64,000 nt of DNA from Hyaloperonospora brassicae. Its lineage: Eukaryota; Oomycota; Peronosporomycetes; Peronosporales; Peronosporaceae. Under the pieces are notes generated by a model that saw nothing but the letters and a program-made list of their open reading frames with translations, was not told the origin of the DNA and ran no database searches. The stretch spans positions 1 through 64,000 of the forward strand of contig CANTFL010001327.1 of NCBI GenBank assembly GCA_947650285.1, written 5' to 3'. Made by a program: the position numbers and the translations under genes. Of this stretch, positions 1-64,000 are shown one piece after another (position 1 is the first letter of the stretch; the number at the start of each line of letters is the position of its first letter).

Positions 1-153
1 TCGTCAAGATATCAACCAATGAACAGACTCTTCGGTCGAACCAATAAAATCACCACTATTGGTGATATTGTCAAAAGAATATTCAACATAATATTCTTTG
101 TTGTCATTATTTCTTAAATGACAATTTTCCATGTAACAGGCTGCCCCGTTACA
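1..153 (-). repeat. Partial decayed LTR of Ty3/gypsy family A
   Basis: This is the last ~150 bp of an LTR, cut by the window edge. It aligns along its length with 29567-29711 of the intact family-A LTR: the GATATCAACCAATGAACAGAC block, the hairpin blocks, and the end CCCCGTTACA. Its hairpins persist although loops and some paired bases differ: 49-66 (7 bp), 74-99 (10 bp, 6-nt loop) and 101-124 (8 bp). The sequence after 153 does not match the family-A polypurine tract, so I cannot tell whether this was a solo LTR or part of a longer element. Orientation is by comparison with the intact copy. Confidence 0.8.
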
Positions 154-939
154 GTGATAATTCTTTTGACAGTGGCAATAAAGTGGGGATTAATCAGCAT
201 ATCTTTTTAGGTAAAGAGTCACTGAGATCCTTTCGAGCGCGTAGCCACACAGTCAAGATCCGTGTTTAACGTCGGTCTTTGAGACCATCCCCTTCAACTT
301 CTTAGTGCTAGCTGGTTATATGCATTGCGATTTGTGCATAGCACACTAACGTTCGATTAATAATTATACGTTAGATCTGCGTCTTTGTCGACCAGTTGCT
401 GTGGCAATTTACATCGTTTGATTCGGCTCAAGTACGATCCTCGAGTGCCCAGATTTGATCAGCTTCATGTATTGCATAGTTCCGTTTCACCACGATGAGA
501 GGGGGTCACAATTCTCTTTTGCGCTACCTCAGCTGCTACTTAATGGTAGCTTGTCACTCTTTTCCAGTGCTAAACGATTGCTGTATCTTCATTTAATCGA
601 GCGCATTGCCGGACGCAACTTATCATCATCATGTGATTGCGATGACATGCCTAAAACTTGTCGCCGATGTCCATGACGCTTGCAAAGTCTCTCGTATTTG
701 TATTGAAAATACCGCATATCATCATCGCTTAACATGCTGCTTGCATCTTCTTCTTCTAAATAAACACATCCTCGTTATTAGGTTAAAGAACATGTGTATG
801 ACGAAAAGTAAAAGGCACATATGTTGCTGTAGATCCATATAGGCACCTAAAAGTCTATGCAATGTATTTTTATATGTTTTTATTTGCGGGCAGTCAATCC
901 CATACGAAACTTCATTTATGCAAAGGAACACGTTGTAAT
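154..939. other. No recognisable feature
   Basis: There is no coding region or repeat here that I can support. The short open frames around 455-997 overlap each other on both strands and show no motif. It may be decayed transposon DNA between two family-A LTR copies. Confidence 0.4.
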
Positions 940-1393
940 TGTAACAGGGCACGTTCTTACCAGATAAATGGTAGAACCTTGTGTTGATAGAATACAAGGC
1001 TGCGTACTCCCGACGTCGCCTACACGGAGCGTGACGAAGCGCGAGGAAATTATCAGAGCTAGGAAAGTTCCTTCGAAAGAAAAAGTAGGTCTGTATTTGA
1101 TCTTGTTGAGTTTTCTAATAAATCATCTTTGTCCTAATCTAACCTAATTATTCTACAATCTTCGATGTGGGTTTTTTTGCTCACCACCCATTGCGCACGT
1201 CCAGAATCGATTCTTGATTAATTTGGTTGATGTAGTGTCTCATTAAGTAGAGCACCCAATAATCAGCCCCGTAGGTATATTCTGTCAACACTTTCTCTTC
1301 TCAAGTGATGCTAATTATATATTATCAACAAAAATACTTTTTAAAAATTGATACAATCGTATCAATTATATGCAACGAGCTTACCCCGTTACA
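940..1393 (-). repeat. Decayed 3' LTR of family-A relic (A')
   Basis: It starts TGTAACAGGGCAC and ends CCCCGTTACA, like the intact family-A LTR (TGTAACGGGGCAC ... CCCCGTTACA). Between them the blocks CGACGTCGCC, GCGAGGAA, the AATAAAT/CTAACCTAATT tract and the CACCACCCATTGCGCACGTC block are in the same order. It is about 454 bp against 389 bp for the intact LTR. The interior that follows at 1394 resembles the sequence next to the intact 3' LTR, so this is the 3' LTR of a minus-strand element. Hairpins at 977-999 and 1346-1367 occupy the positions of hairpins in the intact LTR but have different paired bases. Confidence 0.75.
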
Positions 1394-3180
1394 TCCCCTA
1401 TAACATCAGTTACTCTAGTGAGTGATTGGACGATTAATAACAAAGTAAGCACCGTCTGGTCGCTTTTAGGAAAGAAATTACTTGTCGTTTTTTTCTCGTT
1501 CCGACTATTTTTTTGCGCATGACGAGTTCGTCCGTGCGCGAACTAGGCCGCCACTGATGCGGATGCACGGATGCGGGAATCTGGAGAGAAAGCAATGATC
1601 ACTCCTCAGCAATTGTTAATTTGCCTTTGGCTGCTGATAAGCGGCCTGTACACACAACGTTGTACGTGCATGTGGTCATCCACGTGCAGCTTTTTCATCC
1701 GCATCTTCTGCTGCGAGTAGTAGAACCATGGACGTCGACCCAGATATAGAGGTGATATGTTGGGGCGAGACAGACCCCCCGTCTGACTTCAAGTCTCCCG
1801 CAAAGCCCGTCCGTAAAGCTGCGGGTGGTGGCACGACGACTTCTAGGCCCTCGTGGCAGTCTCGATGAGGCTCTGCGCCATAAGATATTCGGTCCATATG
1901 AAGACTCTGTAGACTCGTCGCGGGGACATATTAATTCCGCTCGCATTCATTCGATGCTAGTGAGAAACATGAGGAAGTCAGTCATCGTGATAATTCCGAT
2001 GACGCTCCACGGATTCATCGTAGCCGTATCAATTCGAGTGGTTGCGGCGATCGTATTCCATTATGTATTTTGATACTGCGCAAGAGAAGCAAGATCATCT
2101 TTACAAGATCTGCTCCTGAGATTAAACCATGTATGCCTGTAATACAATCTGAAGCAGTGGTTTAGCGTTGCCATTGGGAGCGATCGGATGCCCCCTCCCT
2201 GATTCGTCAAGAATCCATTGTCCTGATGATAATGCGATTGGTATTCGCACTAAACATGATAATTCCATCGACGTTTTTTTGAAGCATCGATGGTACCACC
2301 GCAACCGCAACCGAGACGAAGTTTAATCCGTTCAGGCGCGAAAGTTTATTGTTTTCATTGAAAATGTTGGCCGTGACCCTTGGCTGAACAAACTTATCGC
2401 AGCTCGCAATAGGTTAAGTCGATGTGGCAAACTGGTGCTCAATTTTAATGAAATCGATTATCTCGAAAGGCAGATTTACCCTGCCTCTCTTGGAAAGAAA
2501 ATTGTCAGAGTTGTTCTGGCGAACCTGTTCGAGCCCCAAAAAAGGCGCTCCTCCCTTATCAGTTCCATCGAAGGGCGCCCAACTCGTCGGAGATGTAACT
2601 AGACATTTAAACGTTTTAATTTCTTTGCGTTCGCACCGGGCGTTCGTACGACGATGGCCTTCCGTCATTAAAGGGTGCGTCTCGTCGTTATTAATGGCCC
2701 TCCATCATCAAAAGGTGCGGCTCGTCGAGCGAGACCGGGAACATCACCCATCAGATAAAAGCGGGCTTCTTAGTTGATCCACGAGCGTAGAAACTTCTGC
2801 AATTTGACGAGGTTAGTCGTCCCTGATCTGAATCGTCAATGTGGCTCAAGATACGCTCCACGAGGGAGCGTTGACAACTGCATGAGTCCACCAAAAGATG
2901 TGGAGGAGGAGTAAAAACCTCTTCCAAGTCTTTCGACTAACTATCTCGATCAACGCTAGATGTATCGCACGATAGCTGAATTGCGCGAGACTTTTGAGCA
3001 TGAGAGGGGCAGAGGCTAAGCTTTGAACGCTTCTTTGCAAAAGAACCGCAAGGATCGCAAGGCTTATCTGAGGACTGATCCTGCTGATTACGCCTTAGCA
3101 CAACTTAAAGTCGAGCGTTACTATTGTTCCCTCGTTGACAAGCTGGCGACAGCCCGCAATGTAATCTCTCAGTATCTGTT
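1394..3180 (+). pseudogene. Decayed antisense ORF region of family-A relic A'
   Basis: This matches 29712-31440 of the intact family-A element, the part holding its plus-strand (antisense) ORF. Around 2262-2350 the plus-strand reading gives D-V-F-L-K-H-R-W-Y and later F-I-E-N-V-G-R-D-x-W-L-x-K-L. These match D-V-F-L-R-H-R-W-Y and F-V-Q-N-V-...-G-R-D-G-W-L-K-K-L in the intact 491-codon ORF. Further matches lie at 1728-1785 (acidic stretch) and 2850-3010. Stops and frameshifts break the frame throughout. The similarity is clear; function is unknown. Confidence 0.65.
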
Positions 3181-3811
3181 CTAATCTTTCTTCACTACAC
3201 GACCGGGCTGAACTTCTGGAGCGCGAATGCAATAATCTGTTGACGATTCTTGATCGTGGGGGTCATCTTCATTGTCGGCCTCGTAGTGACAGTAAAGGCG
3301 GAGACGCCTCACGTAAAACGTAGGATGCTTAGGCATCCTATGTGGCCGCTTAATCGTGATTGATTTGCCTTGTCGGCGCATAACACGAACTGGGCCGATA
3401 TACTTGAACAGTAGTTTACTAATGCCCACTTTGGATACTACGTGTCTAGATAGCTGAACCGTAGATAGTAGAACTAAGTCGCCTTAATAAATGAAAAAAT
3501 ATCAGCTCTTCAATTCTTTTGAGCGCTCCGTATATGCCGGTACTCCGCGTAAGCGATGGAATTCTGGACGAATCGGACCAGTACCTGTCAAGCCAGCAGA
3601 AATTGATCTGCTAACGAGACATAATTTGCTCGGTTCGCCTTGTTGGATCTGCAGAAAGAGTCCTCTTGTAATTTTGTTGTTTAGAGAGTACGCCATCATC
3701 ATCGCTGGAATATTAGTTAAAATGCTGGAAATACCGGTATCGTCATCATCATCTGACTCAATATTAGAGTCATCGCTATTATTGATATAATCTTCTTCTT
3801 CGATGTTGACC
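3181..3811 (-). pseudogene. Integrase C-terminal fragment of family-A relic A'
   Basis: Minus-strand frames 3181-3429 and 3502-3811 match the integrase tail of the intact family-A element: the GPY/F-like run S-K-L-L-x-K-Y-I-G-P-x-R-V, then H-P-T-F-Y-V-x-R-L-R-x-Y-C, and upstream the acidic linker I-E-E-E-D-x-x-N-N-S-D-D-S-N. Polyprotein similarity stops at 3811, where a family-B LTR begins, so A' is cut by that insertion. The catalytic integrase core is not present here. It is a dead fragment. Confidence 0.75.
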
Positions 3812-4870
3812 TGTGGTGGAGTGGTGATTACAAATTCCTTATGACCCCAACTTTTCACTGGCGCCCGGACGGCTGACTAAAGAAGGAGGTACCCCGATTT
3901 CGCGCTTTGTATTGTCTTGTTCACCTTGTGTACCCGTCGGTGGATTGGGTTGCGCTCTTCTTAGTGGACTTGAGCTAAAGCTGAACTTGACCGTTTTGGG
4001 GATAAGAAGTGATCGGTTGGAAATTCTCCACCCGTGCAAACGTAGTGGCGGATAGCGTGGAGATTTTTCACTCGATCCCAAGCACACTTGGACGCTCTCC
4101 CAGCGTCGCCTGTATTCATCGGTTATTTCTTGACGCGCGAGCCTTCTGACCACTTGAGCCGTCTTGCGATCTTGAATATGAACTGTTTAATTCACTGCGT
4201 TTGATAGCAGTTGGGGAAGGGTGAGAACTGATGTTCCGCCTGGCCAACCAATCCAAACGCAAAGTTTGCAAAGAATCAGACCGCTTTCTATTATACGGGA
4301 GGTTTAAGTTAATGCCCGGGAGGAGTAAACGCGTGCCTTTCATTGTAAATTCGATTCTGTTTCATTCCAATCAACCGAATCCAAACTCTATGACAATGCC
4401 TATCTATTTGCTAGATCTCTGCTGCGTATCGCATGTATACATAATTCACCTTGTGCATCACGTGGTCCACAGTATACATCAAATAGAGGATCGCTGGATA
4501 GTGATCGTGGTTCATTGGATCGCGGTGCAGTGGATTGCGGGACAGTGGATTGAGGTATGTGATACACACCAATTATGCGTCCGCCCAATCCAGCATTACA
4601 AACCCAGGGTGGATCGTAGTCAATTGTTCGAGTTTCTTGTCGGGCATTTACCGTCGGATACCCGTCACTTTTAAGACCTAGCCTGTTTGATGATCTTGAC
4701 GATCTACTCCTCCAGATTGCTTCCGTATTCACCTATTTTCCATTGTCGTTAACGATCCAGCACTCCAGTTGATGTTTACCCCTTGAGCGATCCGGTACTT
4801 GTAATTAGGTAATCCGAGCCCTTGATCACGGATCTCGATCGTTCAATTATCGATCATCGACTATAATCCT
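3812..4870 (-). repeat. Decayed LTR of Ty3/gypsy family B, inserted in A'
   Basis: On the minus strand it carries blocks of the family-B LTR (compare 19871-21000) in the same order: the AAGATCGCAAGACGGCTC block with CAGAAGGCTCGCG, the ACGGGTACACAAGGTGA block, GTCCGGGCGCCAGTG, and the LTR end ATCACCACTCCACCACA, whose complement begins at 3812. GATC-rich remnants lie around 4480-4860. The far (5') boundary is unclear and could extend to about 5090. The plus-strand frame 4231-4674 lies within this LTR and is not a gene. Confidence 0.7.
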
Positions 4871-5429
4871 TCTTGACAATTAGGTACACTAATCAACATA
4901 GCTTCGTCAGTATTTTTCAGTATTTCTGTCGTGTACTCCCATCATTTGTGCCAATAGGCTTATCTCCGAGCGCACTCCACCAATCAAATTCATCTCGCAC
5001 TTTATGCAGTAGGCGCGATCCACATTTTCCATTATAATTCTTCTGTGCTTCTCCACAGTAAAACAATGATATGCGACTGTAAGTTATATCTCTATGCCCG
5101 GGTCAAAAAATATGGTCTTTGGCACGAAACAGTCAAGAATTGAGATCGTAGTTATTCACCTCCTTTTGATATAGCTGGTCATGCAGCTGCACGACACTTG
5201 AACAAAAATAGAAGCTCATAGCGGAGCTTGATATCAAGGCGTGTGTATCCTCGAGAGAGACCTAATCGCTTTGAAGCTAGAACCCGATAAAACTAGCGCA
5301 CGCAAGGTTTATATACAACGAACGAGTTTGCATCTAGAAAAAGAGCTTAAAAAGGAATCGATAAAGGCTTAATGGCTGATTTTCGTCGAAATCAATACCG
5401 GTTTTAGTACGAATGTGATCGTAAATGGT
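4871..5429. other. No recognisable feature; possible LTR edge
   Basis: The first 200 bp may be the degraded 5' end of the B-type LTR at 3812-4870. The rest shows nothing I can assign. Confidence 0.35.
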
Positions 5430-6925
5430 AAAGTACTCGCCTGTCTTTTGCTCATTTGTTTGCGATCGATCTTCGACACCAATACCCGCGTGTTCTGATT
5501 ATGGATTGTGTATGTACAAAACAAACAGATTCTGTCTGCCACTTCTGCACGTAGTTGGCCTTACTAGCGTGTACACTTCATTCTCCGCTTGCTTTATTTC
5601 TACAGAAAGAATAAACTGAACCATTTAAATGGACGCAAGAGCTTGTTGTGGAGCTGTATCAGCCCACGAAACGCCATGCCGCGTCTCGTGACACCCACCC
5701 GATTACAATAGCATCTGATTGGGATGATGGATTGCTTGCCGCGATCAATAGCGTTTTTCTGCACTTTAAACATCTAACATGTCTTTGGCACATTGCAAAG
5801 AATATTCTCAAGAATTGTCGCCAGTATTTTAATGTGGATGATTGGGACGAGTATATAAAGGAGTGGATGGAGATGATAAATGTAGCTTTGTTAACGAATT
5901 TGATTGCATCCTCATGATATTGTTCCCTTGAAGATGGTGCGATCAGACGGAAAAGAGAAATATTTTCAGGCACTAAGTGTTTTTGAAAAAAATATTCCGA
6001 GAAGATGAGGGCACTTGACTACATTACGCGCCAGTGGATTCCATTATTACTCTCTTTTTATTCACATGGACGAATAAGGTTTTGCATTTAAAAATGTTAA
6101 TACAGCAAGAGTGGACGGAGCTCATGCCGCATTAAAAATGTAATCAAGTTATACCCTTATGGACCTGTGGGATGTGTGTAAATAAGATTGAGCTTGCCTA
6201 ATTACATTATGTAGCTGAATGAAGAGCACCTATTTGCGAATAAGCCATTAGCTTGTGTAATAATTACGAGGGTATATATTTGCCGGAGTGATGCAGTCAT
6301 TTCCAAGATACGCACTAGTGAAAGTTGACTAGCAAATGCTACTATATGATGATCCAAAAGTGTGTAAACTAAATTGTTCAAGAGCATGTAGCACAACATT
6401 ATGGTTACTAGGCGTGCAAAAATGCTAGCACCAACGATCTCGGGAGGAGTCATCCATATTGGTGACTTTTATACGCATTGGCGCCTTCGGGGTGTATAAA
6501 GATAAAATTACCCCATCAGATTCGCATCTGGCAGTAGAAAAGGTATTGACAGCGTAAATATAAAAGATATCGCTCAAACTATGCTATTAACGTATCATTG
6601 TTTGGCTCCCCATCAACAGCTGTCCAAACATTATCAGCTCGAAGGGATGTAGTCGCAGACATCAATTTGTCGAATTCGGCAATGACAAGGGCAAAAAGTC
6701 TCCCAACGAATCCAAATACAAACCTTACCGGGTATTCATGGCAATGAATGTAGCTCAACTTATAGAGACGGGTCACAATTCAAATTAGTTGAAGCGGCAT
6801 CTGGCACCAAGTGCAGTGCTTCTGGATAAAGGGGTTATAGGCATAATGCGAGAACTTGTCCACAAAGATACGAGCAGTCAAATGGAAGCACCGGCAATGA
6901 TACTGTCAGCAATACATCAGTATCG
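5430..6925 (+). pseudogene. Broken Mutator-like (MULE) transposase
   Basis: Conserved pieces of a MULE transposase appear in order on the plus strand in shifted frames. At 5500-5590 is Y-K-T-N-R-F-C-L-P-L-L-H-V-V-G. At 5650-5830 is the DDE-core segment T-I-A-S-D-W-D-D-G-L-L-A-A-I followed by L-T-C-L-W-H-I-A-K-N, the typical C-x-W-H motif. At 6095-6140 is T-A-R-V-D-G-A-H-A-A-L-K, like the family's SRVEGAHAALK. Near 6810-6870 is a remnant of a C-x2-C...G-H...C zinc knuckle. Frameshifts and stops (5915, 6139) separate them. Terminal inverted repeats were not found, so the element ends are unknown. DNA-transposon origin is secure; activity is not possible as it stands. Confidence 0.75.
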
Positions 6926-7318
6926 ACTTTACTCTATTTAGCTCCCATGAAATTAGGATGAGGAACACTAAAGTCACAGATGTGTGTATATAACATCAGT
7001 GAGGGTAAAAACAGTATATTGCTACTTTTTCAATCACTTGCGATATCCTTATCGTATTGGTTATTCTACAACGGTACTGGTGGCAGATACATTACAATAA
7101 AACATACCTAGCCTAAGTAAATTTGTTGGTTATAGATAAGCAAAGTGCCGAACCATACGATTTCTGATTCCTGGTTTTTACAGACTTTTCTTTTAATGTT
7201 ATCTGACGCCTAGCAATACTGATTGTATGCATGAGTTAACAGTATGTGACATGCAGGAAATCTTTTTGCTGTTGCTTATTTCCTTCTTACCATCTGTCGT
7301 CAAGCAAAAGTTTCAGGA
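6926..7318. other. No recognisable feature
   Basis: I see no gene or repeat. It may be the 3' part of the MULE relic. Confidence 0.3.
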
Positions 7319-7801
7319 GTGTTAATAGTAAGGATCGTAATTTTTGATTGCCATATAGAGCATAAGTGTTGGCTCAATACATCCAATATATACCGATACG
7401 TCGCACGAACTCGTTGTCCTGCAAGCACAAGTTGTGCTACTTTTTCTCACCGGTCAGAAGCAGCAAATATTTCATCCATGATTACGGGCTGTATGTACAG
7501 TCGTTTAGGCGCAGAGCGCAATCGTCCGCGACGTCTTGTAAAATTGTTATATTGCGCTTTGCACGCTGTACAGCGACCAGTGCACTTAAAAGGTGGCTCT
7601 GGTAGCGTTAATTTTGCTGTCGAATCTGATACAATACATTATGTACGCTCGATCGCTAAATTAAGCTGGCGTATTGCAAAACAAAAAGTAATGGACCTCA
7701 TCCGCGAGTTGTCAGCAGCCCACACTCATCTCACACGTTACCGACACGTTTATCGTCCTGTGTGTTTTACAACAAGAGTTTCGCATATGAGCATCCTTTA
7801 G
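7319..7801 (+). CDS. Unidentified 160-codon open frame, doubtful gene
   Basis: This is an uninterrupted frame of 160 codons from a TTG-type start. The first ATG of the alternative frame is at 7366. The protein is Arg- and Ser-rich, with no signal peptide, membrane segment or motif that I recognise. It lies between a MULE relic and a LINE relic in AT-rich DNA, so it is probably a chance frame or transposon debris. I list it only because it is the longest intact frame in this stretch. Confidence 0.15.
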   Translation: MLIVRIVIFDCHIEHKCWLNTSNIYRYVARTRCPASTSCATFSHRSEAANISSMITGCMYSRLGAERNRPRRLVKLLYCALHAVQRPVHLKGGSGSVNFAVESDTIHYVRSIAKLSWRIAKQKVMDLIRELSAAHTHLTRYRHVYRPVCFTTRVSHMSIL

Positions 7802-8389
7802 AATATTTTTCCTACACAAGAGAGTGCATTGAACATAAATTATCATGGTCTGTAAAAAAGCGTACATTTAATTAGTTTGAGGGCGTTCATTTCACAACAA
7901 TACTGAATGGATATTCAAAGTGGGAGATTTAGTCATTTTGTGGGCGTGCATCTGACAAATTCCTTAGAATGCGTAAAATAGTGGGCTCTACTGGTTTTTG
8001 ATATTAATTGTATATATATATTTAATCGGCCTTTGAATGAGAAAATAGCAGATAGATAATACAGAATGATTGTTAGAAAGATAAAAAAATAAACTTATGA
8101 TAGCTTTAGTAAACGTAAAATTTATTCGGACGCGTGATCAAAGATATAATGTTTCTAAATTATAATAACATAACGAACTGTATAAGTACGTCGTCAAAAC
8201 TATCTTGGTTGGACATTTCGATCGTTATCGCACAAAAACATATATGCAACAGAATTGTAGGTAACTCCACTTTCTGACTAAGGCTCGTACCTTAGTAGGA
8301 AAAAAAGGTTAATTACACTGTTATCCATCAATAGCCTTTCTACCGTACTTCATTCGTCAAAGGTAATCAGTTAAATCAGGAGTGATACT
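7802..8389. other. AT-rich gap, nothing recognised
   Basis: AT-rich DNA without coding signs. Base composition changes near 8390, where the LINE relic probably begins. Confidence 0.4.
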
Positions 8390-10279
8390 CAGAAATTGGC
8401 CCAATGGAAAAAGAGAGAGTAAAAATAAGTACGTAGCTAGAGAAATAGAGTAAGGGAAACCAGTAATGAGGCGAAGTGAACCCTGACGGTCATTAGAGCA
8501 GGAAAGGCAAACGGAAGAGAAGCGTGTCCGGGCGTATGTAAAGACAATTCGTAACAGTCAGAACAGCCCACGTAGCCGCTGCAGCGCGCCAAAAAATACT
8601 GTCTTTCATGTCAGTGGGTAGGCGCCACGAGTATGCGTTGGTAACGCGGGTATAAACCCGCCCCCAACAATAGATTGACCGTAAAAACGGCTTGCGGTAA
8701 ACACCTCCGGGCGCTGTTGTGTGGGAGTAGTCACTTAACCCTGGTACGAATAAGGCCGTCCGTAACCCAAGCTCACATGGGGTCCATACTGATAACCTAA
8801 CATAGGAGGCGGCCGGTAATAGTACTGTAACAATAGTAGTATAAGGCTTGTGGGGTACAGCACATCGGTAAACCCTGATCCCTTCAACTTGACTGCGCGT
8901 TCAGTGACTCAAATCGGCGTAAGCAGTGGCAACAAACAAGCGCAGATATTAATCCGATACAGTCCAGAATATAAAAATCGTAAGAAAAGACCCATGCCAG
9001 AGGCGACTGCAAAGGGCAATGTCCAATGCGAGGCCTAAACTTGAACAAATGTAATCGTCGCAGATAATGTAGATAAAACTTCAGGCAAGTAGAATACAAA
9101 CATTGGATACCGGAAGAGGGGTCCGCGAATAACCACCGGTATAGAGGGCCGCAACTGGAACCGGAGTAGCCAACCGATATAGTGCGTCTTGCCAAGGGAC
9201 AGCTAAAACCGCTGCATCTTTAGTTCAACCCGGCGTATCAGCGACAGGCAGGGCAGCGGGAGGCTAAAATTCTTGTAGATGGAGAGCCAGGAGCAGGGTA
9301 TGGAGCTGCCTTAATGTGAAATTGGGGTGACGTAAGTTGCGACTGGCCAATTTTTGAGGAAATCATTCGGTACGGAAACTATATACAGCGTAGGCCTGAG
9401 CTTGAATTATCAGGAGGTTTGTCGCAGCATTATTAAACCGAAAATCATTTTGATGAATCCATAACAGCTAAGGATGACTGCCCGAACAGTATAAAAACCA
9501 AAAAAAGCTGTAATTATTCGTCAGTTGTACATCCGGTGTGGGCTCCACGTGGAAGAGCATAACCGATCGCCAGTCGAGCTAGGAGCCAAACAGAGGTGTA
9601 AAACATGTAAGCGAAGGAGCCTATACGTTATTCGCAAAGGAACAGTACCAATAAGATGAGACGCCGCTTCCAAAACGCCACATCCATGATGACAAAGAAT
9701 GGCGGCCCCAGAAGGTGTTGTTGTTTGTCACCAATAAAAAGCGTAATGCTGGAGACATTAAAGGAATTCGGCATAAACCGGCATAGATGCTTCTGCATCC
9801 TGAAATCGCGACTCCACATAGCAGGCGGTGGACCCAAGTCGAGGACCATACGTGACAACGGTAACATTGGGGTGGTCGGATCGGCAATAAGTTTTCGAAT
9901 GCGCGCCACACTGAGTTCAGCCAAGTCAAATGCACCAAAACGCCAGCAAAGAAAGGCGCTATAATAGTGAGGCGTTTTAACCGGGTCGATAGGGTAAGGA
10001 CGTAAAGGATCCAACTAGCCGTGAATCGAGACAGAAAAGCAGAGAGGAAGCACCAAAGATATAGACTTGTCACCTGCTAAAGAAGCGGAGATAGAGGGAG
10101 AGCGCCGTCCCTATAATTGAAGGACCACAAGCTTCAAATAAATCATACGTCCGATGGAGTCCGAGCTCGGCTAAATGCGTTCAACATTACGGACCTCCGG
10201 TAATTCCCAGCCAATGGGCGTCTATTAATTGCTGAAGTGAGGTTAGTATTGACAAGCACTGGCGCGGTAAGTTTGTCAA

Positions 10280-10640
10280 ACTTATTATTCATGCGGATGA
10301 CCGATGGGAGTTGACGAGTTTGCCATACATATTAAGTGAATGCCAGTACGGCCCGGGAGCTGACCAGCGGCGAGGTGACGACGACAGTGGAGAATATGGG
10401 CCGGTATTGAGTGGCGCAAAGGTATGGTAATAATCATCTCCATAAAGAGAGATAGCTTGATCAAACAAGGCCCACCCACATGGGAAGACCCATAAAGTGT
10501 GAGCCCTGGCCGGCAATATATTTTGCAGAGTATATGGGCTTGTAAGCTATGAACCATGTCGTCGACCTTAGTAAGGTCTAATCCGCCTTGCCAAAGAGGA
10601 AGAACCACCAGTCCTTGGACAAAGCAATGATGGACTTATC
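10280..10640 (-). pseudogene. LINE post-RT segment
   Basis: The minus frame 10608-10285 reads L-P-L-W-Q-G-G-L-D-L-T-K followed by a leucine-rich L-Q-A-H-I-L stretch. This resembles the P-x-x-x-G-G-L segment that follows the thumb in L1-type reverse transcriptases. It lies downstream of the RT motifs at 11240-10830, as expected. It is part of the decayed LINE. Confidence 0.55.
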
Positions 10641-10819
10641 CTTGCAAATAAAGCGCGATATTAGGTGGGTGGCTTTATCTTGAATCTAAGTTGTGACAAT
10701 GTGACATACAATGGCCATGTACAACAGAATGGGTAAATAAATTGCCGCAAAATCACCACTTGACCCCCGAAGGGTGCTCGCGCTGAGATAAAAAGGGAAC
10801 AGTACGTCTGCATGTCAGT

Positions 10820-11250
10820 CATAAATTTTGGAGCCGGGTGGCAGGGCAAAGCTGAGGTCCATAGTAAATACCAGAAAACTTGGCCCGCCCACAGGTATTT
10901 ACGACATTTACTCCTAAGGGTTCGAGGTCGAGACGAAAAGGCTCAGAACTCTAAGAACAGAGGCTAAATGGCAGCACCACTGTCTTTGTCTTATCAAGCC
11001 ACATGCCGGTCGCCGAATAATTTGTCTTGACGTAACAGAGAATATCGTAAGTGTGGCGGAGGTCGTGTAGCAGACCGGTAAAGTCATCTACATCACTAAT
11101 TACCGAATACGTCGGAAAACCACATCGAAGTCCTTCGCCTTGTAGGTTGACACGAAGATAATTCAGTAAAGGCTCAATAAAAAGACAAATAACGCCGGCG
11201 ATAGGTGATCGCCCTGGTCAAATTCCGACCTCTAGTGTAAAAGGAGCCAA
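10820..11250 (-). pseudogene. LINE reverse transcriptase, decayed
   Basis: One minus frame gives, in order: G-I-stop-P-G-R-S-P, a degraded G-x-x-Q-G-D-P-L-S-P; F-I-E-P-L-L-N-Y-L-R; S-D-V-D-D-F-T-G-L-L-H-D-L, the degraded Y/F-A-D-D active site, at 11100-11060; then A-T-G-M-x-L-x-x-x-K-T-V-V-L-P-F and G-I-Y-Y-G-P. Spacing and wording match L1-type RT domains of oomycete LINEs. Stops at the G-I-stop position, near 10945 and near 10822 disable it. Confidence 0.75.
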
Positions 11251-12042
11251 AGGGCAGCCGTTGAATATCAAGGTAACAAGGTTGTTGGGATATAAAACAT
11301 GTATCCAATGCCGAAAGGTAAATTCGAACCCTAAGTGCATTAGCAACATGTATAAAGCCGGCCAAACAACGCTATCAAAAGCGTTGGCAAAATACAGTAA
11401 ACATCCTCAGCCGGTGAAGCTAAATTGGCATGGATGGAAGTAAGCGCTTAAAATCGAATACGTGCAGTCCGAATATTTCTCCCCGGCAAAAACCCATATT
11501 GATCCGAATGTAAGAGAGAGTTCAAAATTCTATCAATCCGGTGAGCCAAATTTTGGGCCCCAATTAAGCGTCCACATTTAAGAGTCAAAATGAACGATAG
11601 TTGCTACGCATTTTGCGGGTGCCCTTTTTATAAAGCAGCGAAAGTTGAGCTCGTCGCTGGAACTTATTTATCTTGCCCTTGTGTAATTGGGCGCCGTATA
11701 CTACCTAAAAATGCGGTTCCAAAGGATAAATTCGACGAGGTGGTAATCCAGTGGCAAGTCATCTGTCCCTGGCGTCTTACCGAGCTTGCTGTGTTCAAAA
11801 GCCCGAAAAAAAGTCGTTGGCGGATAAGGAGCTGTCCAAGTCAGCCCGGTCTGTCTGAAATAAGCGTGGTTTGGTGTGCTCTAACGTTTGAGAAAGGCCC
11901 ATCCGGTTCCAAGTAGGCTGAGCATGCTGGTATTCGCGGAAGGCGATCAGTATATACCAGACCAATATTCGTTAAATGTAGTACAGGTAGAGTCCAAATC
12001 AGCCGCCAAGTCCACAGGAATAGGTGTTTTGTGGAGAAACTC

Positions 12043-12059
12043 GGGGGGGGGGGGGGGGG
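12043..12059 (+). repeat. G17 homopolymer
   Basis: Seventeen consecutive G residues lie inside the LINE relic, between its endonuclease and RT remains. A run of this length is unstable and prone to assembly or replication error; it could form a G-quadruplex in DNA or transcripts. Confidence 0.9.
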
Positions 12060-12529
12060 TCGAATAATATTTGAAGCAACGCTCAGTAGTTTGGTTGTCG
12101 GAGGCGAATTGCGCCGAGAAGCTAACTGCACGAACACTCCTAGCTAATCAAAAATGGTCGCCTGCGCAGAAGCAATAGCGGCTGTAAGATCCATCGAAGG
12201 GTCCAAATTCTGCCGATGGTAAATTCTGTTGACTGTTAGGCGGGGATCGTCGATAGAACGTAAACGGGTATATATTATGATAAGAAATATTTGCGAAGAA
12301 AAATTGAGTCGTGCCATTTATTCTCATCGATCAAGCATCCAAGATTCGAGCGCCGCAACACTATATTAAAGGACGCAGCAAGTCGAAGTAAGGAAGTGCT
12401 TACGTATTCCTGAGCCTCAGCCAAGTGGATAACCCATGAAGTGCATATCAAAGGGGCACGGTCCGGTGGCTTAAAGATGTCGGACCCAAGATGGTAAGTG
12501 TATAATTGTGATCCTATGTCCCAGACTAA

Positions 12530-12800
12530 GCCTTAAAATCGTCGAAAACAGTGAGAATAATGGAGCGAAAAATCCCATAATCCACAAAAATATAGTCTAT
12601 GCACGAAGCACAGTTCGTACCGGTGAACCCGTTAACGTCGATATGCTGAAGTCGTTAGGGGTCGACCAATCGTAATGCCGACACCCAATTAAGCAATTCG
12701 TCCCGGCCTCGAAGGCGATCCCAATTGGATAAACACGCGTATCCAGTTGATTGGAAACTTCCGTATTGAAGTCTCCCATAAAAATGTCGTGGGCGTCATC
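12530..12800 (-). pseudogene. LINE AP-like endonuclease fragment
   Basis: The minus frame contains D-I-F-M-G-D-F-N (12800-12765), the conserved GDFN of LINE endonucleases. About 55 codons later, in a shifted frame, is I-D-Y-I-F-V-D-Y-G-I-F (12600-12570), matching the R-x-D-Y-I-F motif. The two motifs are in the right order upstream of the RT. Frameshifted and inactive. Confidence 0.65.
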
Positions 12801-13440
12801 GTAGAAGTGACGAGGTAGGGCCGAAAAAAGTTTCGGTCGGTATTCCGGGGAGGCAGGCGCATATACTACATGAATGTAGGTACAAATAGAATCCAGCGTT
12901 ACCGCAACCAGTACATAGCGGGATAGAAGCAGCGCAGAACTGGCGTAGCAGAAAGTAACATCTTATAGATCACGAATTGGACTTGTTGTAGTAAAAAGCT
13001 ATCCCACACCCGCCATCCCACCAAAGGAGTTCATTTTTAATTTGTGACAAATACTTAAATTAAGCCGGGAAGCATTTTGCCAGAGGTATTTGACCCTATT
13101 AAGGCTCTAAGATCCAGTAAAACGGGTCTCTTGAAGGCCTACCATGTAAAAATGTTGGAAATTTAAATCAGGGTAGAAAGCGTAATGGCATTGTAGCCAT
13201 TGGCGTTATTTAAATAGCCCCGAAGGGCCCAAGGCGCCTTAGAGTAAAGCTATAGATGGTGAACTACAGCGGTGGTTCGCTTTCGTAAATAGGCAAAAGT
13301 GTCTTGAAGATCGGCAGGGACATCCGCAGTTATTATTTGCTCCATAAGTGGAAACAGTGTAATGTACAACAAGGTCTTTTCGTCCTTAAGAATCGAAAGA
13401 GGGTGAGGCAGGGCCGACGCTAACTTACCAAGGATGAAGC

Positions 13441-14313
13441 CTAGTTTAGGGAATCCATGTAGATGCTGCTTGCAATGGATTGGAGGGCTAGATCAAACTC
13501 AGCTAAATTTACTTGGTCCCAGTAGTAGACCTGATCCTGGCAAAGTTGGCTGAGAACTAATTGATAGTCAAAGTTAGTCATTGCAGGATACAAGGTGCCA
13601 AGCCGCGTTGAAAGTTTGCCGTCGTCCGGCAAGGGGTAATGGCGAGTTGCAGCGACTCGAAGCACCGTATGAGCAAATACCTTTGTGCGGAGGTGAAAGT
13701 TGTCAGAAGCTTTGGTGTCTAACAGAACACACAAAAGACTTGGTTGGGCTTGAACCGTATACATTACGTTACCCTGATCGTACTCAAAGTGAAACTTGCG
13801 CAAAACCTCATCGGTCACAGCACAAAGCTCATGAAGTGTCAAGTTCTCCCCCGAGCCTTGATAAATGGCCGAATAAAGCATCCGTTCAGGAAATGCAGCA
13901 AGTTCCACATAGATACTGACCGGACGCAGAGTATCAAGCGATCGATCCTAGAGGAGGAAGCCTTGATCCGGAGGTATAGAGCCGCTGTACCCTTCGCTGA
14001 GCCATTCGTAGGAATTAACCAAGGAAATGAACAGATATTCCAATCGGGAGGGAGGAAGAGTCGCTTGGTGAACATCCCGTTCAGGGTTGGTCCTGAAGAC
14101 CATACACTTGGTCTGTTTGATACTGGCGGGGACGAATAGATACGAGTCTATAGCGCCGACCGGAAAAGCAGGTGCTTTTTCAGTAAGCCTAAGATAAATA
14201 GAGCGAATCGTGATAGCCGACTCTATTTCATCTATGGCACCAAAATTACCGGAATTCGAGCCAGACGTACCCACACTTTGCGACTCATCGTCAAGGTCGG
14301 AGACGTCAGCCAT
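13441..14313 (-). pseudogene. LINE ORF1-like frame with one internal stop
   Basis: From the ATG at 14313 the minus strand stays in one frame for 291 codons with a single TAG near 13948. The first part is Ser/Asp/Glu-rich with an acidic start; the second begins E-L-A-A-F-P-E-R and is mixed alpha-helical in character. It lies upstream of the endonuclease on the same strand, the position of ORF1 in L1-type elements. I recognise no RRM or zinc knuckle. The assignment is by position only. Confidence 0.45.
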
Positions 14314-14795
14314 GGATCTATTTTCGTCCGAGTCGCTGTCATTGTCAGACGCAGGCGGAGTGTCCTCGTCAGCCGTTAACGTGAAGGGAGATGGAGCTTA
14401 AACCTTACTGCCCGACTGAATTTTCGATCGTAAGGCTGCAATAATTGCTGGAATGGTGCGGTTATACGCTTCCAAGCGATGGTGCATCACAGCAAATACT
14501 TCACCAGTGAACTGTATCGGGCGGAGAGGGGTGCGCCTATCCAGTATAACAGATGGTAAGGCGACTTTTAGTTAAAGTGTACCCGGCGGTTGCGAGAGCG
14601 TAGACCATTGATCACCTGAGCCGGTGTAATATAAACCGGCGGAGTTCCTTGGTGGGCAAATTAGTCATAGGTGAGCCCATCCGACACGTTGTCGGGTAGG
14701 CGCTGAATATCAACTTAGTCCTAATGGGAGTATTTATAAGTAAGTTTGGACCTTGAAATAGCAACCGTAGATGGATACACTCATTCCCCTCAATT

Positions 14796-15169
14796 TTATA
14801 CATACCTCCCGATCAGTACGCAGAGAGCTAATACCAGCGTTACAGATTGTTTGAAAGTCCTGTAAATGCGCAAGGCTCTCCTTCCACAGAATGGGTTTAG
14901 TCGACCAGTCAAAAACTTCATGAGTTCCGTGTCGTAAAACGTGGACGAAAGATCACGGGCAGGTATATATGTCGGCAGAAAAAGCTCGGGCGAAACCTGT
15001 TGAAGCACGCCCACGAGAACGGCACAACGGTTGTCACACACAGCGCAAAAAGGGTCCAGCAAGACACCATCATCCTTCTCAAATTCAGCGTCTGTAGGGC
15101 GAAAAATGTCCACTCAGGGGGCGGCTGTCCGCCAGGCCTGACGCCATTTTTTATCCCGTGTATCGCCAC
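14796..15169 (-). pseudogene. 5' LINE fragment with C-x2-C-x3-C cluster
   Basis: The minus frame 15113-14796 (105 codons) contains D-P-F-C-A-V-C-D-N-R-C-A, a small cysteine cluster, in the 5' part of the LINE relic. It may be part of ORF1 or the 5' UTR. Identity is uncertain. Confidence 0.25.
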
Positions 15170-15920
15170 TGCCCCTACTCATACGAACAGACGACGTGAT
15201 GACGAAATGGAACCGGTGATATACAAAAGGACAGCTGACGATGGGTTAGTCGAGAAAGGTCAGATGGGAAGCACCTCTCTATGTCCTCGGAACAGCAGAG
15301 AGCGGTAAAGACGAGAATTCAACAGATGGGAAGTACCACATATACATTGCAGGAACCAGTCACACGGCAGAGACGATAGAAAAGAGCCACAAACCAAAAG
15401 ACGGAAATGGAAAGGCGGATGCCGCAGAGCTAGTGTCGAGGACACCTAAGCAAACACCAGTCGAAAGGTACCTCAATACCCGGACCAAGTAAAAGTAAAG
15501 CCTACCTCTGAGTGTTCGAATTACTCCACGTAAGTTATACTTTTTAACGACCACGCCCGTTAGGCCTAGCGTCCGGGTACGTGTCACAAAGAAAACATCT
15601 CGATGTTAGAGTCGTGCTTCCAAGGTAGTTGTGGCCAACCCAGTCGGTTCGTTTTGGAAAAGACTTAACGCGAACCCAAGTTTCGTAGCAGGTTTATGCT
15701 TCCAGTAAAGACTGTAAGCGCCTAATTGACTAGGTAGAAAGAAATTCGGAGGCTTAAGGCTGAGGCTCAGCACGACCCGGTAAGGGATTTTAGAGCAAGG
15801 TGTGCAGGCGAAATAACAGCGGAAGAGCAAGCGTTGGCCTGTATCTGTCCACTTGTGTTGTAGCTGGCAAATTGAGGAATTCATTTATTGGTAGGGGCAA
15901 ACTTCCCCACGTCAATCTAG

Positions 15921-18900
15921 GATGCATGACCATATTCAGATGCAACATAATTGTTCATATGTTGTGTAGGCTAAAATACATACACATAAACCAATTAATT
16001 ATACATTTATTTATCGCTGTTCACTAAGCCAATAAGAGTGGAGGTAGTCTCAGCTAGATATCAAGATAGCTTTTGTCGTTAAGTAACGATAAGTCATCTT
16101 TTCTGTCCGTCAGCATTTCGGATATGACAATTCAAAGTTTATCCTATGCATTTATAAACGAAATTACGGCTTTTCTGCCGCGTCGTCTTATTATTTATCA
16201 GTGCGCATAACCTATAATGCGTAAGATCCATATTTGTTTTGATAGAGTGTGTCATATTCTTCTCTAATGTAGTCGTTAGCGATGCTGGATATAATATCAT
16301 CATCGTAAGATTCTCCGTGTCAGCAATGACTTCACTCTATCACTCTGTATGTCTTGTTCGTAATTTATGTGGCCGTTATCTTTAAAGGTAGTGTCAAGTT
16401 AATGTCGGCACTTTATGAGCAGAAGAGATAGATTATCAATTGTTCGATCCCTCTCCTTATATATGTGGTCACAGTGTATTTCGAGATAATGGAAAAAATG
16501 AGATAATCATTTGCAATAAAAGTTAGATGCGCTATCGACGCATTTCCATAGCTATATACGTAATATCCTTAATTGGCAACAAACTTCAATAAGTCGTTCA
16601 TGAGCAGAGTATTTGATTAAGATCACCTACAAAGTACACGAATAGGACGCTTCAATCCGTACATTTGCCGTGGATGATGAGAAGTTTACACATACACTGC
16701 TCTTATAGTATCAATTACTGGCTTGCCAGAACCACGTATAAAAATGAGGCACTTGATCGTAGGATTCACAGGATATTGCGCAAAGGAAATTATGCATATT
16801 GATGAAACAAGAGTGAAGTCTTTTGTTATTATAGGCCCTATAGCGTCATTAAAATGAATCATCTGGCAGATTAAACGATTAAGAAACTTAGAGCACCAGT
16901 AATGTTACGTTATCTTCGATATTCCCGCAAACAAAGCTTATTAAAAAGTACTTTTACCATTCCATTATGACTATTAAAGGCTATCATGGTGAATAAAAAT
17001 GAAGGAATAAGCATTATTCTGCCAAAAACTTTGTTATAGTCAATTGACTGGCCGACAAAGTGTTACTGGTGTGGCCAGCGAAAATCTCGGGTGAACGTTA
17101 AATGCCTTTTAGGTCCACATTGTCTATCAGAGCACCCTAACACTGAAACATCCTCACCAACGGCAGATCGACATTAGCAGCACCATAAAATCGAGGTTGA
17201 TACTCACGACCTCTATTTAATAGCGCATTTCATCGTGGCTTTCGTATCGGATTACTGACTTCCAAAAGGTTTATATAAAGCTGTGATAAAATAGGTATGT
17301 ATTCTTTACGTAATATAAAAGAGCTCATGTTCCAACGTACTTACGCCTATCCCACAATATCCATCATTACCAAGAATAGGACGAATCTACCAATGTTGTA
17401 TCCGTTCTTTTATTAATAGAGACAGACAACGCAGCCGATTCGCAAATAGTCCACGCAATGGCGCATCAGCGACAAAGTCAATCCGTCCGGTATAGTAACC
17501 CGCAAAAAATGTATATTTCTTAAAGACGTCAACTCTCGACATTTTTTATAGGAGGAGTGAACTACTAGCGGTCATGGGTGATATCAAATGGGTCTGTTTG
17601 AAATATACAATGCATATAACCAAGAAAATAAACGCGAAATTGGCCAGCATTTTTTCATCGCGTGAAGTTCTTGTACTTCGCTCGTGCAAATCACAATAAA
17701 TGCGGCTGCCGCGATGGATATAATAACCACGTGATCTTTACGGTCTGCTTTGTAGCATGTAATGTGTAGCCGATTTTATGTTGCTACCCCATATCCATGT
17801 TATATAGTATATTAATCATCATTTTTGTCAACATCGATAAATCGTCTTAATAAACGTTTAATGTTTTACATAATTGCTGGGGCGTGGTCCGACATGGGTC
17901 TTTCTCTATTATTTCCAACACCAAGAAAGATATAAAGTCATATAGGCGCAATTGCGCAAGAAATTTTGCAAATACGCCGCCAAGTAACGACGTTTCATTC
18001 TTTTCGACATCGACTTATTAAGGTTAGTAAGATATCGCGTTATGATATTCAGGACAAGGATGTGCGCTTTTTATACATAAACGTAAAAAGATAACGTTAT
18101 TTTCTTGGGACACATCTTTACCTCTTGAGGTTTGGGGAAACTGATGATTGATAATTCGTAAAATATTCTTACGAGAGTGGATTCTGTGGAATAGTGAATC
18201 CTTCTTTTTGTTCATAGGCCAACTATCAACAACCTCGTTGTCTGTATAGCTCGGAGTGTCATCTCGCACCGATCTAGATACTTTTTAACACCTCTCATGA
18301 CGTGTCATGGAAAGTATGGCCGACGTTACATTACCTTTACTCCTAAACATTTCCGCTGAGGTACCAAATGCTTCTCACTGGATGTCCTATTCCTACTTGA
18401 TGTCCTATTCACGCAGCTTTATGGTCGAAATGAAGTCACTCTTCCTCATACTATCTATATCTACGTATGTTATCTACATCAGCAAGCAATCCGGTTTTGT
18501 TGCAGCTATAAATTTATGAAACGCGTTCAATGTACATCGTCCTTCCGTGACTTTTCTCACAAAAGAAGGACAGATGTATGGTGAGCTTGACTCATACAAT
18601 GGTTCGTTTCGAAAAGATCGTTATATATCATCGTTGGAAATTACTTGTTTCGGACGCGTTGTGTATTTTTTTATAAAAATATCTCGAACTGTTATCAAAT
18701 TACATGTCGTTACTAGTGCCTTTATATATTAGGTATCGCACAACATATATAAAAAAGTATGATGTAAGTCAATTACTTTCATAACAAATCCCCACAAATG
18801 TTAACGACAGAAAGAAACGTGTATCAGCTCATCGAAGTCTCCCTCATTGAAGAAGGTTTCACATAAACATGCTGCTAAGACCTTTTTGCATTCATCTTAT

Positions 18901-19870
18901 ACAGCTGATGACGGGGTTCGACAACGTTCTCGTCTTTAGAAACAAAATTGCCGGATATGTACTTCAACAACGGCGCAGCTTTTGCCATGATCGTTTCACT
19001 TGGATCGTTGCCAGCCATATTTTTAGAGGAAGTGTTGGTGGCGCTGTCATCATCAGTGTACATGGCCTTGCACTTGATCCTTCTACGAAAAGATATTAAT
19101 GTCTTCTGCATATTATATGAAATGCTACTACCTAGTTATCTAGGGTATATTGTCGGATTGTGCTTAGCTATGGTAGCATTATCACATACAATTATTTCAT
19201 GATAAGCAGTCTAGTCGACCTTGATTCACGCGAAGGAGCTTTTGTGTAAGACATACTTTTTCCTTTTAACCTGCCTGATATGTAAGTATTCATCAACGAG
19301 TCCACTTCCCTTCTTTGAGCAACCAATCTCTGGCGCTGCCTTTAGTCAAAGCTTATACCGGCAGTTTGCCTTGTATTGTCATGTTTAAACACGCATAGAT
19401 CTTGTGTAGTCTTACTAACGACCAAAATACCCATACTACTTCGGGCTAATTCGCAGAAGGTTCAAACGCTCATTAAAATTATAGGGTCTATCTTGACGGC
19501 ACATGATGAACAGGTGGCAGTCATTTTCACTACTCGATGCAGACAACTGAAGAATATGTTGTGTCATCTAATCCATTATAATCAAATATTACTCAAAATA
19601 AGTCAGATATGTTTAGTACAAATAACTGTGCCTTATACTTCTTCGTTTTTATTGCATAGCTTTTTTTGTTTGATACACGCCTCGTCGATGCGACAGATGC
19701 GCCTTTGTAACGAGGCAAAATCTTCGTGAGTTGTCCTAACATAGTTGCATTATCAGGTATATAAAGGACTTGCAAGGTTATAAAATCGCGCTTATGTTAA
19801 TATTTTACCGATAACTATCATATTTTAAAAACTCCCATATACCCCTTGATAGCTAAGTACCAGTGGTATC
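15921..19870. other. AT-rich intergenic DNA, nothing recognised
   Basis: About 4 kb of AT-rich sequence between the LINE and the family-B element. Open frames are short (84 codons or fewer apart from 117 codons at 19376-19729) and have no motif. I see no tRNA or rRNA signatures. Confidence 0.5.
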
Positions 19871-21000
19871 TGTCTAAAAAGACTATAGAAATTCTCTGTG
19901 GAGGAACTGATCGCATTCTCGTTATGTCCGAGCCAGTTAAGGGTTGGCTGCCCGATCCCACATCTGGTCAGATCGCGTCCATTGGACAGTCAGACCAAAA
20001 TGGATATCAGATCGGGCAGGTTGGGACCTGCGATGTTGTGTCAAGGTATGAGGCGGAAGGTAACGTTGGCGATCAGTCGATCTAGAAGGGAACCGCGATC
20101 AGCAAGGCAATCGCGATCAAGGAGGCGATCGAGATCGTGATTAGTGATCGAGATCGTGATCAGTGATCAGGTAGGTGATCGCGATCAAGTTGGTGTGGAG
20201 CTCACCATGTGGTTCGCGATCAGCAAGGCGATCACGATCAGGAAGCGATCGAGATCTTGATCAGTGATCAGGTATGTGATCGCGATCTGACAAGTATATC
20301 AGGTGTGGGCCACGATACTACAAGGTCGATACCGTACAGAGAGAGCGACATGGGGCAAACGATGTCCAAGACATGAAGATAGGGAAAGGGTTGTTTGGTT
20401 TTGATTGGTTAACAATAAACAGAGTTCAATTTGCTTCAAAGTACACGTGCCGACTTCTCCGTCGGGTAGATCATTGGCCACCCGACGTCAAGGAAAGATG
20501 TACACACTTTTATCATGTGATATCCCCTGATTGTTTGGCCAGAAATCAAGATATCTCAAACAACACTCCAACTGCGACTGGACGCAGGAAATCCTTTGTG
20601 GTTGAGGACCCAAGATCGCGAGACGGCTCAAGTGGTCAGAAGGCTCGCGATTCAAGGTCTATATTTGGACAAGGCGAACTGTTACAGATCAGGGTGACTC
20701 ATATCGAGCACCCCACAAGCATACAAGTGATCGCGTGACGAATTCCACGTGATCACACCAACCCCGATCGTGGTGTGAAGATTTCCACACCGTGATCGAA
20801 CCTCGACCCCATCTCAAACACGGTCAAGTTTTCCATTGACACGAGTCCACCTGGAAGAGTGCAACCCGCCCCACCAACGGGTACACAAGGTGAGGAAGAC
20901 CATCAAGAACATATAATTGGAGTACCCCCTCCGAGGACGTCCGGGCACCAGTGGAGAATTGGGATCGACTCCTCAAAAGAGAGATCACCACTCTATTACA
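19871..21000 (+). repeat. Left (5') LTR of element B
   Basis: It repeats at 38082-39212. It begins TGTC and ends ATTACA immediately before the primer-binding site. From 19881 on I count roughly 20 differences over ~1.1 kb, clustered near both ends. It contains a dense GATC array (20071-20287). Frame 20373-20738 is inside the LTR and recurs at 38585-38950; it is probably not a gene. Confidence 0.85.
20071..20287. repeat. GATC array in left LTR of element B
   Basis: There are 21 GATC tetranucleotides in 217 bp, many as GCGATCGAGATC or GTGATCAGTGATCAGG. About one would be expected. The array is itself an imperfect duplication: CGCGATCAGCAAGGC begins both halves. The same array recurs in the right LTR. 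Confidence 0.9.
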
Positions 21001-21001
21001 A

Positions 21002-21020
21002 TGGTGCGCGTGCCCGGGTC
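21002..21020 (+). other. Primer-binding site of element B
   Basis: TGGTGCGCGTGCCCGGGTC starts one base after the left LTR. It begins TGG, complementary to a tRNA 3' CCA, and is GC-rich like an acceptor/T-arm. The exact tRNA cannot be named without tRNA sequences of the species. Confidence 0.7.
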
Positions 21021-21513
21021 TTCTGGTGACTCGGGATTTCTCCGTAAGTCCCTGATTCAAGATGTAAAGATAAAAACTGAACCTGGTATTGAAGCTTTGA
21101 TGGTCAAGGAATTGTCACAGACGTGTGAGTCTGAAAGATTTCCAGTTCACCAGAGTTTCGAAATGAGCTCTAATGACAAGAAAATTAAAGAGGAAAATCG
21201 ATCGCTCGATTTGGAAGAAAAAAACTCAAATATCTCCTGAGGTCCCTTCGGGGACCACCGCGGATCGTGCTACAAAGCATAATTTGCAGGTTGAAACCCA
21301 TCGGTTAAAACCGAGCAAAAGTTGTCCAAATTCCCAATCACAGTCTCGAGAAAAGATCGATCGAAGACTGTGAGGGTGAAAGAAACAACGACCGAGCCCG
21401 ATCAACGTGATCAAGTTTAAAACCAGACCAGGAAGCCGTTAACGTTCGTAGAAGACATGATCAAAATGGAAGGGTGGCGATATGCAGAACTGGCCAAGAT
21501 GTACGAGTAGAAG

Positions 21514-23340
21514 ATGCTCAAGAATCTACTACCAAGCGACCCAGTACTCCAAGTGCTTAAGCCAGAACTAATCGACGTGTTTCAAGGTCCGGTATCAACC
21601 CTGGCAAGTGCATCAAACATGCTGGTAGAAATCTATGGGATCGGGCTAATTTTGCATGAAGCTGGATTCGTGGCGGAGATGATCGATGTGAAAGGTTTGT
21701 TGGATTTTGATCCAGATCAAATTACCTGCGCATATCGATCGTTGTACGAGAAGCTGATCCCTTTCAAAGACAAAGCCAAATTTGAAGATCAAGCGAGTAC
21801 CACGATTGCGGACATGACGAAGTAATACCACACGGGGTCGTCGCATTGTGCCTCAGCGTAATCCGAGATCGACTCAGACGCCTCGATCGGCATTTGACGG
21901 ATGTCACTAGGTCCTAGTGGATACGCTCTTCTGCATGATCGCGCCAAAAGAATCAGGGCTGAGCCGCGATCGGCAGCTATACGCACCACCAGAGATGACG
22001 CATCGGCCTTACAAGGAAACCTGCTGTCTTACATTGATAACGCAATGAAGCGATTCGAACAGAGAAAGCGGAACAAAGCCTGTCAAGCGATCTATCCAAG
22101 TCAAGCAATCAAGATGCCTAGAGCGCAAGAGACATACTTTCCGGACGTTGAGATGGAGTCGGTCAGATCGCCTCAAGGTCAATCAGACTTCGGCGATCCC
22201 CGAAGACACCCCCATACGAATCGAATCGGGAGGACTTGAGGCATCCATTAAGGGCGCCTGCGGAAGTTTCGACGAACTCAAGACCGTCTCCCCAACGTAT
22301 TTGTTTCTCGGTAAACGGCGATCTGTATTATTTCAATGGAAGAGATCGAGACGAAGATCAGTCCAGACGCTGGACCAGTAAGGTCAAGATGGCGTTTCTA
22401 ACGAACCAAATACCGGATGAAGAGAAATGCCTGGTATTCGGTGATCTACTGACAGGACCGGCACAGAAGGGGCACAGTCAACTTAGTAGCACTTCTCGTC
22501 GCACGTGGAAATATCTGCTGGAAGATCTCATGGTACAATATGGAGGGTACGGCGTGTCAAATGCCAGCCAGTATTACCACGCGCGCCAACGACCGGATGA
22601 AACCCCGCTGGAGTATTTGCATCGATTGAATGGGGTTGCGATCCGAGCCAAGGTCGCTATTCGAGAAGGAAGACACGCTACGCGGCGTAAACATGTTGAA
22701 CATTTTATTTTTACGCTGGACGATCGCGATTTAGCGAAACAGTTGACTCTACTACGATTGGCGGTCGACGACGACATGGAAGAAACGTTGCGAACGTATC
22801 AGCGGATGGAAAAACGGTACAAGAAGGCGTTGATGGGGTCAAAAAGTTTCATTAGCCATCAAAAGTTAATGATGATCAGGTGCTGTTAAAATCAACCCGA
22901 GCCGTACGAGCGATCAGGGTTGAAAGCGAGAGCAGCATTTCAGATTCGGACTTAAGCGGATAGGAAGAGGACGTGGACCGGCGCAGAGTTTGTGCAACTA
23001 CCGTCCCCACTCGAGTGCAATCAAACCAAGATCATCGTATTCCGCATTAAGAAGCTGATCGGGAGGATTTACGCGATCACGGAGAACGATCAAAACCGTG
23101 CATTCCCTGTGGATCGATTACGCTAAATGACCGTGGCTTCTGGAAGCGATTGACCTACCAGAAGTGCGGTCGTAAAGGGCATCCATCGGATAAGTGTTTC
23201 TGCGCGTGAACAGCTTGTAGAAAAGCGCATGAGAGTGGCAAGTTACCTTTGGAGAATTCATACAATCTGATGCACAAGAGGTATGCGCCTACCAAGCACG
23301 CAGGAATGTTTCCGTCCGAGGCATAGAAGATGTTAAACCA
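21514..23340 (+). pseudogene. gag: gag of element B, decayed
   Basis: The Gag structural protein packages the retroelement RNA. Frames 21514-21825, 21901-22239 and 22236-22889 together hold it. The best part, 22236-22889 (217 codons), has the oomycete gypsy Gag wording F-N-G-R-D-R-D-E-D followed by W-x-S-K-V-K-M-A-F and the retrotransposon-gag core. At 23160-23320 two degraded zinc knuckles follow: K-C-G-R-K-G-H-P-S-D-K-C, where the first Cys has become Tyr, then A-C-R-K-A-H-E-S-G-K, where cysteines are lost. It is broken by frameshifts and stops. Confidence 0.75.
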
Positions 23341-23629
23341 GGATGCTCGCCAGGATGGAATCTAATACGAGCCGAGCGTTCTAGGCTCTGCATTAATGCA
23401 TTGGTTGTGAGACAAGCGAAGGATCAAGAAGTTGACGATCAGACCGGATCGATAGCTGATATACGTATTGATTCAACTTGTATCCCGGCAATTTCAAGTG
23501 TGCAACGAATTGATAAATACACTCGGTCAGTCGTGAAGATGGAGCTCGATCTCGCACCACGTGAATCAAGTGGGTATTGTAAATTACACACCCCTGGAAA
23601 GTGGTTCAAGCAGGCTAAAGCGGTTGGCA

Positions 23630-23960
23630 AGATCAATAATGAGAAGGCCACTATTGTTTGAGTCCGGTGCTGAAGTGTCAATCATCGACACCACCTTTGC
23701 TCGTAAGGTAGGGTGCATGATCGACGAAATCCAGAGTCGAGAATGTGTCGGCATAGGCGAAAACGCATACATGACAATTGGGCGTACCGAGATTAAAATT
23801 ATATTAGACGGCTCACTAGTGTAATATTTCGACGTATGGGTCGGCGATCAAATCGGTCAAGAGGCCATACTGGGTATGGATTTCATGGTTCTGGCGGGGA
23901 TTCGCTTGGATCTAGCGAATACAACGCTGTGTTTACCCGAGGAAGCCCGCATTGGGTAAG
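23630..23960 (+). pseudogene. Aspartic protease of element B, decayed
   Basis: One frame reads P-L-L-F-E-S-G-A-E-V-S-I-I-D, then after an in-frame TAA at 23822, A-I-L-G-M-D-F-M. These are the flap-to-core motifs of a retropepsin. The usual catalytic D-S-G-A is E-S-G-A here, so the active-site Asp is lost as well as the frame. It lies between gag and the RT, as in other gypsy elements. Confidence 0.75.
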
Positions 23961-24250
23961 CGGGGCGTAAACCACCTTATTGATCAACAATTCAAGCGCT
24001 CAACCTGAATAATTTACACGTGATGATACCAGTTGGCAAACGAACGGAAGTGAAATTAATATTGCGCCTTCAAGATCTAAACTCTAAGTAAGACGAGACG
24101 TGGAATGGGTAACAACTGTGACTAATGGGCCTGGCAGCATCAAATATCTACAGCTCACAAACCTATGTGATTGCGAGGTGATTTTACGCTGGGAAACTCC
24201 ATTAGGGCTGTGGGCGGTAACGGACACGATAACCCGATCGCAGAGGTACG

Positions 24251-24570
24251 TGTAACGGGCTATAATAACCCGTTACTTAACTTACACTATTGTTTTGAGG
24301 AAGCTCAAAACCCAAGTCTTTGGTGTTAAGTATTTTTAACTCTGTTTATATTTCTGTCTTTTAAATCATCCTAAGTACGAATGGTTCCTTTGGACTCATG
24401 GGAACCACTCGATCTACGTGCCTATATCTTACTGTCTCATAATGGATTGAGACCATCAAACCAGCTAAAAGGTACGACGTGCTACTTTCGCTGCTTCGAA
24501 AGTAACACCCCTACTTAAGTAACAAGAAAACTTAATCGAAAGTACTTATGTAACGGGGTGGCCCATTACA
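24251..24570 (+). mobile_element. Solo LTR in element B, with 5-bp TSD
   Basis: The 320-bp sequence begins TGTAACGGGC and ends GGCCCATTACA, matching the terminal style of family A but otherwise different. It is flanked by GTACG at 24246-24250 and 24571-24575, a 5-bp target-site duplication. No internal domain follows, so it is the product of recombination between two LTRs. It also shows inverted repeats: 24252-24276 (8 bp), 24293-24310 (7 bp), 24382-24407 (7 bp) and 24483-24504 (8 bp). Confidence 0.85.
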
Positions 24571-24575
24571 GTACG

Positions 24576-25690
24576 TGTCTATGGGGTCGCGACGTTATAA
24601 CGTGTGGCAGACATTAGCATTCGAGGCTACAACTGATCGAGAAGAAGTCTCACTCGCAACGTATTAAGGGCCATTGGTTATTAGCGATCATGTCTTACGC
24701 CGAGAAAGATTATAAATCGCCAAGGATTGAAGACAGAAAAAGAGGCGAACGACTTCAGTTCTGACAATTACGACCTTTAACACGTGATCGACGAGGATTT
24801 GGTGCACTACCCTTACGAGAGTGGAAACAACGATCGGTGAAAGTGCTATTGACAAGTCCTACAAATGGCAAGCTTCTAGACGACGAAGAGGTGCAAACCA
24901 TGACAGAAGAGTCTAGCAGAGTGGCGACGCCGCGGTGACAGAAAGGACCGATTGCGATGAAACTGATCGGAGACAAAGACAAACCATCAATCAGCTAGAC
25001 GCGAATCTCACCATGGATGGTGACGGACAAAACTAGTCCAGAAATCAGTCTGACATGACCACGAGGGAAGAAGAAGAGCGGCAGGTACAGAACGAGGAAG
25101 ATACACATCTGCCAATGAAGGCATCTTCTCGATCCTTACGATCCCAGGGTGTACGGAGGGCGATCAGTCGCAAGACATGCATGAGGAGTCAATCTCTGGA
25201 GTAAAGGTAGTCGACGGTAAAGACATTAAGCGAGATGTCAACGATTTGCTGCAAGGAAAGTCCGGCTGCCAGACAGACGGGAGTGCGATCAGAGATTGTG
25301 ATATAAAGGAAAAGTTCGATCGACTGGTGGGTATAAAAGACATCGGAGTGATCGATGAGGAAGGACGGAGGCAGAACCGCCTTCCGCGTTGACGTATCGT
25401 ATGAAAGTGGAGAGATGTATGCTGAGGATGTCTATTACCACATGGCGATCCTACCGGAAGTTGTTACACCGATGGCCGCGATATCTTTAGATGACATTAA
25501 AGTGGGTGACCCAGGGGAGTCACTGTCGAGTGATCAAGAGAAGTTGCGTCAACTAATATGGGCGAATCTATATCTGCTAATTATCAAAGGTAATGCCCTA
25601 CCCCCTGCGGCATGTGGACGGTCTGTGATATTGATTTCGGAGGCGCTAACCCGATCTCACAAAGAGTGCGACCGGTCGCTCCCAAATTCG
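24576..25690 (+). pseudogene. Protease-RT spacer of element B
   Basis: The polyprotein resumes after the solo LTR. Frames 25177-25392 and 25355-25705 are Asp/Glu/Lys-rich and hydrophilic, typical of the spacer between protease and RT in this gypsy group. Several stops are present. No separate gene is seen. Confidence 0.45.
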
Positions 25691-26600
25691 CGAGAAGCTA
25701 GCTGATCTTATCAAGAAACTATTGCCGGCGCAGATAATTTGCCCGTCCGTTTCTCCGCGGGCATCACCGATCGTGGTGACCATAAAGAAGAATGGAGAAG
25801 ATATCCGATTATGCATCATCTATAGACGAGTGAAATAGCTGACTAGATTGATGGTTTGTCCAATGCCTTTGATCAGCGACTTGCTGCAGGATATGGATAA
25901 AGCCATGTGGTACTGTTCCTTAGATATGGCAAGTGGTTTTTGGGTGGTGGAGATGACGGAGAGAGCCAGAGAATTTTTCGGCGTTTATTACATTACTAGG
26001 CGTGTTTGAATGGCTAAGGATGCCGTTTGGATTAAAGAACGCACCGCAGATTTACCAACGATTGATCGGCAATGCGTTATATGGATATTTGAATATTGAT
26101 ACACGTCCAAATACGATCAATTTGGGATCACCAGATCCTATCGACGTGTTTACCGACGGGGGACCGGATTCTGACATGAATACGTCGGTCCTTGGTCGAA
26201 GGTCATACATCAACGATATACTGATACCGGCCTCGTCGTGGGAATCTATCTATCGCAAATTGGAAGGATTGTTGAACGTGTGTAATCAATGGAATTTATC
26301 GATCAGTCTAGCTAAGAGCTTCTGGAGACGACGCAAGGTAGACTACCTGGGTCATCAAGTGTCTTTGTCTGGATTAGAAGCGAACACAAAGTATCTAGGA
26401 TCATTGGTAAACATACCATTTCCTCGCTCCTTACGATCGATGCAATCGTTTTTGGGGAGCCTCAACTATTACAGTCGATTCATCGAAGACTTTTCAGTGT
26501 TCGCCTCAGTAATGTACGAATTACGAAAAGCCGATTTCCATGAGATCCGTCGAGCGTATGACGACCCAAGGACAGTGAAGGTTGCTGGGCGAACTCGGCT
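25691..26600 (+). pseudogene. pol: Reverse transcriptase of element B, decayed
   Basis: RT motifs occur in order: K-K-N-G-E-D-I-R-L-C-I-I-Y-R-R, L-D-M-A-S-G-F-W, then after a frameshift near 25975 F-E-W-L-R-M-P-F-G-L-K-N-A-P and Y-I-N-D-I-L-I (26206-26226). The catalytic Y-I-D-D is Y-I-N-D here. The thumb follows: V-D-Y-L-G-H and S-F-L-G-S-L-N-Y-Y-S-R-F-I. The long frame 26002-26769 (255 codons) covers most of the palm and thumb. Confidence 0.85.
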
Positions 26601-26620
26601 GTGTCATGCTGCCCATAAAA

Positions 26621-26890
26621 GCAATCAGAAATTGCATCCAATCCCTGGGGATGATCTGGAATTGCATCCAATTTCTGGGGGCGATCAGGAATCACACCCA
26701 ATAGCTGAGGGTGATCAGAAATTGCATCTAATTGCTGAGGGCGATCTGGAATCGCACATCAATCGCTGAGGGCGATCAGGAATCACATCCAATCTCTAGG
26801 GGCGGTCGAGAATCACACCCAATTGCTGAGGGCGATCAGGAATCGCACCCAATTGCTGAGGGCGATCAGGAATCGCACCCAATTGCTGGG
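26621..26890 (+). repeat. 30-bp tandem repeat, ~9 copies, at the RT/RNase H joint
   Basis: About nine units of 30 bp, of the form GGCGATCAGGAATCGCACCC plus AATTGCTGAG, with neighbouring units differing at a few bases. The last three are nearly identical. They encode a decapeptide of the type G-D-Q-E-S-H-P-I-A-E. One unit (around 26740-26770) has an extra base and shifts the frame. It sits between the RT thumb and RNase H. Confidence 0.9.
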
Positions 26891-26909
26891 GGCGATCAGA
26901 ATCCGGAAG

Positions 26910-27990
26910 GCAGGAGTCGCTGGAAGAAAGCAACGATCGCGTTCACTTTCTTGAAACAGAAGATAGCGACTACACCCATTTTGAAACACTTTGACCCGGA
27001 TCGACCGCCAGTGATTAAGGTGTACGCCAGCAAGTGGGCTGTGTTGGCTGCATTGCTGCAGAAACATGAGCAGGTTAATGGACGGTCACTTTTTCAAGCC
27101 GTACGCTGAAGCCCAACGAAGTTAACTGTGGCATGGTGGAGAAGGAGGTACTAGCATTGCTGAGGATGCTAGATATATGCTAAACCATTCTGGTGTCTCG
27201 TGAGATCACCGTGCTAACGCGTTATTTAACCTTAGCCTGGTAGCTCCAATCTTCCGGTTTCAATGGGAGATTAAAACGATGAGCTGCATTGAAACAAACG
27301 GTACACTAGAGATCCGTCGATGTGAGAGGAGTGAAGATAAGATACTAGGTACTCCGGCAGCGAGTATAGCTCCTCGACAGGAAATGGATGAGAGGTTGAT
27401 CGCGATTGCGCCAAAGAAACAACAACGACAAACGATCAGTATGCCTCGACTTACGGTCGAAGAAGAAGAATACTCTGGGTGGCTAGTTTTGGTAGGTCTG
27501 CTAGAGTGAAGAAAAAGTGTGGATCATGCAGCACGATCGTATGGAGATTACTATGTTGGAAGGTTGTGGCTGCCGCGTCCAATTTTGTCCCTGATCTAAC
27601 TTTCAACGAAGCAGAGTATAGAGGACTATTTCTATATTTTTGTTGACTGATCAGACTAGGGGACGGGTAATCATATGTGGAGATTCAAATTCTGTGATCA
27701 GGCAAATGCGTGGAGAGATCATTTGCAAGACGCCAGGTCAACAACTGCTGGGGCATAAAGCGATGAGGAAACTCCGATCCTGGCCCAAATATGATTTCTA
27801 ACATGTAAAATGCGATTAGAACGCAAGCGCAGATCGATTGGCAAGTGAAGCTCTGCGGAAAGAGAAAAGTGGGATAGTGATGGATGACCAAGATCGCCAA
27901 GATCTAGCGACTTTGAATCGACTAGATGAGTTACTACTACCCCGCAAGACGAATCTGAGGGTGCGAGTAGCTGCGATTACCCGAGCTGCC
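26910..27990 (+). pseudogene. RNase H region(s) of element B, decayed
   Basis: The first segment (26930-27110) reads A-F-T-F-L-K-Q-K-I, T-P-I-L-K-H-F-D and V-I-K-V-Y-A-S-K-W-A-V, the gypsy RT-RNase H connection and start. A later segment (27560-27990) contains L-T-F-N-E-A-E-Y-R-G-L-F and, in another frame, W-R-F-K-F, like the second RNase H fold typical of this oomycete gypsy group. There are many stops. Confidence 0.65.
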
Positions 27991-28209
27991 GCACGATGAC
28001 GCTATTTGCTACAAATTGTATTCGAGGAGATCGTAAAACAGATACAAATCGAATGGATCAATTAAGTGCAGGATGAAGAGAGTTGGATCTTTAGCTTGCA
28101 GATCGATTTGACTGAAGACGTATCTACGATTGCATCAGCGGATGCAAAATCATGTGCCGTGATCGCGCCGGACTATGAGGTCTATCAGGATGAGTAGCTG
28201 CTCTTTTGT

Positions 28210-29317
28210 CCCAGATCAGCTACAAAGTCAGAAGATCGCGTAGAGCTGGGTCGGTTGGAGATCCCGGAGCTATTGCAGCAGGATTTTTTACATCAGTATC
28301 CTACCAGTCTGGAGGGCGGCCACCAGGGTGTAGGTCGAACTTACCAGAGGATCAGGGCAAAGTTTCACTGGAGAGGTTTGTGTAGAAGTGTGCAACGTAA
28401 TGTGGGAGAGTGTGTGGATTGCGAGCCAGGTAAAGGCAGCCTCTGCGATCGAAGTGGCTCGCCGGGTAACCTACAAGCGACGAACATTATTTAGATTCTA
28501 GCAATGGATCATATTCCTTCTTTGCCGTGATCAGGCAAAGGGAACACAGAGTTGATGATCTAGGTCAATCTGTTCTCTAAATATGTGGTTGCGAATGCGA
28601 GTGTATCTCGGACCGCACAAACAGTCGCGGAAAATTACGAAGAATGTGAATTTAGAAGGTTCGGCGCAAATGAATCAATTCGTCACGATCTAGAGCCAGG
28701 ATCCATGTCGTTTATTTTGTGCGTCTAATCGGATTGTGGGCCAGAAACAACGAGCTACTATGGCTTATAGGCCATAAGCAAACGGCACAGCAGAGCGCAT
28801 GGTACAGACGTTAACTAGAGCGATCAAAATGTATGTGTCGGGCGAGAACCAGAGATATTGGGATTAATATGCCGAACGATTGACATACGCGATCAACACC
28901 GCACACGATCAGATTTGCAGTGACACCCCATTTCATTTGATCTACGGTTGGGACTCTCGATCACCGTTGAAAGCCACGTTACCTCTAGGGAGTACCGCGT
29001 CGCGAGATCGAGATCCACGACGATGGCAATTTGGCATACAAAACCATTATTAACGGGCGAGAGCGGCGGTGAACAGTTTACTGAAGGAAACAATTTAAGA
29101 TCGCGGTCTGCTGGACATATGCAGCGGTCGCAAGTCTGGATATTTCCGGATCGCGTAAAGGAGTGTTACGCTCGGAAACTAGCGCATATGTGGCACGGAC
29201 CGTTCCGAGTGATGGACAAGTGCGGTAATCACGCGGTGATATTGTATTAAATAGGTACGCCCTACCAAGTCCTCCTAGTTGCTCACGTGCCTAAGCTGAA
29301 ACTCGTACGACTGTATC
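28210..29317 (+). pseudogene. Integrase of element B, 5' part, decayed
   Basis: It contains an HHCC zinc-binding remnant (H-Q-Y-P-T-S-L-E-G-G-H-Q-G ... C-V-D-C, 28288-28430), core fragments (M-D-H-I-P-S, V-N-L-F-S-K-Y-V-V, 28500-28620) and a GPF-type C-terminal domain (V-W-I-F-P-D-R-V-K-E ... W-H-G-P-F-R-V-M, 29135-29215), ending K-L-K-L-V-R-L-Y-P-D. The frame is broken repeatedly. At 29318-29322 it is cut by the family-A insertion and resumes at 37303. Confidence 0.8.
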
Positions 29318-29322
29318 CGGAT
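29318..29322. repeat. Target-site duplication CGGAT, left copy
   Basis: CGGAT precedes the family-A element and is repeated directly after it at 37303-37307. A 5-bp duplication is normal for Ty3/gypsy integration. Confidence 0.9.
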
Positions 29323-29711
29323 TGTAACGGGGCACACCCTTGCGTAACTTAACGCAAGGGATTTGGGTGCCCCGACGGACGTACACGTGGCGAGCGAGGA
29401 AGCGTAGGTAGGGTAAAAGTAGAACTGTTATATTAATAAATTAAGTCTTTAAACTACTGTCTCTTCGTTTGACTTAATTCAATTATACTAATATAACTGC
29501 ATGTATGGTGACGTCTCGTCACCACTCATTGCGCGCGTCTTGCGGCGATTGGTGGGTTGATATCATCACGATATCAACCAATGAACAGACCCTTCTGGTC
29601 GACCCTTCAATATCACCGCTTCGGTGATATTGTTTAAAGAATATCCATCTTATATTCTTTATTGTCACTTTCCTTAAGTGACAATATCATGTAACGGGCT
29701 GCCCCGTTACA
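29323..29711 (-). repeat. 3' LTR of element A
   Basis: 389 bp, TGTAACGGGG ... CCCCGTTACA, the same as 36914-37302 base for base as far as I can read. The terminal inverted repeat is 10 bp, much longer than the usual TG...CA. The end 22 bases fold back on themselves (29690-29711, 9-bp stem). Other perfect stems are 29337-29360 (9 bp), 29609-29631 (10 bp), 29636-29660 (9 bp) and 29661-29685 (10 bp). Confidence 0.95.
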
Positions 29712-30460
29712 TCACCCCCCCCTTAACTGATAGTCACCGTGTGACTATCGAAATATGGAGGCCACCCGTTGGCCACCATTGGGACAGGGAGCACTTGTTG
29801 AATCCGTTCCACTCACTTTCCGCTTGACCTCGCATAGTTAACATGTCTATGCGAGGTGACTCAAGACCCACACAGCCTGGTGCTGTGCAAGCCTCTGCGG
29901 CAGACGCTTCGTCGTCTGCCGCCCCTTCTTCGCCTGCAGCAACAGGTGCTGTAGGTGCACGCGGTATCACGCCGCGTGCGCATGATGACCTCGACGTAGA
30001 GGTCATCTACTCTGGCGAGTCAGACGTGTCTGACTCGGGCAATGCTCCAGAGGCGTCTCGCTCACCGGCGACGCCTCAGTATTCGCCAAGGCCACTGCCG
30101 AACGAACGGACTCGTGATTTGCATCACAGTCTGTTCGGCAGTGATGACGATGATCAGGGTGGTGAGGAATTCTATTCCTCACCACCGCCGGCTCGTGCGC
30201 CTTCGCACGAGCGTGATGACGATGGCGCGAGCCGTCGTCAATCTGGGAGCCGTGGTACCAACAAGGGTACCACTGTGAAGCGTGATGAGTTGAAGCCGTG
30301 GCGTTTGCCCGAACAACTCATCAATAGCCTGTCTCACGAGACAGGCCAACACCATCGAATACCCTTATTCGATGCAACCGAGCTTCACGGCTTGAGTTCC
30401 AGCGCGAAGAACTTTCGCGCTGAAGAAGAATTCTATCTCGATGTCTTTCTTAGACATCGA
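29609..30460. repeat. Serial perfect inverted repeats (hairpin string), sample tract
   Basis: Perfect stems of 8 bp or more that I could locate, as outer coordinates (stem/loop): 29609-29631 (10/3), 29636-29660 (9/7), 29661-29685 (10/5), 29690-29711 (9/4), 29729-29749 (9/3), 29827-29857 (11/9), 29897-29922 (10/6), 29957-29979 (8/7), 29984-30007 (9/6), 30016-30037 (9/4), 30050-30077 (8/12), 30093-30143 (11/29), 30159-30185 (12/3), 30191-30212 (9/4), 30252-30273 (8/6), 30283-30323 (10/21), 30327-30346 (8/4), 30353-30374 (9/4), 30401-30421 (8/5), 30438-30460 (9/5). This is 20 in 852 bp. The pattern runs on through the rest of the element. No equivalent density is seen in element B coding DNA or in the host genes. 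Confidence 0.9.
29712..29724 (-). other. Polypurine tract of element A
   Basis: On the minus strand AAGGGGGGGGTGA directly abuts the 3' LTR. This is the expected place of plus-strand DNA priming in LTR retrotransposons. Confidence 0.8.
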
Positions 30461-31318
30461 TGGTACAATAGCAACCAAAAGCGTGACAAAACATCGGTTT
30501 TGGCTGCGTGGAACGCGTTCGTCCAAAACGTCAAGAATTTTGGACGAGATGGGTGGCTCAAGAAACTTGAGGCAACACGCCTCAGGTTCGAGCGGCGAAC
30601 GCCAACCGGTGCTAGGTACCGGTTGCATTGTTTATCTATTGAGGCAGGAATTCCTTGCCTCACATGGGGAGACCCTTGTGCGAGTTGTGTTGACAACTCG
30701 CAGCGTGCACATAGGGATGTGTACTCCGTAAATTCGCCCTGGGGAAGGGCACACATCTCGGCTGAGATGCGTGACGCGATTGCAAACTTGCAATCCGTCT
30801 ACAAGCGCCTTGGGCGCGTGTTTACCGATGGGCCACAGGACTCATCGGATGGGTCTCGTCATACTGGCGGACGAGACCTTCAACATCCATCAACAGCTGA
30901 GAGCGGGGCTCCCAGCTGTTCCAAGAGGGTGGATACCCCCTCCACTGGACGAGGTAGCTCGTCCTTGATCCTGAATCGTCACGGTGATTCAAGATACGCT
31001 CCACTAGAAAGCGTTGATCACCGTGATCATCCACCAAAGGATGTGGTGGAGGAGGAAAGACCTCCTCCAGAACCCCAGGCCCACCATCTCGACCCTTACG
31101 AGATGGATCGCGCAATCGATGAATTGCGCGATGACTTGAAGCACGAGCGCGACCGACGCTACGCTTTGACCGACACCGTGCGGAAGAACCGCAAGGGTCA
31201 CGAGGCTGATCGGGCGAGGGATCGCGCCGATTATGCCACGGCGCAGCTTCAGGTCGAGCGGGATGTCCGCTCCTTTTCGGCGAGCTGGCGACAGCTCGCG
31301 GAGAGATATCTCGGTTGA
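29843..31318 (+). CDS. Antisense 491-codon ORF of element A, unknown function
   Basis: It starts ATG at 29843, 132 bp inside the 3' LTR boundary, and reads on the strand opposite to gag and pol. The N-terminal ~130 residues are low-complexity (Ser/Ala/Pro/Asp-rich). The middle (about 150-340) is ordered, with L-D-V-F-L-R-H-R-W-Y, W-N-A-F-V-Q-N-V-K and R-Y-R-L-H-C-L-S-I-E-A-G-I-P-C-L-T-W-G-D-P-C. The C-terminus (about 415-490) is charged and probably coiled-coil (D-E-L-R-D-D-L-K-H-E-R-D-R-R). Its last ~500 bp overlap the chromodomain frame on the other strand. The older copy A' preserves the D-V-F-L-x-H-R-W-Y segment at the protein level, so it is a family trait and not a chance frame. I know of no established function; an accessory or regulatory role is only a guess. 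Confidence 0.7.
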   Translation: MSMRGDSRPTQPGAVQASAADASSSAAPSSPAATGAVGARGITPRAHDDLDVEVIYSGESDVSDSGNAPEASRSPATPQYSPRPLPNERTRDLHHSLFGSDDDDQGGEEFYSSPPPARAPSHERDDDGASRRQSGSRGTNKGTTVKRDELKPWRLPEQLINSLSHETGQHHRIPLFDATELHGLSSSAKNFRAEEEFYLDVFLRHRWYNSNQKRDKTSVLAAWNAFVQNVKNFGRDGWLKKLEATRLRFERRTPTGARYRLHCLSIEAGIPCLTWGDPCASCVDNSQRAHRDVYSVNSPWGRAHISAEMRDAIANLQSVYKRLGRVFTDGPQDSSDGSRHTGGRDLQHPSTAESGAPSCSKRVDTPSTGRGSSSLILNRHGDSRYAPLESVDHRDHPPKDVVEEERPPPEPQAHHLDPYEMDRAIDELRDDLKHERDRRYALTDTVRKNRKGHEADRARDRADYATAQLQVERDVRSFSASWRQLAERYLG

Positions 31319-31373
31319 GTTCCGAGGTATCATATCTGCGCGACCAGACGGATCGTCTGGAGCGCGAACGCAA
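30822..31373 (-). CDS. Chromodomain frame at the C-terminus of element A pol
   Basis: This 183-codon minus frame has no separate promoter; it is the last part of the polyprotein, displaced by a frameshift. An Arg/Pro-rich linker leads to a clear chromodomain: F-L-V-E-R-I-L-N-H-R, Y-L-V-Q-W-R-G-Y-P-P-S-W-N-S-W-E-P, then R-Q-Y-D-E-T-H-P. In chromoviruses the chromodomain fused to integrase directs insertion toward particular chromatin. Aromatic residues of the methyl-lysine cage can be matched by W and Y here, but some positions are uncertain. It overlaps the antisense ORF. Confidence 0.75.
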   Translation of the reverse strand: MRSRSRRSVWSRRYDTSELNRDISPRAVASSPKRSGHPARPEAAPWHNRRDPSPDQPRDPCGSSARCRSKRSVGRARASSHRAIHRLRDPSRKGRDGGPGVLEEVFPPPPHPLVDDHGDQRFLVERILNHRDDSGSRTSYLVQWRGYPPSWNSWEPRSQLLMDVEGLVRQYDETHPMSPVAHR

Positions 31374-32053
31374 GAACTTGATGGATGTTCTTGAACGTGG
31401 GGGCTATCTTCATCGGAAGAAGAAGGCTCGTACTGACAGTACGACCTAAGCCTCCCCACGTAAAACGTAGGATGCGTGCGCATCCTACGTGGCAATTCGA
31501 GTGTGTATGCATTGCCCTTGCGATGCAACACTCGAAATGGCCCAATGTATTTCGGCAGTAGTTTACTACTACCGACACTAGTGACTGCATGTCCAGGTAG
31601 GTTTACCGTTGACAGTAGTACTAGGTCATTAACCTTAAATGAAAGAACATTTGCTCTTCCATTCTTGTCTGCGTTCCGTTTCTGACGGTCCACCGCATTT
31701 GCGATGGAGTCCTGAACGAAACGGACTACCGCTTCTCGAGTCAGCAGGAAGTTCTCTGCTGACTCTTTGTTTTGTCTGGCAGTGCGCTTCGTGCGCACTG
31801 CTAAGAGATTGCTCTCTTCTTCAGCGAGGTTGTCTTCTTCCTCGCTGGCACAATCGTTGGCGATGCTGAATATACCAGCATCGTCATCATCATCCGAATC
31901 AATAATAGCGTCTTCGCTATTATTGAGATGATCTTCTTCATCGATGTCGACTTGATCGACATCGGCATCATACGTGACGACGTTTGCGTCGACACGTGAT
32001 GAGCAAGAGCCAAAACGGTTTTTGCTCGAGCGAGTCCCTCCCCCCTTATCCAA
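31004..32053 (-). CDS. Integrase C-terminal frame of element A (displaced)
   Basis: A minus frame of about 350 codons, open from a TTG, continues the integrase after the main pol frame loses homology near 32040. It has a long acidic linker (D-I-D-E-E-D ... D-S-D-D-D-D-D), a helical region (R-E-A-V-V-R-F-V-Q-D-S-I-A-N-A-V), then F-K-V-N-D-L-V-L-L-S and the GPY/F-type domain L-L-P-K-Y-I-G-P-F-R-V-L ... H-P-T-F-Y-V-G-R-L. The main pol frame and this one differ by -1 at a G6 run (minus 32043-32035). This is probably a disabling indel in this copy. The last ~100 codons are out of frame with the chromodomain. Confidence 0.75.
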   Translation of the reverse strand: MDKGGGTRSSKNRFGSCSSRVDANVVTYDADVDQVDIDEEDHLNNSEDAIIDSDDDDDAGIFSIANDCASEEEDNLAEEESNLLAVRTKRTARQNKESAENFLLTREAVVRFVQDSIANAVDRQKRNADKNGRANVLSFKVNDLVLLSTVNLPGHAVTSVGSSKLLPKYIGPFRVLHRKGNAYTLELPRRMRTHPTFYVGRLRSYCQYEPSSSDEDSPHVQEHPSSSCVRAPDDPSGRADMIPRNSTEISLRELSPARRKGADIPLDLKLRRGIIGAIPRPISLVTLAVLPHGVGQSVASVALVLQVIAQFIDCAIHLVRVEMVGLGFWRRSFLLHHILWWMITVINAF

Positions 32054-35000
32054 GAGTCACACTCTAGAAGGGTGGGCACACGTGGATGGCGTAGGCCATT
32101 CACGTAAAACGGTGTGTGCTGTGTTGAAGCATGCACCGAATTATTGATGGCGAATTCCACCATGGGTAGGAATTCGCTCCAACTCGGAAACGAGTGGACA
32201 TATCCTCGAAGAATCTCTTCGAGGACACGGTTCGCACGTTCCGTCTGACCATCTGTTTCTGGATGGTCAGAATTGGACATCTTCAATCGTGTTCCGAGAG
32301 TACGGAACACGGTTTGCCAAAATTCCGCCGTGAACCGAGGGTCACGGTCGGATACGAGTTCACGGGGTAACCCGTGGAGTCTAAAGACCGTGTCTAGAAA
32401 GACACGAGCACAACCTTGAGCCTTGATTGACTCAGGGACAGCAGCAAGATGGACCATCTTGCTGAATCGGTCCACAAACACAAGAATACCATTATTCTTG
32501 TGAGCGTCTTCGGGAAACCCGAAGACGAAGTCCATTGAAACGGACTGCCAGCACTCTGTCGGAACAGGCAGAGGCTGCAATGGTGCACGGGATGAAGGAC
32601 TAGGCTTCACCCGTTGACAAACTTCGCAAGCACGGATGTACTTGCGAACAAACTGATACTGGCGGGGCCAGTAAAAGTCGCGACTTACCGTGAGGTAAGT
32701 CTTTTCTCTACCACGATGGCCGCTTGTTGGGGCATCGTGACACTCATACATGATGCGCAATCGCAAATCACGATGAGCGGGTACGACGACACGAGGCGTG
32801 TCGTCGGCAACAGCTGTATAGTACAGCAATCCGTTGCGTGTCCTATACCGATCCGATGAGGATCGGTACAAAGCCGGTAAATCCCTCATGGATTTACTGG
32901 ATGGATTCACCAGATGATCCATCAATCGCAGAAGATCCTTATCTTCCGCGTATGCCTTTCGTACGTCGTCAAGTAAACTTGACGACGGGACACTGACTGA
33001 CAGTGTCGCAACAGTGGGCTTGTCCTCACTGTTGGATTGCGCGTCCGGCTCGAAATCGGGCCGGCGCGAAAGAGCATCCGCGACGACATTGAGTCGTCCC
33101 GGTTTATACTCCACGGAGGAGTTATACTCCGCGAAGAAAGACAGCCACCTCGCCATTCTTTGCGAGAGGTGAGGGCTGTTTACGGCCGTGCGTAATGACG
33201 CATGTTCCGTGTAGACAACAAACGGTCTATCTCCCAAGAGATAGACGCGAAACTTAGCCAGTGCGTATTTCATGGCAAGGAGTTCCTTGTCATGCACTGG
33301 GTAATTACGCTCAGCTGCTTGCAGCTGACGCGATTGATAACAGATGACGCGCTCCGCGCCATCTGCATCAAACTGCATTAACGCACAGCCGATTGCGAAA
33401 TCGCTGGCGTCACAGACCACATGAAATGGTCTGTCCTGATCTGCAATCGCCAAGATCGGCGATTGCATCAAGCTTTGCTTGATACCTTCAAAGGAACGCT
33501 GGCACTCAGCGTTCCATGACCACTTGACATTTTTCTTGAGCAAGCAAGAAAGATGAACAGTCATCTCGGCGTAGTTGCGCGAGTACTTGTGCAAGTACGC
33601 CGCTAGACCAAGGAACTTCCTTAGTCCCTTGACATCGACTGGCACTGGCCAGTCGGTGATCGCCTTGATCTTTTCGGGATCAGGGCGTACGCCGTGTTTC
33701 CCCACGATGCACCCAAGGAGTGGTATTTCGCTAGCCGCGAATATACACTTCTTGAGGTTGGCGTACAACTTATGCTTGCGCATAAGTTGAAGAACCTGAC
33801 GAACGTGAGTTCGGTGGACTTCTACTTCCGTCTTTCCGTCCATATCCCGGCTATGGACGAACACATCGTCGAAGTAACTCGGTGCGAAGTCTCGCACCGG
33901 TCTCAACAGATTTGTGACACATCTGTTGAATGTTGCAGGGGCATTACTCAGCCCCTGTGGCATCACTAGCCACTCCCACAGCATCCCGCTGGGGGTACTC
34001 ACTGCTGTGAACGGGACGTCCCGTTCACGCATCAGGATCTGATAGAATCCATCCATCAGATCCATGGACGAAAAGATGGTACTCTTTGACATACCATCTA
34101 TGATTACGTCCTTCCTCGGTATCGGCGTCTGAGCCGGTACCGTTGCAGCATTCAACTTGTTGAATGCGTGCACTATCCGCCACCCTCCTGTGGCCTTTCG
34201 CACACAGAAGGTCGGAGAGCTGTGAGGGGATGTTGATTCCCTCACATGGCCCGCTGCTAAGCGATCGGCAAAGAACTTGTCGATCGCTATCACTTGTTCA
34301 CGAGGCAGTGGCCACTGCTTCATGACACAGTATTTCGAGCCCGGTTTGAGCTCGATCTCGTGTCGAGTGCCTTTGTCCTTAGGCAACTCGCAAGGTACGG
34401 ATTCAGGGAACACATCCCTGAATTCGATCAAATCCTTATACAAAGGATTTGCCTGAAGTGACTCCCAGGATTGGGACGCGTATCGCTCAATCCGAGTCTT
34501 CTCATCGAGGACACTTTCGTCCATCGATGAGCTGCTGAGAACCCGTTCGTTCTCAGCAAATACTGTTGCCGACCGAATGTCGGTCACATACTCGTCCTCT
34601 GTGACGAGTACGCAGATCTGCTTGACTTTGCCACTACGCAGATCACGCAAGAACCGTTTCGGTTCTCGCGTTGGCAACTGAGTTATCTCCGAAGTCAACT
34701 TCGGAGGCACAATCAGATCAAGCGTATAAGCGCCTACGCTTGATCCGTCATTAACCAAGACGTTCAACGTCTCGGTTTCTTCCTGGGATCTTGCTTCCAC
34801 AGGTTGCTGAGGGCCTGATCCCTCAGCAAGCAACTCTTGAGGAACTCCTTCCTCAAGTACGTGGGGACTTATTCCCTCGACGTCTTCCGACTGTGGCTGT
34901 GCAACCACAGTCAGGAACCGATCCTCTACGGTCGACTCTCCAGTCGACCTAGGATTTTCATGTTGCCCCTTGGGGGCAACAGATTTCTTTCTTCTAAGAT

Positions 35001-35736
35001 GCTGCCCGCTAGGCATGCATCCATGTCCCGGTCCACTCGACTTATTCGAGTGGTGGACCTTCGGCGCAGCCTGTACTTCTGTACAGCCGCCGGGAGCTTG
35101 CTCCACAGTGTAGTGATCAACTACACTGTGATCTTGTGCAGTCGTGCTAACGACCGTACCGCAAGTGAGGCCATCGCACTCACTCGCAGAATATCCACAC
35201 GCTTGTGGACGCTCCAAGATGTTCATCAGATGGCCATCTGATGAACAAGCAGCAGGCATCTTCACGGATCGATGCTGCCAGCTCACCCTTGGCTCGTACT
35301 GTCTGAGCCAAGGTAATCCCAGGATGAAATCAAATTTGTCATCCAGATCTAGTACGATGAAATCATCATCGTACTGCTCGCCCTCTAACGTGTAGTGTAT
35401 TCCTACTACACGTTTCTCAACGGTTATCGATGCGCCTGTTGCAAGGCGCACCGTCATCCTTGTGAGGGGAATGTCGCGCTCAACGAACTTGAGCCTACGA
35501 CCCTCTAGTGACTGGCGACGAACAAAGTTGTTCGACGCCCCACAGTCTACTAGGGCACGAAGCGACAAGTCATTTGTCGCTTCCAACTTCAAGGTGATGA
35601 GCGAAACGTCATCACCAGGTGCAGAGACACACAATGATTGTGTATCTGGAGCAACTTTCGTCAAGAGATTTGCAAATTCTCTTGAGGTTGCTGGATCAGT
35701 AGGGCGCTCCGCCCCTACTGACACCGACCATTTTTT
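31801..35736 (-). CDS. pol: Pol polyprotein of element A: protease, RT, RNase H, integrase
   Basis: This is the polyprotein that matures Gag, copies the RNA and integrates the DNA. Residues are numbered from GTG 35724. Protease: V-D-C-G-A-S at 59-64 (a D-T-G-A variant) and I-L-G-L-P-W-L near 134-140. RT: M-D-L-M-D-G-F-Y-Q near 554-561, G-L-S-N-A-P, and the active site Y-F-D-D at 617-620. RNase H: C-D-A-S at 771-774, D-K-E-L near 812; the usual T-D-H is T-E-H (Glu 840). Integrase: H996, H1003, C1033, C1036, then D1065, D1126 and E1162 (D,D-35-E). Homology is lost after about residue 1228 through a frameshift. There is no good ATG; the frame joins gag by -1 frameshifting at 35736-35730. Confidence 0.92.
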   Translation of the reverse strand, partial: KKWSVSVGAERPTDPATSREFANLLTKVAPDTQSLCVSAPGDDVSLITLKLEATNDLSLRALVDCGASNNFVRRQSLEGRRLKFVERDIPLTRMTVRLATGASITVEKRVVGIHYTLEGEQYDDDFIVLDLDDKFDFILGLPWLRQYEPRVSWQHRSVKMPAACSSDGHLMNILERPQACGYSASECDGLTCGTVVSTTAQDHSVVDHYTVEQAPGGCTEVQAAPKVHHSNKSSGPGHGCMPSGQHLRRKKSVAPKGQHENPRSTGESTVEDRFLTVVAQPQSEDVEGISPHVLEEGVPQELLAEGSGPQQPVEARSQEETETLNVLVNDGSSVGAYTLDLIVPPKLTSEITQLPTREPKRFLRDLRSGKVKQICVLVTEDEYVTDIRSATVFAENERVLSSSSMDESVLDEKTRIERYASQSWESLQANPLYKDLIEFRDVFPESVPCELPKDKGTRHEIELKPGSKYCVMKQWPLPREQVIAIDKFFADRLAAGHVRESTSPHSSPTFCVRKATGGWRIVHAFNKLNAATVPAQTPIPRKDVIIDGMSKSTIFSSMDLMDGFYQILMRERDVPFTAVSTPSGMLWEWLVMPQGLSNAPATFNRCVTNLLRPVRDFAPSYFDDVFVHSRDMDGKTEVEVHRTHVRQVLQLMRKHKLYANLKKCIFAASEIPLLGCIVGKHGVRPDPEKIKAITDWPVPVDVKGLRKFLGLAAYLHKYSRNYAEMTVHLSCLLKKNVKWSWNAECQRSFEGIKQSLMQSPILAIADQDRPFHVVCDASDFAIGCALMQFDADGAERVICYQSRQLQAAERNYPVHDKELLAMKYALAKFRVYLLGDRPFVVYTEHASLRTAVNSPHLSQRMARWLSFFAEYNSSVEYKPGRLNVVADALSRRPDFEPDAQSNSEDKPTVATLSVSVPSSSLLDDVRKAYAEDKDLLRLMDHLVNPSSKSMRDLPALYRSSSDRYRTRNGLLYYTAVADDTPRVVVPAHRDLRLRIMYECHDAPTSGHRGREKTYLTVSRDFYWPRQYQFVRKYIRACEVCQRVKPSPSSRAPLQPLPVPTECWQSVSMDFVFGFPEDAHKNNGILVFVDRFSKMVHLAAVPESIKAQGCARVFLDTVFRLHGLPRELVSDRDPRFTAEFWQTVFRTLGTRLKMSNSDHPETDGQTERANRVLEEILRGYVHSFPSWSEFLPMVEFAINNSVHASTQHTPFYVNGLRHPRVPTLLECDSWIRGEGLARAKTVLALAHHVSTQTSSRMMPMSIKSTSMKKIISIIAKTLLLIRMMMTMLVYSASPTIVPARKKTTSLKKRAIS
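35696..35736 (-). promoter_or_regulatory. -1 ribosomal frameshift signal between gag and pol
   Basis: On the minus strand the gag frame reads TCA AAA AAT. This gives the slippery heptamer A_AAA_AAT (35736-35730) in the correct phase. After an 8-nt spacer a perfect hairpin follows, stem TCAGTAGGG/CCCTACTGA with an 8-nt loop (35721-35696). A -1 slip enters the pol frame K-K-W-S-V-S-V-G, upstream of the gag TAG at 35717-35715. These are the two known components of retroviral -1 signals. It is a prediction from sequence. Confidence 0.75.
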
Positions 35737-36869
35737 GATGGCCCGTCTCGCTGTTGCGGCTTCGCAACAGCGCTGGACCCACGCCCATTGCCCTTTCTGG
35801 CGAATGGTCGTCCATTTCGCTCAGTACTGTTTGGTACTGGGCGTGGAGCACTACACTCGTATGCGTAGTGCCCTAACTTCTGACAGCGATTGCACCTCTG
35901 CAATCGCTTGTTGCTTGTAGAGCGAGGTCTCTCGCTCTCAACATAACAGAGGTCCATTGGTTCTGGACCTCCGATCTCTTGTCGTCTCGGTGGACGGTGA
36001 GAGTTTGAGCTAGCATGAGCCTGTCTCATGCTAAAGTCTTCCTGTTCCGCGGCTGATATCGCTTCTTCAAGCGTATTCAGCTCAAGGCGGAACAGGTGGC
36101 TCCTGACGGGCCCTTCTGCGAGCCCTTGCATGAACACCGTAATCAACGTGTGTTTATGAACTGGGTTTGCAGTTATACTACTCGCAAGGAGTCGTATATG
36201 TTGTGCGTAAGCGTGCACATCACGCTTACCCTTCTTGAGTTTCAGGAGCTCTGAACGAGCCCTGAACTCAGCACGTGGCGGCTCAAACGTTTGTCTGAGC
36301 CGGGACTTGAAGTCATCTAGCGACCTAAACACGTTTGGGTCGCTACTCTCGAGTCCCAGGGACCAAGTTTTGGCACGCCCTGCCAAGTGGGTCTGAGCAA
36401 ATGTGAGTTTCATTTGCTCATCTTCGACGCGACGAGCCCTTAGGGCTCTGTCGAGTTCGACAAACCATAGTAACAGGGAGTCCTCCGGGACTCCACTGTA
36501 CTTGAAGATGTCGACTTTCATCACTTCGGGACGACGCGCATGCGCCGTCCCGCCCACAGCAGCATGGAATTGCTGCTGTCTCAACAGCTCCGTCTGTTGA
36601 GCACCGAGTTCTCTCAACTGCTCGGCCTGTTGAGAGCCTTGCTGGTGAAGCAAGGCTACTTTCTCCCTCTCGAGAGCAAGTTCATTGTGAATGAACTTGG
36701 CGATAGCAGCATGTTGTTGGTCTCTGTCTAGAGACTCCAACATGGTGCTGACGACGAGTTCGCCTACGGTAGAACTCATTCGTTCTACCGCACCCCATTC
36801 GATGTCACTCAAATGGGTAAACCCTTCACGCGTGGCGTGAAAGGTGTCTTCTTCATCCAACATGTTCAT
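35715..36869 (-). CDS. gag: Gag protein of element A
   Basis: A 384-residue nucleocapsid/capsid precursor that packages element RNA. It starts at ATG 36869 (a second ATG lies two codons on), 44 nt inside the primer-binding site junction. Residues ~55-100 are Gln/Leu/Glu-rich and likely coiled-coil. Residues ~108-275 are the retrotransposon gag core, with F-K-Y-S-G-V-P-E-D-S-L-L-L-W-F and later L-L-K-L-K-K-G-K-R-D. One CCHC zinc knuckle lies at C326-x2-C329-x4-H334-x4-C339. The tail is basic. It ends TAG at 35717-35715, 13 nt after the slippery site. The frame is intact. Confidence 0.9.
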   Translation of the reverse strand: MNMLDEEDTFHATREGFTHLSDIEWGAVERMSSTVGELVVSTMLESLDRDQQHAAIAKFIHNELALEREKVALLHQQGSQQAEQLRELGAQQTELLRQQQFHAAVGGTAHARRPEVMKVDIFKYSGVPEDSLLLWFVELDRALRARRVEDEQMKLTFAQTHLAGRAKTWSLGLESSDPNVFRSLDDFKSRLRQTFEPPRAEFRARSELLKLKKGKRDVHAYAQHIRLLASSITANPVHKHTLITVFMQGLAEGPVRSHLFRLELNTLEEAISAAEQEDFSMRQAHASSNSHRPPRRQEIGGPEPMDLCYVESERPRSTSNKRLQRCNRCQKLGHYAYECSAPRPVPNSTERNGRPFARKGNGRGSSAVAKPQQRDGPSKNGRCQ

Positions 36870-36895
36870 GTTGGATGATGTGGTCCTTGGAAGGA

Positions 36896-36911
36896 CTACA
36901 AAGTGCTACCA
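36896..36911 (-). other. Primer-binding site of element A
   Basis: Two bases after the 5' LTR the minus strand reads TGGTAGCACTTTGTAG. TGGTAGC is complementary to a tRNA ending GCTACCA, as initiator Met tRNAs do. The remaining bases must be compared with the host tRNAs before naming the primer. Confidence 0.65.
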
Positions 36912-36913
36912 GG

Positions 36914-37302
36914 TGTAACGGGGCACACCCTTGCGTAACTTAACGCAAGGGATTTGGGTGCCCCGACGGACGTACACGTGGCGAGCGAGGAAGCGTAGGT
37001 AGGGTAAAAGTAGAACTGTTATATTAATAAATTAAGTCTTTAAACTACTGTCTCTTCGTTTGACTTAATTCAATTATACTAATATAACTGCATGTATGGT
37101 GACGTCTCGTCACCACTCATTGCGCGCGTCTTGCGGCGATTGGTGGGTTGATATCATCACGATATCAACCAATGAACAGACCCTTCTGGTCGACCCTTCA
37201 ATATCACCGCTTCGGTGATATTGTTTAAAGAATATCCATCTTATATTCTTTATTGTCACTTTCCTTAAGTGACAATATCATGTAACGGGCTGCCCCGTTA
37301 CA
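36914..37302 (-). repeat. 5' LTR of element A
   Basis: 389 bp, reading as identical to 29323-29711, with the same hairpins. On the minus strand it is upstream of gag and should carry the element promoter. I could not single out a TATA or initiator with confidence. Confidence 0.95.
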
Positions 37303-37307
37303 CGGAT
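37303..37307. repeat. Target-site duplication CGGAT, right copy
   Basis: Matches 29318-29322 and marks the right edge of element A. Confidence 0.9.
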
Positions 37308-37597
37308 CGACCGATGGAACAACTGATAATAATCGAAGCGGGTCGAGTTGATCGTGACGAATCTTTATACCAGGAGACAATTGGATAGGCGATCTGGCAG
37401 AAGACAAGTTCGAAGTATAGATAATAACGGACATGCTATCAGGACGGCGAACACGTTATTGCAGGGTGCACCTACAGTTCAAAGTCTATTGGAAAGGATA
37501 TGGCGATCCGTCGTGGGTGGACGAAGCCGAATTGAACTGTGGAGCGTTAAAACATAACTGGATCGTGATCGTATGCGGAAGAATCGGTTTGAAGTGA
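37303..37597 (+). pseudogene. Integrase tail and chromodomain of element B
   Basis: The reading resumes after the insertion with R-P-M-E-Q-L and R-V-D-R-D-E-S, and from 37466 an open segment gives F-K-V-Y-W-K-G-Y-G-D-P-S-W-V-D-E-A-E-L-N, a clear chromodomain, to TGA at 37595. It is the continuation of the frame cut at 29317, which shows that A landed inside B's integrase-chromodomain joint. Stops lie in between. Confidence 0.8.
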
Positions 37598-38081
37598 TGC
37601 AGTCTCACGAAGAGGGTAATGCGGGTGAGTGAGGGTCAGGGTGTTGACTTGCGGTCACATACAGGAAGGTTATATGGGAAGGTGGAAAGGCGGTAGATGT
37701 TGTGAGTATGTCAATCGAAGACTTACCGACTTGATCGCGCAGGTAAAGTTCTGGCAGTATTTTTGAGCTTCAGGGATCAGCATCGGTGAATTTGATCACG
37801 GTGATCAGATCGGTGAAACTTTGATCGCGAGCGATCTGGATGGTGGTAGATCTGATCTCGAGGATCATATCTGTAAACTTGTGGTCGCAAGCGATCGGAA
37901 CTGTATATAACCTGATTAAGAATGGATAAAGAGAAGAAGAAGAATGGAGACGATTTCAACAATGGATTACGAGGACTAAACGAAAGAGTAAATTGATGTT
38001 AAGGCGAGGGACTGACTTAGCAATAAGATAAGTGCGCAGTCCGATCGACACTGTGTGGCGACCAACGGCGCAGGGGACGAC
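37598..38081 (+). other. 3' non-coding part of element B before the right LTR
   Basis: GATC-rich sequence without open frame. A purine-rich GCAGGGGACGAC just before the LTR (38070-38081) is a candidate polypurine tract. Confidence 0.5.
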
Positions 38082-39212
38082 TGTGGTAAATCGACTATGG
38101 AAATTCTCTGTGGAGGAACTGATCGCATTCTCGTTATATTTGAGCCAGTTAACGGTTGTCTGCCCGGTCCCACATCTGGTCAGATCGCGCCCATTGGAAA
38201 GTCAGACCAAAATGGATATCAGATCGGGCAGGTTGGGACCTGCGATGTTGTGTCAAGGTATGAGGCGGAAGGTAACGTTGGCGATCAGTCGATCTAGAAG
38301 GGAACCGCGATCAGCAAGGCAATCGCGATCAAGGAGGCGATCGAGATCGTGATTAGTGATCGAGATCGTGATCAGTGATCAGGTAGGTGATCGCGATCAA
38401 GTTGGTGTGGAGCTCACCATGTGATTCGCGATCAGCAAGGCGATCACGATCAGGAATCGATCGAGATCGTGATCAGTGATCAGGTATGTGATCGCTATCT
38501 GACAATTATATCAGGTGTGGGCCACGATACTACAAGGTCGATACCGTACAGAGAGAGCGACATGGGGCAAACGATGTCCAAGACATGAAGATAGGGAAAG
38601 GATTGTTTGGTTTTGATTGGTTAACAATAAACAGAGTTCAATTTGCTTCAAAGTACACGTGCCGACTTCTCCGTCGGGTAGATCATTGGCCACCCGACGT
38701 CAAGGAAAGATGTACACACTTTTATCATGTGATATCCCCTGATTGTTTGGCCAGAAATCAAGATATCTCAAACAACACTCCAACTGCGACTGGACGCAGG
38801 AAATCCTTTGTGGTTGAGGACCCAAGATCGCGAGACGGCTCAAGTGGTCAGAAGGCTCGCGATTCAAGGTCTATATTTGGACAAGGCGAACTGTTACAGA
38901 TCAGGGTGACTCATATCGAGCACCCCACATACATACAAGTGATCGCGTGACGAATTCCACGTGATCACACCAACCCCGATCGTGGTGTGAAGATTTCCAC
39001 ACCGTGATCGAACCTCGACCCCATCTCAAACACGGTCAAGTTTTCCATTGACACGAGTCCACCTGGAAGAGTGCAACCCGCCCCACCAACGGGTACACAA
39101 GGTGAGGAAGACCATCAAGAACATATAATTGGAGTACCCCCTCCGAGGACGTCCGGGCACCAGTGGAGAATTGGGATCGACTCCTCAAAAGAGCGATCAC
39201 CACTCCACCACA
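38082..39212 (+). repeat. Right (3') LTR of element B
   Basis: The counterpart of 19871-21000, roughly 98 percent alike by my reading, ending CCACCACA. Most differences are in the first 90 and last 15 bases and in a few GATC sites. Confidence 0.85.
38283..38493. repeat. GATC array in right LTR of element B
   Basis: The same array as in the left LTR, with 20 GATC in 211 bp. The last site of the left copy is GCTATC here. Confidence 0.9.
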
Positions 39213-39989
39213 TCACCAGCTATACGAAAGGCACTATAATATAGATCGCGCCCAATTAGCTGATGACAAATCTTCACCCTATTATCAGCGAAAAACAGGA
39301 AGAATAAGAATCAGTCTTGGTTGCAAGCATGTAGCTACAAATGTGCTTGTATACATTTAGCTAAGTCTAAAAATATATAGATTTGCCTGATCAAATGGCG
39401 TAAGTGTAACAATCCATTACAAAAGGTAAATAGCGCAATGTTAATATGATATATGATAAATCGCAGCCAACATACTGGAGCCTGCGACCCTTTGGTGACT
39501 ATTTTTAACAAGGTAATAAATATACTCTTCACGTTTAAATAGGCATTAATCGAAATGGCTTTTGCCAATACGATATTGAATGTGATCAGGAATAAATCAT
39601 CATCACCATGGGATGCAACGCACAAATAATGTGTGCTGGGTGCAATCGACGAGTGGGCTTCGTATTTTCTTTACATTTCTCGATCAATGGAACTCTTCCC
39701 GGCTGCTGACATAGACCGTATATTGAAAAGCTCAATATTTTGTTCGACTGTTCAACATGATTGTTTCGCTTCTCGGGATCGATCTAAGTAATTTGTGGTC
39801 TTTGCATACAGTTGTACTCGAGACTTAAACCTTAATCTCCATGCATCAGTGTTAAGTCCTATATTTTGACATCGATCACATTTCTGTAATATGTAGTATC
39901 ATTTAGAGCTTATTAGGTCGTACATTATGCAACAGAGGCCAGCTAGTCTATAGCGACGACATTCTGGCGGTTCGGAAGAAAGACAGAAA
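39213..39989. other. No recognisable feature
   Basis: AT-rich DNA following element B. The short open frames have no motif. Confidence 0.4.
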
Positions 39990-41250
39990 TTCGTATGTTT
40001 TACGTGACTTTGTATCAGGCTACAACTCTCCTTTTTCACCAATACTATTGCTTGTTCGTATGTGCTTACCTTAAGACGGATCTAATGGGCCTTGACGAAA
40101 CCATGTGTAAGTTCTTTTGTAAGCCAAATAAGTCACATGCATTTGTAAATTGAGTAGGCCGATTTACAAGTTACAGGTAGCAAACGTGCAAAGCGTCATG
40201 ATGCTTTCAAGCTTTGCCTGTCTAAGTGAGTAGCAAGAAATCTAATCGAGCTCTGTAACTATCCATCGGCGGCTCAAACGCTGTTATGATCCGTTTCCTA
40301 AAGACCTACAGGATTTCAAATATAAATATACGGTTGATTGAAAAATATTATCGAGGCCTAGTTATTGAAACTTCCAGTCAAGTTGTACCGACTAAAGTGA
40401 CTTTTTCTTTCGTCGAAGTTACAAAAAGCCTTTTGAGCATACTCTCTCTTTAAAACCATCCAAACATGTATTTTTCGACGTTTTTTGTGTACTGTTTGGT
40501 GTCTATCTTTACGCTTCCACTTCGACGTAGGTGCGTTTACCTGGCAATAGCAGCTTTGAATATCTGCTGTCTCTTAAGTTCAAACTCGAAAGCACGCATT
40601 TCTATTAGATACATCAGCGTGCTGTGAACCTTGCAAAAGAAGCATATTTACCTTGATCTGCGTTCCTTCGAGTTCATGCTGGATTGACGTAAGCATCGTT
40701 AAATATTGTTTATATTATTGTAGGCTTAATAGCATGGCGTTGATAGTGGTTACGTCAGTAATCGATTTCATTATTTAATTGCCAAACCCTTCAGCGAGGC
40801 GTAGAGACAATCATCTTCCTTACCTCAAATGTGCCAAAATTGCGTGAACTTTTGTGATCTTTGAACGGATTACAAAGTGTTACCTGGTGGTGCTGGGATA
40901 TCTCTATAATTGTACTGACACATTAGAATCTACTTGCACTGACACAATGTATGCAGTTGACTCGCAACAAATCGTACTTTGTACATGTGAGAAAGGTTTA
41001 TGTTATAAATAGTTACGTTGATACAAAGGAACAAGAAAAAATGTATTGAATAAATTGCAAAAAAGTTTCTAGTACTCCTCTAATCTTATCTTAATTGTGT
41101 TGACTTGTAAATGTAGTGTGGCTATTTCCTCAATAAATATAGCGCGCTATGAAAGAGATTCATAGTTTGGTTTGTTGATTCATTTTGCGATATATTCCAA
41201 TAAGTGGAGCGGTGCCAATTATTTTTCAAATGAGATCGTTTCTCAGTTGT
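39990..41250 (-). mobile_element. Family-A relic: gag 5' part, PBS and probable LTR
   Basis: Sequence at 40265-40330 (GGCGGCTCAAACG...) and 40780-40820 (AAACCCTTCAGCGAGGCG) matches the gag of element A. At 40868-40888, GGATTACAAAGTGTTACCTGG matches the gag leader and primer-binding site of A. What follows to about 41150 has AATAAATT and TTAATTGTGTTGAC tracts similar to the A LTR. It is a heavily decayed 5' end of a minus-strand A copy. The outer limits are guesses. Confidence 0.55.
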
Positions 41251-43603
41251 TACTTAGCAAGGTACATATTGGTGAATGTAATATATTTCGGTAAAATACA
41301 ATTCTTGAAATATTCTGGTTCTACATACATGGAACGGGCTCACCTCGTCTCAACTTTACGGTCAAGGGCAGCATATATCTCAGCCAGCTTATACTGACAT
41401 ACGGTTCTGCGTGTACATCTCGTTCTTTGCAAAATGTTATCATTCAGAAGCTACGCTTTGTTAACCATTTCTCTTAATCTGCCAAATAGCATTGTAAAGT
41501 GGTGATGCTTAGCCTTTGACTCACTTACACTTTGCTGGTAAAGTTACTTATTTTGCGATCCCAGTAGTCCACTTACCCATTTTGCTTTTATATTTCATGC
41601 TGCACCCTCCATTCGATTGTAGAATACACAAGTGCTCAATCTGCGGACTCAGCTCTATCTTGTTGATTAGAGGTCTTGCAACTGGCAGCAAACGAAGTCA
41701 TTGTTACTGGATTTCCAATGCAAGTACACATATAATCCCCCCTGCATTCGGTACGCTTACGTAGCCCTTTCGTCTTGCCAAGCTCATGATATTGTATCCT
41801 TATCTTAAAGTCTATCATGAAAGGATCGCGCGCCATTGCCTATCATTCAATGACTCTCATGTTAAGAAACCTTTCCTAGTTGACGCACTAAATTCTATTC
41901 ATTGCTCGTAAAATTTGCGGTCAGTAGTCACTCCAAGACAACACGAATGACGAATTTTACGTTTTAGTTATCAGTGCCACGTCGCGCATGCGTTCATTCA
42001 CTATGGATACATTTAATCCATATTACATGTCGGTCTACCTATAAGCTTTGTTTTGTATAATTTGAGCACGGCAGATTCGTGGCGATTGCTCGGAGTGTCC
42101 CCCGTAACCAAATCTTTGTGCTCTATTAATATCAGACCACGTCGGTGACATGTGCGAGCTTTTTGATTGACGTTTTAGTTTACGATTTGTACTACCCATA
42201 CTTGCTCAAAGAGTCCTGCCAAATCATTATCTCGTGCTTTCGAAGCCCCAAATGTAGCACTCAAACTCTCATCACCTTGGTACGAATGTAGGACAAAAAA
42301 TGACTGCAAGATTTCGTCCGGTTAATAGTACGCGATACTGTAGTATATAATCTTTCGATCTGGTCAGATTACTTTCACGGTGCGCACCACCTGTAACATG
42401 TAGAAGTATAATGTTTATGTGGGCCAATTTTGAAAAATGAAAAAAATTACGTCGTTTTCGAAACCGAAAACGCCTTTTACGAACCTCCCGTCGCACTGAA
42501 CACAAGATTCACGTCTGTTGTGCGTCCTTAACAGCAAACGGTGTACGAATAGGCAACATTCACCAACACACTGTTCCCCAACAAATGGCTACGGCACGTG
42601 TAGGTTATGGGGGCAGTTGCTGCACCGCCAGTGTAATCTAACCTCAATGTAGTTCCAAGAGCCAAAAGGGCTTTTGTAAGAGACTATCACTGAAGGCGAC
42701 TATCACATCGTTACCCTGGATTACATTGCAAACTGACCTTTATTAATATGTTCCGGGGAGAATCAAATGCCATGCTCGAAAAAGGCTTCGAGCACATGGT
42801 CTTTAAATACCTCGCATTCGTTTATCACACCACCATCAGCCGCCACTCTCAAAATTCTTCGGGCACATGGACATACTTCGCAATGGTCTGACAAGGAAGG
42901 CAGCCTAATACGCCGTAAAGAAGAATCGGTCACATTGTAAGGTCCCAATATAATGTAAACGGATGTGAACGTATAAGTTGCTGCCAATTATTGTGCTTTG
43001 CAATACTATTTGCAAAACGTTATGGGTTTTGATGATCTTGGATAATCGATTGCGTCGTTTTTTTAGTAAATAGAGGACATTAACAGGCAATACAATGCCG
43101 TTTAGGGTGACGATAGTCATTTTTGCACTTTTAAGACTGCATAAATGGTTCCTTCGCGCAAATTCGTCTACTTGTTAATAGGGTTGAACGTGAAACATTG
43201 CGAAGAATCGAGGAAAATAGGTGTAGGTGGGGAATTTGGGGCGCTCAAATGTGGCTCGCCGCGAGCCAAAATCAATAAAATTCTTCAAACTATAGGGCCC
43301 TATAACTTCGCCGAAAACTTGTCAAATCAAAATCCGAGACTATAGGACTGGAGCTAGTAGCATACTCTAGCCACCTATGGTCTTGAATTTGTGTCGAAAG
43401 AAGAATGAGGTGAGGAGTAGCTGAGTGACAGAGATCGAATTTGTTACAGGGAAGATGAGGCACACTATCGATAGGCGGACGATCACGGGTATTTAACAGC
43501 TGTCTAATCAGATCTTTTGGCGAGAAAATACTGGATCATTACTGGCTAACTAGACTCCGTGGCATTAATCTTTTTAAAAGACAATCGAGAACGGATCCTC
43601 TCG
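41251..43603. other. Intergenic, upstream of the transporter gene
   Basis: There are no convincing genes. A GCATTAATCTTTTTA stretch at 43562-43576, 30-40 nt before the start codon, loosely resembles oomycete initiator elements, but the match is weak. Confidence 0.4.
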
Positions 43604-45535
43604 ATGAAGCACGCGCCCGATGACGGCGCCTCGGACCCGCTGCTCAAGGGTGTCTCCGACTCGTCCTCGGCTTATACAACGGATCATTATGACCCCTCTT
43701 CGGGATTACCTGTCGAGCCATGCGACATGTTGGTGCGTAAGAAGCCAAATCTAAAAGATTCGTACTTGAAGCAGCTGGATTACACACCACTCATTTTTAA
43801 GGTATGGAAGCCAATCCGGATGTGTGGGTGGAAGTTTTCGTAGAAACTATCAGTAGTTTCGCGATGTTCTGAAAGTGCTGACTTTGCTATTGCTCGCAGC
43901 AGAATTTGAAGAGGATTGGAACTTTCATCGCTTCAATGTCACCGATGGGTACTCGAAGGGTACGTGGCACACCTTGCTAAACGTAGGCTACGCCATAGCG
44001 CTCACTATCGTGTATCGTTTATTCCACAATGCAGTTTAATGAGGAAGACGTTTTGAACGATGCTTTTCCCTACCATCGATCGATCGTTCCGTCGAAAGGG
44101 TCGATTCGCGGTTCTGTTTTCAATCTGGCTGGCGCAACTCTTGGTGCAGGGGCACTATCGTTGCCATACGCAGTCGCAGTGTCCGGTTTGGGTTTTGCCG
44201 TGGCTCAACTTGTACTGGCAGCGCTGCTAACCGTGTACACCATTCGACTACTGATTCGCGCAGGCGACATTACGAAGTGGGGGCGTGATACGCATAGCTG
44301 AATAGCATGGTACATGGCATTCCATGTTCACGACTGACGCTTGCTTTGCTTTATTTGTTCATAGACTGAAGTCATACGAGGACGTGGCCATGCATTGTTT
44401 TGGGCCAAATGTCAGTTTGACGGCTTGTATCACTTTTAGACACCATGTTTTTCGACAAGTTCTTACTTATTTTGTACCTGCAGGTAACGATTTTTGTGGA
44501 GATCAACATCCTCATTTTCTGTTTCGGTATTTCTGTTGCGTACCTTGTGACGCTGGGAGACATTATTACTCCTCTTGGTGAACTTTGTTTCGGGCTGCAA
44601 AGCATATTCGCGCAGCGATGGGTGCTCATGACGATTTCGTGCGCTACGATAATGCTTCCGCTGTCTTTATTGAAGGACATAAGCAGTCTACAATTCTCGT
44701 CGATACTGGGCGTTTTCAGTATCATCTTTCTCGTTGTGGCAGTGGCGATTCGATCGATTATGTACGCGAGTGCCAATGGAATGCCCGACGACGTTACCTG
44801 GACGATTGATACAAGTCGGGGCCCAGACTTCATGCTTAGCGTGCCAATCGTCATGTTTGCATTCACGTGTCAGGTACGAAAAAAAGTGAGATTGACATCA
44901 CATCAAGTGCTAAGTTGTTTGACTTTTGTAACAACTAGGTCAACGTTTTCTCAATTTACACGGAGCTGCAGCGCCCGTGCATTCGCCGCATGAACAAGGT
45001 GGTGGAACGTGCGACGCTGGTATCGTTTTTGGTCTACCTGTCTATCGGGGTGGTGGCATATCTAGCCTTCGGATCTCAGCTTGTGGATCCAAAGTACAAG
45101 GGGAACATTCTCCTAAGTTTTCCTCTGGACGACACGCTGATTGCAGTCAGCCGAGCCGCAATCACGTTCACTGTGGCCGTGGCATTTCCGCTGAACATCT
45201 TTCCATGCCGCTTCACTATCGACATGATGTTTTTCTCGGACTCGGAGGACTCGTGGCCGCGTCATACAGCTGTCACAAGTAGCCTTGTGCTATTGGCGCT
45301 GCTGCTAGCAGTTTTTTGTCCCGGTATCAATGTGATTTTTGGCATCATTGGCGGCACTTGCTCTGCAGTCGTGTGTTTCTGCCTCCCGGCTGCATTCATC
45401 CTAAAGCTCGAGGATGGCCCCCTGCATGGTCCCAAGAAGATTGGTCCGGTGATGTTGCTTATCGGAGCGATCGTCATCGGGTTTACGGGAACGGCTGTGA
45501 CGGTGTTGTCGAATTGGCTGGTGCTGTCTTCGTGA
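43604..45535 (+). CDS. AAAP-family amino acid transporter, six exons
   Basis: A membrane permease of the amino acid/auxin permease family (Aa_trans fold), expected to import amino acids with protons. Inferred exons: 43604-43801, 43900-43959, 44035-44276, 44365-44410, 44484-44873, 44939-45535. All introns are GT...AG, of 98, 75, 88, 73 and 65 nt, and the joined frame is 510 codons. An acidic/polar N-terminal tail of ~112 residues is followed by the diagnostic N-L-A-G-A-T-L-G-A-G-A-L-S-L-P-Y-A segment and then about ten further hydrophobic helices, including V-E-I-N-I-L-I-F-C-F-G and F-A-F-T-C-Q-V-N-V-F-S-I-Y-T-E-L. ATG 43604 is preferred to the upstream GTG at 43559. The substrate is not deducible. 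Exon 2 could start at 43900 or 43903. Confidence 0.88.
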
Positions 45536-47789
45536 GTTTAGTTCTGGAGCAACCTAATCGTTTTGCATGGTTTATAAAATTGTTGATCTTTCCTTCCCCT
45601 AGAAACGTGCAATCTTCATTCAAACACAAGCGTCCTGTTTTCTATTAGATTCTAAGGACGCAAATGACCACTTAGCGTCAATTTGTTATGCAGTCAATGC
45701 CGTACGTCTTTTCATTACTGCCAAAAGCGGTTTGGCTATGATTGCGTTTGTTAAATGACACTAGGTTGTTGATTGCGCCCGTAAATGACCGTGTACATGG
45801 CAGTGTGAGATGGAAGCAACCCATCTCGTATGACGTTGGGCGAATTCGATGGCTACACGAGACCTGCCGCTGAAACAGTGCGATTAACATTGGCTGCGCT
45901 AATATCTTGTTTTGCTCATTCATTTGGCTTGCGATCTTTCGTCCCTCGTTGCTTTCTGCCGTATTGTAGACTATACCGTATCGCTAGTGGCGATGCAAGC
46001 TATGCACGTCAAGTTTTCGACTAGTCAATGCACTGCGACGGGCTCTTATGACGTGTAGGATAACTCGCACATTCATTTCGACACAACGCTTGATTCTGGC
46101 AAGAGAGGTAGTCGAATGCTCTCTCGTAAAACGTACTAAACCGCTGGCAATCTGAAACAGAGCGCGTGTCTGTGCCGCTCACTGAGACTCGACAGTGAGT
46201 GACGCAGTGTAAACTTTGTTGATATTGTCTATCACACAAAGTGCCAAGCAAATTCGGTGGTCGTATATTCTAGGCACTGGGGTCACATCGAAGCATAATT
46301 ACAACGGTCTAAGCTCGCGAGACTCACTGACGCTCAATATGAAAGCCACAATCGTACCTCACGGCCATGTATAGTGGCCAAAAGACCCATGTTCTGACTT
46401 TACAATGTGGTACATACATGGAGCATTGGGATTGGTGTTGCATTGTGCTATCTACAATTTTCCGTCCGTATTCGCGGATATCCGTCCATTATATCGCAAG
46501 TAGACGTAACCGAAGCGTGGACCAGTCTCTCAGTCGATAACCTTATGAGAAAATGACGAAGAACGACATCACCATAGTACAAGCTTGTGCTTGTGCTGTC
46601 AACGAACTGTCACTTGTCAGATACGGTGCCGCTAGACAGTATATAATAATTTTATAGTGATAAGTATTGACTATCATGGCTCGACGATTATCATTCGTTT
46701 CGGCTGGGTTATTGATCGCTGCCTTTCCCTTACCTTGATAACACGGGCTATCAATGTAAGTGATAGCGACGTGACGACTACGCTGTAGCGGTCCAATTAG
46801 TATGGGGCTGCAAATCGCACGGCATCTGCAAGGCACAAGATCATCGTCTCATGCACGGGAATGTTGATGGCCAATTTCCCGTTGTAGCGTCCGACAAAGC
46901 CAGACCGACCACAGCGTGTGCAATAATGCGATACGAATTTAAAGCGACGGAACTTTCTTATACTGACTATTTATGATCATGACATTCAGGCGAGATAGTA
47001 GGTGAATAGTTAAAAAGCCATTACGGCTGGTGGCAAAAGCGAGATTGTCACTTTATCAATGCCATGATAATCACTAAACTAGCTACCTTCCACCATCGAG
47101 CACCTCGACATGTTTATGCCTAGAGAGTGAGAGAAGGATTGATATATATTCGGGTACGCGAGCGACCCACTATATCCGGCTTTGTTAGCCAATCCCCTGC
47201 GATGTGTAATCGTGCTGCCCCTGCGCGTGTATCAATCCACGAACTCCCGATCCCGGTGACAGTGCTTTTCCACTCGGCCACCGGGGTCGGTAGACCTGTA
47301 TATGCCCACGGATCAACCTTATAGTCACATATTCAACTCTAGCTCACAGAGCAAAGAGAACACAGCCACGAAGACCAAAATTGATTTTAACTCATGCTAG
47401 GTAACGAATCTTCCTGCAAAGCCTCTTTTGATATTGGCGTAAATGGTATCATGCAATGTTGAGGCTGTTTCACAAACAAAGCGCGTGATTTCAAAACCAA
47501 ACGCAACACCGGTATGTCAGAAAGCCAAATCTGTGTGGCTTAAATGTTGCAGGTTACCAGTGGCAGAGCTGTGATGAAAATTTATAGAGCAACATACTTT
47601 GGTTGTAGGGTTTATGCACATGTCTAGTGCTGCGGCATTGGAGAAGTAAAAACAAAACACAAGTCCAACAAATTCCATGCTTTACATCACCGGCGTAGTA
47701 GGCTACATATGAGGAAGACAGATGTAACATGTACGGCCATGATGACGAAGCTGACAATGCAGCAGGTTGTTCGTGAGATATCCAACATT
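45536..47789. other. Intergenic between convergent genes
   Basis: This holds the 3' flanks of the transporter (+) and the bZIP gene (-). No other gene is supported. It is long for an oomycete intergenic gap. Confidence 0.5.
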
Positions 47790-49262
47790 TCACTTCCCAG
47801 TGCTATTCGAGTTGTTCTGCAGGGTAGTATCTACGAGCTTGTCCAACATGTACATAAACGCTGGGTTCTCCTTGACCCAGATGATAAATCTGGTTGCTTG
47901 AGAGGGTGTTAGTATCTGTTGCAGCTGCGCCACTTGAGTTTCCAGCGCCGCGTTCTTTTCATCGGTCACATCTTTCAGTTTCTCAACAATGCTTAACGTG
48001 TGGCTCAGATCGTCACGCACTTTCTTTATTGCAGCTCGACGTTTCAAGATCTGCCGTTGCTGATCTTCCGACACATCCAATTCGTCGGCCAAGATTCCCC
48101 ACAGACTCATGGTAGCCGAAGCTGATTCAGGCGCAGACATTGGATCCTCCTTTATTACGTGATCCCGCTTCAGCATATCCACACCTTGTTCCACAGAATA
48201 CAAACACAGCTTTGTCACTTGCGTGGGAAGGATCAACTCCCGAATGCGCGACAAATGATAGTGCAGCTTTTCACGTCGTCTTGGTCCATAGTCCGAGTAC
48301 GTCACCTTGTACATGTTCAAAAACTGAGCGATCTCTTGTTCATTCGCGTCTCGTTGTAGCATCTCCCGCATCTGATCTTTGATCTGCTTCTTCTCGCGCT
48401 GCTCACTTATGATTGCCTCCTTGCCAATCTTAAGGCGCATTTTCAAATCGATATTTTCTGCCTCCAATCGACGCAAGCGCGCCTCATTTTGCTCTTGCTG
48501 CTTCATCTTGCGTTTGCGAAATTCTCTTACCGACACAAGGTTTTTAACCCGACGAAGCTGTTTCTTCTCGAAGTCGTCGTCTGTGCCAGAATCGACGACG
48601 ACAGCCGGCAAAATTGTGTCGCTTTTTTGCCGCTTCTGTGGTCGCTTGCTTCGGGCAATACGCAAAGCGACCTTTCCTCTCGTGCTTCTTCTGCCAGCAT
48701 CGACCTTTTCTCCCATCGCTGTTGTCATGCTTTGTTGCACTTTGCCAACAGTTGATTTTGCTGCATTGTCACCAGGTTTCATTCTCGCGCCTTGTTTTTT
48801 CTGTACCTTTTTCGGCATATTTTCATCATGTCCGCTTTTCATCTCTTCATAGCTGCCACCCACAACCAGACGAGCACTTTGACCCATTGACACATGTGGT
48901 ATCATCGAGAATACAGCAGCGGATGGTTTAACCGCAGTAGGGCGCATGACTCGGTTTACCGCCGGATTTGGAACCCTCGACGGCGCCGCGCTGAGCATCT
49001 GGGTAACATCTGATTCCTCAACTGATGACGTAGCATCACTGCATCCAGACTCATTTGATTTGATCAGTTGCTGAAACACCAGCGCCGGTGTCATCATATG
49101 GTCCGTCTCAACGTCGTCCAGCGGCAGAAGATGTAGGTCTTCACTGGTCCCGCTAGCCAGTCCAACGCTCGTCGTGGTAGCTGCCGTCGCGTTGTTCCGC
49201 AGTAGCCAGCCAAAACTGCCTTCTTGGTTGTCCTCGAACATTGTCCAGTCGATGCCGCTCAT
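47790..49262 (-). CDS. bZIP transcription factor
   Basis: A single-exon gene for a 490-residue nuclear DNA-binding protein. Basic region about 232-253: R-R-V-K-N-L-V-S-V-R-E-F-R-K-R-K, with the signature N241-x7-R249. The usual Ser/Cys just before the Arg is Phe (F248), and Ala-Ala is Ser-Val, an atypical contact set. A zipper/coiled coil follows (L267, L274, L278, then a long charged helix to about 310). The N-terminal half is Ser/Thr-rich with basic patches at 150-165 and 190-213. The C-terminal half (about 330-480) is helical, with P-T-Q-V-T-K-L-C-L-Y and L-T-P-S-Q-A-T-R-F-I-I-W-V, repeats also typical of oomycete bZIPs. It starts at ATG 49262. CATTCATTGTCTGC at 49447-49460 (minus) may be an initiator. 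It is convergent with the transporter. Target genes are unknown. Confidence 0.85.
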   Translation of the reverse strand: MSGIDWTMFEDNQEGSFGWLLRNNATAATTTSVGLASGTSEDLHLLPLDDVETDHMMTPALVFQQLIKSNESGCSDATSSVEESDVTQMLSAAPSRVPNPAVNRVMRPTAVKPSAAVFSMIPHVSMGQSARLVVGGSYEEMKSGHDENMPKKVQKKQGARMKPGDNAAKSTVGKVQQSMTTAMGEKVDAGRRSTRGKVALRIARSKRPQKRQKSDTILPAVVVDSGTDDDFEKKQLRRVKNLVSVREFRKRKMKQQEQNEARLRRLEAENIDLKMRLKIGKEAIISEQREKKQIKDQMREMLQRDANEQEIAQFLNMYKVTYSDYGPRRREKLHYHLSRIRELILPTQVTKLCLYSVEQGVDMLKRDHVIKEDPMSAPESASATMSLWGILADELDVSEDQQRQILKRRAAIKKVRDDLSHTLSIVEKLKDVTDEKNAALETQVAQLQQILTPSQATRFIIWVKENPAFMYMLDKLVDTTLQNNSNSTGK

Positions 49263-52200
49263 GGCCGTGGATCGGTTTCGCTCGCCACTGGCAGTCGTGT
49301 CTGAGTGGTCGGCGACACTTGAAAGTCAACGATCGAGTACTTCTCTGGTTTGTGAATCGGAGTCGGAAAGTAGAATCAGATTCTCGTCGTGAACGAGGTG
49401 CAAGATTGGCCAATCAGTACAAGCTTCGCCCGAGAGCCAATTTTTGCAGACAATGAATGCATGGCGATTTGCGCTAACGAGAAGTCAAAAGATACGCCCG
49501 GCAACCTCTGGTCGCGGAATGGATGGAAGCATGCCTCATGAAGCTCCTATATAGTTAGAGAGTCACCGTTGGACACAGAAGTAAAATGACGGTCGTCAGC
49601 TATACTTTTCTCCAATGTGTTCGATTATACAACATGAAGCTAAACACCATTTGAAACTGACTGTCTACAGTGTGTTATAAGAACCAGCAGCGGATGTGTT
49701 ATGCGTGATCCTTCACTGATTTACAGGCCCAATTCCCACATTTCAGTATAATTATCGTGAGAACCGATCTCTCGCGAGTATTCGTCGATTCTCCTATTGA
49801 CCAACGATTACAATAGTATCACGGGATTGGTTTTGCACCCCCTCCTCCAAAAGGACAGGCAAGCGAAAAGCTTGGCCGGCCGTCGTGGCCGTGTTTACTC
49901 TTTCCATATCAGCTGCATGTTACGCCTCTATATGTTTACGGAAATACATCCAGTCTGTGACAGAGGTCCGCAGACTGACGCAGGCTTCCTCGTACAGTAG
50001 CATACCACAATATAACAATCACGATCAAATTTCTTTATTATCGACGAATGGAGGTTGCAACCGCGAATAATGATGCTACAGCCGCTAACAGGTCTTATGG
50101 CACATGACAGAAGAGGTTAAGCACGTCGCACTTATTGTGTGGTCAAGGAAGAAATAAATTCACCAGAGCAGTCTCACAAGCTGCGGTCCCAACGACTGTG
50201 GGTAAGCGTACTGGGATAAAGTGTAATGGGGTGCCTATCGATTATACAGATGGCAGCATACGACCTCTATCATAACAGCAGTAATGTAGCTGCGTGAAGC
50301 TTTCCGTACACCGTTTTGCTATAGAGCGCACCTAGCTGAGCTGAAAGTCGAATTATACGAGAAAAACATCTGCATCCTATGAAGTAAAGACATTTGATAC
50401 TATCCGTCGAGAACCTACGTGATTCAAGTATACTAAATTGGCCATGTTGACGATGTGCTCGCTCGTGCGCGCGTCGCTTCTTCACAAAGAGCTTGTATTG
50501 AAGATGATGGCCTGTAAAATCCAATTTGCAGAGATGAATACAACTGTAGTGTCCGAGCAGTTAAATAATTAAACTCAATTAGTTCCCTCGTTCGCATCCA
50601 AGTGCGACTTTACGTCTAATGAGATCTTCACTAGCTTCTTTGCCTTTTTTAATGATGGCATCGCTTTCCCAACCATGTATGGTTCTCTGGCTGCAGCAAT
50701 GCGTCTACACGATCACGCGCTTGATAAAATCCCATATCCGTCGTATACAGGCTCATTCGCGCATTACAGCAACAGCTACGGGTACCACAAACAACTGTAA
50801 AATCCTCTCTATAACTTCGTAATCAAATGGTATTTTGTTTGTTTTCGCCAGTGATACTTACACCCATTAATTGAAAAAATGGACCAAGCAGTCATCAAAA
50901 AAATGAAGCAACAACACAAGAAAATGAGAAAATGAAACGAGGTATTCAGTAACAAATAATTGCACAAATTATACTTACTATTCGATGCGATATGCGCATA
51001 CTTGAGATCCCGTGCCTAAAAATTTAAACTTGTATCACAATTTTGGTAAGTGCTGTTGCAAATTGCAAAGATAAGCATTCCCTCGTTTTGATAATGTTGG
51101 ATCAGTCTCCTTTATACCTATTAATCATGAAAGCTCACACACAGACACTTCTTCGCACGCCACTTTCTTTTCCACCGATACACATACGAAATGATCCGCG
51201 TCGCATTTTTTGATTTGGTCGCCGAAAAGCAGAAAATGCTACTGCCCAGAAGTTATCACAATAGAGTGCTAGAACATAGCGCTACGTGCACGATGTATGA
51301 GAGCCGAAGTGACTACGCTTGTGTTTATAATGTCCTCCACAGTACACATCATCATTTATTGTATATTCACAGCATCCTTACTGCGAGATCATAATTAAGA
51401 CGATCAGTTGATCCCACCTTCAGAACCATTTTTCGGTAGGTAAAATAACTTTGCATAATCACCGCGCCATTTAATGGCTTTGAACATGCATTATGTGTTT
51501 TCAAGCAAGCACGTGACCACATGCACTTTACCCAGAATATGTTTTTGTTTCTGCTACTTGTGTTTAAACTTTTGATTGTTTACCCGTCTTCTAATCCTGC
51601 ATTGGATCGATACAAAAACACCTTACATATCATTGTTTACGAGTAGCTTTCACACAGCGCCATTTCGTTCCATATAATGCCGACGATACCGCCGCGGAGA
51701 CGGCAACAAGAGAGTAAAATACTGATCCAGTCAAAGCAAATCCAGAATTTAGCAGTAAATTTGATAAAAAGGTCCAGAATCCAGCACCTTTTTTAAATCG
51801 AGACCACGCAGAATACGAATGATGGGGAACGCACTATGCCCGACTGTAACATTGTACGAATCTGCGTGACTATTCACGAGACGTTTTAATATTTAAGGAG
51901 ACGCTGGTATTACTTCTTTTGGCACACTTTCTATGACTAACGGACGGCTCACTTCTAGTTTATCGATCCACAAGCGTCTACAGAGAAGGATGTAGACCTC
52001 TGCGTTGCCCTATTTCCGGTTCTCTCATCCTCGCGGTAAGCTTTCCATGAGGTGATAGTGTATAGGATCGGATGTTATTTTAGCTACACGTGATAGAAGA
52101 AACTTTTTAAGAGCAGAAGTTTATTTCGTGCACGTGACGGAGGAGGGGAATCAGTGCGCGACCAGCGAATTTCAGACAACCCACCATACCAGTTGTAGGG

Positions 52201-55200
52201 ATCGAAGTCGACGGACTCCGTGATTGATTTGTTAAACCCTATTTGATGTGCTATATCTCGCTTTCCTCTAATTCCTATAAATAATTATAGTAAGGACGTT
52301 ATCTAGATCATGATGACGTCGCTATGATTCTTCGTAGGTCGACTCCGCAGAGTCAGCGCCATCCCTGATGTACGTATAAAATGGTTTCGACTTCGTTGCT
52401 ACTTGTTTTTTCATCAGGGATCAAAATGGAGGGCCGAAAAAAATGCGAAACAAAATGAAGGCTAAGATTTGCGTCATAACGCGTCGGTCATTAGACGCCC
52501 AGGTCGGACAGAGTGCGAGATGAGATGAACATTTAGAAGCAATATACATAAATCCCCGTGATCAAATGAATCAGTGTCCGCAAGGGTGTAGGCAGGAGCG
52601 ATTGTCATTCCGAAGGCCTTGGCTATTTATTCGCCAATGTTTTTGCACATTGTTGATCACGCATGTAAGTTAGGGGGTTACACTGTAATAATATATGATT
52701 AGCGTATACAGAGCAAAGTTATAGCAAACGTGTTGATATATATCCATGTTTTTTGTAGGAACCCTATGCACAGCACGTTCAATTGAGTATATAGATAATG
52801 GATGCAAGCGCGTGGCATGTTTCCGAGGTTGTGTCGAGCATCAATGCATTTGTCACGAAGACTGACGCCGGATTTCACAGGAATTATTGCGTTACTTAAG
52901 TCAATTGGCTTTGCTATTTAATGAGTCTCTTCTTTTCCATCGAAGTCGCATGGCGCCGACATGTTATCTTGTCGTGCCTCACTTGAAAGCAAAAGCGGTA
53001 CTTGTAAGTACCTTCAGACTTCGTCCCTCAGAGACAACGATGCGTCTTTCTTGTCGTCGTCCAGATTTCATATAATAGAATGGTAATTTTATCATTATTA
53101 GAGCTGTTTAGTGCTGACAACCAATTCAGTCGACATCCACAGAAATTCTTCTGTCATATTCCTGACTAGAAATGCCTGATAAAAATTCGCTTTTTCGTCG
53201 ATGGTCGACCCATTGGCATGCAGCACGGTGACGAGGTGGCGGCAAGGTAACCTCATATCCATTTAAGTTGAACTTGCGGAACTTAGATAATCAACACTAT
53301 TGATATATAGCGTAGCCTTGTTAAGAAGAAATCAATATGGTGGAGGACGACGGCTCAACTTCATATCAACCCGCATCTGCTTGTTCTTTCTTCAAAGAGA
53401 CCGCGAACGAGGATTCAAAGTATTATTTTTGCTGACCTTATATTATGTGATCTCGACGCATTTAAATCATTTACATGGTCGCCTGTTTCAAACATTTTAT
53501 TCCTCCAGAGGCGCTGCATCACGAATATCGTGGACGATAATGGCATCGTTTTCGCTCTCTACCTAGTTAGTAGTATGCCCCCTAAAATAAGTCATGGTAT
53601 GACTGGCGGAGCAAAAATATCTTTGCGATGCGTTCTTTTGGCCAAATCTGTGCTCAACGTCGTAAAATTATGAGACTTGAGATTCATCAATAATATATAT
53701 TTGCGTATTCTCAAATACAGTCCAATGAACAAGATCAACATCCCAATGTATGCGGCAAAATAATCTCCAAACTATGTTCGTACCGCCGTAAGAATAGCGT
53801 TGTAGTCGATCTCGGACTCTGCTGCATGAATTCTCCACACCATATTCTCAAAGTCAGTACCTAAACATTAAAGTTGCGTTTGATATTCGGCGAAATGTGC
53901 AAGGCACAAAATCAAATCCATAGGCGGATTTCTGCGATTAAATATACCTTTTTCACGGCATATCTAATCTTCCCACGATCCCACATCATCGCGTCATTCC
54001 CAAAATTTATTCCAGTCTTTATATTGAATATAAACCACGATATGCTGTTCTTGTTCTCACATTCACGATGGCAGTGTCGAACGTAACGTTTTGTCCGTGT
54101 CCGTCTCGACCTCTTGGAGAAAGTATCACGCCATCTAAGAAGCGGCGTCACAATTTTTTTTTCATCAAAGCCATCCACCGGAACTTATGGGATTGGCTGA
54201 CAAAAGACAATCCAAGGGCCACAAACAATCAAAGTAGATTGTTTTAGTCCGATTCGATCGCCACAATGCTGGATCAACTGAAGCGCATTTATTCTACCGA
54301 ATGCGGAGCTAGAAGATCAAAATTTGATTTGTAGTCGCCTTTATATCTACAAGACCGCTTCTTTGGCTTTGTAAGTCTTAGTTTGAGACCTATGGAGGTT
54401 AGTCATGAAACGGAAGCGGACTAGAGCCACAATTGCCTGGCGCTTAATGCCCTTGTCACCGCAAATCGCAGAATGTATTGAAGGGAGAAGTTTGATTTGC
54501 CGTGATGAAGGCTTGGCAATCGCAACGCACACATCCAGGTGACCATCGTTTAGCGATTATATGTATTGCTCAAATGTATACCCTTCCGCTGTCGCCTCGT
54601 CACGCGGAGCTTCCACGGGCCCCAATCTTCTGGACACACATAAATTTTACTCCTACTACAACACATCATGACCTTGCAGTGTCGAGTTTGATTAAAACAG
54701 TAATTTGTACAAACATGGTTGCTGCAGAGCCCGTCTATAGAATGATTTCCTTCAGCAGTAGATTGGTGTCGTAAAGGATTGCTTCCATGTCGGTCTTCAC
54801 CGTTTTAAGAGACATCTTAGTTTTTTTATAAATTGCTTCGCACATGGACCTAACCTGTTTAACCAACACCAGAAAAAATAGTGTGGTCCCCATTATTGTG
54901 TGCTGCGTGTGGTCGTCCTAAATAAAACTTTTGGGTTCTTGACTTTTGCCCAATTTACCGCTGGATTCTGGATTTACCTATCCAATTACACCTGAATAAA
55001 AATAAACTCATCTGGACATTTATTGAATTACAAATGCTATTACAGGTCACGCTGAAATTGTCGACCACCGATTTATTAGTAAAACATCTACTAACGGATA
55101 CACATGCAAGTTTCGTGATTATTACTTGATGATCTGGGCCAAACATGACCAGGCCTGCATGTATATGACTGACATATATCATGTTTGTATTGAATGGTCA

Positions 55201-58200
55201 GCAATAAACGCTCAATATTTCTCAAAATCATTTACCGACCATTCATCTTATTCAATTTTGGGGTTTCAACTTCTTATCTTGTGATGTTTTACCTAAATTT
55301 ATATTTTACTTGTATATTTCATTTCCAAGGTACATTTTGATGCGGTATAAAATAAGGCATTTGACTTATTCAGAAAATAATTTATATAGATGTATATCAT
55401 ATAAATATATAAAAAGCCGCGCGACAAGGTTAGTCAACGTCGGCTTTACGTTTTTCTACCACCAAACGTGCCTCTTGATTCCACGACGATCAAATTCCTT
55501 CATTATAAAGTTTCTATTATTACTTTACAGTTTGACCATTTGATTTTACTGATGTCTTTGATTCGCTTAGACTTGTCTAATCCCGACTAGATTGCTCGTC
55601 GCTATTAAGTTCTAAAAAGGACTTGGCCTAAAATTTCTGCTTTTGATTATTTCTTTTTCAATTGCGGTGAAATAAGTCAAGGATAGCCGCATTAAAGTAT
55701 TGGGGATCATACATTAATTTGGGTAGGTTAAATGAACCTATAATTAACATAAATTAGGAACCTCTCCATCATCCCTTGAATTGTAGTAACTACTATATAC
55801 AATTACATGACCACGCCCATGTTTGTCTGTAAAATAAAAACATATATTTGTCGTGCCCTTGATGTCGTCAAACATGTCGTACGAATATAATCGATCTCAT
55901 GCTGTACAAAGTGAAGCCATCTTGTGCTGCATCTGCAAGAACTCACAGCCATTTCACTTTTTTACAAGTATAAAGCAATGTCTTACGGCTGGCAATCCCA
56001 ATTATGTGTAATGTTTTATGTTCACATGGCAAAAATCATTTTTATATCCAGGGTTCTGAGGAAAGCCCATTGGATAAATTGATGCACTTTGATTTATCTG
56101 ATTCACAAGAGGTATATCTTTTATAAATCAAGTCATTTGGTGTTGCGAGATAATATCGTAAATCGACGCTGTATCTGTACACATTATATATGATATCCAT
56201 GATGCCGATGGTGACGTTTGATGCACTCAATTTAATTTAACAAGTTCAAGTCTTAAGCATTAATTGTGTAACAAGTTCAAGTCTTAAGCATTAATTGTGT
56301 ATGATTTAAGGGTGGTTCCCAGGGATAGTGTTTTAGTAAATTTAACCTCTAGGATGATGACTGTAGGTTCAGTCCCCTCAATGTGCACAATAATTCTTGA
56401 GGGTGACAACCGCAATATGATTCCTACAGTAGCTAAAAAACTGCCGCTACCTCTTAAAAACCATGGTTGAATATACCGGATATATTGGGTCGTTCGCGTA
56501 CCCGAATATATCTCCTCCAACCTTTTAATCAATGACATATCATATGGTAGAGCAGAAAATCTATGTATTAAAATGTCAATACATCAACATCATTCGTGCA
56601 TGCATGATAACGAACAAAGAAATATCTGAAGACCAGAAATAAATATTAAAGCCTATTCTTTAAACGAGCCAAAAACATTCTCTGATTTTTGTGTAGATAG
56701 CCTTTTTTTATAGTTCAACACCTTGAATTTCTGTTCTCATAAAGTAAACGGAAAAATCTAAGTTTCCGCTTAAGATTTACAGGTTCATTGACGAACAATA
56801 TACTGTCCAGAAAACCCATTCGCGACGCATGGAATTCATCACTTTTTTCTGAATACAGATTAACGCCACGATTGTCTCTAAGTGTAATTTGTGGCAAATA
56901 TAGGGACGGGTGCGCCTAAGTGAGTTGGTTGCATATTCTAATCAAATGAAACAGTCGTACAAGCCTGAAATACGCGACGATATTTACGGCAATCGGTACA
57001 AGCAGATGTTTGATAGGCCTTCAATGTTGGCTTCAAAAAATTAAAAATGGTCGCTAGGGCATGCCAACTCTTTTAATGCGTTATGAGCTAGGGATGTGAC
57101 GTAATCTATTATCGAGATAGCTATATATGCTAAGTCTTCTCACGTAATATATATTGATTTGCCATTTACGTGACACCCTGAGAGAGTATGCCGGTACCTG
57201 TCGGAGTAAAACACATTTAACCGATACTATAAAACATACACTAAACCGCGTTCGCATATAAACAAGGCTTATAATTAAATTATTATTAATGGATTTCCAA
57301 CTATCCGATCATGTATATTCATGTAACTATTTGATATATAAGTCTCAAATTACGCTTCTACCCAGCTTTATAAGATAGGTCCTTAGCATTTCTGTTTTAT
57401 GAAATACTAGAGTCTAGATGGCTAGTTAAATCTACAAGATGCGGTGAGTGCAACACGGATAAAACCCGAATATATATGAAAAATGATCTCCTAAATTAAA
57501 ACGGTTTGGGCATTTAAGATATTTTTAGCATCTCCGTCGCTTGCTATGATCACTGTACCTTTGAATCAACACAATAGACGGACATGATCAGCAGTCGCAG
57601 CATATATTGAGTCGCAATCGCGTAAACGCGTATGTAGTTTTACATGTTTGTAATAATTTGATTGAAGCACTTACCTCCTTTCAAGGTTTATATTCGAGAA
57701 GGCATATATGATAGGACATCGTTACTCATTCGCGCAACATGGTCAACGCTAAGGCTTCTATTTTACCATTATGATTTTGAGTCAACCAATGGTGGACATA
57801 TGTCATAATCGGTCAAATCGTACTTTAAATAGTATATACTAAGCTTCCTTTGAAATTTTATCGATAGCATTATATTCGCGCCTTGCATCAAGAACGATTA
57901 AAAGGTGTGTGCTTTTCCATTGTATTTTCGGACAAATTGTTTTACGAAAGCCAAGTTATAATAGTATGGTAAGAACAACAACAATATTAACAGTGCTATA
58001 TATAATGAACTACACTAATTTATTTCGATGAAATGAATTTGCGGAAACGAAAAAAAAATCAGTCATTTATGGGCAAGGTTATAAGCCGTGGGTGGGAAAG
58101 TGTTTAAAAGTTTGCACCAAGTGACAAATAATTATACATGGCCAGCAAACTTTTATAAGTGTTACGACATATACCGTGAAAATTTTTAATGCCACACAAG

Positions 58201-60399
58201 ACGTTGCAATGTGCTCACTCCTTACCAATAACGAAATAATGATAAAAAGGTACATTCGTTGTTTTTTTTAATAACACAGGATGTGTAACAAATTTTTGTT
58301 GGGCGGGCAGATATGTTCGAAAATGGTCCGATACTACGTGCGTTACTTGTGTGTGCATCACAGACGCGGAAACTTTCGTTTCCGCAGGTCTTCTTAGTAG
58401 CTTACCAATTGCAAATATATATAACTTTTTGCTGCGCTCTATGTAATTACTTCACGCATGTGAAATTTGTTAAGTATACGGAGTATACATTAATTATGAG
58501 TTACCTTAATGACTTCATCGACGTACATGTCGCTCCCGTCCAAATTGGTCGTATCGCAATTTTACAGATAATGGGTTAACTACTCGTGTGTGAGCGACAA
58601 AATTAAGCTAGTAAATACATGTATAAGATATACAAGTCCAATATCACGCCAGCAGTGACAGCCGTGACAACTTTCTAATGATTACTTGTAAGTATGCGTG
58701 ATCGTGTGTGACGATGTGATGGGCGGGTTTCATTGCATAAGTAGTGAAAGCAGATCAACAATTTACATTTTTTGACATGAGCGGCAGCCGCTATGCGGGT
58801 GGTGCTCTTCATACCAATCAAACTAATATGGGGTGCCAGGCTTAATATCGGCGATTCATATACAAATTCAAATCATGATTTGCCTTCGTGACTAAGTAAA
58901 TACTTTTGTACTTGTAAGAAATAGACCAACATGACTTCAGTACTTACATGGCTTTTACTTACACAACGTTTTCCTATGTATCACAGTGTAAGAAAGCTAC
59001 GGTGGGTTAATTGATTCACAAATGACGCATCTTAGGCATCGGTGAGGAATCATACATCATTTAGATAGAGCTATGCCGATATCGGGAAACACTTCGATAA
59101 AAATTGTCGTTTATAAAACAATTTTTGGCATGTCTTACCACTTTCAACTAAACCTACAAGTATGTTTCTCCCACAGACATCTTACACAAGTGTAACAACT
59201 CATTGTACGCCTTTAATGCCATATATTATAACGATTTTAACAATTTCTTTATATTGCTGAAACTTTGTCTTTAAAGCCACTCCACAAATGTCATAAGTAT
59301 GCTGCTATTTTGTATAGTAGTCGAAAATTGTTCGAAAAAGATTGTCACACAAGTATTGGGTCCACCAAGCTACTGTCGATGTCTTCACTATTGCATAGAA
59401 ATGTCTTGGCAATACGAAATAGTACATTTATTGATGGCCCCCACGCATAATTATGCATACTGGTACCAAGATGCGTATCTACTAAATGCGCACCGCCTAC
59501 TTATTATATGTTTACGCATTTACTCACGGTAAAATCTAATTCGGTCGCGATGTCACTATCTGATGTCATAGATAATGGTTCTAATAAAGATTGTCGCAAG
59601 GTTGAGCGGTATAGGCTGAGAAGAGTCACGGCCTGAAGTAATTTGACGAAGTTACGAGTGAAGCGTTTAGAACCTTTAAGAAGGTAGAGGGTTTTCATTG
59701 GTCTAGATATATTAAAAGGACTGGTATAGTTTTTATATTATACGTGAATAATAACTTCGAGATATGGAAGCGAGTCACCGAACAGAGAATCGAAGATATA
59801 ACCACTTTACAACTTGACTTCGCCATCACACATATAGTCAACCATCTATCTCTAGCTACGAATAGACTATATTTTAAATGGACGCATAGTCATCCGCCCG
59901 TTTTTAGCATTTATTCAAGAGAAAGCTTTCGAAACTTTTGTCTTCTTGTTCAATGGGATCATCTTTGGGTCCGTAAACGTATTTATAGGCTAGTAATCCA
60001 GCATATAATATCACTTTCAAACTAATGATAAGTCAATGTATAATAAAAGAGACAATTACGTTGCTCAGTAATGACAGTCATTTTGGTCACTCCGGTCGTC
60101 CACTATCCAAAGCGTGAACAAATCTATCTTTAATGTGTCGTGCATTCATTCGTGTCGATAATCTGAAACATTTCTCTGCCGCAATTGACAAAAATGTCTA
60201 TTTTATAATCGAGATAATGCGAGTTGGAAAGATGCGCATTATCTTGTCATCAGAATACAATTTTTGGAGCAATACAATGTTTAGGTGCTAAGGTTGTAGT
60301 TACGTAGACTTTATAAAACTAAATTATTAAAATTTTCTGCATACATATGTGGTGGATTGGAGTGAAAACTACGTGATGCGCCCCCTTAATTCTCACTAT
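49263..60399. other. 11-kb AT-rich region without recognisable genes
   Basis: No frame exceeds about 93 codons and none shows a motif. There are no tRNA-like box A/B pairs. Low-complexity AT runs and a short tandem duplication (56239-56300) are present. It is probably old decayed transposon DNA. Confidence 0.5.
56239..56300. repeat. Exact 31-bp tandem duplication
   Basis: Two adjacent identical copies of a 31-bp unit beginning AACAAGTTCAAGTC and ending TAATTGTGT. It looks like a simple recent duplication. Confidence 0.9.
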
Positions 60400-60560
60400 G
60401 CCGGGCTTCCGACTTACGCGAGGGGGGTACCCCGATGCCGCAAAATAAATGGTTCACCTTTTGCAGCCGTCGACTGGTGGGTTGCACCATTAGGTAGGCT
60501 CAGACAGAGACGGAGACGTGTTCGCTTTGGCAGAGATAGATCTTAGGCCCCGAGTATATA
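60400..60560 (-). repeat. Fragment of a family-B-type LTR
   Basis: On the minus strand this reads GTGCAACCCACC, AAAGGTGAACC and CGGGGTACCCCCCT, in the same order as GTGCAACCCGCC, AAGGTGAGG and GGAGTACCCCCTCC at 20866-20935 of the B LTR. The plus-strand frame 60349-60546 is a by-product. Confidence 0.55.
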
Positions 60561-60967
60561 TTATCACTCAGTGGGCCAATAGGTGGTCACTTGATCGAAT
60601 AGGTCGAGAGAGGACTTCTATCCAAAACATTCTGGTAGCTTGTCACTTATGGCCATTTGTGTAATCACAGGGTTGTTTAACTTCCGTTGTTTATTGTAAT
60701 CATAGGGGTGCTCACCTCCTGGACTTTACCTTGCTACATCATTGCTAGTGTGGTATAGTAGTAACTTAATTTTGTCATATAATAGCCTCAACGTACAAAC
60801 ACAACAATCTCGAAGATAAGTCGGCGCAACGGGCTGGTACGTTTGGGTGAATCCCAACGTGTTTCGCCCCTTCGGGTTCAGTTGCGGCTTTCACCTAGCC
60901 GATTCCTTACAACAACTCCTCCAGAGGTCTACCTGAGCTCAGTAGCCCTATAAAACTATCTCTTCCT
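60561..60967. other. No recognisable feature
   Basis: Pyrimidine-rich sequence leading into the decayed frame at 60968. It may be the 5' part of the same element. Confidence 0.3.
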
Positions 60968-61981
60968 ATGGCTTCACACCAACGGTTAGAAGCCAATGCT
61001 CACGCGTTTTTACAGGTCACCGGGCGTAGTGTCCGCCCGACTAGAAGAATCGCGGTGCCCTCGGTTGAGGCCCACCGGCTTTTCGCTCGAGAAGACTTTC
61101 AATGGTGCCGTCTATTGGGTCACCGACTCGTAGATTAAGAGACTCACAACGGTCCCTTTGATGAGGGTTACCGGCTCGTCGTCAACGAGACTCTTTCTTT
61201 CGCTAGTAGCGAGCGCTGCCCAACCCCGGCATTCCTCAACTCTTGGCGCTACCAGTCGATACCTCTACAAGCTATACCCCCGAGGTTCGATGGTAGGCAT
61301 AATCTAGTCCACGCGAGGAATTACCTCAAGTGTACGCGTATATTGGACTTAGAAGATTCTGGACTGTATTGATTTATCTCCCTTCCTATTGCTAAACCGT
61401 TAAGCGGTCCTCTATTCTTCTCCTCTTCCCTTATACGTAAACCAAGTGTAATGAATCTTCGTCGACATTCTCTCACTCTGCCCTACGATCTATCGTCGAC
61501 GACTTTGAGTTTGACGAACATAACTTTGACAACCTCCACCCCGACGACCTCGACTTCGATGACCTCGCGTTCGACGACCTCCAGTTCGACGACCTTGACT
61601 TCGACGACCTTTCATTCGACGAGTATGTCGGTCTTTGCCATTAAATCCCTATATCATACTAGGTTGGGAGGCCGCTTCCGATATCGGTTCTTGGGGGGGT
61701 TGCTACTCGACGAACCCACAGGCCATTTACTTTATGAAGTTCGACTTTTTCTTAGTCTTTCCACGCAAATGTCTCCAACGGGAGGGCCAAATTATATCCC
61801 TTCGCCGAAACAGGCGGGCATACCTAGCGAATATTTGGGGGAGCCACTTGACAAAAACATAGGATTAACGATTCTTAGAGGTCTAGGTGCACTCGGTCTT
61901 GTTACACAACTGTATTCACCGGAGGAAAAAATATATCCCGTCCCCGAAACAGACGGGCAGACCAAGATAGTTTTTTTTTAA
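60968..61981 (+). pseudogene. Unidentified decayed reading frame, probable transposon
   Basis: From ATG 60968 one frame runs 337 codons with only two stops (TAA near 61136, TGA near 61370). The first part is M-A-S-H-Q-R-L-E-A-N-A-H-A-F-L-Q, hydrophilic with R/W residues. Around 61497-61625 the next frame is strikingly acidic, with a D-D-L-x-F pentad repeat, while the ATG frame becomes Ser/Thr-rich; a frameshift there is likely. A third frame, 61635-61862, reads G-W-E-A-A-S-D-I-G-S-W-G-G. I do not recognise the family. Confidence 0.4.
61551..61625 (+). repeat. 15-bp tandem repeat, 5 units
   Basis: Units of the form GACCTCGACTTCGAT repeat five times with changes mostly at the third triplet. 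They encode D-L-x-F-D in one frame and Thr/Ser-rich peptide in another. Confidence 0.8.
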
Positions 61982-64000
61982 AATAACAAAGGCGTGCCAA
62001 GTAGATCGCAAATTGAGTAGTATATTATAAAGTCAAATCCTTTAACTCTGTTACTTTATCCTTACCTCGGGTCTTGGTCCATATTAAATTTGTACAGGAG
62101 TAGCTCGACCTCGAGCGACCTGACGTCCACCTTGAAGGACCGAGTTCCACCATAAGAGACCCGAGTTCCTTTTATGAAGGATCAAGTTCCACCTAAAGAA
62201 ACATAATTGTCATTCTGAGTAATCGGGGTTAAACGTGAGAAACCAAACCTTCAGATGAGGGACCGTGACCTTCTCATTTCACTTTTTAATTTAAACAATA
62301 CTTCTGGAGATATTTTCTTATCGTTAGGTGATGTAAGTCTTCTCCTCCAAATGCCTTGTCGCCTTCGTGACCCCTTCCTCCTTGCTTCCCTTCCCCGAGA
62401 GGTTTAGCTTTGTTTTTTCGGTGCGCTGGCCTCCGGGTCTATCATTTTCAGATAAGCATTTCACTACACCTATTTCCAGTACAAAAACTGATGGATAGGT
62501 CAGAAACATACTATCAACGCAGTAACAACATCTTCATGCTGCAATGCAGAACAAGCAAGCCGGTGAAACAGTATAATTCATACTACATCATCCGTATCGA
62601 TACATATAAACCAACTTCTAGCTGATGTTGATAAATAAATTATATAACTAAGATAAACTCAAATGGGATGCATATAGCGCCATATCGTGATTTTAAGTTT
62701 ATTATATTTCCATTATAAAATGTACAAAAAAGTGTCCACTTGTCACATAATAGTACTGCCAACAGTCTTCTAATTACAAATTAACCCATTCGGCGATTTA
62801 CATCATTTCCTGACTTTGCCCTTTCGACTAGAGATTAATTTCAAACCATTTTATGTACTCTACTTGCGGTGGTTTTATCTGCAGAAATAAAGTAAAGCAA
62901 ACACGTTAGATATAAAGCGATATATCAATGTTATCAGGCTTGTTTGGAATCACGGTTGTTGCGAGATGCTTACTATATGAAGCCTGAATTATTAAAAATC
63001 ATCTCTTTTACCGACATGAATAGGTTTAACAACATCGTTATTATCCTTGAGCACTAAAAGTTTCTGCATTGAAATACATGATCAGAAATGGGTTCCCCGT
63101 AAAAGACGCTATGAATTAATTGTTTATGTACCCCTGTTCCTATACCCAATTACATTTTCTTTCTGAATGTCAAATACTTAATAAGCATCCCCATCTGGTC
63201 CACTCTACGTAAACATATCGGCTTTTTAATGCTATCTGTAACTATTATCATACCTGCCGATTGTTTTATACGAGCTTATGTCTTCCACAATGTGCTCTTA
63301 AGGAGAAGATTATCTGTTTTATCCGCATTAAATGGACATTTCTTACTTATAAAAATCACTTTTATTTTGTTCAATATATTCATGTCACAATTAATTGATC
63401 AATAACCGTCAAGTATATCTATGGATGGATGCTGCTTATATGTGAGATTGTTAAGAGATATTGTGATACTAGTATTGAATCAGACAAATGAACATAATTG
63501 ATCGTAACGAATTCAGTACTTGAATGTACCGGCCCGTATCTGAATTTTATAGAATATGATATCCATGAAATTTACAAATGCTTCTCTTTTTAAGACAGTT
63601 CAGTACTATCGTAATGAATTTATTTTTGGAATCTCGATTGGAATTTCATTCTTTAACGAATGATCTTGTTCAAATAATCATCCCCCATTGTCACCTAGAG
63701 CACATGTGACCCGTCCTGAGTCATTTCGTTCTTCAAAGCAATTTACCGTGCCCCGTCTTGAGCTACAGCAACTGATCGTCAATACTTGCTATAAAACCCC
63801 TCGGACAGATTTCAGATAATCATTTTGACTCTATATGAGATCGTACGTTAATTATTTTTAACAGCTATCGATCAGTTATGGCAAACCGTTGCGCTATTTT
63901 ACAACAGCGTCGGGCCCGCGTCGATGTACAATTTTGGTCGGAATACCGAAATCATCATACGTAGAGATACGTGTTGAATCATCAACAGATTTGAGAAATA
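61982..64000. other. AT-rich tail of the window, nothing recognised
   Basis: At 62110-62200 there are three loose repeats of GAGTTCC/AAGTTCC within related blocks, probably the end of the element at 60.9-62.2 kb. The rest is AT-rich with no coding sign. Confidence 0.4.

What the first reader, a model, noticed from the sequence alone, without database searches (positions are those of the whole stretch)
29323..37302. A whole retrotransposon made of serial short inverted repeats
Both LTRs, the antisense ORF, pol and gag of element A consist of consecutive hairpins every ~20-40 nt. In 29609-30460 I located 20 perfect stems of 8 bp or more. With loops of 3-12 nt a random sequence of 852 bp should give about 0.13, or about 0.4 with loops to 30. 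Samples elsewhere agree: 32976-32997 (GTCGTCAAG/CTTGACGAC), 33764-33787 (CAACTTATG/CATAAGTTG), 33903-33927 (CAACAGAT/ATCTGTTG), 34798-34830 (GTTGCTGAGGG/CCCTCAGCAA-type), and in gag AGCCTTGCT/AGCAAGGCT and CAAGTTCATT/AATGAACTTG near 36635 and 36700. The DNA still encodes intact gag and pol motifs, so protein and palindromic constraints are met at once. Possible meanings: genome-wide ordered RNA structure affecting packaging, stability or RNAi exposure; or a template-switching mutation process that keeps correcting quasi-palindromes. I know of no described element like this.
Basis: seen in the sequence. Interest (0 to 1): 0.9.

Follow-up and report, generated by a model that had tools for sequence, protein, structure and literature searches.

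The report
Retrotransposon built of tiny hairpins
A young jumping gene in a genome that is probably a downy mildew's is made almost end to end of small self-pairing hairpins about 24 letters long, while still encoding its proteins, and the pattern looks selected rather than accidental, which points to an unusual, untested way of keeping its RNA folded.

Summary
Element A (29323-37302) is an intact-looking Ty3/Gypsy retrotransposon with identical 389-nt LTRs and a CGGAT target duplication. It has 107 perfect stems of 8 bp or more (loops 3-12) against 1.27 in dinucleotide shuffles; codon-preserving shuffles give about 1 in pol against 53 observed. All 26 of its 300-nt windows fold at least 34% better than shuffles; none of 185 other windows exceeds 30.3%. 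Stem density is 12-18 per kb in every part.

Helices peak at 9-10 bp and drop sharply above that. Longer stems are AT-richer and hairpin energies vary less than permuted ones. Inherited variants avoid stems whereas private decay of old copies is nearly even, and LTR stems covary. That favours selection on folding over template-switch mutation. G·U is not preferred to A·C on the sense strand and both strands fold equally well, so the constraint seems to hold for both strands. My inference: hairpins keep sense and antisense transcripts from annealing and from RNAi. Function is untested. No such retrotransposon was listed by ten literature searches.

The parts
29323..29711 (-). 3' LTR (sense is the minus strand), 389 nt, 7 stems of 7 bp or more
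   Evidence: identical to 36914-37302; stems
36914..37302 (-). 5' LTR, 389 nt, 7 stems of 7 bp or more
29318..29322 (.). target-site duplication CGGAT, left copy
37303..37307 (.). target-site duplication CGGAT, right copy
35715..36869 (-). gag ORF, 384 aa, Retrotrans_gag and zinc knuckle, 14 stems of 8 bp or more
31801..35724 (-). pol ORF, 1307 aa: aspartic protease, RT, RNase H, integrase; 53 stems of 8 bp or more
29843..31318 (+). antisense ORF, 491 aa, between pol and the 3' LTR; 10 related proteins found; 20 stems of 8 bp or more
31319..31800 (.). stretch between antisense ORF and pol, 6 stems of 7 bp or more
29715..29722 (-). G run (sense) next to the 3' LTR, probable polypurine tract
   Evidence: seen in sequence; role inferred
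29323..37302 (.). serial hairpins: 240 hairpin loops in the local fold, one per 33 nt (p>=0.5); 59% of bases paired at p>=0.6

Best explanation
Element A is a recently active Ty3/Gypsy retrotransposon whose whole sequence is under selection to fold locally into small hairpins (stem mostly 8-11 bp, loop mostly 3-7, about 24 nt) on both strands. SHOWN by computation: the excess, its spread over all parts, the preferred helix length, the narrow energy band, avoidance of stems by inherited variants, nearly even decay in old copies, covariation in the LTRs, and lack of sense-strand preference. INFERRED: the fold is selected because it keeps the genomic RNA and the antisense transcript (which would carry the antisense ORF) each locked in short local helices, so that they do not anneal into long duplexes and offer few open sites to small RNAs, while each helix stays at about one turn or less, too short for Dicer-type enzymes (recalled) and easy for ribosome and reverse transcriptase to melt.
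For: Stem excess against dinucleotide and codon-preserving shuffles. Folding-energy excess 49.0% sense and 48.5% antisense against 29.3% in MS2 and 27.5% in Qbeta; 26 of 26 element windows at 34% or more, 0 of 185 others above 30.3%. Density 12-18 per kb in every part, coding or not. Helix-length peak at 9-10 bp, falling 43, 18, 6, 4, 2 for 10-14 bp; not seen in MS2, Qbeta, 23S rRNA, one shuffle and one other window stretch. Longer stems AT-richer (rho -0.38, n=110; 0.007 in 1114 shuffled stems); hairpin-energy sd 2.73 against 3.93 +- 0.22 in 60 permutations, also seen. In 30 copies of a 5-kb, mostly pol, piece 17 of 90 shared variants against 44 of 93 singletons fall on paired sites (Fisher 4.6e-5). 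On the active branch paired sites changed 54/2601 and unpaired 122/1600 in gag-pol (ratio 0.27), while changes private to one old copy are nearly even, 983/8697 against 610/4840 (ratio 0.90) in gag-pol and 237/2679 against 135/1477 (0.97) in the 3' region. LTR covariation: 18 of 111 pairs changed on both sides, shuffled 10.3 +- 2.0, 0 of 500 as high. Strand symmetry: GU 34, AC 36 inside stems; inherited one-sided changes GU 23, AC 39; sense minus antisense excess stability 0.09 +- 0.82 kcal per 200 nt, 23S rRNA -3.37 +- 0.90. Small RNAs along two Gypsy elements in both orientations in Phytophthora infestans (PMC3522703, passages seen).
Against: No RNA, small-RNA or structure-probing data. Antisense transcription is inferred from an ORF near the 3' end, yet hairpins run through gag. 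Both-sided changes are rare in gag-pol (1 pair), though coding limits them. In the LTR count one of five measures, further pair types, was not above shuffles (43 against 43.2). Singletons too are somewhat scarce on paired sites (44 of 93 against 61% of positions, p = 0.008), and the 0.90 ratio of old copies is below 1 (Fisher 0.026), so part of the effect may be a mutation-rate difference or history before death. The length-GC link is weak in the antisense-ORF and spacer part with stems of 7 bp or more (rho -0.08, n=34; -0.44 with 8 bp or more, n=26). The A.C lean partly reflects a G>A bias in shared variants (23 G>A, 10 C>T). The GU/AC control on E. coli rRNA was uninformative, and GU exceeded AC only mildly in MS2 (43:32) and Qbeta (73:48), so that test has modest power; Qbeta also shows no strand difference (0.03 +- 1.24), so symmetry is not special to this element. 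Energy narrowing is also seen with DNA parameters (ratio 0.81 against 0.74 for RNA), so single-stranded DNA is not excluded. The P. infestans paper also says that its data suggest processes other than the typical dsRNA-Dicer-Argonaute path.
Confidence: 0.5

Rival explanations
1. Mutational ratchet: during reverse transcription the nascent strand switches template within quasi-palindromes, so imperfect inverted repeats are made perfect again and again; the hairpins have no function.
For: Strand symmetry and scarcity of G.U are what a copying process gives. LTR stems show transversion-type double changes, e.g. UA to AU and GC to UA. Old copies lose stems. A few helices changed in one arm only: 4-0, 5-0, 3-0, 4-0.
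Against: Helix length has a peak and a ceiling, and stems in the LTRs are also at most 11 bp; copying alone should keep extending them. Length and GC are traded off and energies narrowed. Among helices with exactly two one-sided changes, 12 were in one arm and 10 split (my tally; one helix is in both alignments), no clear clumping. Helices with several covarying pairs are not in excess in the 3' region (3 of 54; about 3 expected by my Poisson estimate). Shared family variants that hit stems are rarely compensated (2 of 17 entries, both from one pair).
Confidence: 0.2
2. Ordinary sense-strand ordered RNA structure, as in GORS viruses: compaction for packaging, or shielding of the genomic RNA, without any role of the antisense strand.
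For: Folding-energy excess, hairpins throughout coding RNA, fewer changes at paired sites, all as described for GORS (PMC7642675, abstract and passages). Energy narrowing is slightly stronger with RNA than DNA parameters.
Against: Selection on one RNA strand should keep G.U more often than A.C; inherited one-sided changes are GU 23, AC 39, p = 2e-6 against a 2:1 GU expectation that I chose, before allowing for the G>A bias. G.U is 4.0% of pairs, 8.8-9.5% in the RNA phages. Pairings are kept between subfamilies, whereas GORS pairings are reported as poorly conserved.
Confidence: 0.18
3. The selected molecule is single-stranded DNA: hairpins in minus-strand cDNA protect or organise it during reverse transcription, or act as cruciforms.
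For: Near-symmetry between G.T and A.C is expected for DNA hairpins (recalled). G>A excess among shared variants (23 against 10 C>T) would fit lesions in minus-strand DNA.
Against: Energy narrowing is weaker with DNA parameters. I recall no described ssDNA role that needs hairpins throughout an element.
Confidence: 0.08
4. Artefact of base composition, assembly or a simple repeat.
For: None found.
Against: Dinucleotide and codon shuffles remove it; loops are nearly all different; 67 places with 98-100% pol identity are in the genome; a 92%-identical, frameshifted copy still has 73 stems against 0.9.
Confidence: 0.01

Closest known systems
Ty3/Gypsy LTR retrotransposon with an antisense ORF between pol and 3' LTR (comparison with plant Tat-lineage elements such as Grande and RIRE2 is recalled, not tested)
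   Same: LTRs, 5-bp target duplication, gag, protease-RT-RNaseH-integrase order, antisense ORF position
   Different: Hairpins fill the whole element; two other Gypsy stretches in the same window do not show this (mean energy excess 4.8% over 11 windows and 4.7% over 10)
[quoted passage not shown]
   Same: Excess folding energy throughout coding RNA, many consecutive stem-loops, fewer changes at paired sites (PMC7642675, abstract and passages)
   Different: About 48-49% here against 15% in SARS-CoV-2 and at most 23.4% quoted there for vertebrate RNA viruses (methods differ somewhat); pairings kept across subfamilies; set helix length; no sense-strand preference
RNA phages MS2 and Qbeta
   Same: Hairpin-rich coding RNA, energy excess on both strands
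   Different: Energy excess 27-29%; no 9-10 bp helix peak; more than twice the G.U share
miRNA-like secondary structures in maize transposable elements (PMC10760457, outline and abstract seen)
   Same: Local hairpins in retrotransposon transcripts discussed with small RNAs
   Different: There they are pre-miRNA-like regions that correlate with more small RNAs; here uniform short hairpins fill the element

Membership tests
Ty3/Gypsy LTR retrotransposon | two LTRs with TG...CA ends and a target-site duplication | tested here: met
   389-nt identical LTRs, CGGAT on both sides
Ty3/Gypsy LTR retrotransposon | gag and pol with protease, RT, RNase H, then integrase | tested here: met
   Pfam matches in that order
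Ty3/Gypsy LTR retrotransposon | mobile in the living host | not testable with these tools
   identical LTRs and 67 near-identical places suggest recent activity only
[quoted passage not shown]
   26 of 26 windows at 34% or more
[quoted passage not shown]
[quoted passage not shown]
   homologous stems kept, with covariation, in LTRs of divergent subfamilies; at the threshold of 4, 1107 of 1144 called pairs of A are the same in the relatives
[quoted passage not shown]
   no probing data
Products of quasi-palindrome template switching | strand symmetry of the inverted repeats | tested here: met
Products of quasi-palindrome template switching | clustered, one-arm templated changes | tested here: inconclusive
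   a few helices changed 3-0 to 5-0, but no clear overall clumping
Products of quasi-palindrome template switching | stem length unbounded and independent of stability | tested here: not met
   length ceiling and energy narrowing

The most novel reading that the evidence does not exclude
A new kind of nucleic-acid architecture: a mobile element whose entire genome, LTRs and both coding strands included, is selected as a string of about one-turn hairpins of set stability that hold on both strands, as an inherited armour against sense-antisense pairing and RNA silencing.
Probability: 0.35. Interest if true: 0.95.

Novelty: new variant of a known kind. Interest (0 to 1): 0.85.

Why it matters
If right, it shows that selection can shape every part of an 8-kb coding element into set-size hairpins while keeping the proteins, to a degree beyond the RNA viruses compared here. 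It gives a natural test bed for what genome-wide RNA structure is for, outside vertebrate immunity, and for how mobile elements live with RNA silencing when they express both strands. If the mutational rival is right instead, it would be an extreme natural case of reverse-transcription-driven palindrome perfection. Either way stems and loops, young and old copies can be compared directly in one genome.

Tried and rejected
Composition or low-complexity artefact: rejected. Stable-tetraloop signature of RNA selection: none evident among 32 tetraloops, by eye. E. coli rRNA as a control for the GU/AC test: uninformative, too few local hairpins; I then used RNA phages and a strand-energy test. Negative stem-loop length correlation: not used as evidence, because an inner mismatch alone shortens the stem and lengthens the loop. 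DNA of relatives outside this genome: none confirmed in viral contigs or genome contigs, no match in phages, 3 distant records in plasmids. Rfam: 2 matches up to E = 1, both far below the family thresholds, one of them outside the element. Searches with other gag proteins for a distinct young sister family mostly returned family A copies; the two best hits led to L045. Structure prediction of the antisense ORF product: machine busy twice, not done. Rows dropped: 2 of 213 windows straddling the element ends; in the paired-site counts, columns without a clear state in the relatives or with fewer than 4 other sequences or any other difference. Literature: ten searches, several with capped lists (20 of 35, 15 of 37, 12 of 157). 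No listed title or abstract start described such a retrotransposon; subscription papers and preprints are not held. Of the papers, I saw passages of PMC3522703, PMC7642675 and PMC3950689 and the outline with abstract of PMC10760457; the rest only as listings.
Full report
WHAT IS THERE. Element A runs from 29323 to 37302, sense on the minus strand. Its two 389-nt LTRs (29323-29711 and 36914-37302) are identical and flanked by CGGAT. Gag (36869-35715) and pol (35724-31801) carry Retrotrans_gag and zinc-knuckle matches and, in pol, aspartic protease, RT, RNase H and integrase. A 491-aa ORF on the plus strand (29843-31318) lies between pol and the 3' LTR; 10 related proteins were found among the 8000 best candidates scored, two labelled Peronospora matthiolae. 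Many of the 120 listed gag relatives (of 249) are labelled P. matthiolae, so the host is probably a downy mildew or a close oomycete; the genome itself is unnamed, 100.56 Mb in 898 contigs. The 67 places scored for a 661-aa pol piece have 98-100% identity, a lower bound for copies.

THE OBSERVATION. Perfect stems of 8 bp or more with loops 3-12 number 107 against 1.27 in dinucleotide shuffles. Per part against codon-preserving shuffles: pol 53 against 1.02, gag 14 against 0.43, antisense ORF 20 against 0.56. Mean excess folding energy is 49.0% sense and 48.5% antisense; MS2 29.3%, Qbeta 27.5%, two other 8-kb stretches of the window -1.0% and 0.3%. Every one of 26 windows inside the element (minimum 34.0%, mean 47.6%) exceeds every one of 185 outside (maximum 30.3%, mean 2.3%). 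Density of stems of 7 bp or more is 17-18 per kb in LTRs, gag, pol and antisense ORF, 15.4 in the short stretch between antisense ORF and 3' LTR, and 12.4 in the spacer before pol.

HOW PROTEIN AND PALINDROME COEXIST. In pol, 11 of 69 stems of 7 bp or more pair wobble with wobble positions, and 58 pair a wobble position with a first or second position; stems in codon-shuffled pol give 338 of 994 in the first class. Gag shows 3 of 19 and the antisense ORF, in its own frame, 6 of 26, too few to tell. In pol, stems are thus built mainly by tuning synonymous positions to fixed ones.

A SET HAIRPIN. In the local fold there is one hairpin loop per 33 nt. Uninterrupted helices of 8-14 bp number 30, 38, 43, 18, 6, 4, 2, a second peak that MS2, Qbeta, 23S rRNA, one shuffle and one other window stretch lack. 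Hairpins with stems of 8 bp or more measure 24.3 +- 2.7 nt. Longer stems are AT-richer (rho -0.38, n = 110; 0.007 in 1114 shuffled stems). By part this is clear in gag-pol, and in the antisense ORF and spacers only with stems of 8 bp or more; the LTR has 7 stems (-0.70, p = 0.08). Hairpin energy varies less than when stem bases are permuted (sd 2.73 against 3.93 +- 0.22, minimum 3.46 of 60). With stems of 7 bp or more: RNA parameters z -5.5 (sense) and -4.4 (antisense), DNA parameters -4.3 and -3.8. This looks like selection on stability within a band.

EVOLUTION. Among 30 copies of a 5-kb, mostly pol, piece, 44 of 93 singletons but only 17 of 90 shared variants hit paired sites (Fisher 4.6e-5; 61% of positions are paired). 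I take singletons as mostly post-insertion changes and shared ones as having passed through replication; singletons are themselves mildly scarce on paired sites (p = 0.008), shared ones strongly (p = 4e-16). Older relatives (L039-L044, L049-L054, relict B at window 1-3813) are 69-86% identical to A over the parts compared. In L049-L054 the pol match is broken into several frames. They hold 1 to 31 stems of 8 bp or more, where shuffles were run, 1-9 against 0.2-0.35. Changes on A's own branch fell on 54 of 2601 paired and 122 of 1600 unpaired sites in gag-pol (ratio 0.27). In the 3' region 109 of 780 paired and 143 of 515 unpaired sites differ consistently (ratio 0.50). By contrast, changes private to one old copy are nearly even: 983/8697 paired against 610/4840 unpaired in gag-pol (ratio 0.90, Fisher 0.026) and 237/2679 against 135/1477 in the 3' region (0.97). 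So stems are held while the element lives and fade afterwards. Structures were taken from A, or from copy L013, which favours pairs present in A. Covariation: in the 3' region 15 of 20 consistently changed double pairs are again Watson-Crick; slid partners give 1-6 of 8-13. In the LTRs 18 of 111 pairs changed on both sides against 10.3 +- 2.0 shuffled, 0 of 500 as high; sliding the partner by 1-3 columns gives 4-11; one measure, further pair types, is not raised (43 against 43.2). The tool warns that relatedness alone can beat such shuffles. In gag-pol only one such pair was seen, as coding constraint would predict.

WHICH STRAND. Selection on one RNA strand should keep G.U more readily than A.C. 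Single mismatches inside stems are GU 34, AC 36, other 58. Inherited one-sided changes sum to GU 23, AC 39 (shared variants 3 and 6, gag-pol 9 and 17 at the laxest threshold, 3' region 11 and 16 at that). Part of the A.C lean comes from a G>A bias in shared variants, 23 against 10 C>T. Excess stability, sense minus antisense, is 0.09 +- 0.82 kcal per 200 nt; 23S rRNA as a control gives -3.37 +- 0.90, 16S -1.55 +- 1.49, MS2 -2.37 +- 1.35, Qbeta 0.03 +- 1.24. So the fold holds on both strands, and no sense preference can be seen. The power of the GU/AC test is modest.

READING. Selection on folding of both strands explains the set length, the energy band, the avoidance of stems by inherited variants and the symmetry. 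The function is inferred. The element has an antisense ORF, so sense and antisense RNAs may coexist; in Phytophthora infestans small RNAs map along two Gypsy elements in both orientations, though that paper also suggests processes other than the typical Dicer path (PMC3522703, passages). Two prefolded strands should anneal slowly, and helices of about one turn should escape Dicer-type enzymes (recalled). The template-switch rival keeps about 0.2: it explains symmetry and transversion-type covariation, but not the length ceiling or the energy band.

NOVELTY. The closest described phenomenon is GORS; published values are 15% for SARS-CoV-2 and at most 23.4% among vertebrate RNA viruses (PMC7642675, abstract and passages), with somewhat different methods. 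The ten searches named in Tried and rejected listed no retrotransposon of this kind. I file the element as a Ty3/Gypsy retrotransposon carrying a new variant of genome-wide ordered structure.

Noticed in passing
window 1-3813: Relict relative B: partial LTR 82% identical to A's, antisense-ORF and pol-end region 69% identical; most internal stems decayed (1 stem of 8 bp or more in 1.86 kb), though several LTR hairpins survive.
   Followed up: yes
window 19875-20993 and 38087-39205: A 1119-nt direct repeat, 98.2% identical, probably the LTRs of a larger Gypsy element into which A is nested; the bins holding them are GATC-rich, and three of the eight highest folding values outside A lie in them.
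   Followed up: partly
window 29843-31449, plus strand: Antisense ORF with a conserved core and no Pfam match. In this copy the ORF stops at 31318, while the following stretch in another frame (to about 31449) resembles by eye the C-terminal end of relatives, so the copy may be disrupted there.
   Followed up: partly
L049-L054 and L039-L044 against element A: A's 3' region is more diverged from these relatives (72-75%) than gag-pol (75-86%), and the LTRs fall into two unlike types, which suggests that A's lineage exchanged its 3' end and LTRs.
   Followed up: no
L009-L038 (30 family copies): Shared variants show 23 G>A against 10 C>T on the sense strand (singletons 20 against 15), while private decay of old copies is symmetric (0.0356 against 0.0354 per base): a possible replication-stage mutation bias.
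   Followed up: partly
window 35715-35724: Gag and pol overlap by 10 nt in different frames (coordinates), so pol is probably made by frameshifting or re-initiation.
   Followed up: no
window 26591-26927: Diverged tandem-like repeat family with 30-nt spacing, between the two 1119-nt repeats.
   Followed up: no
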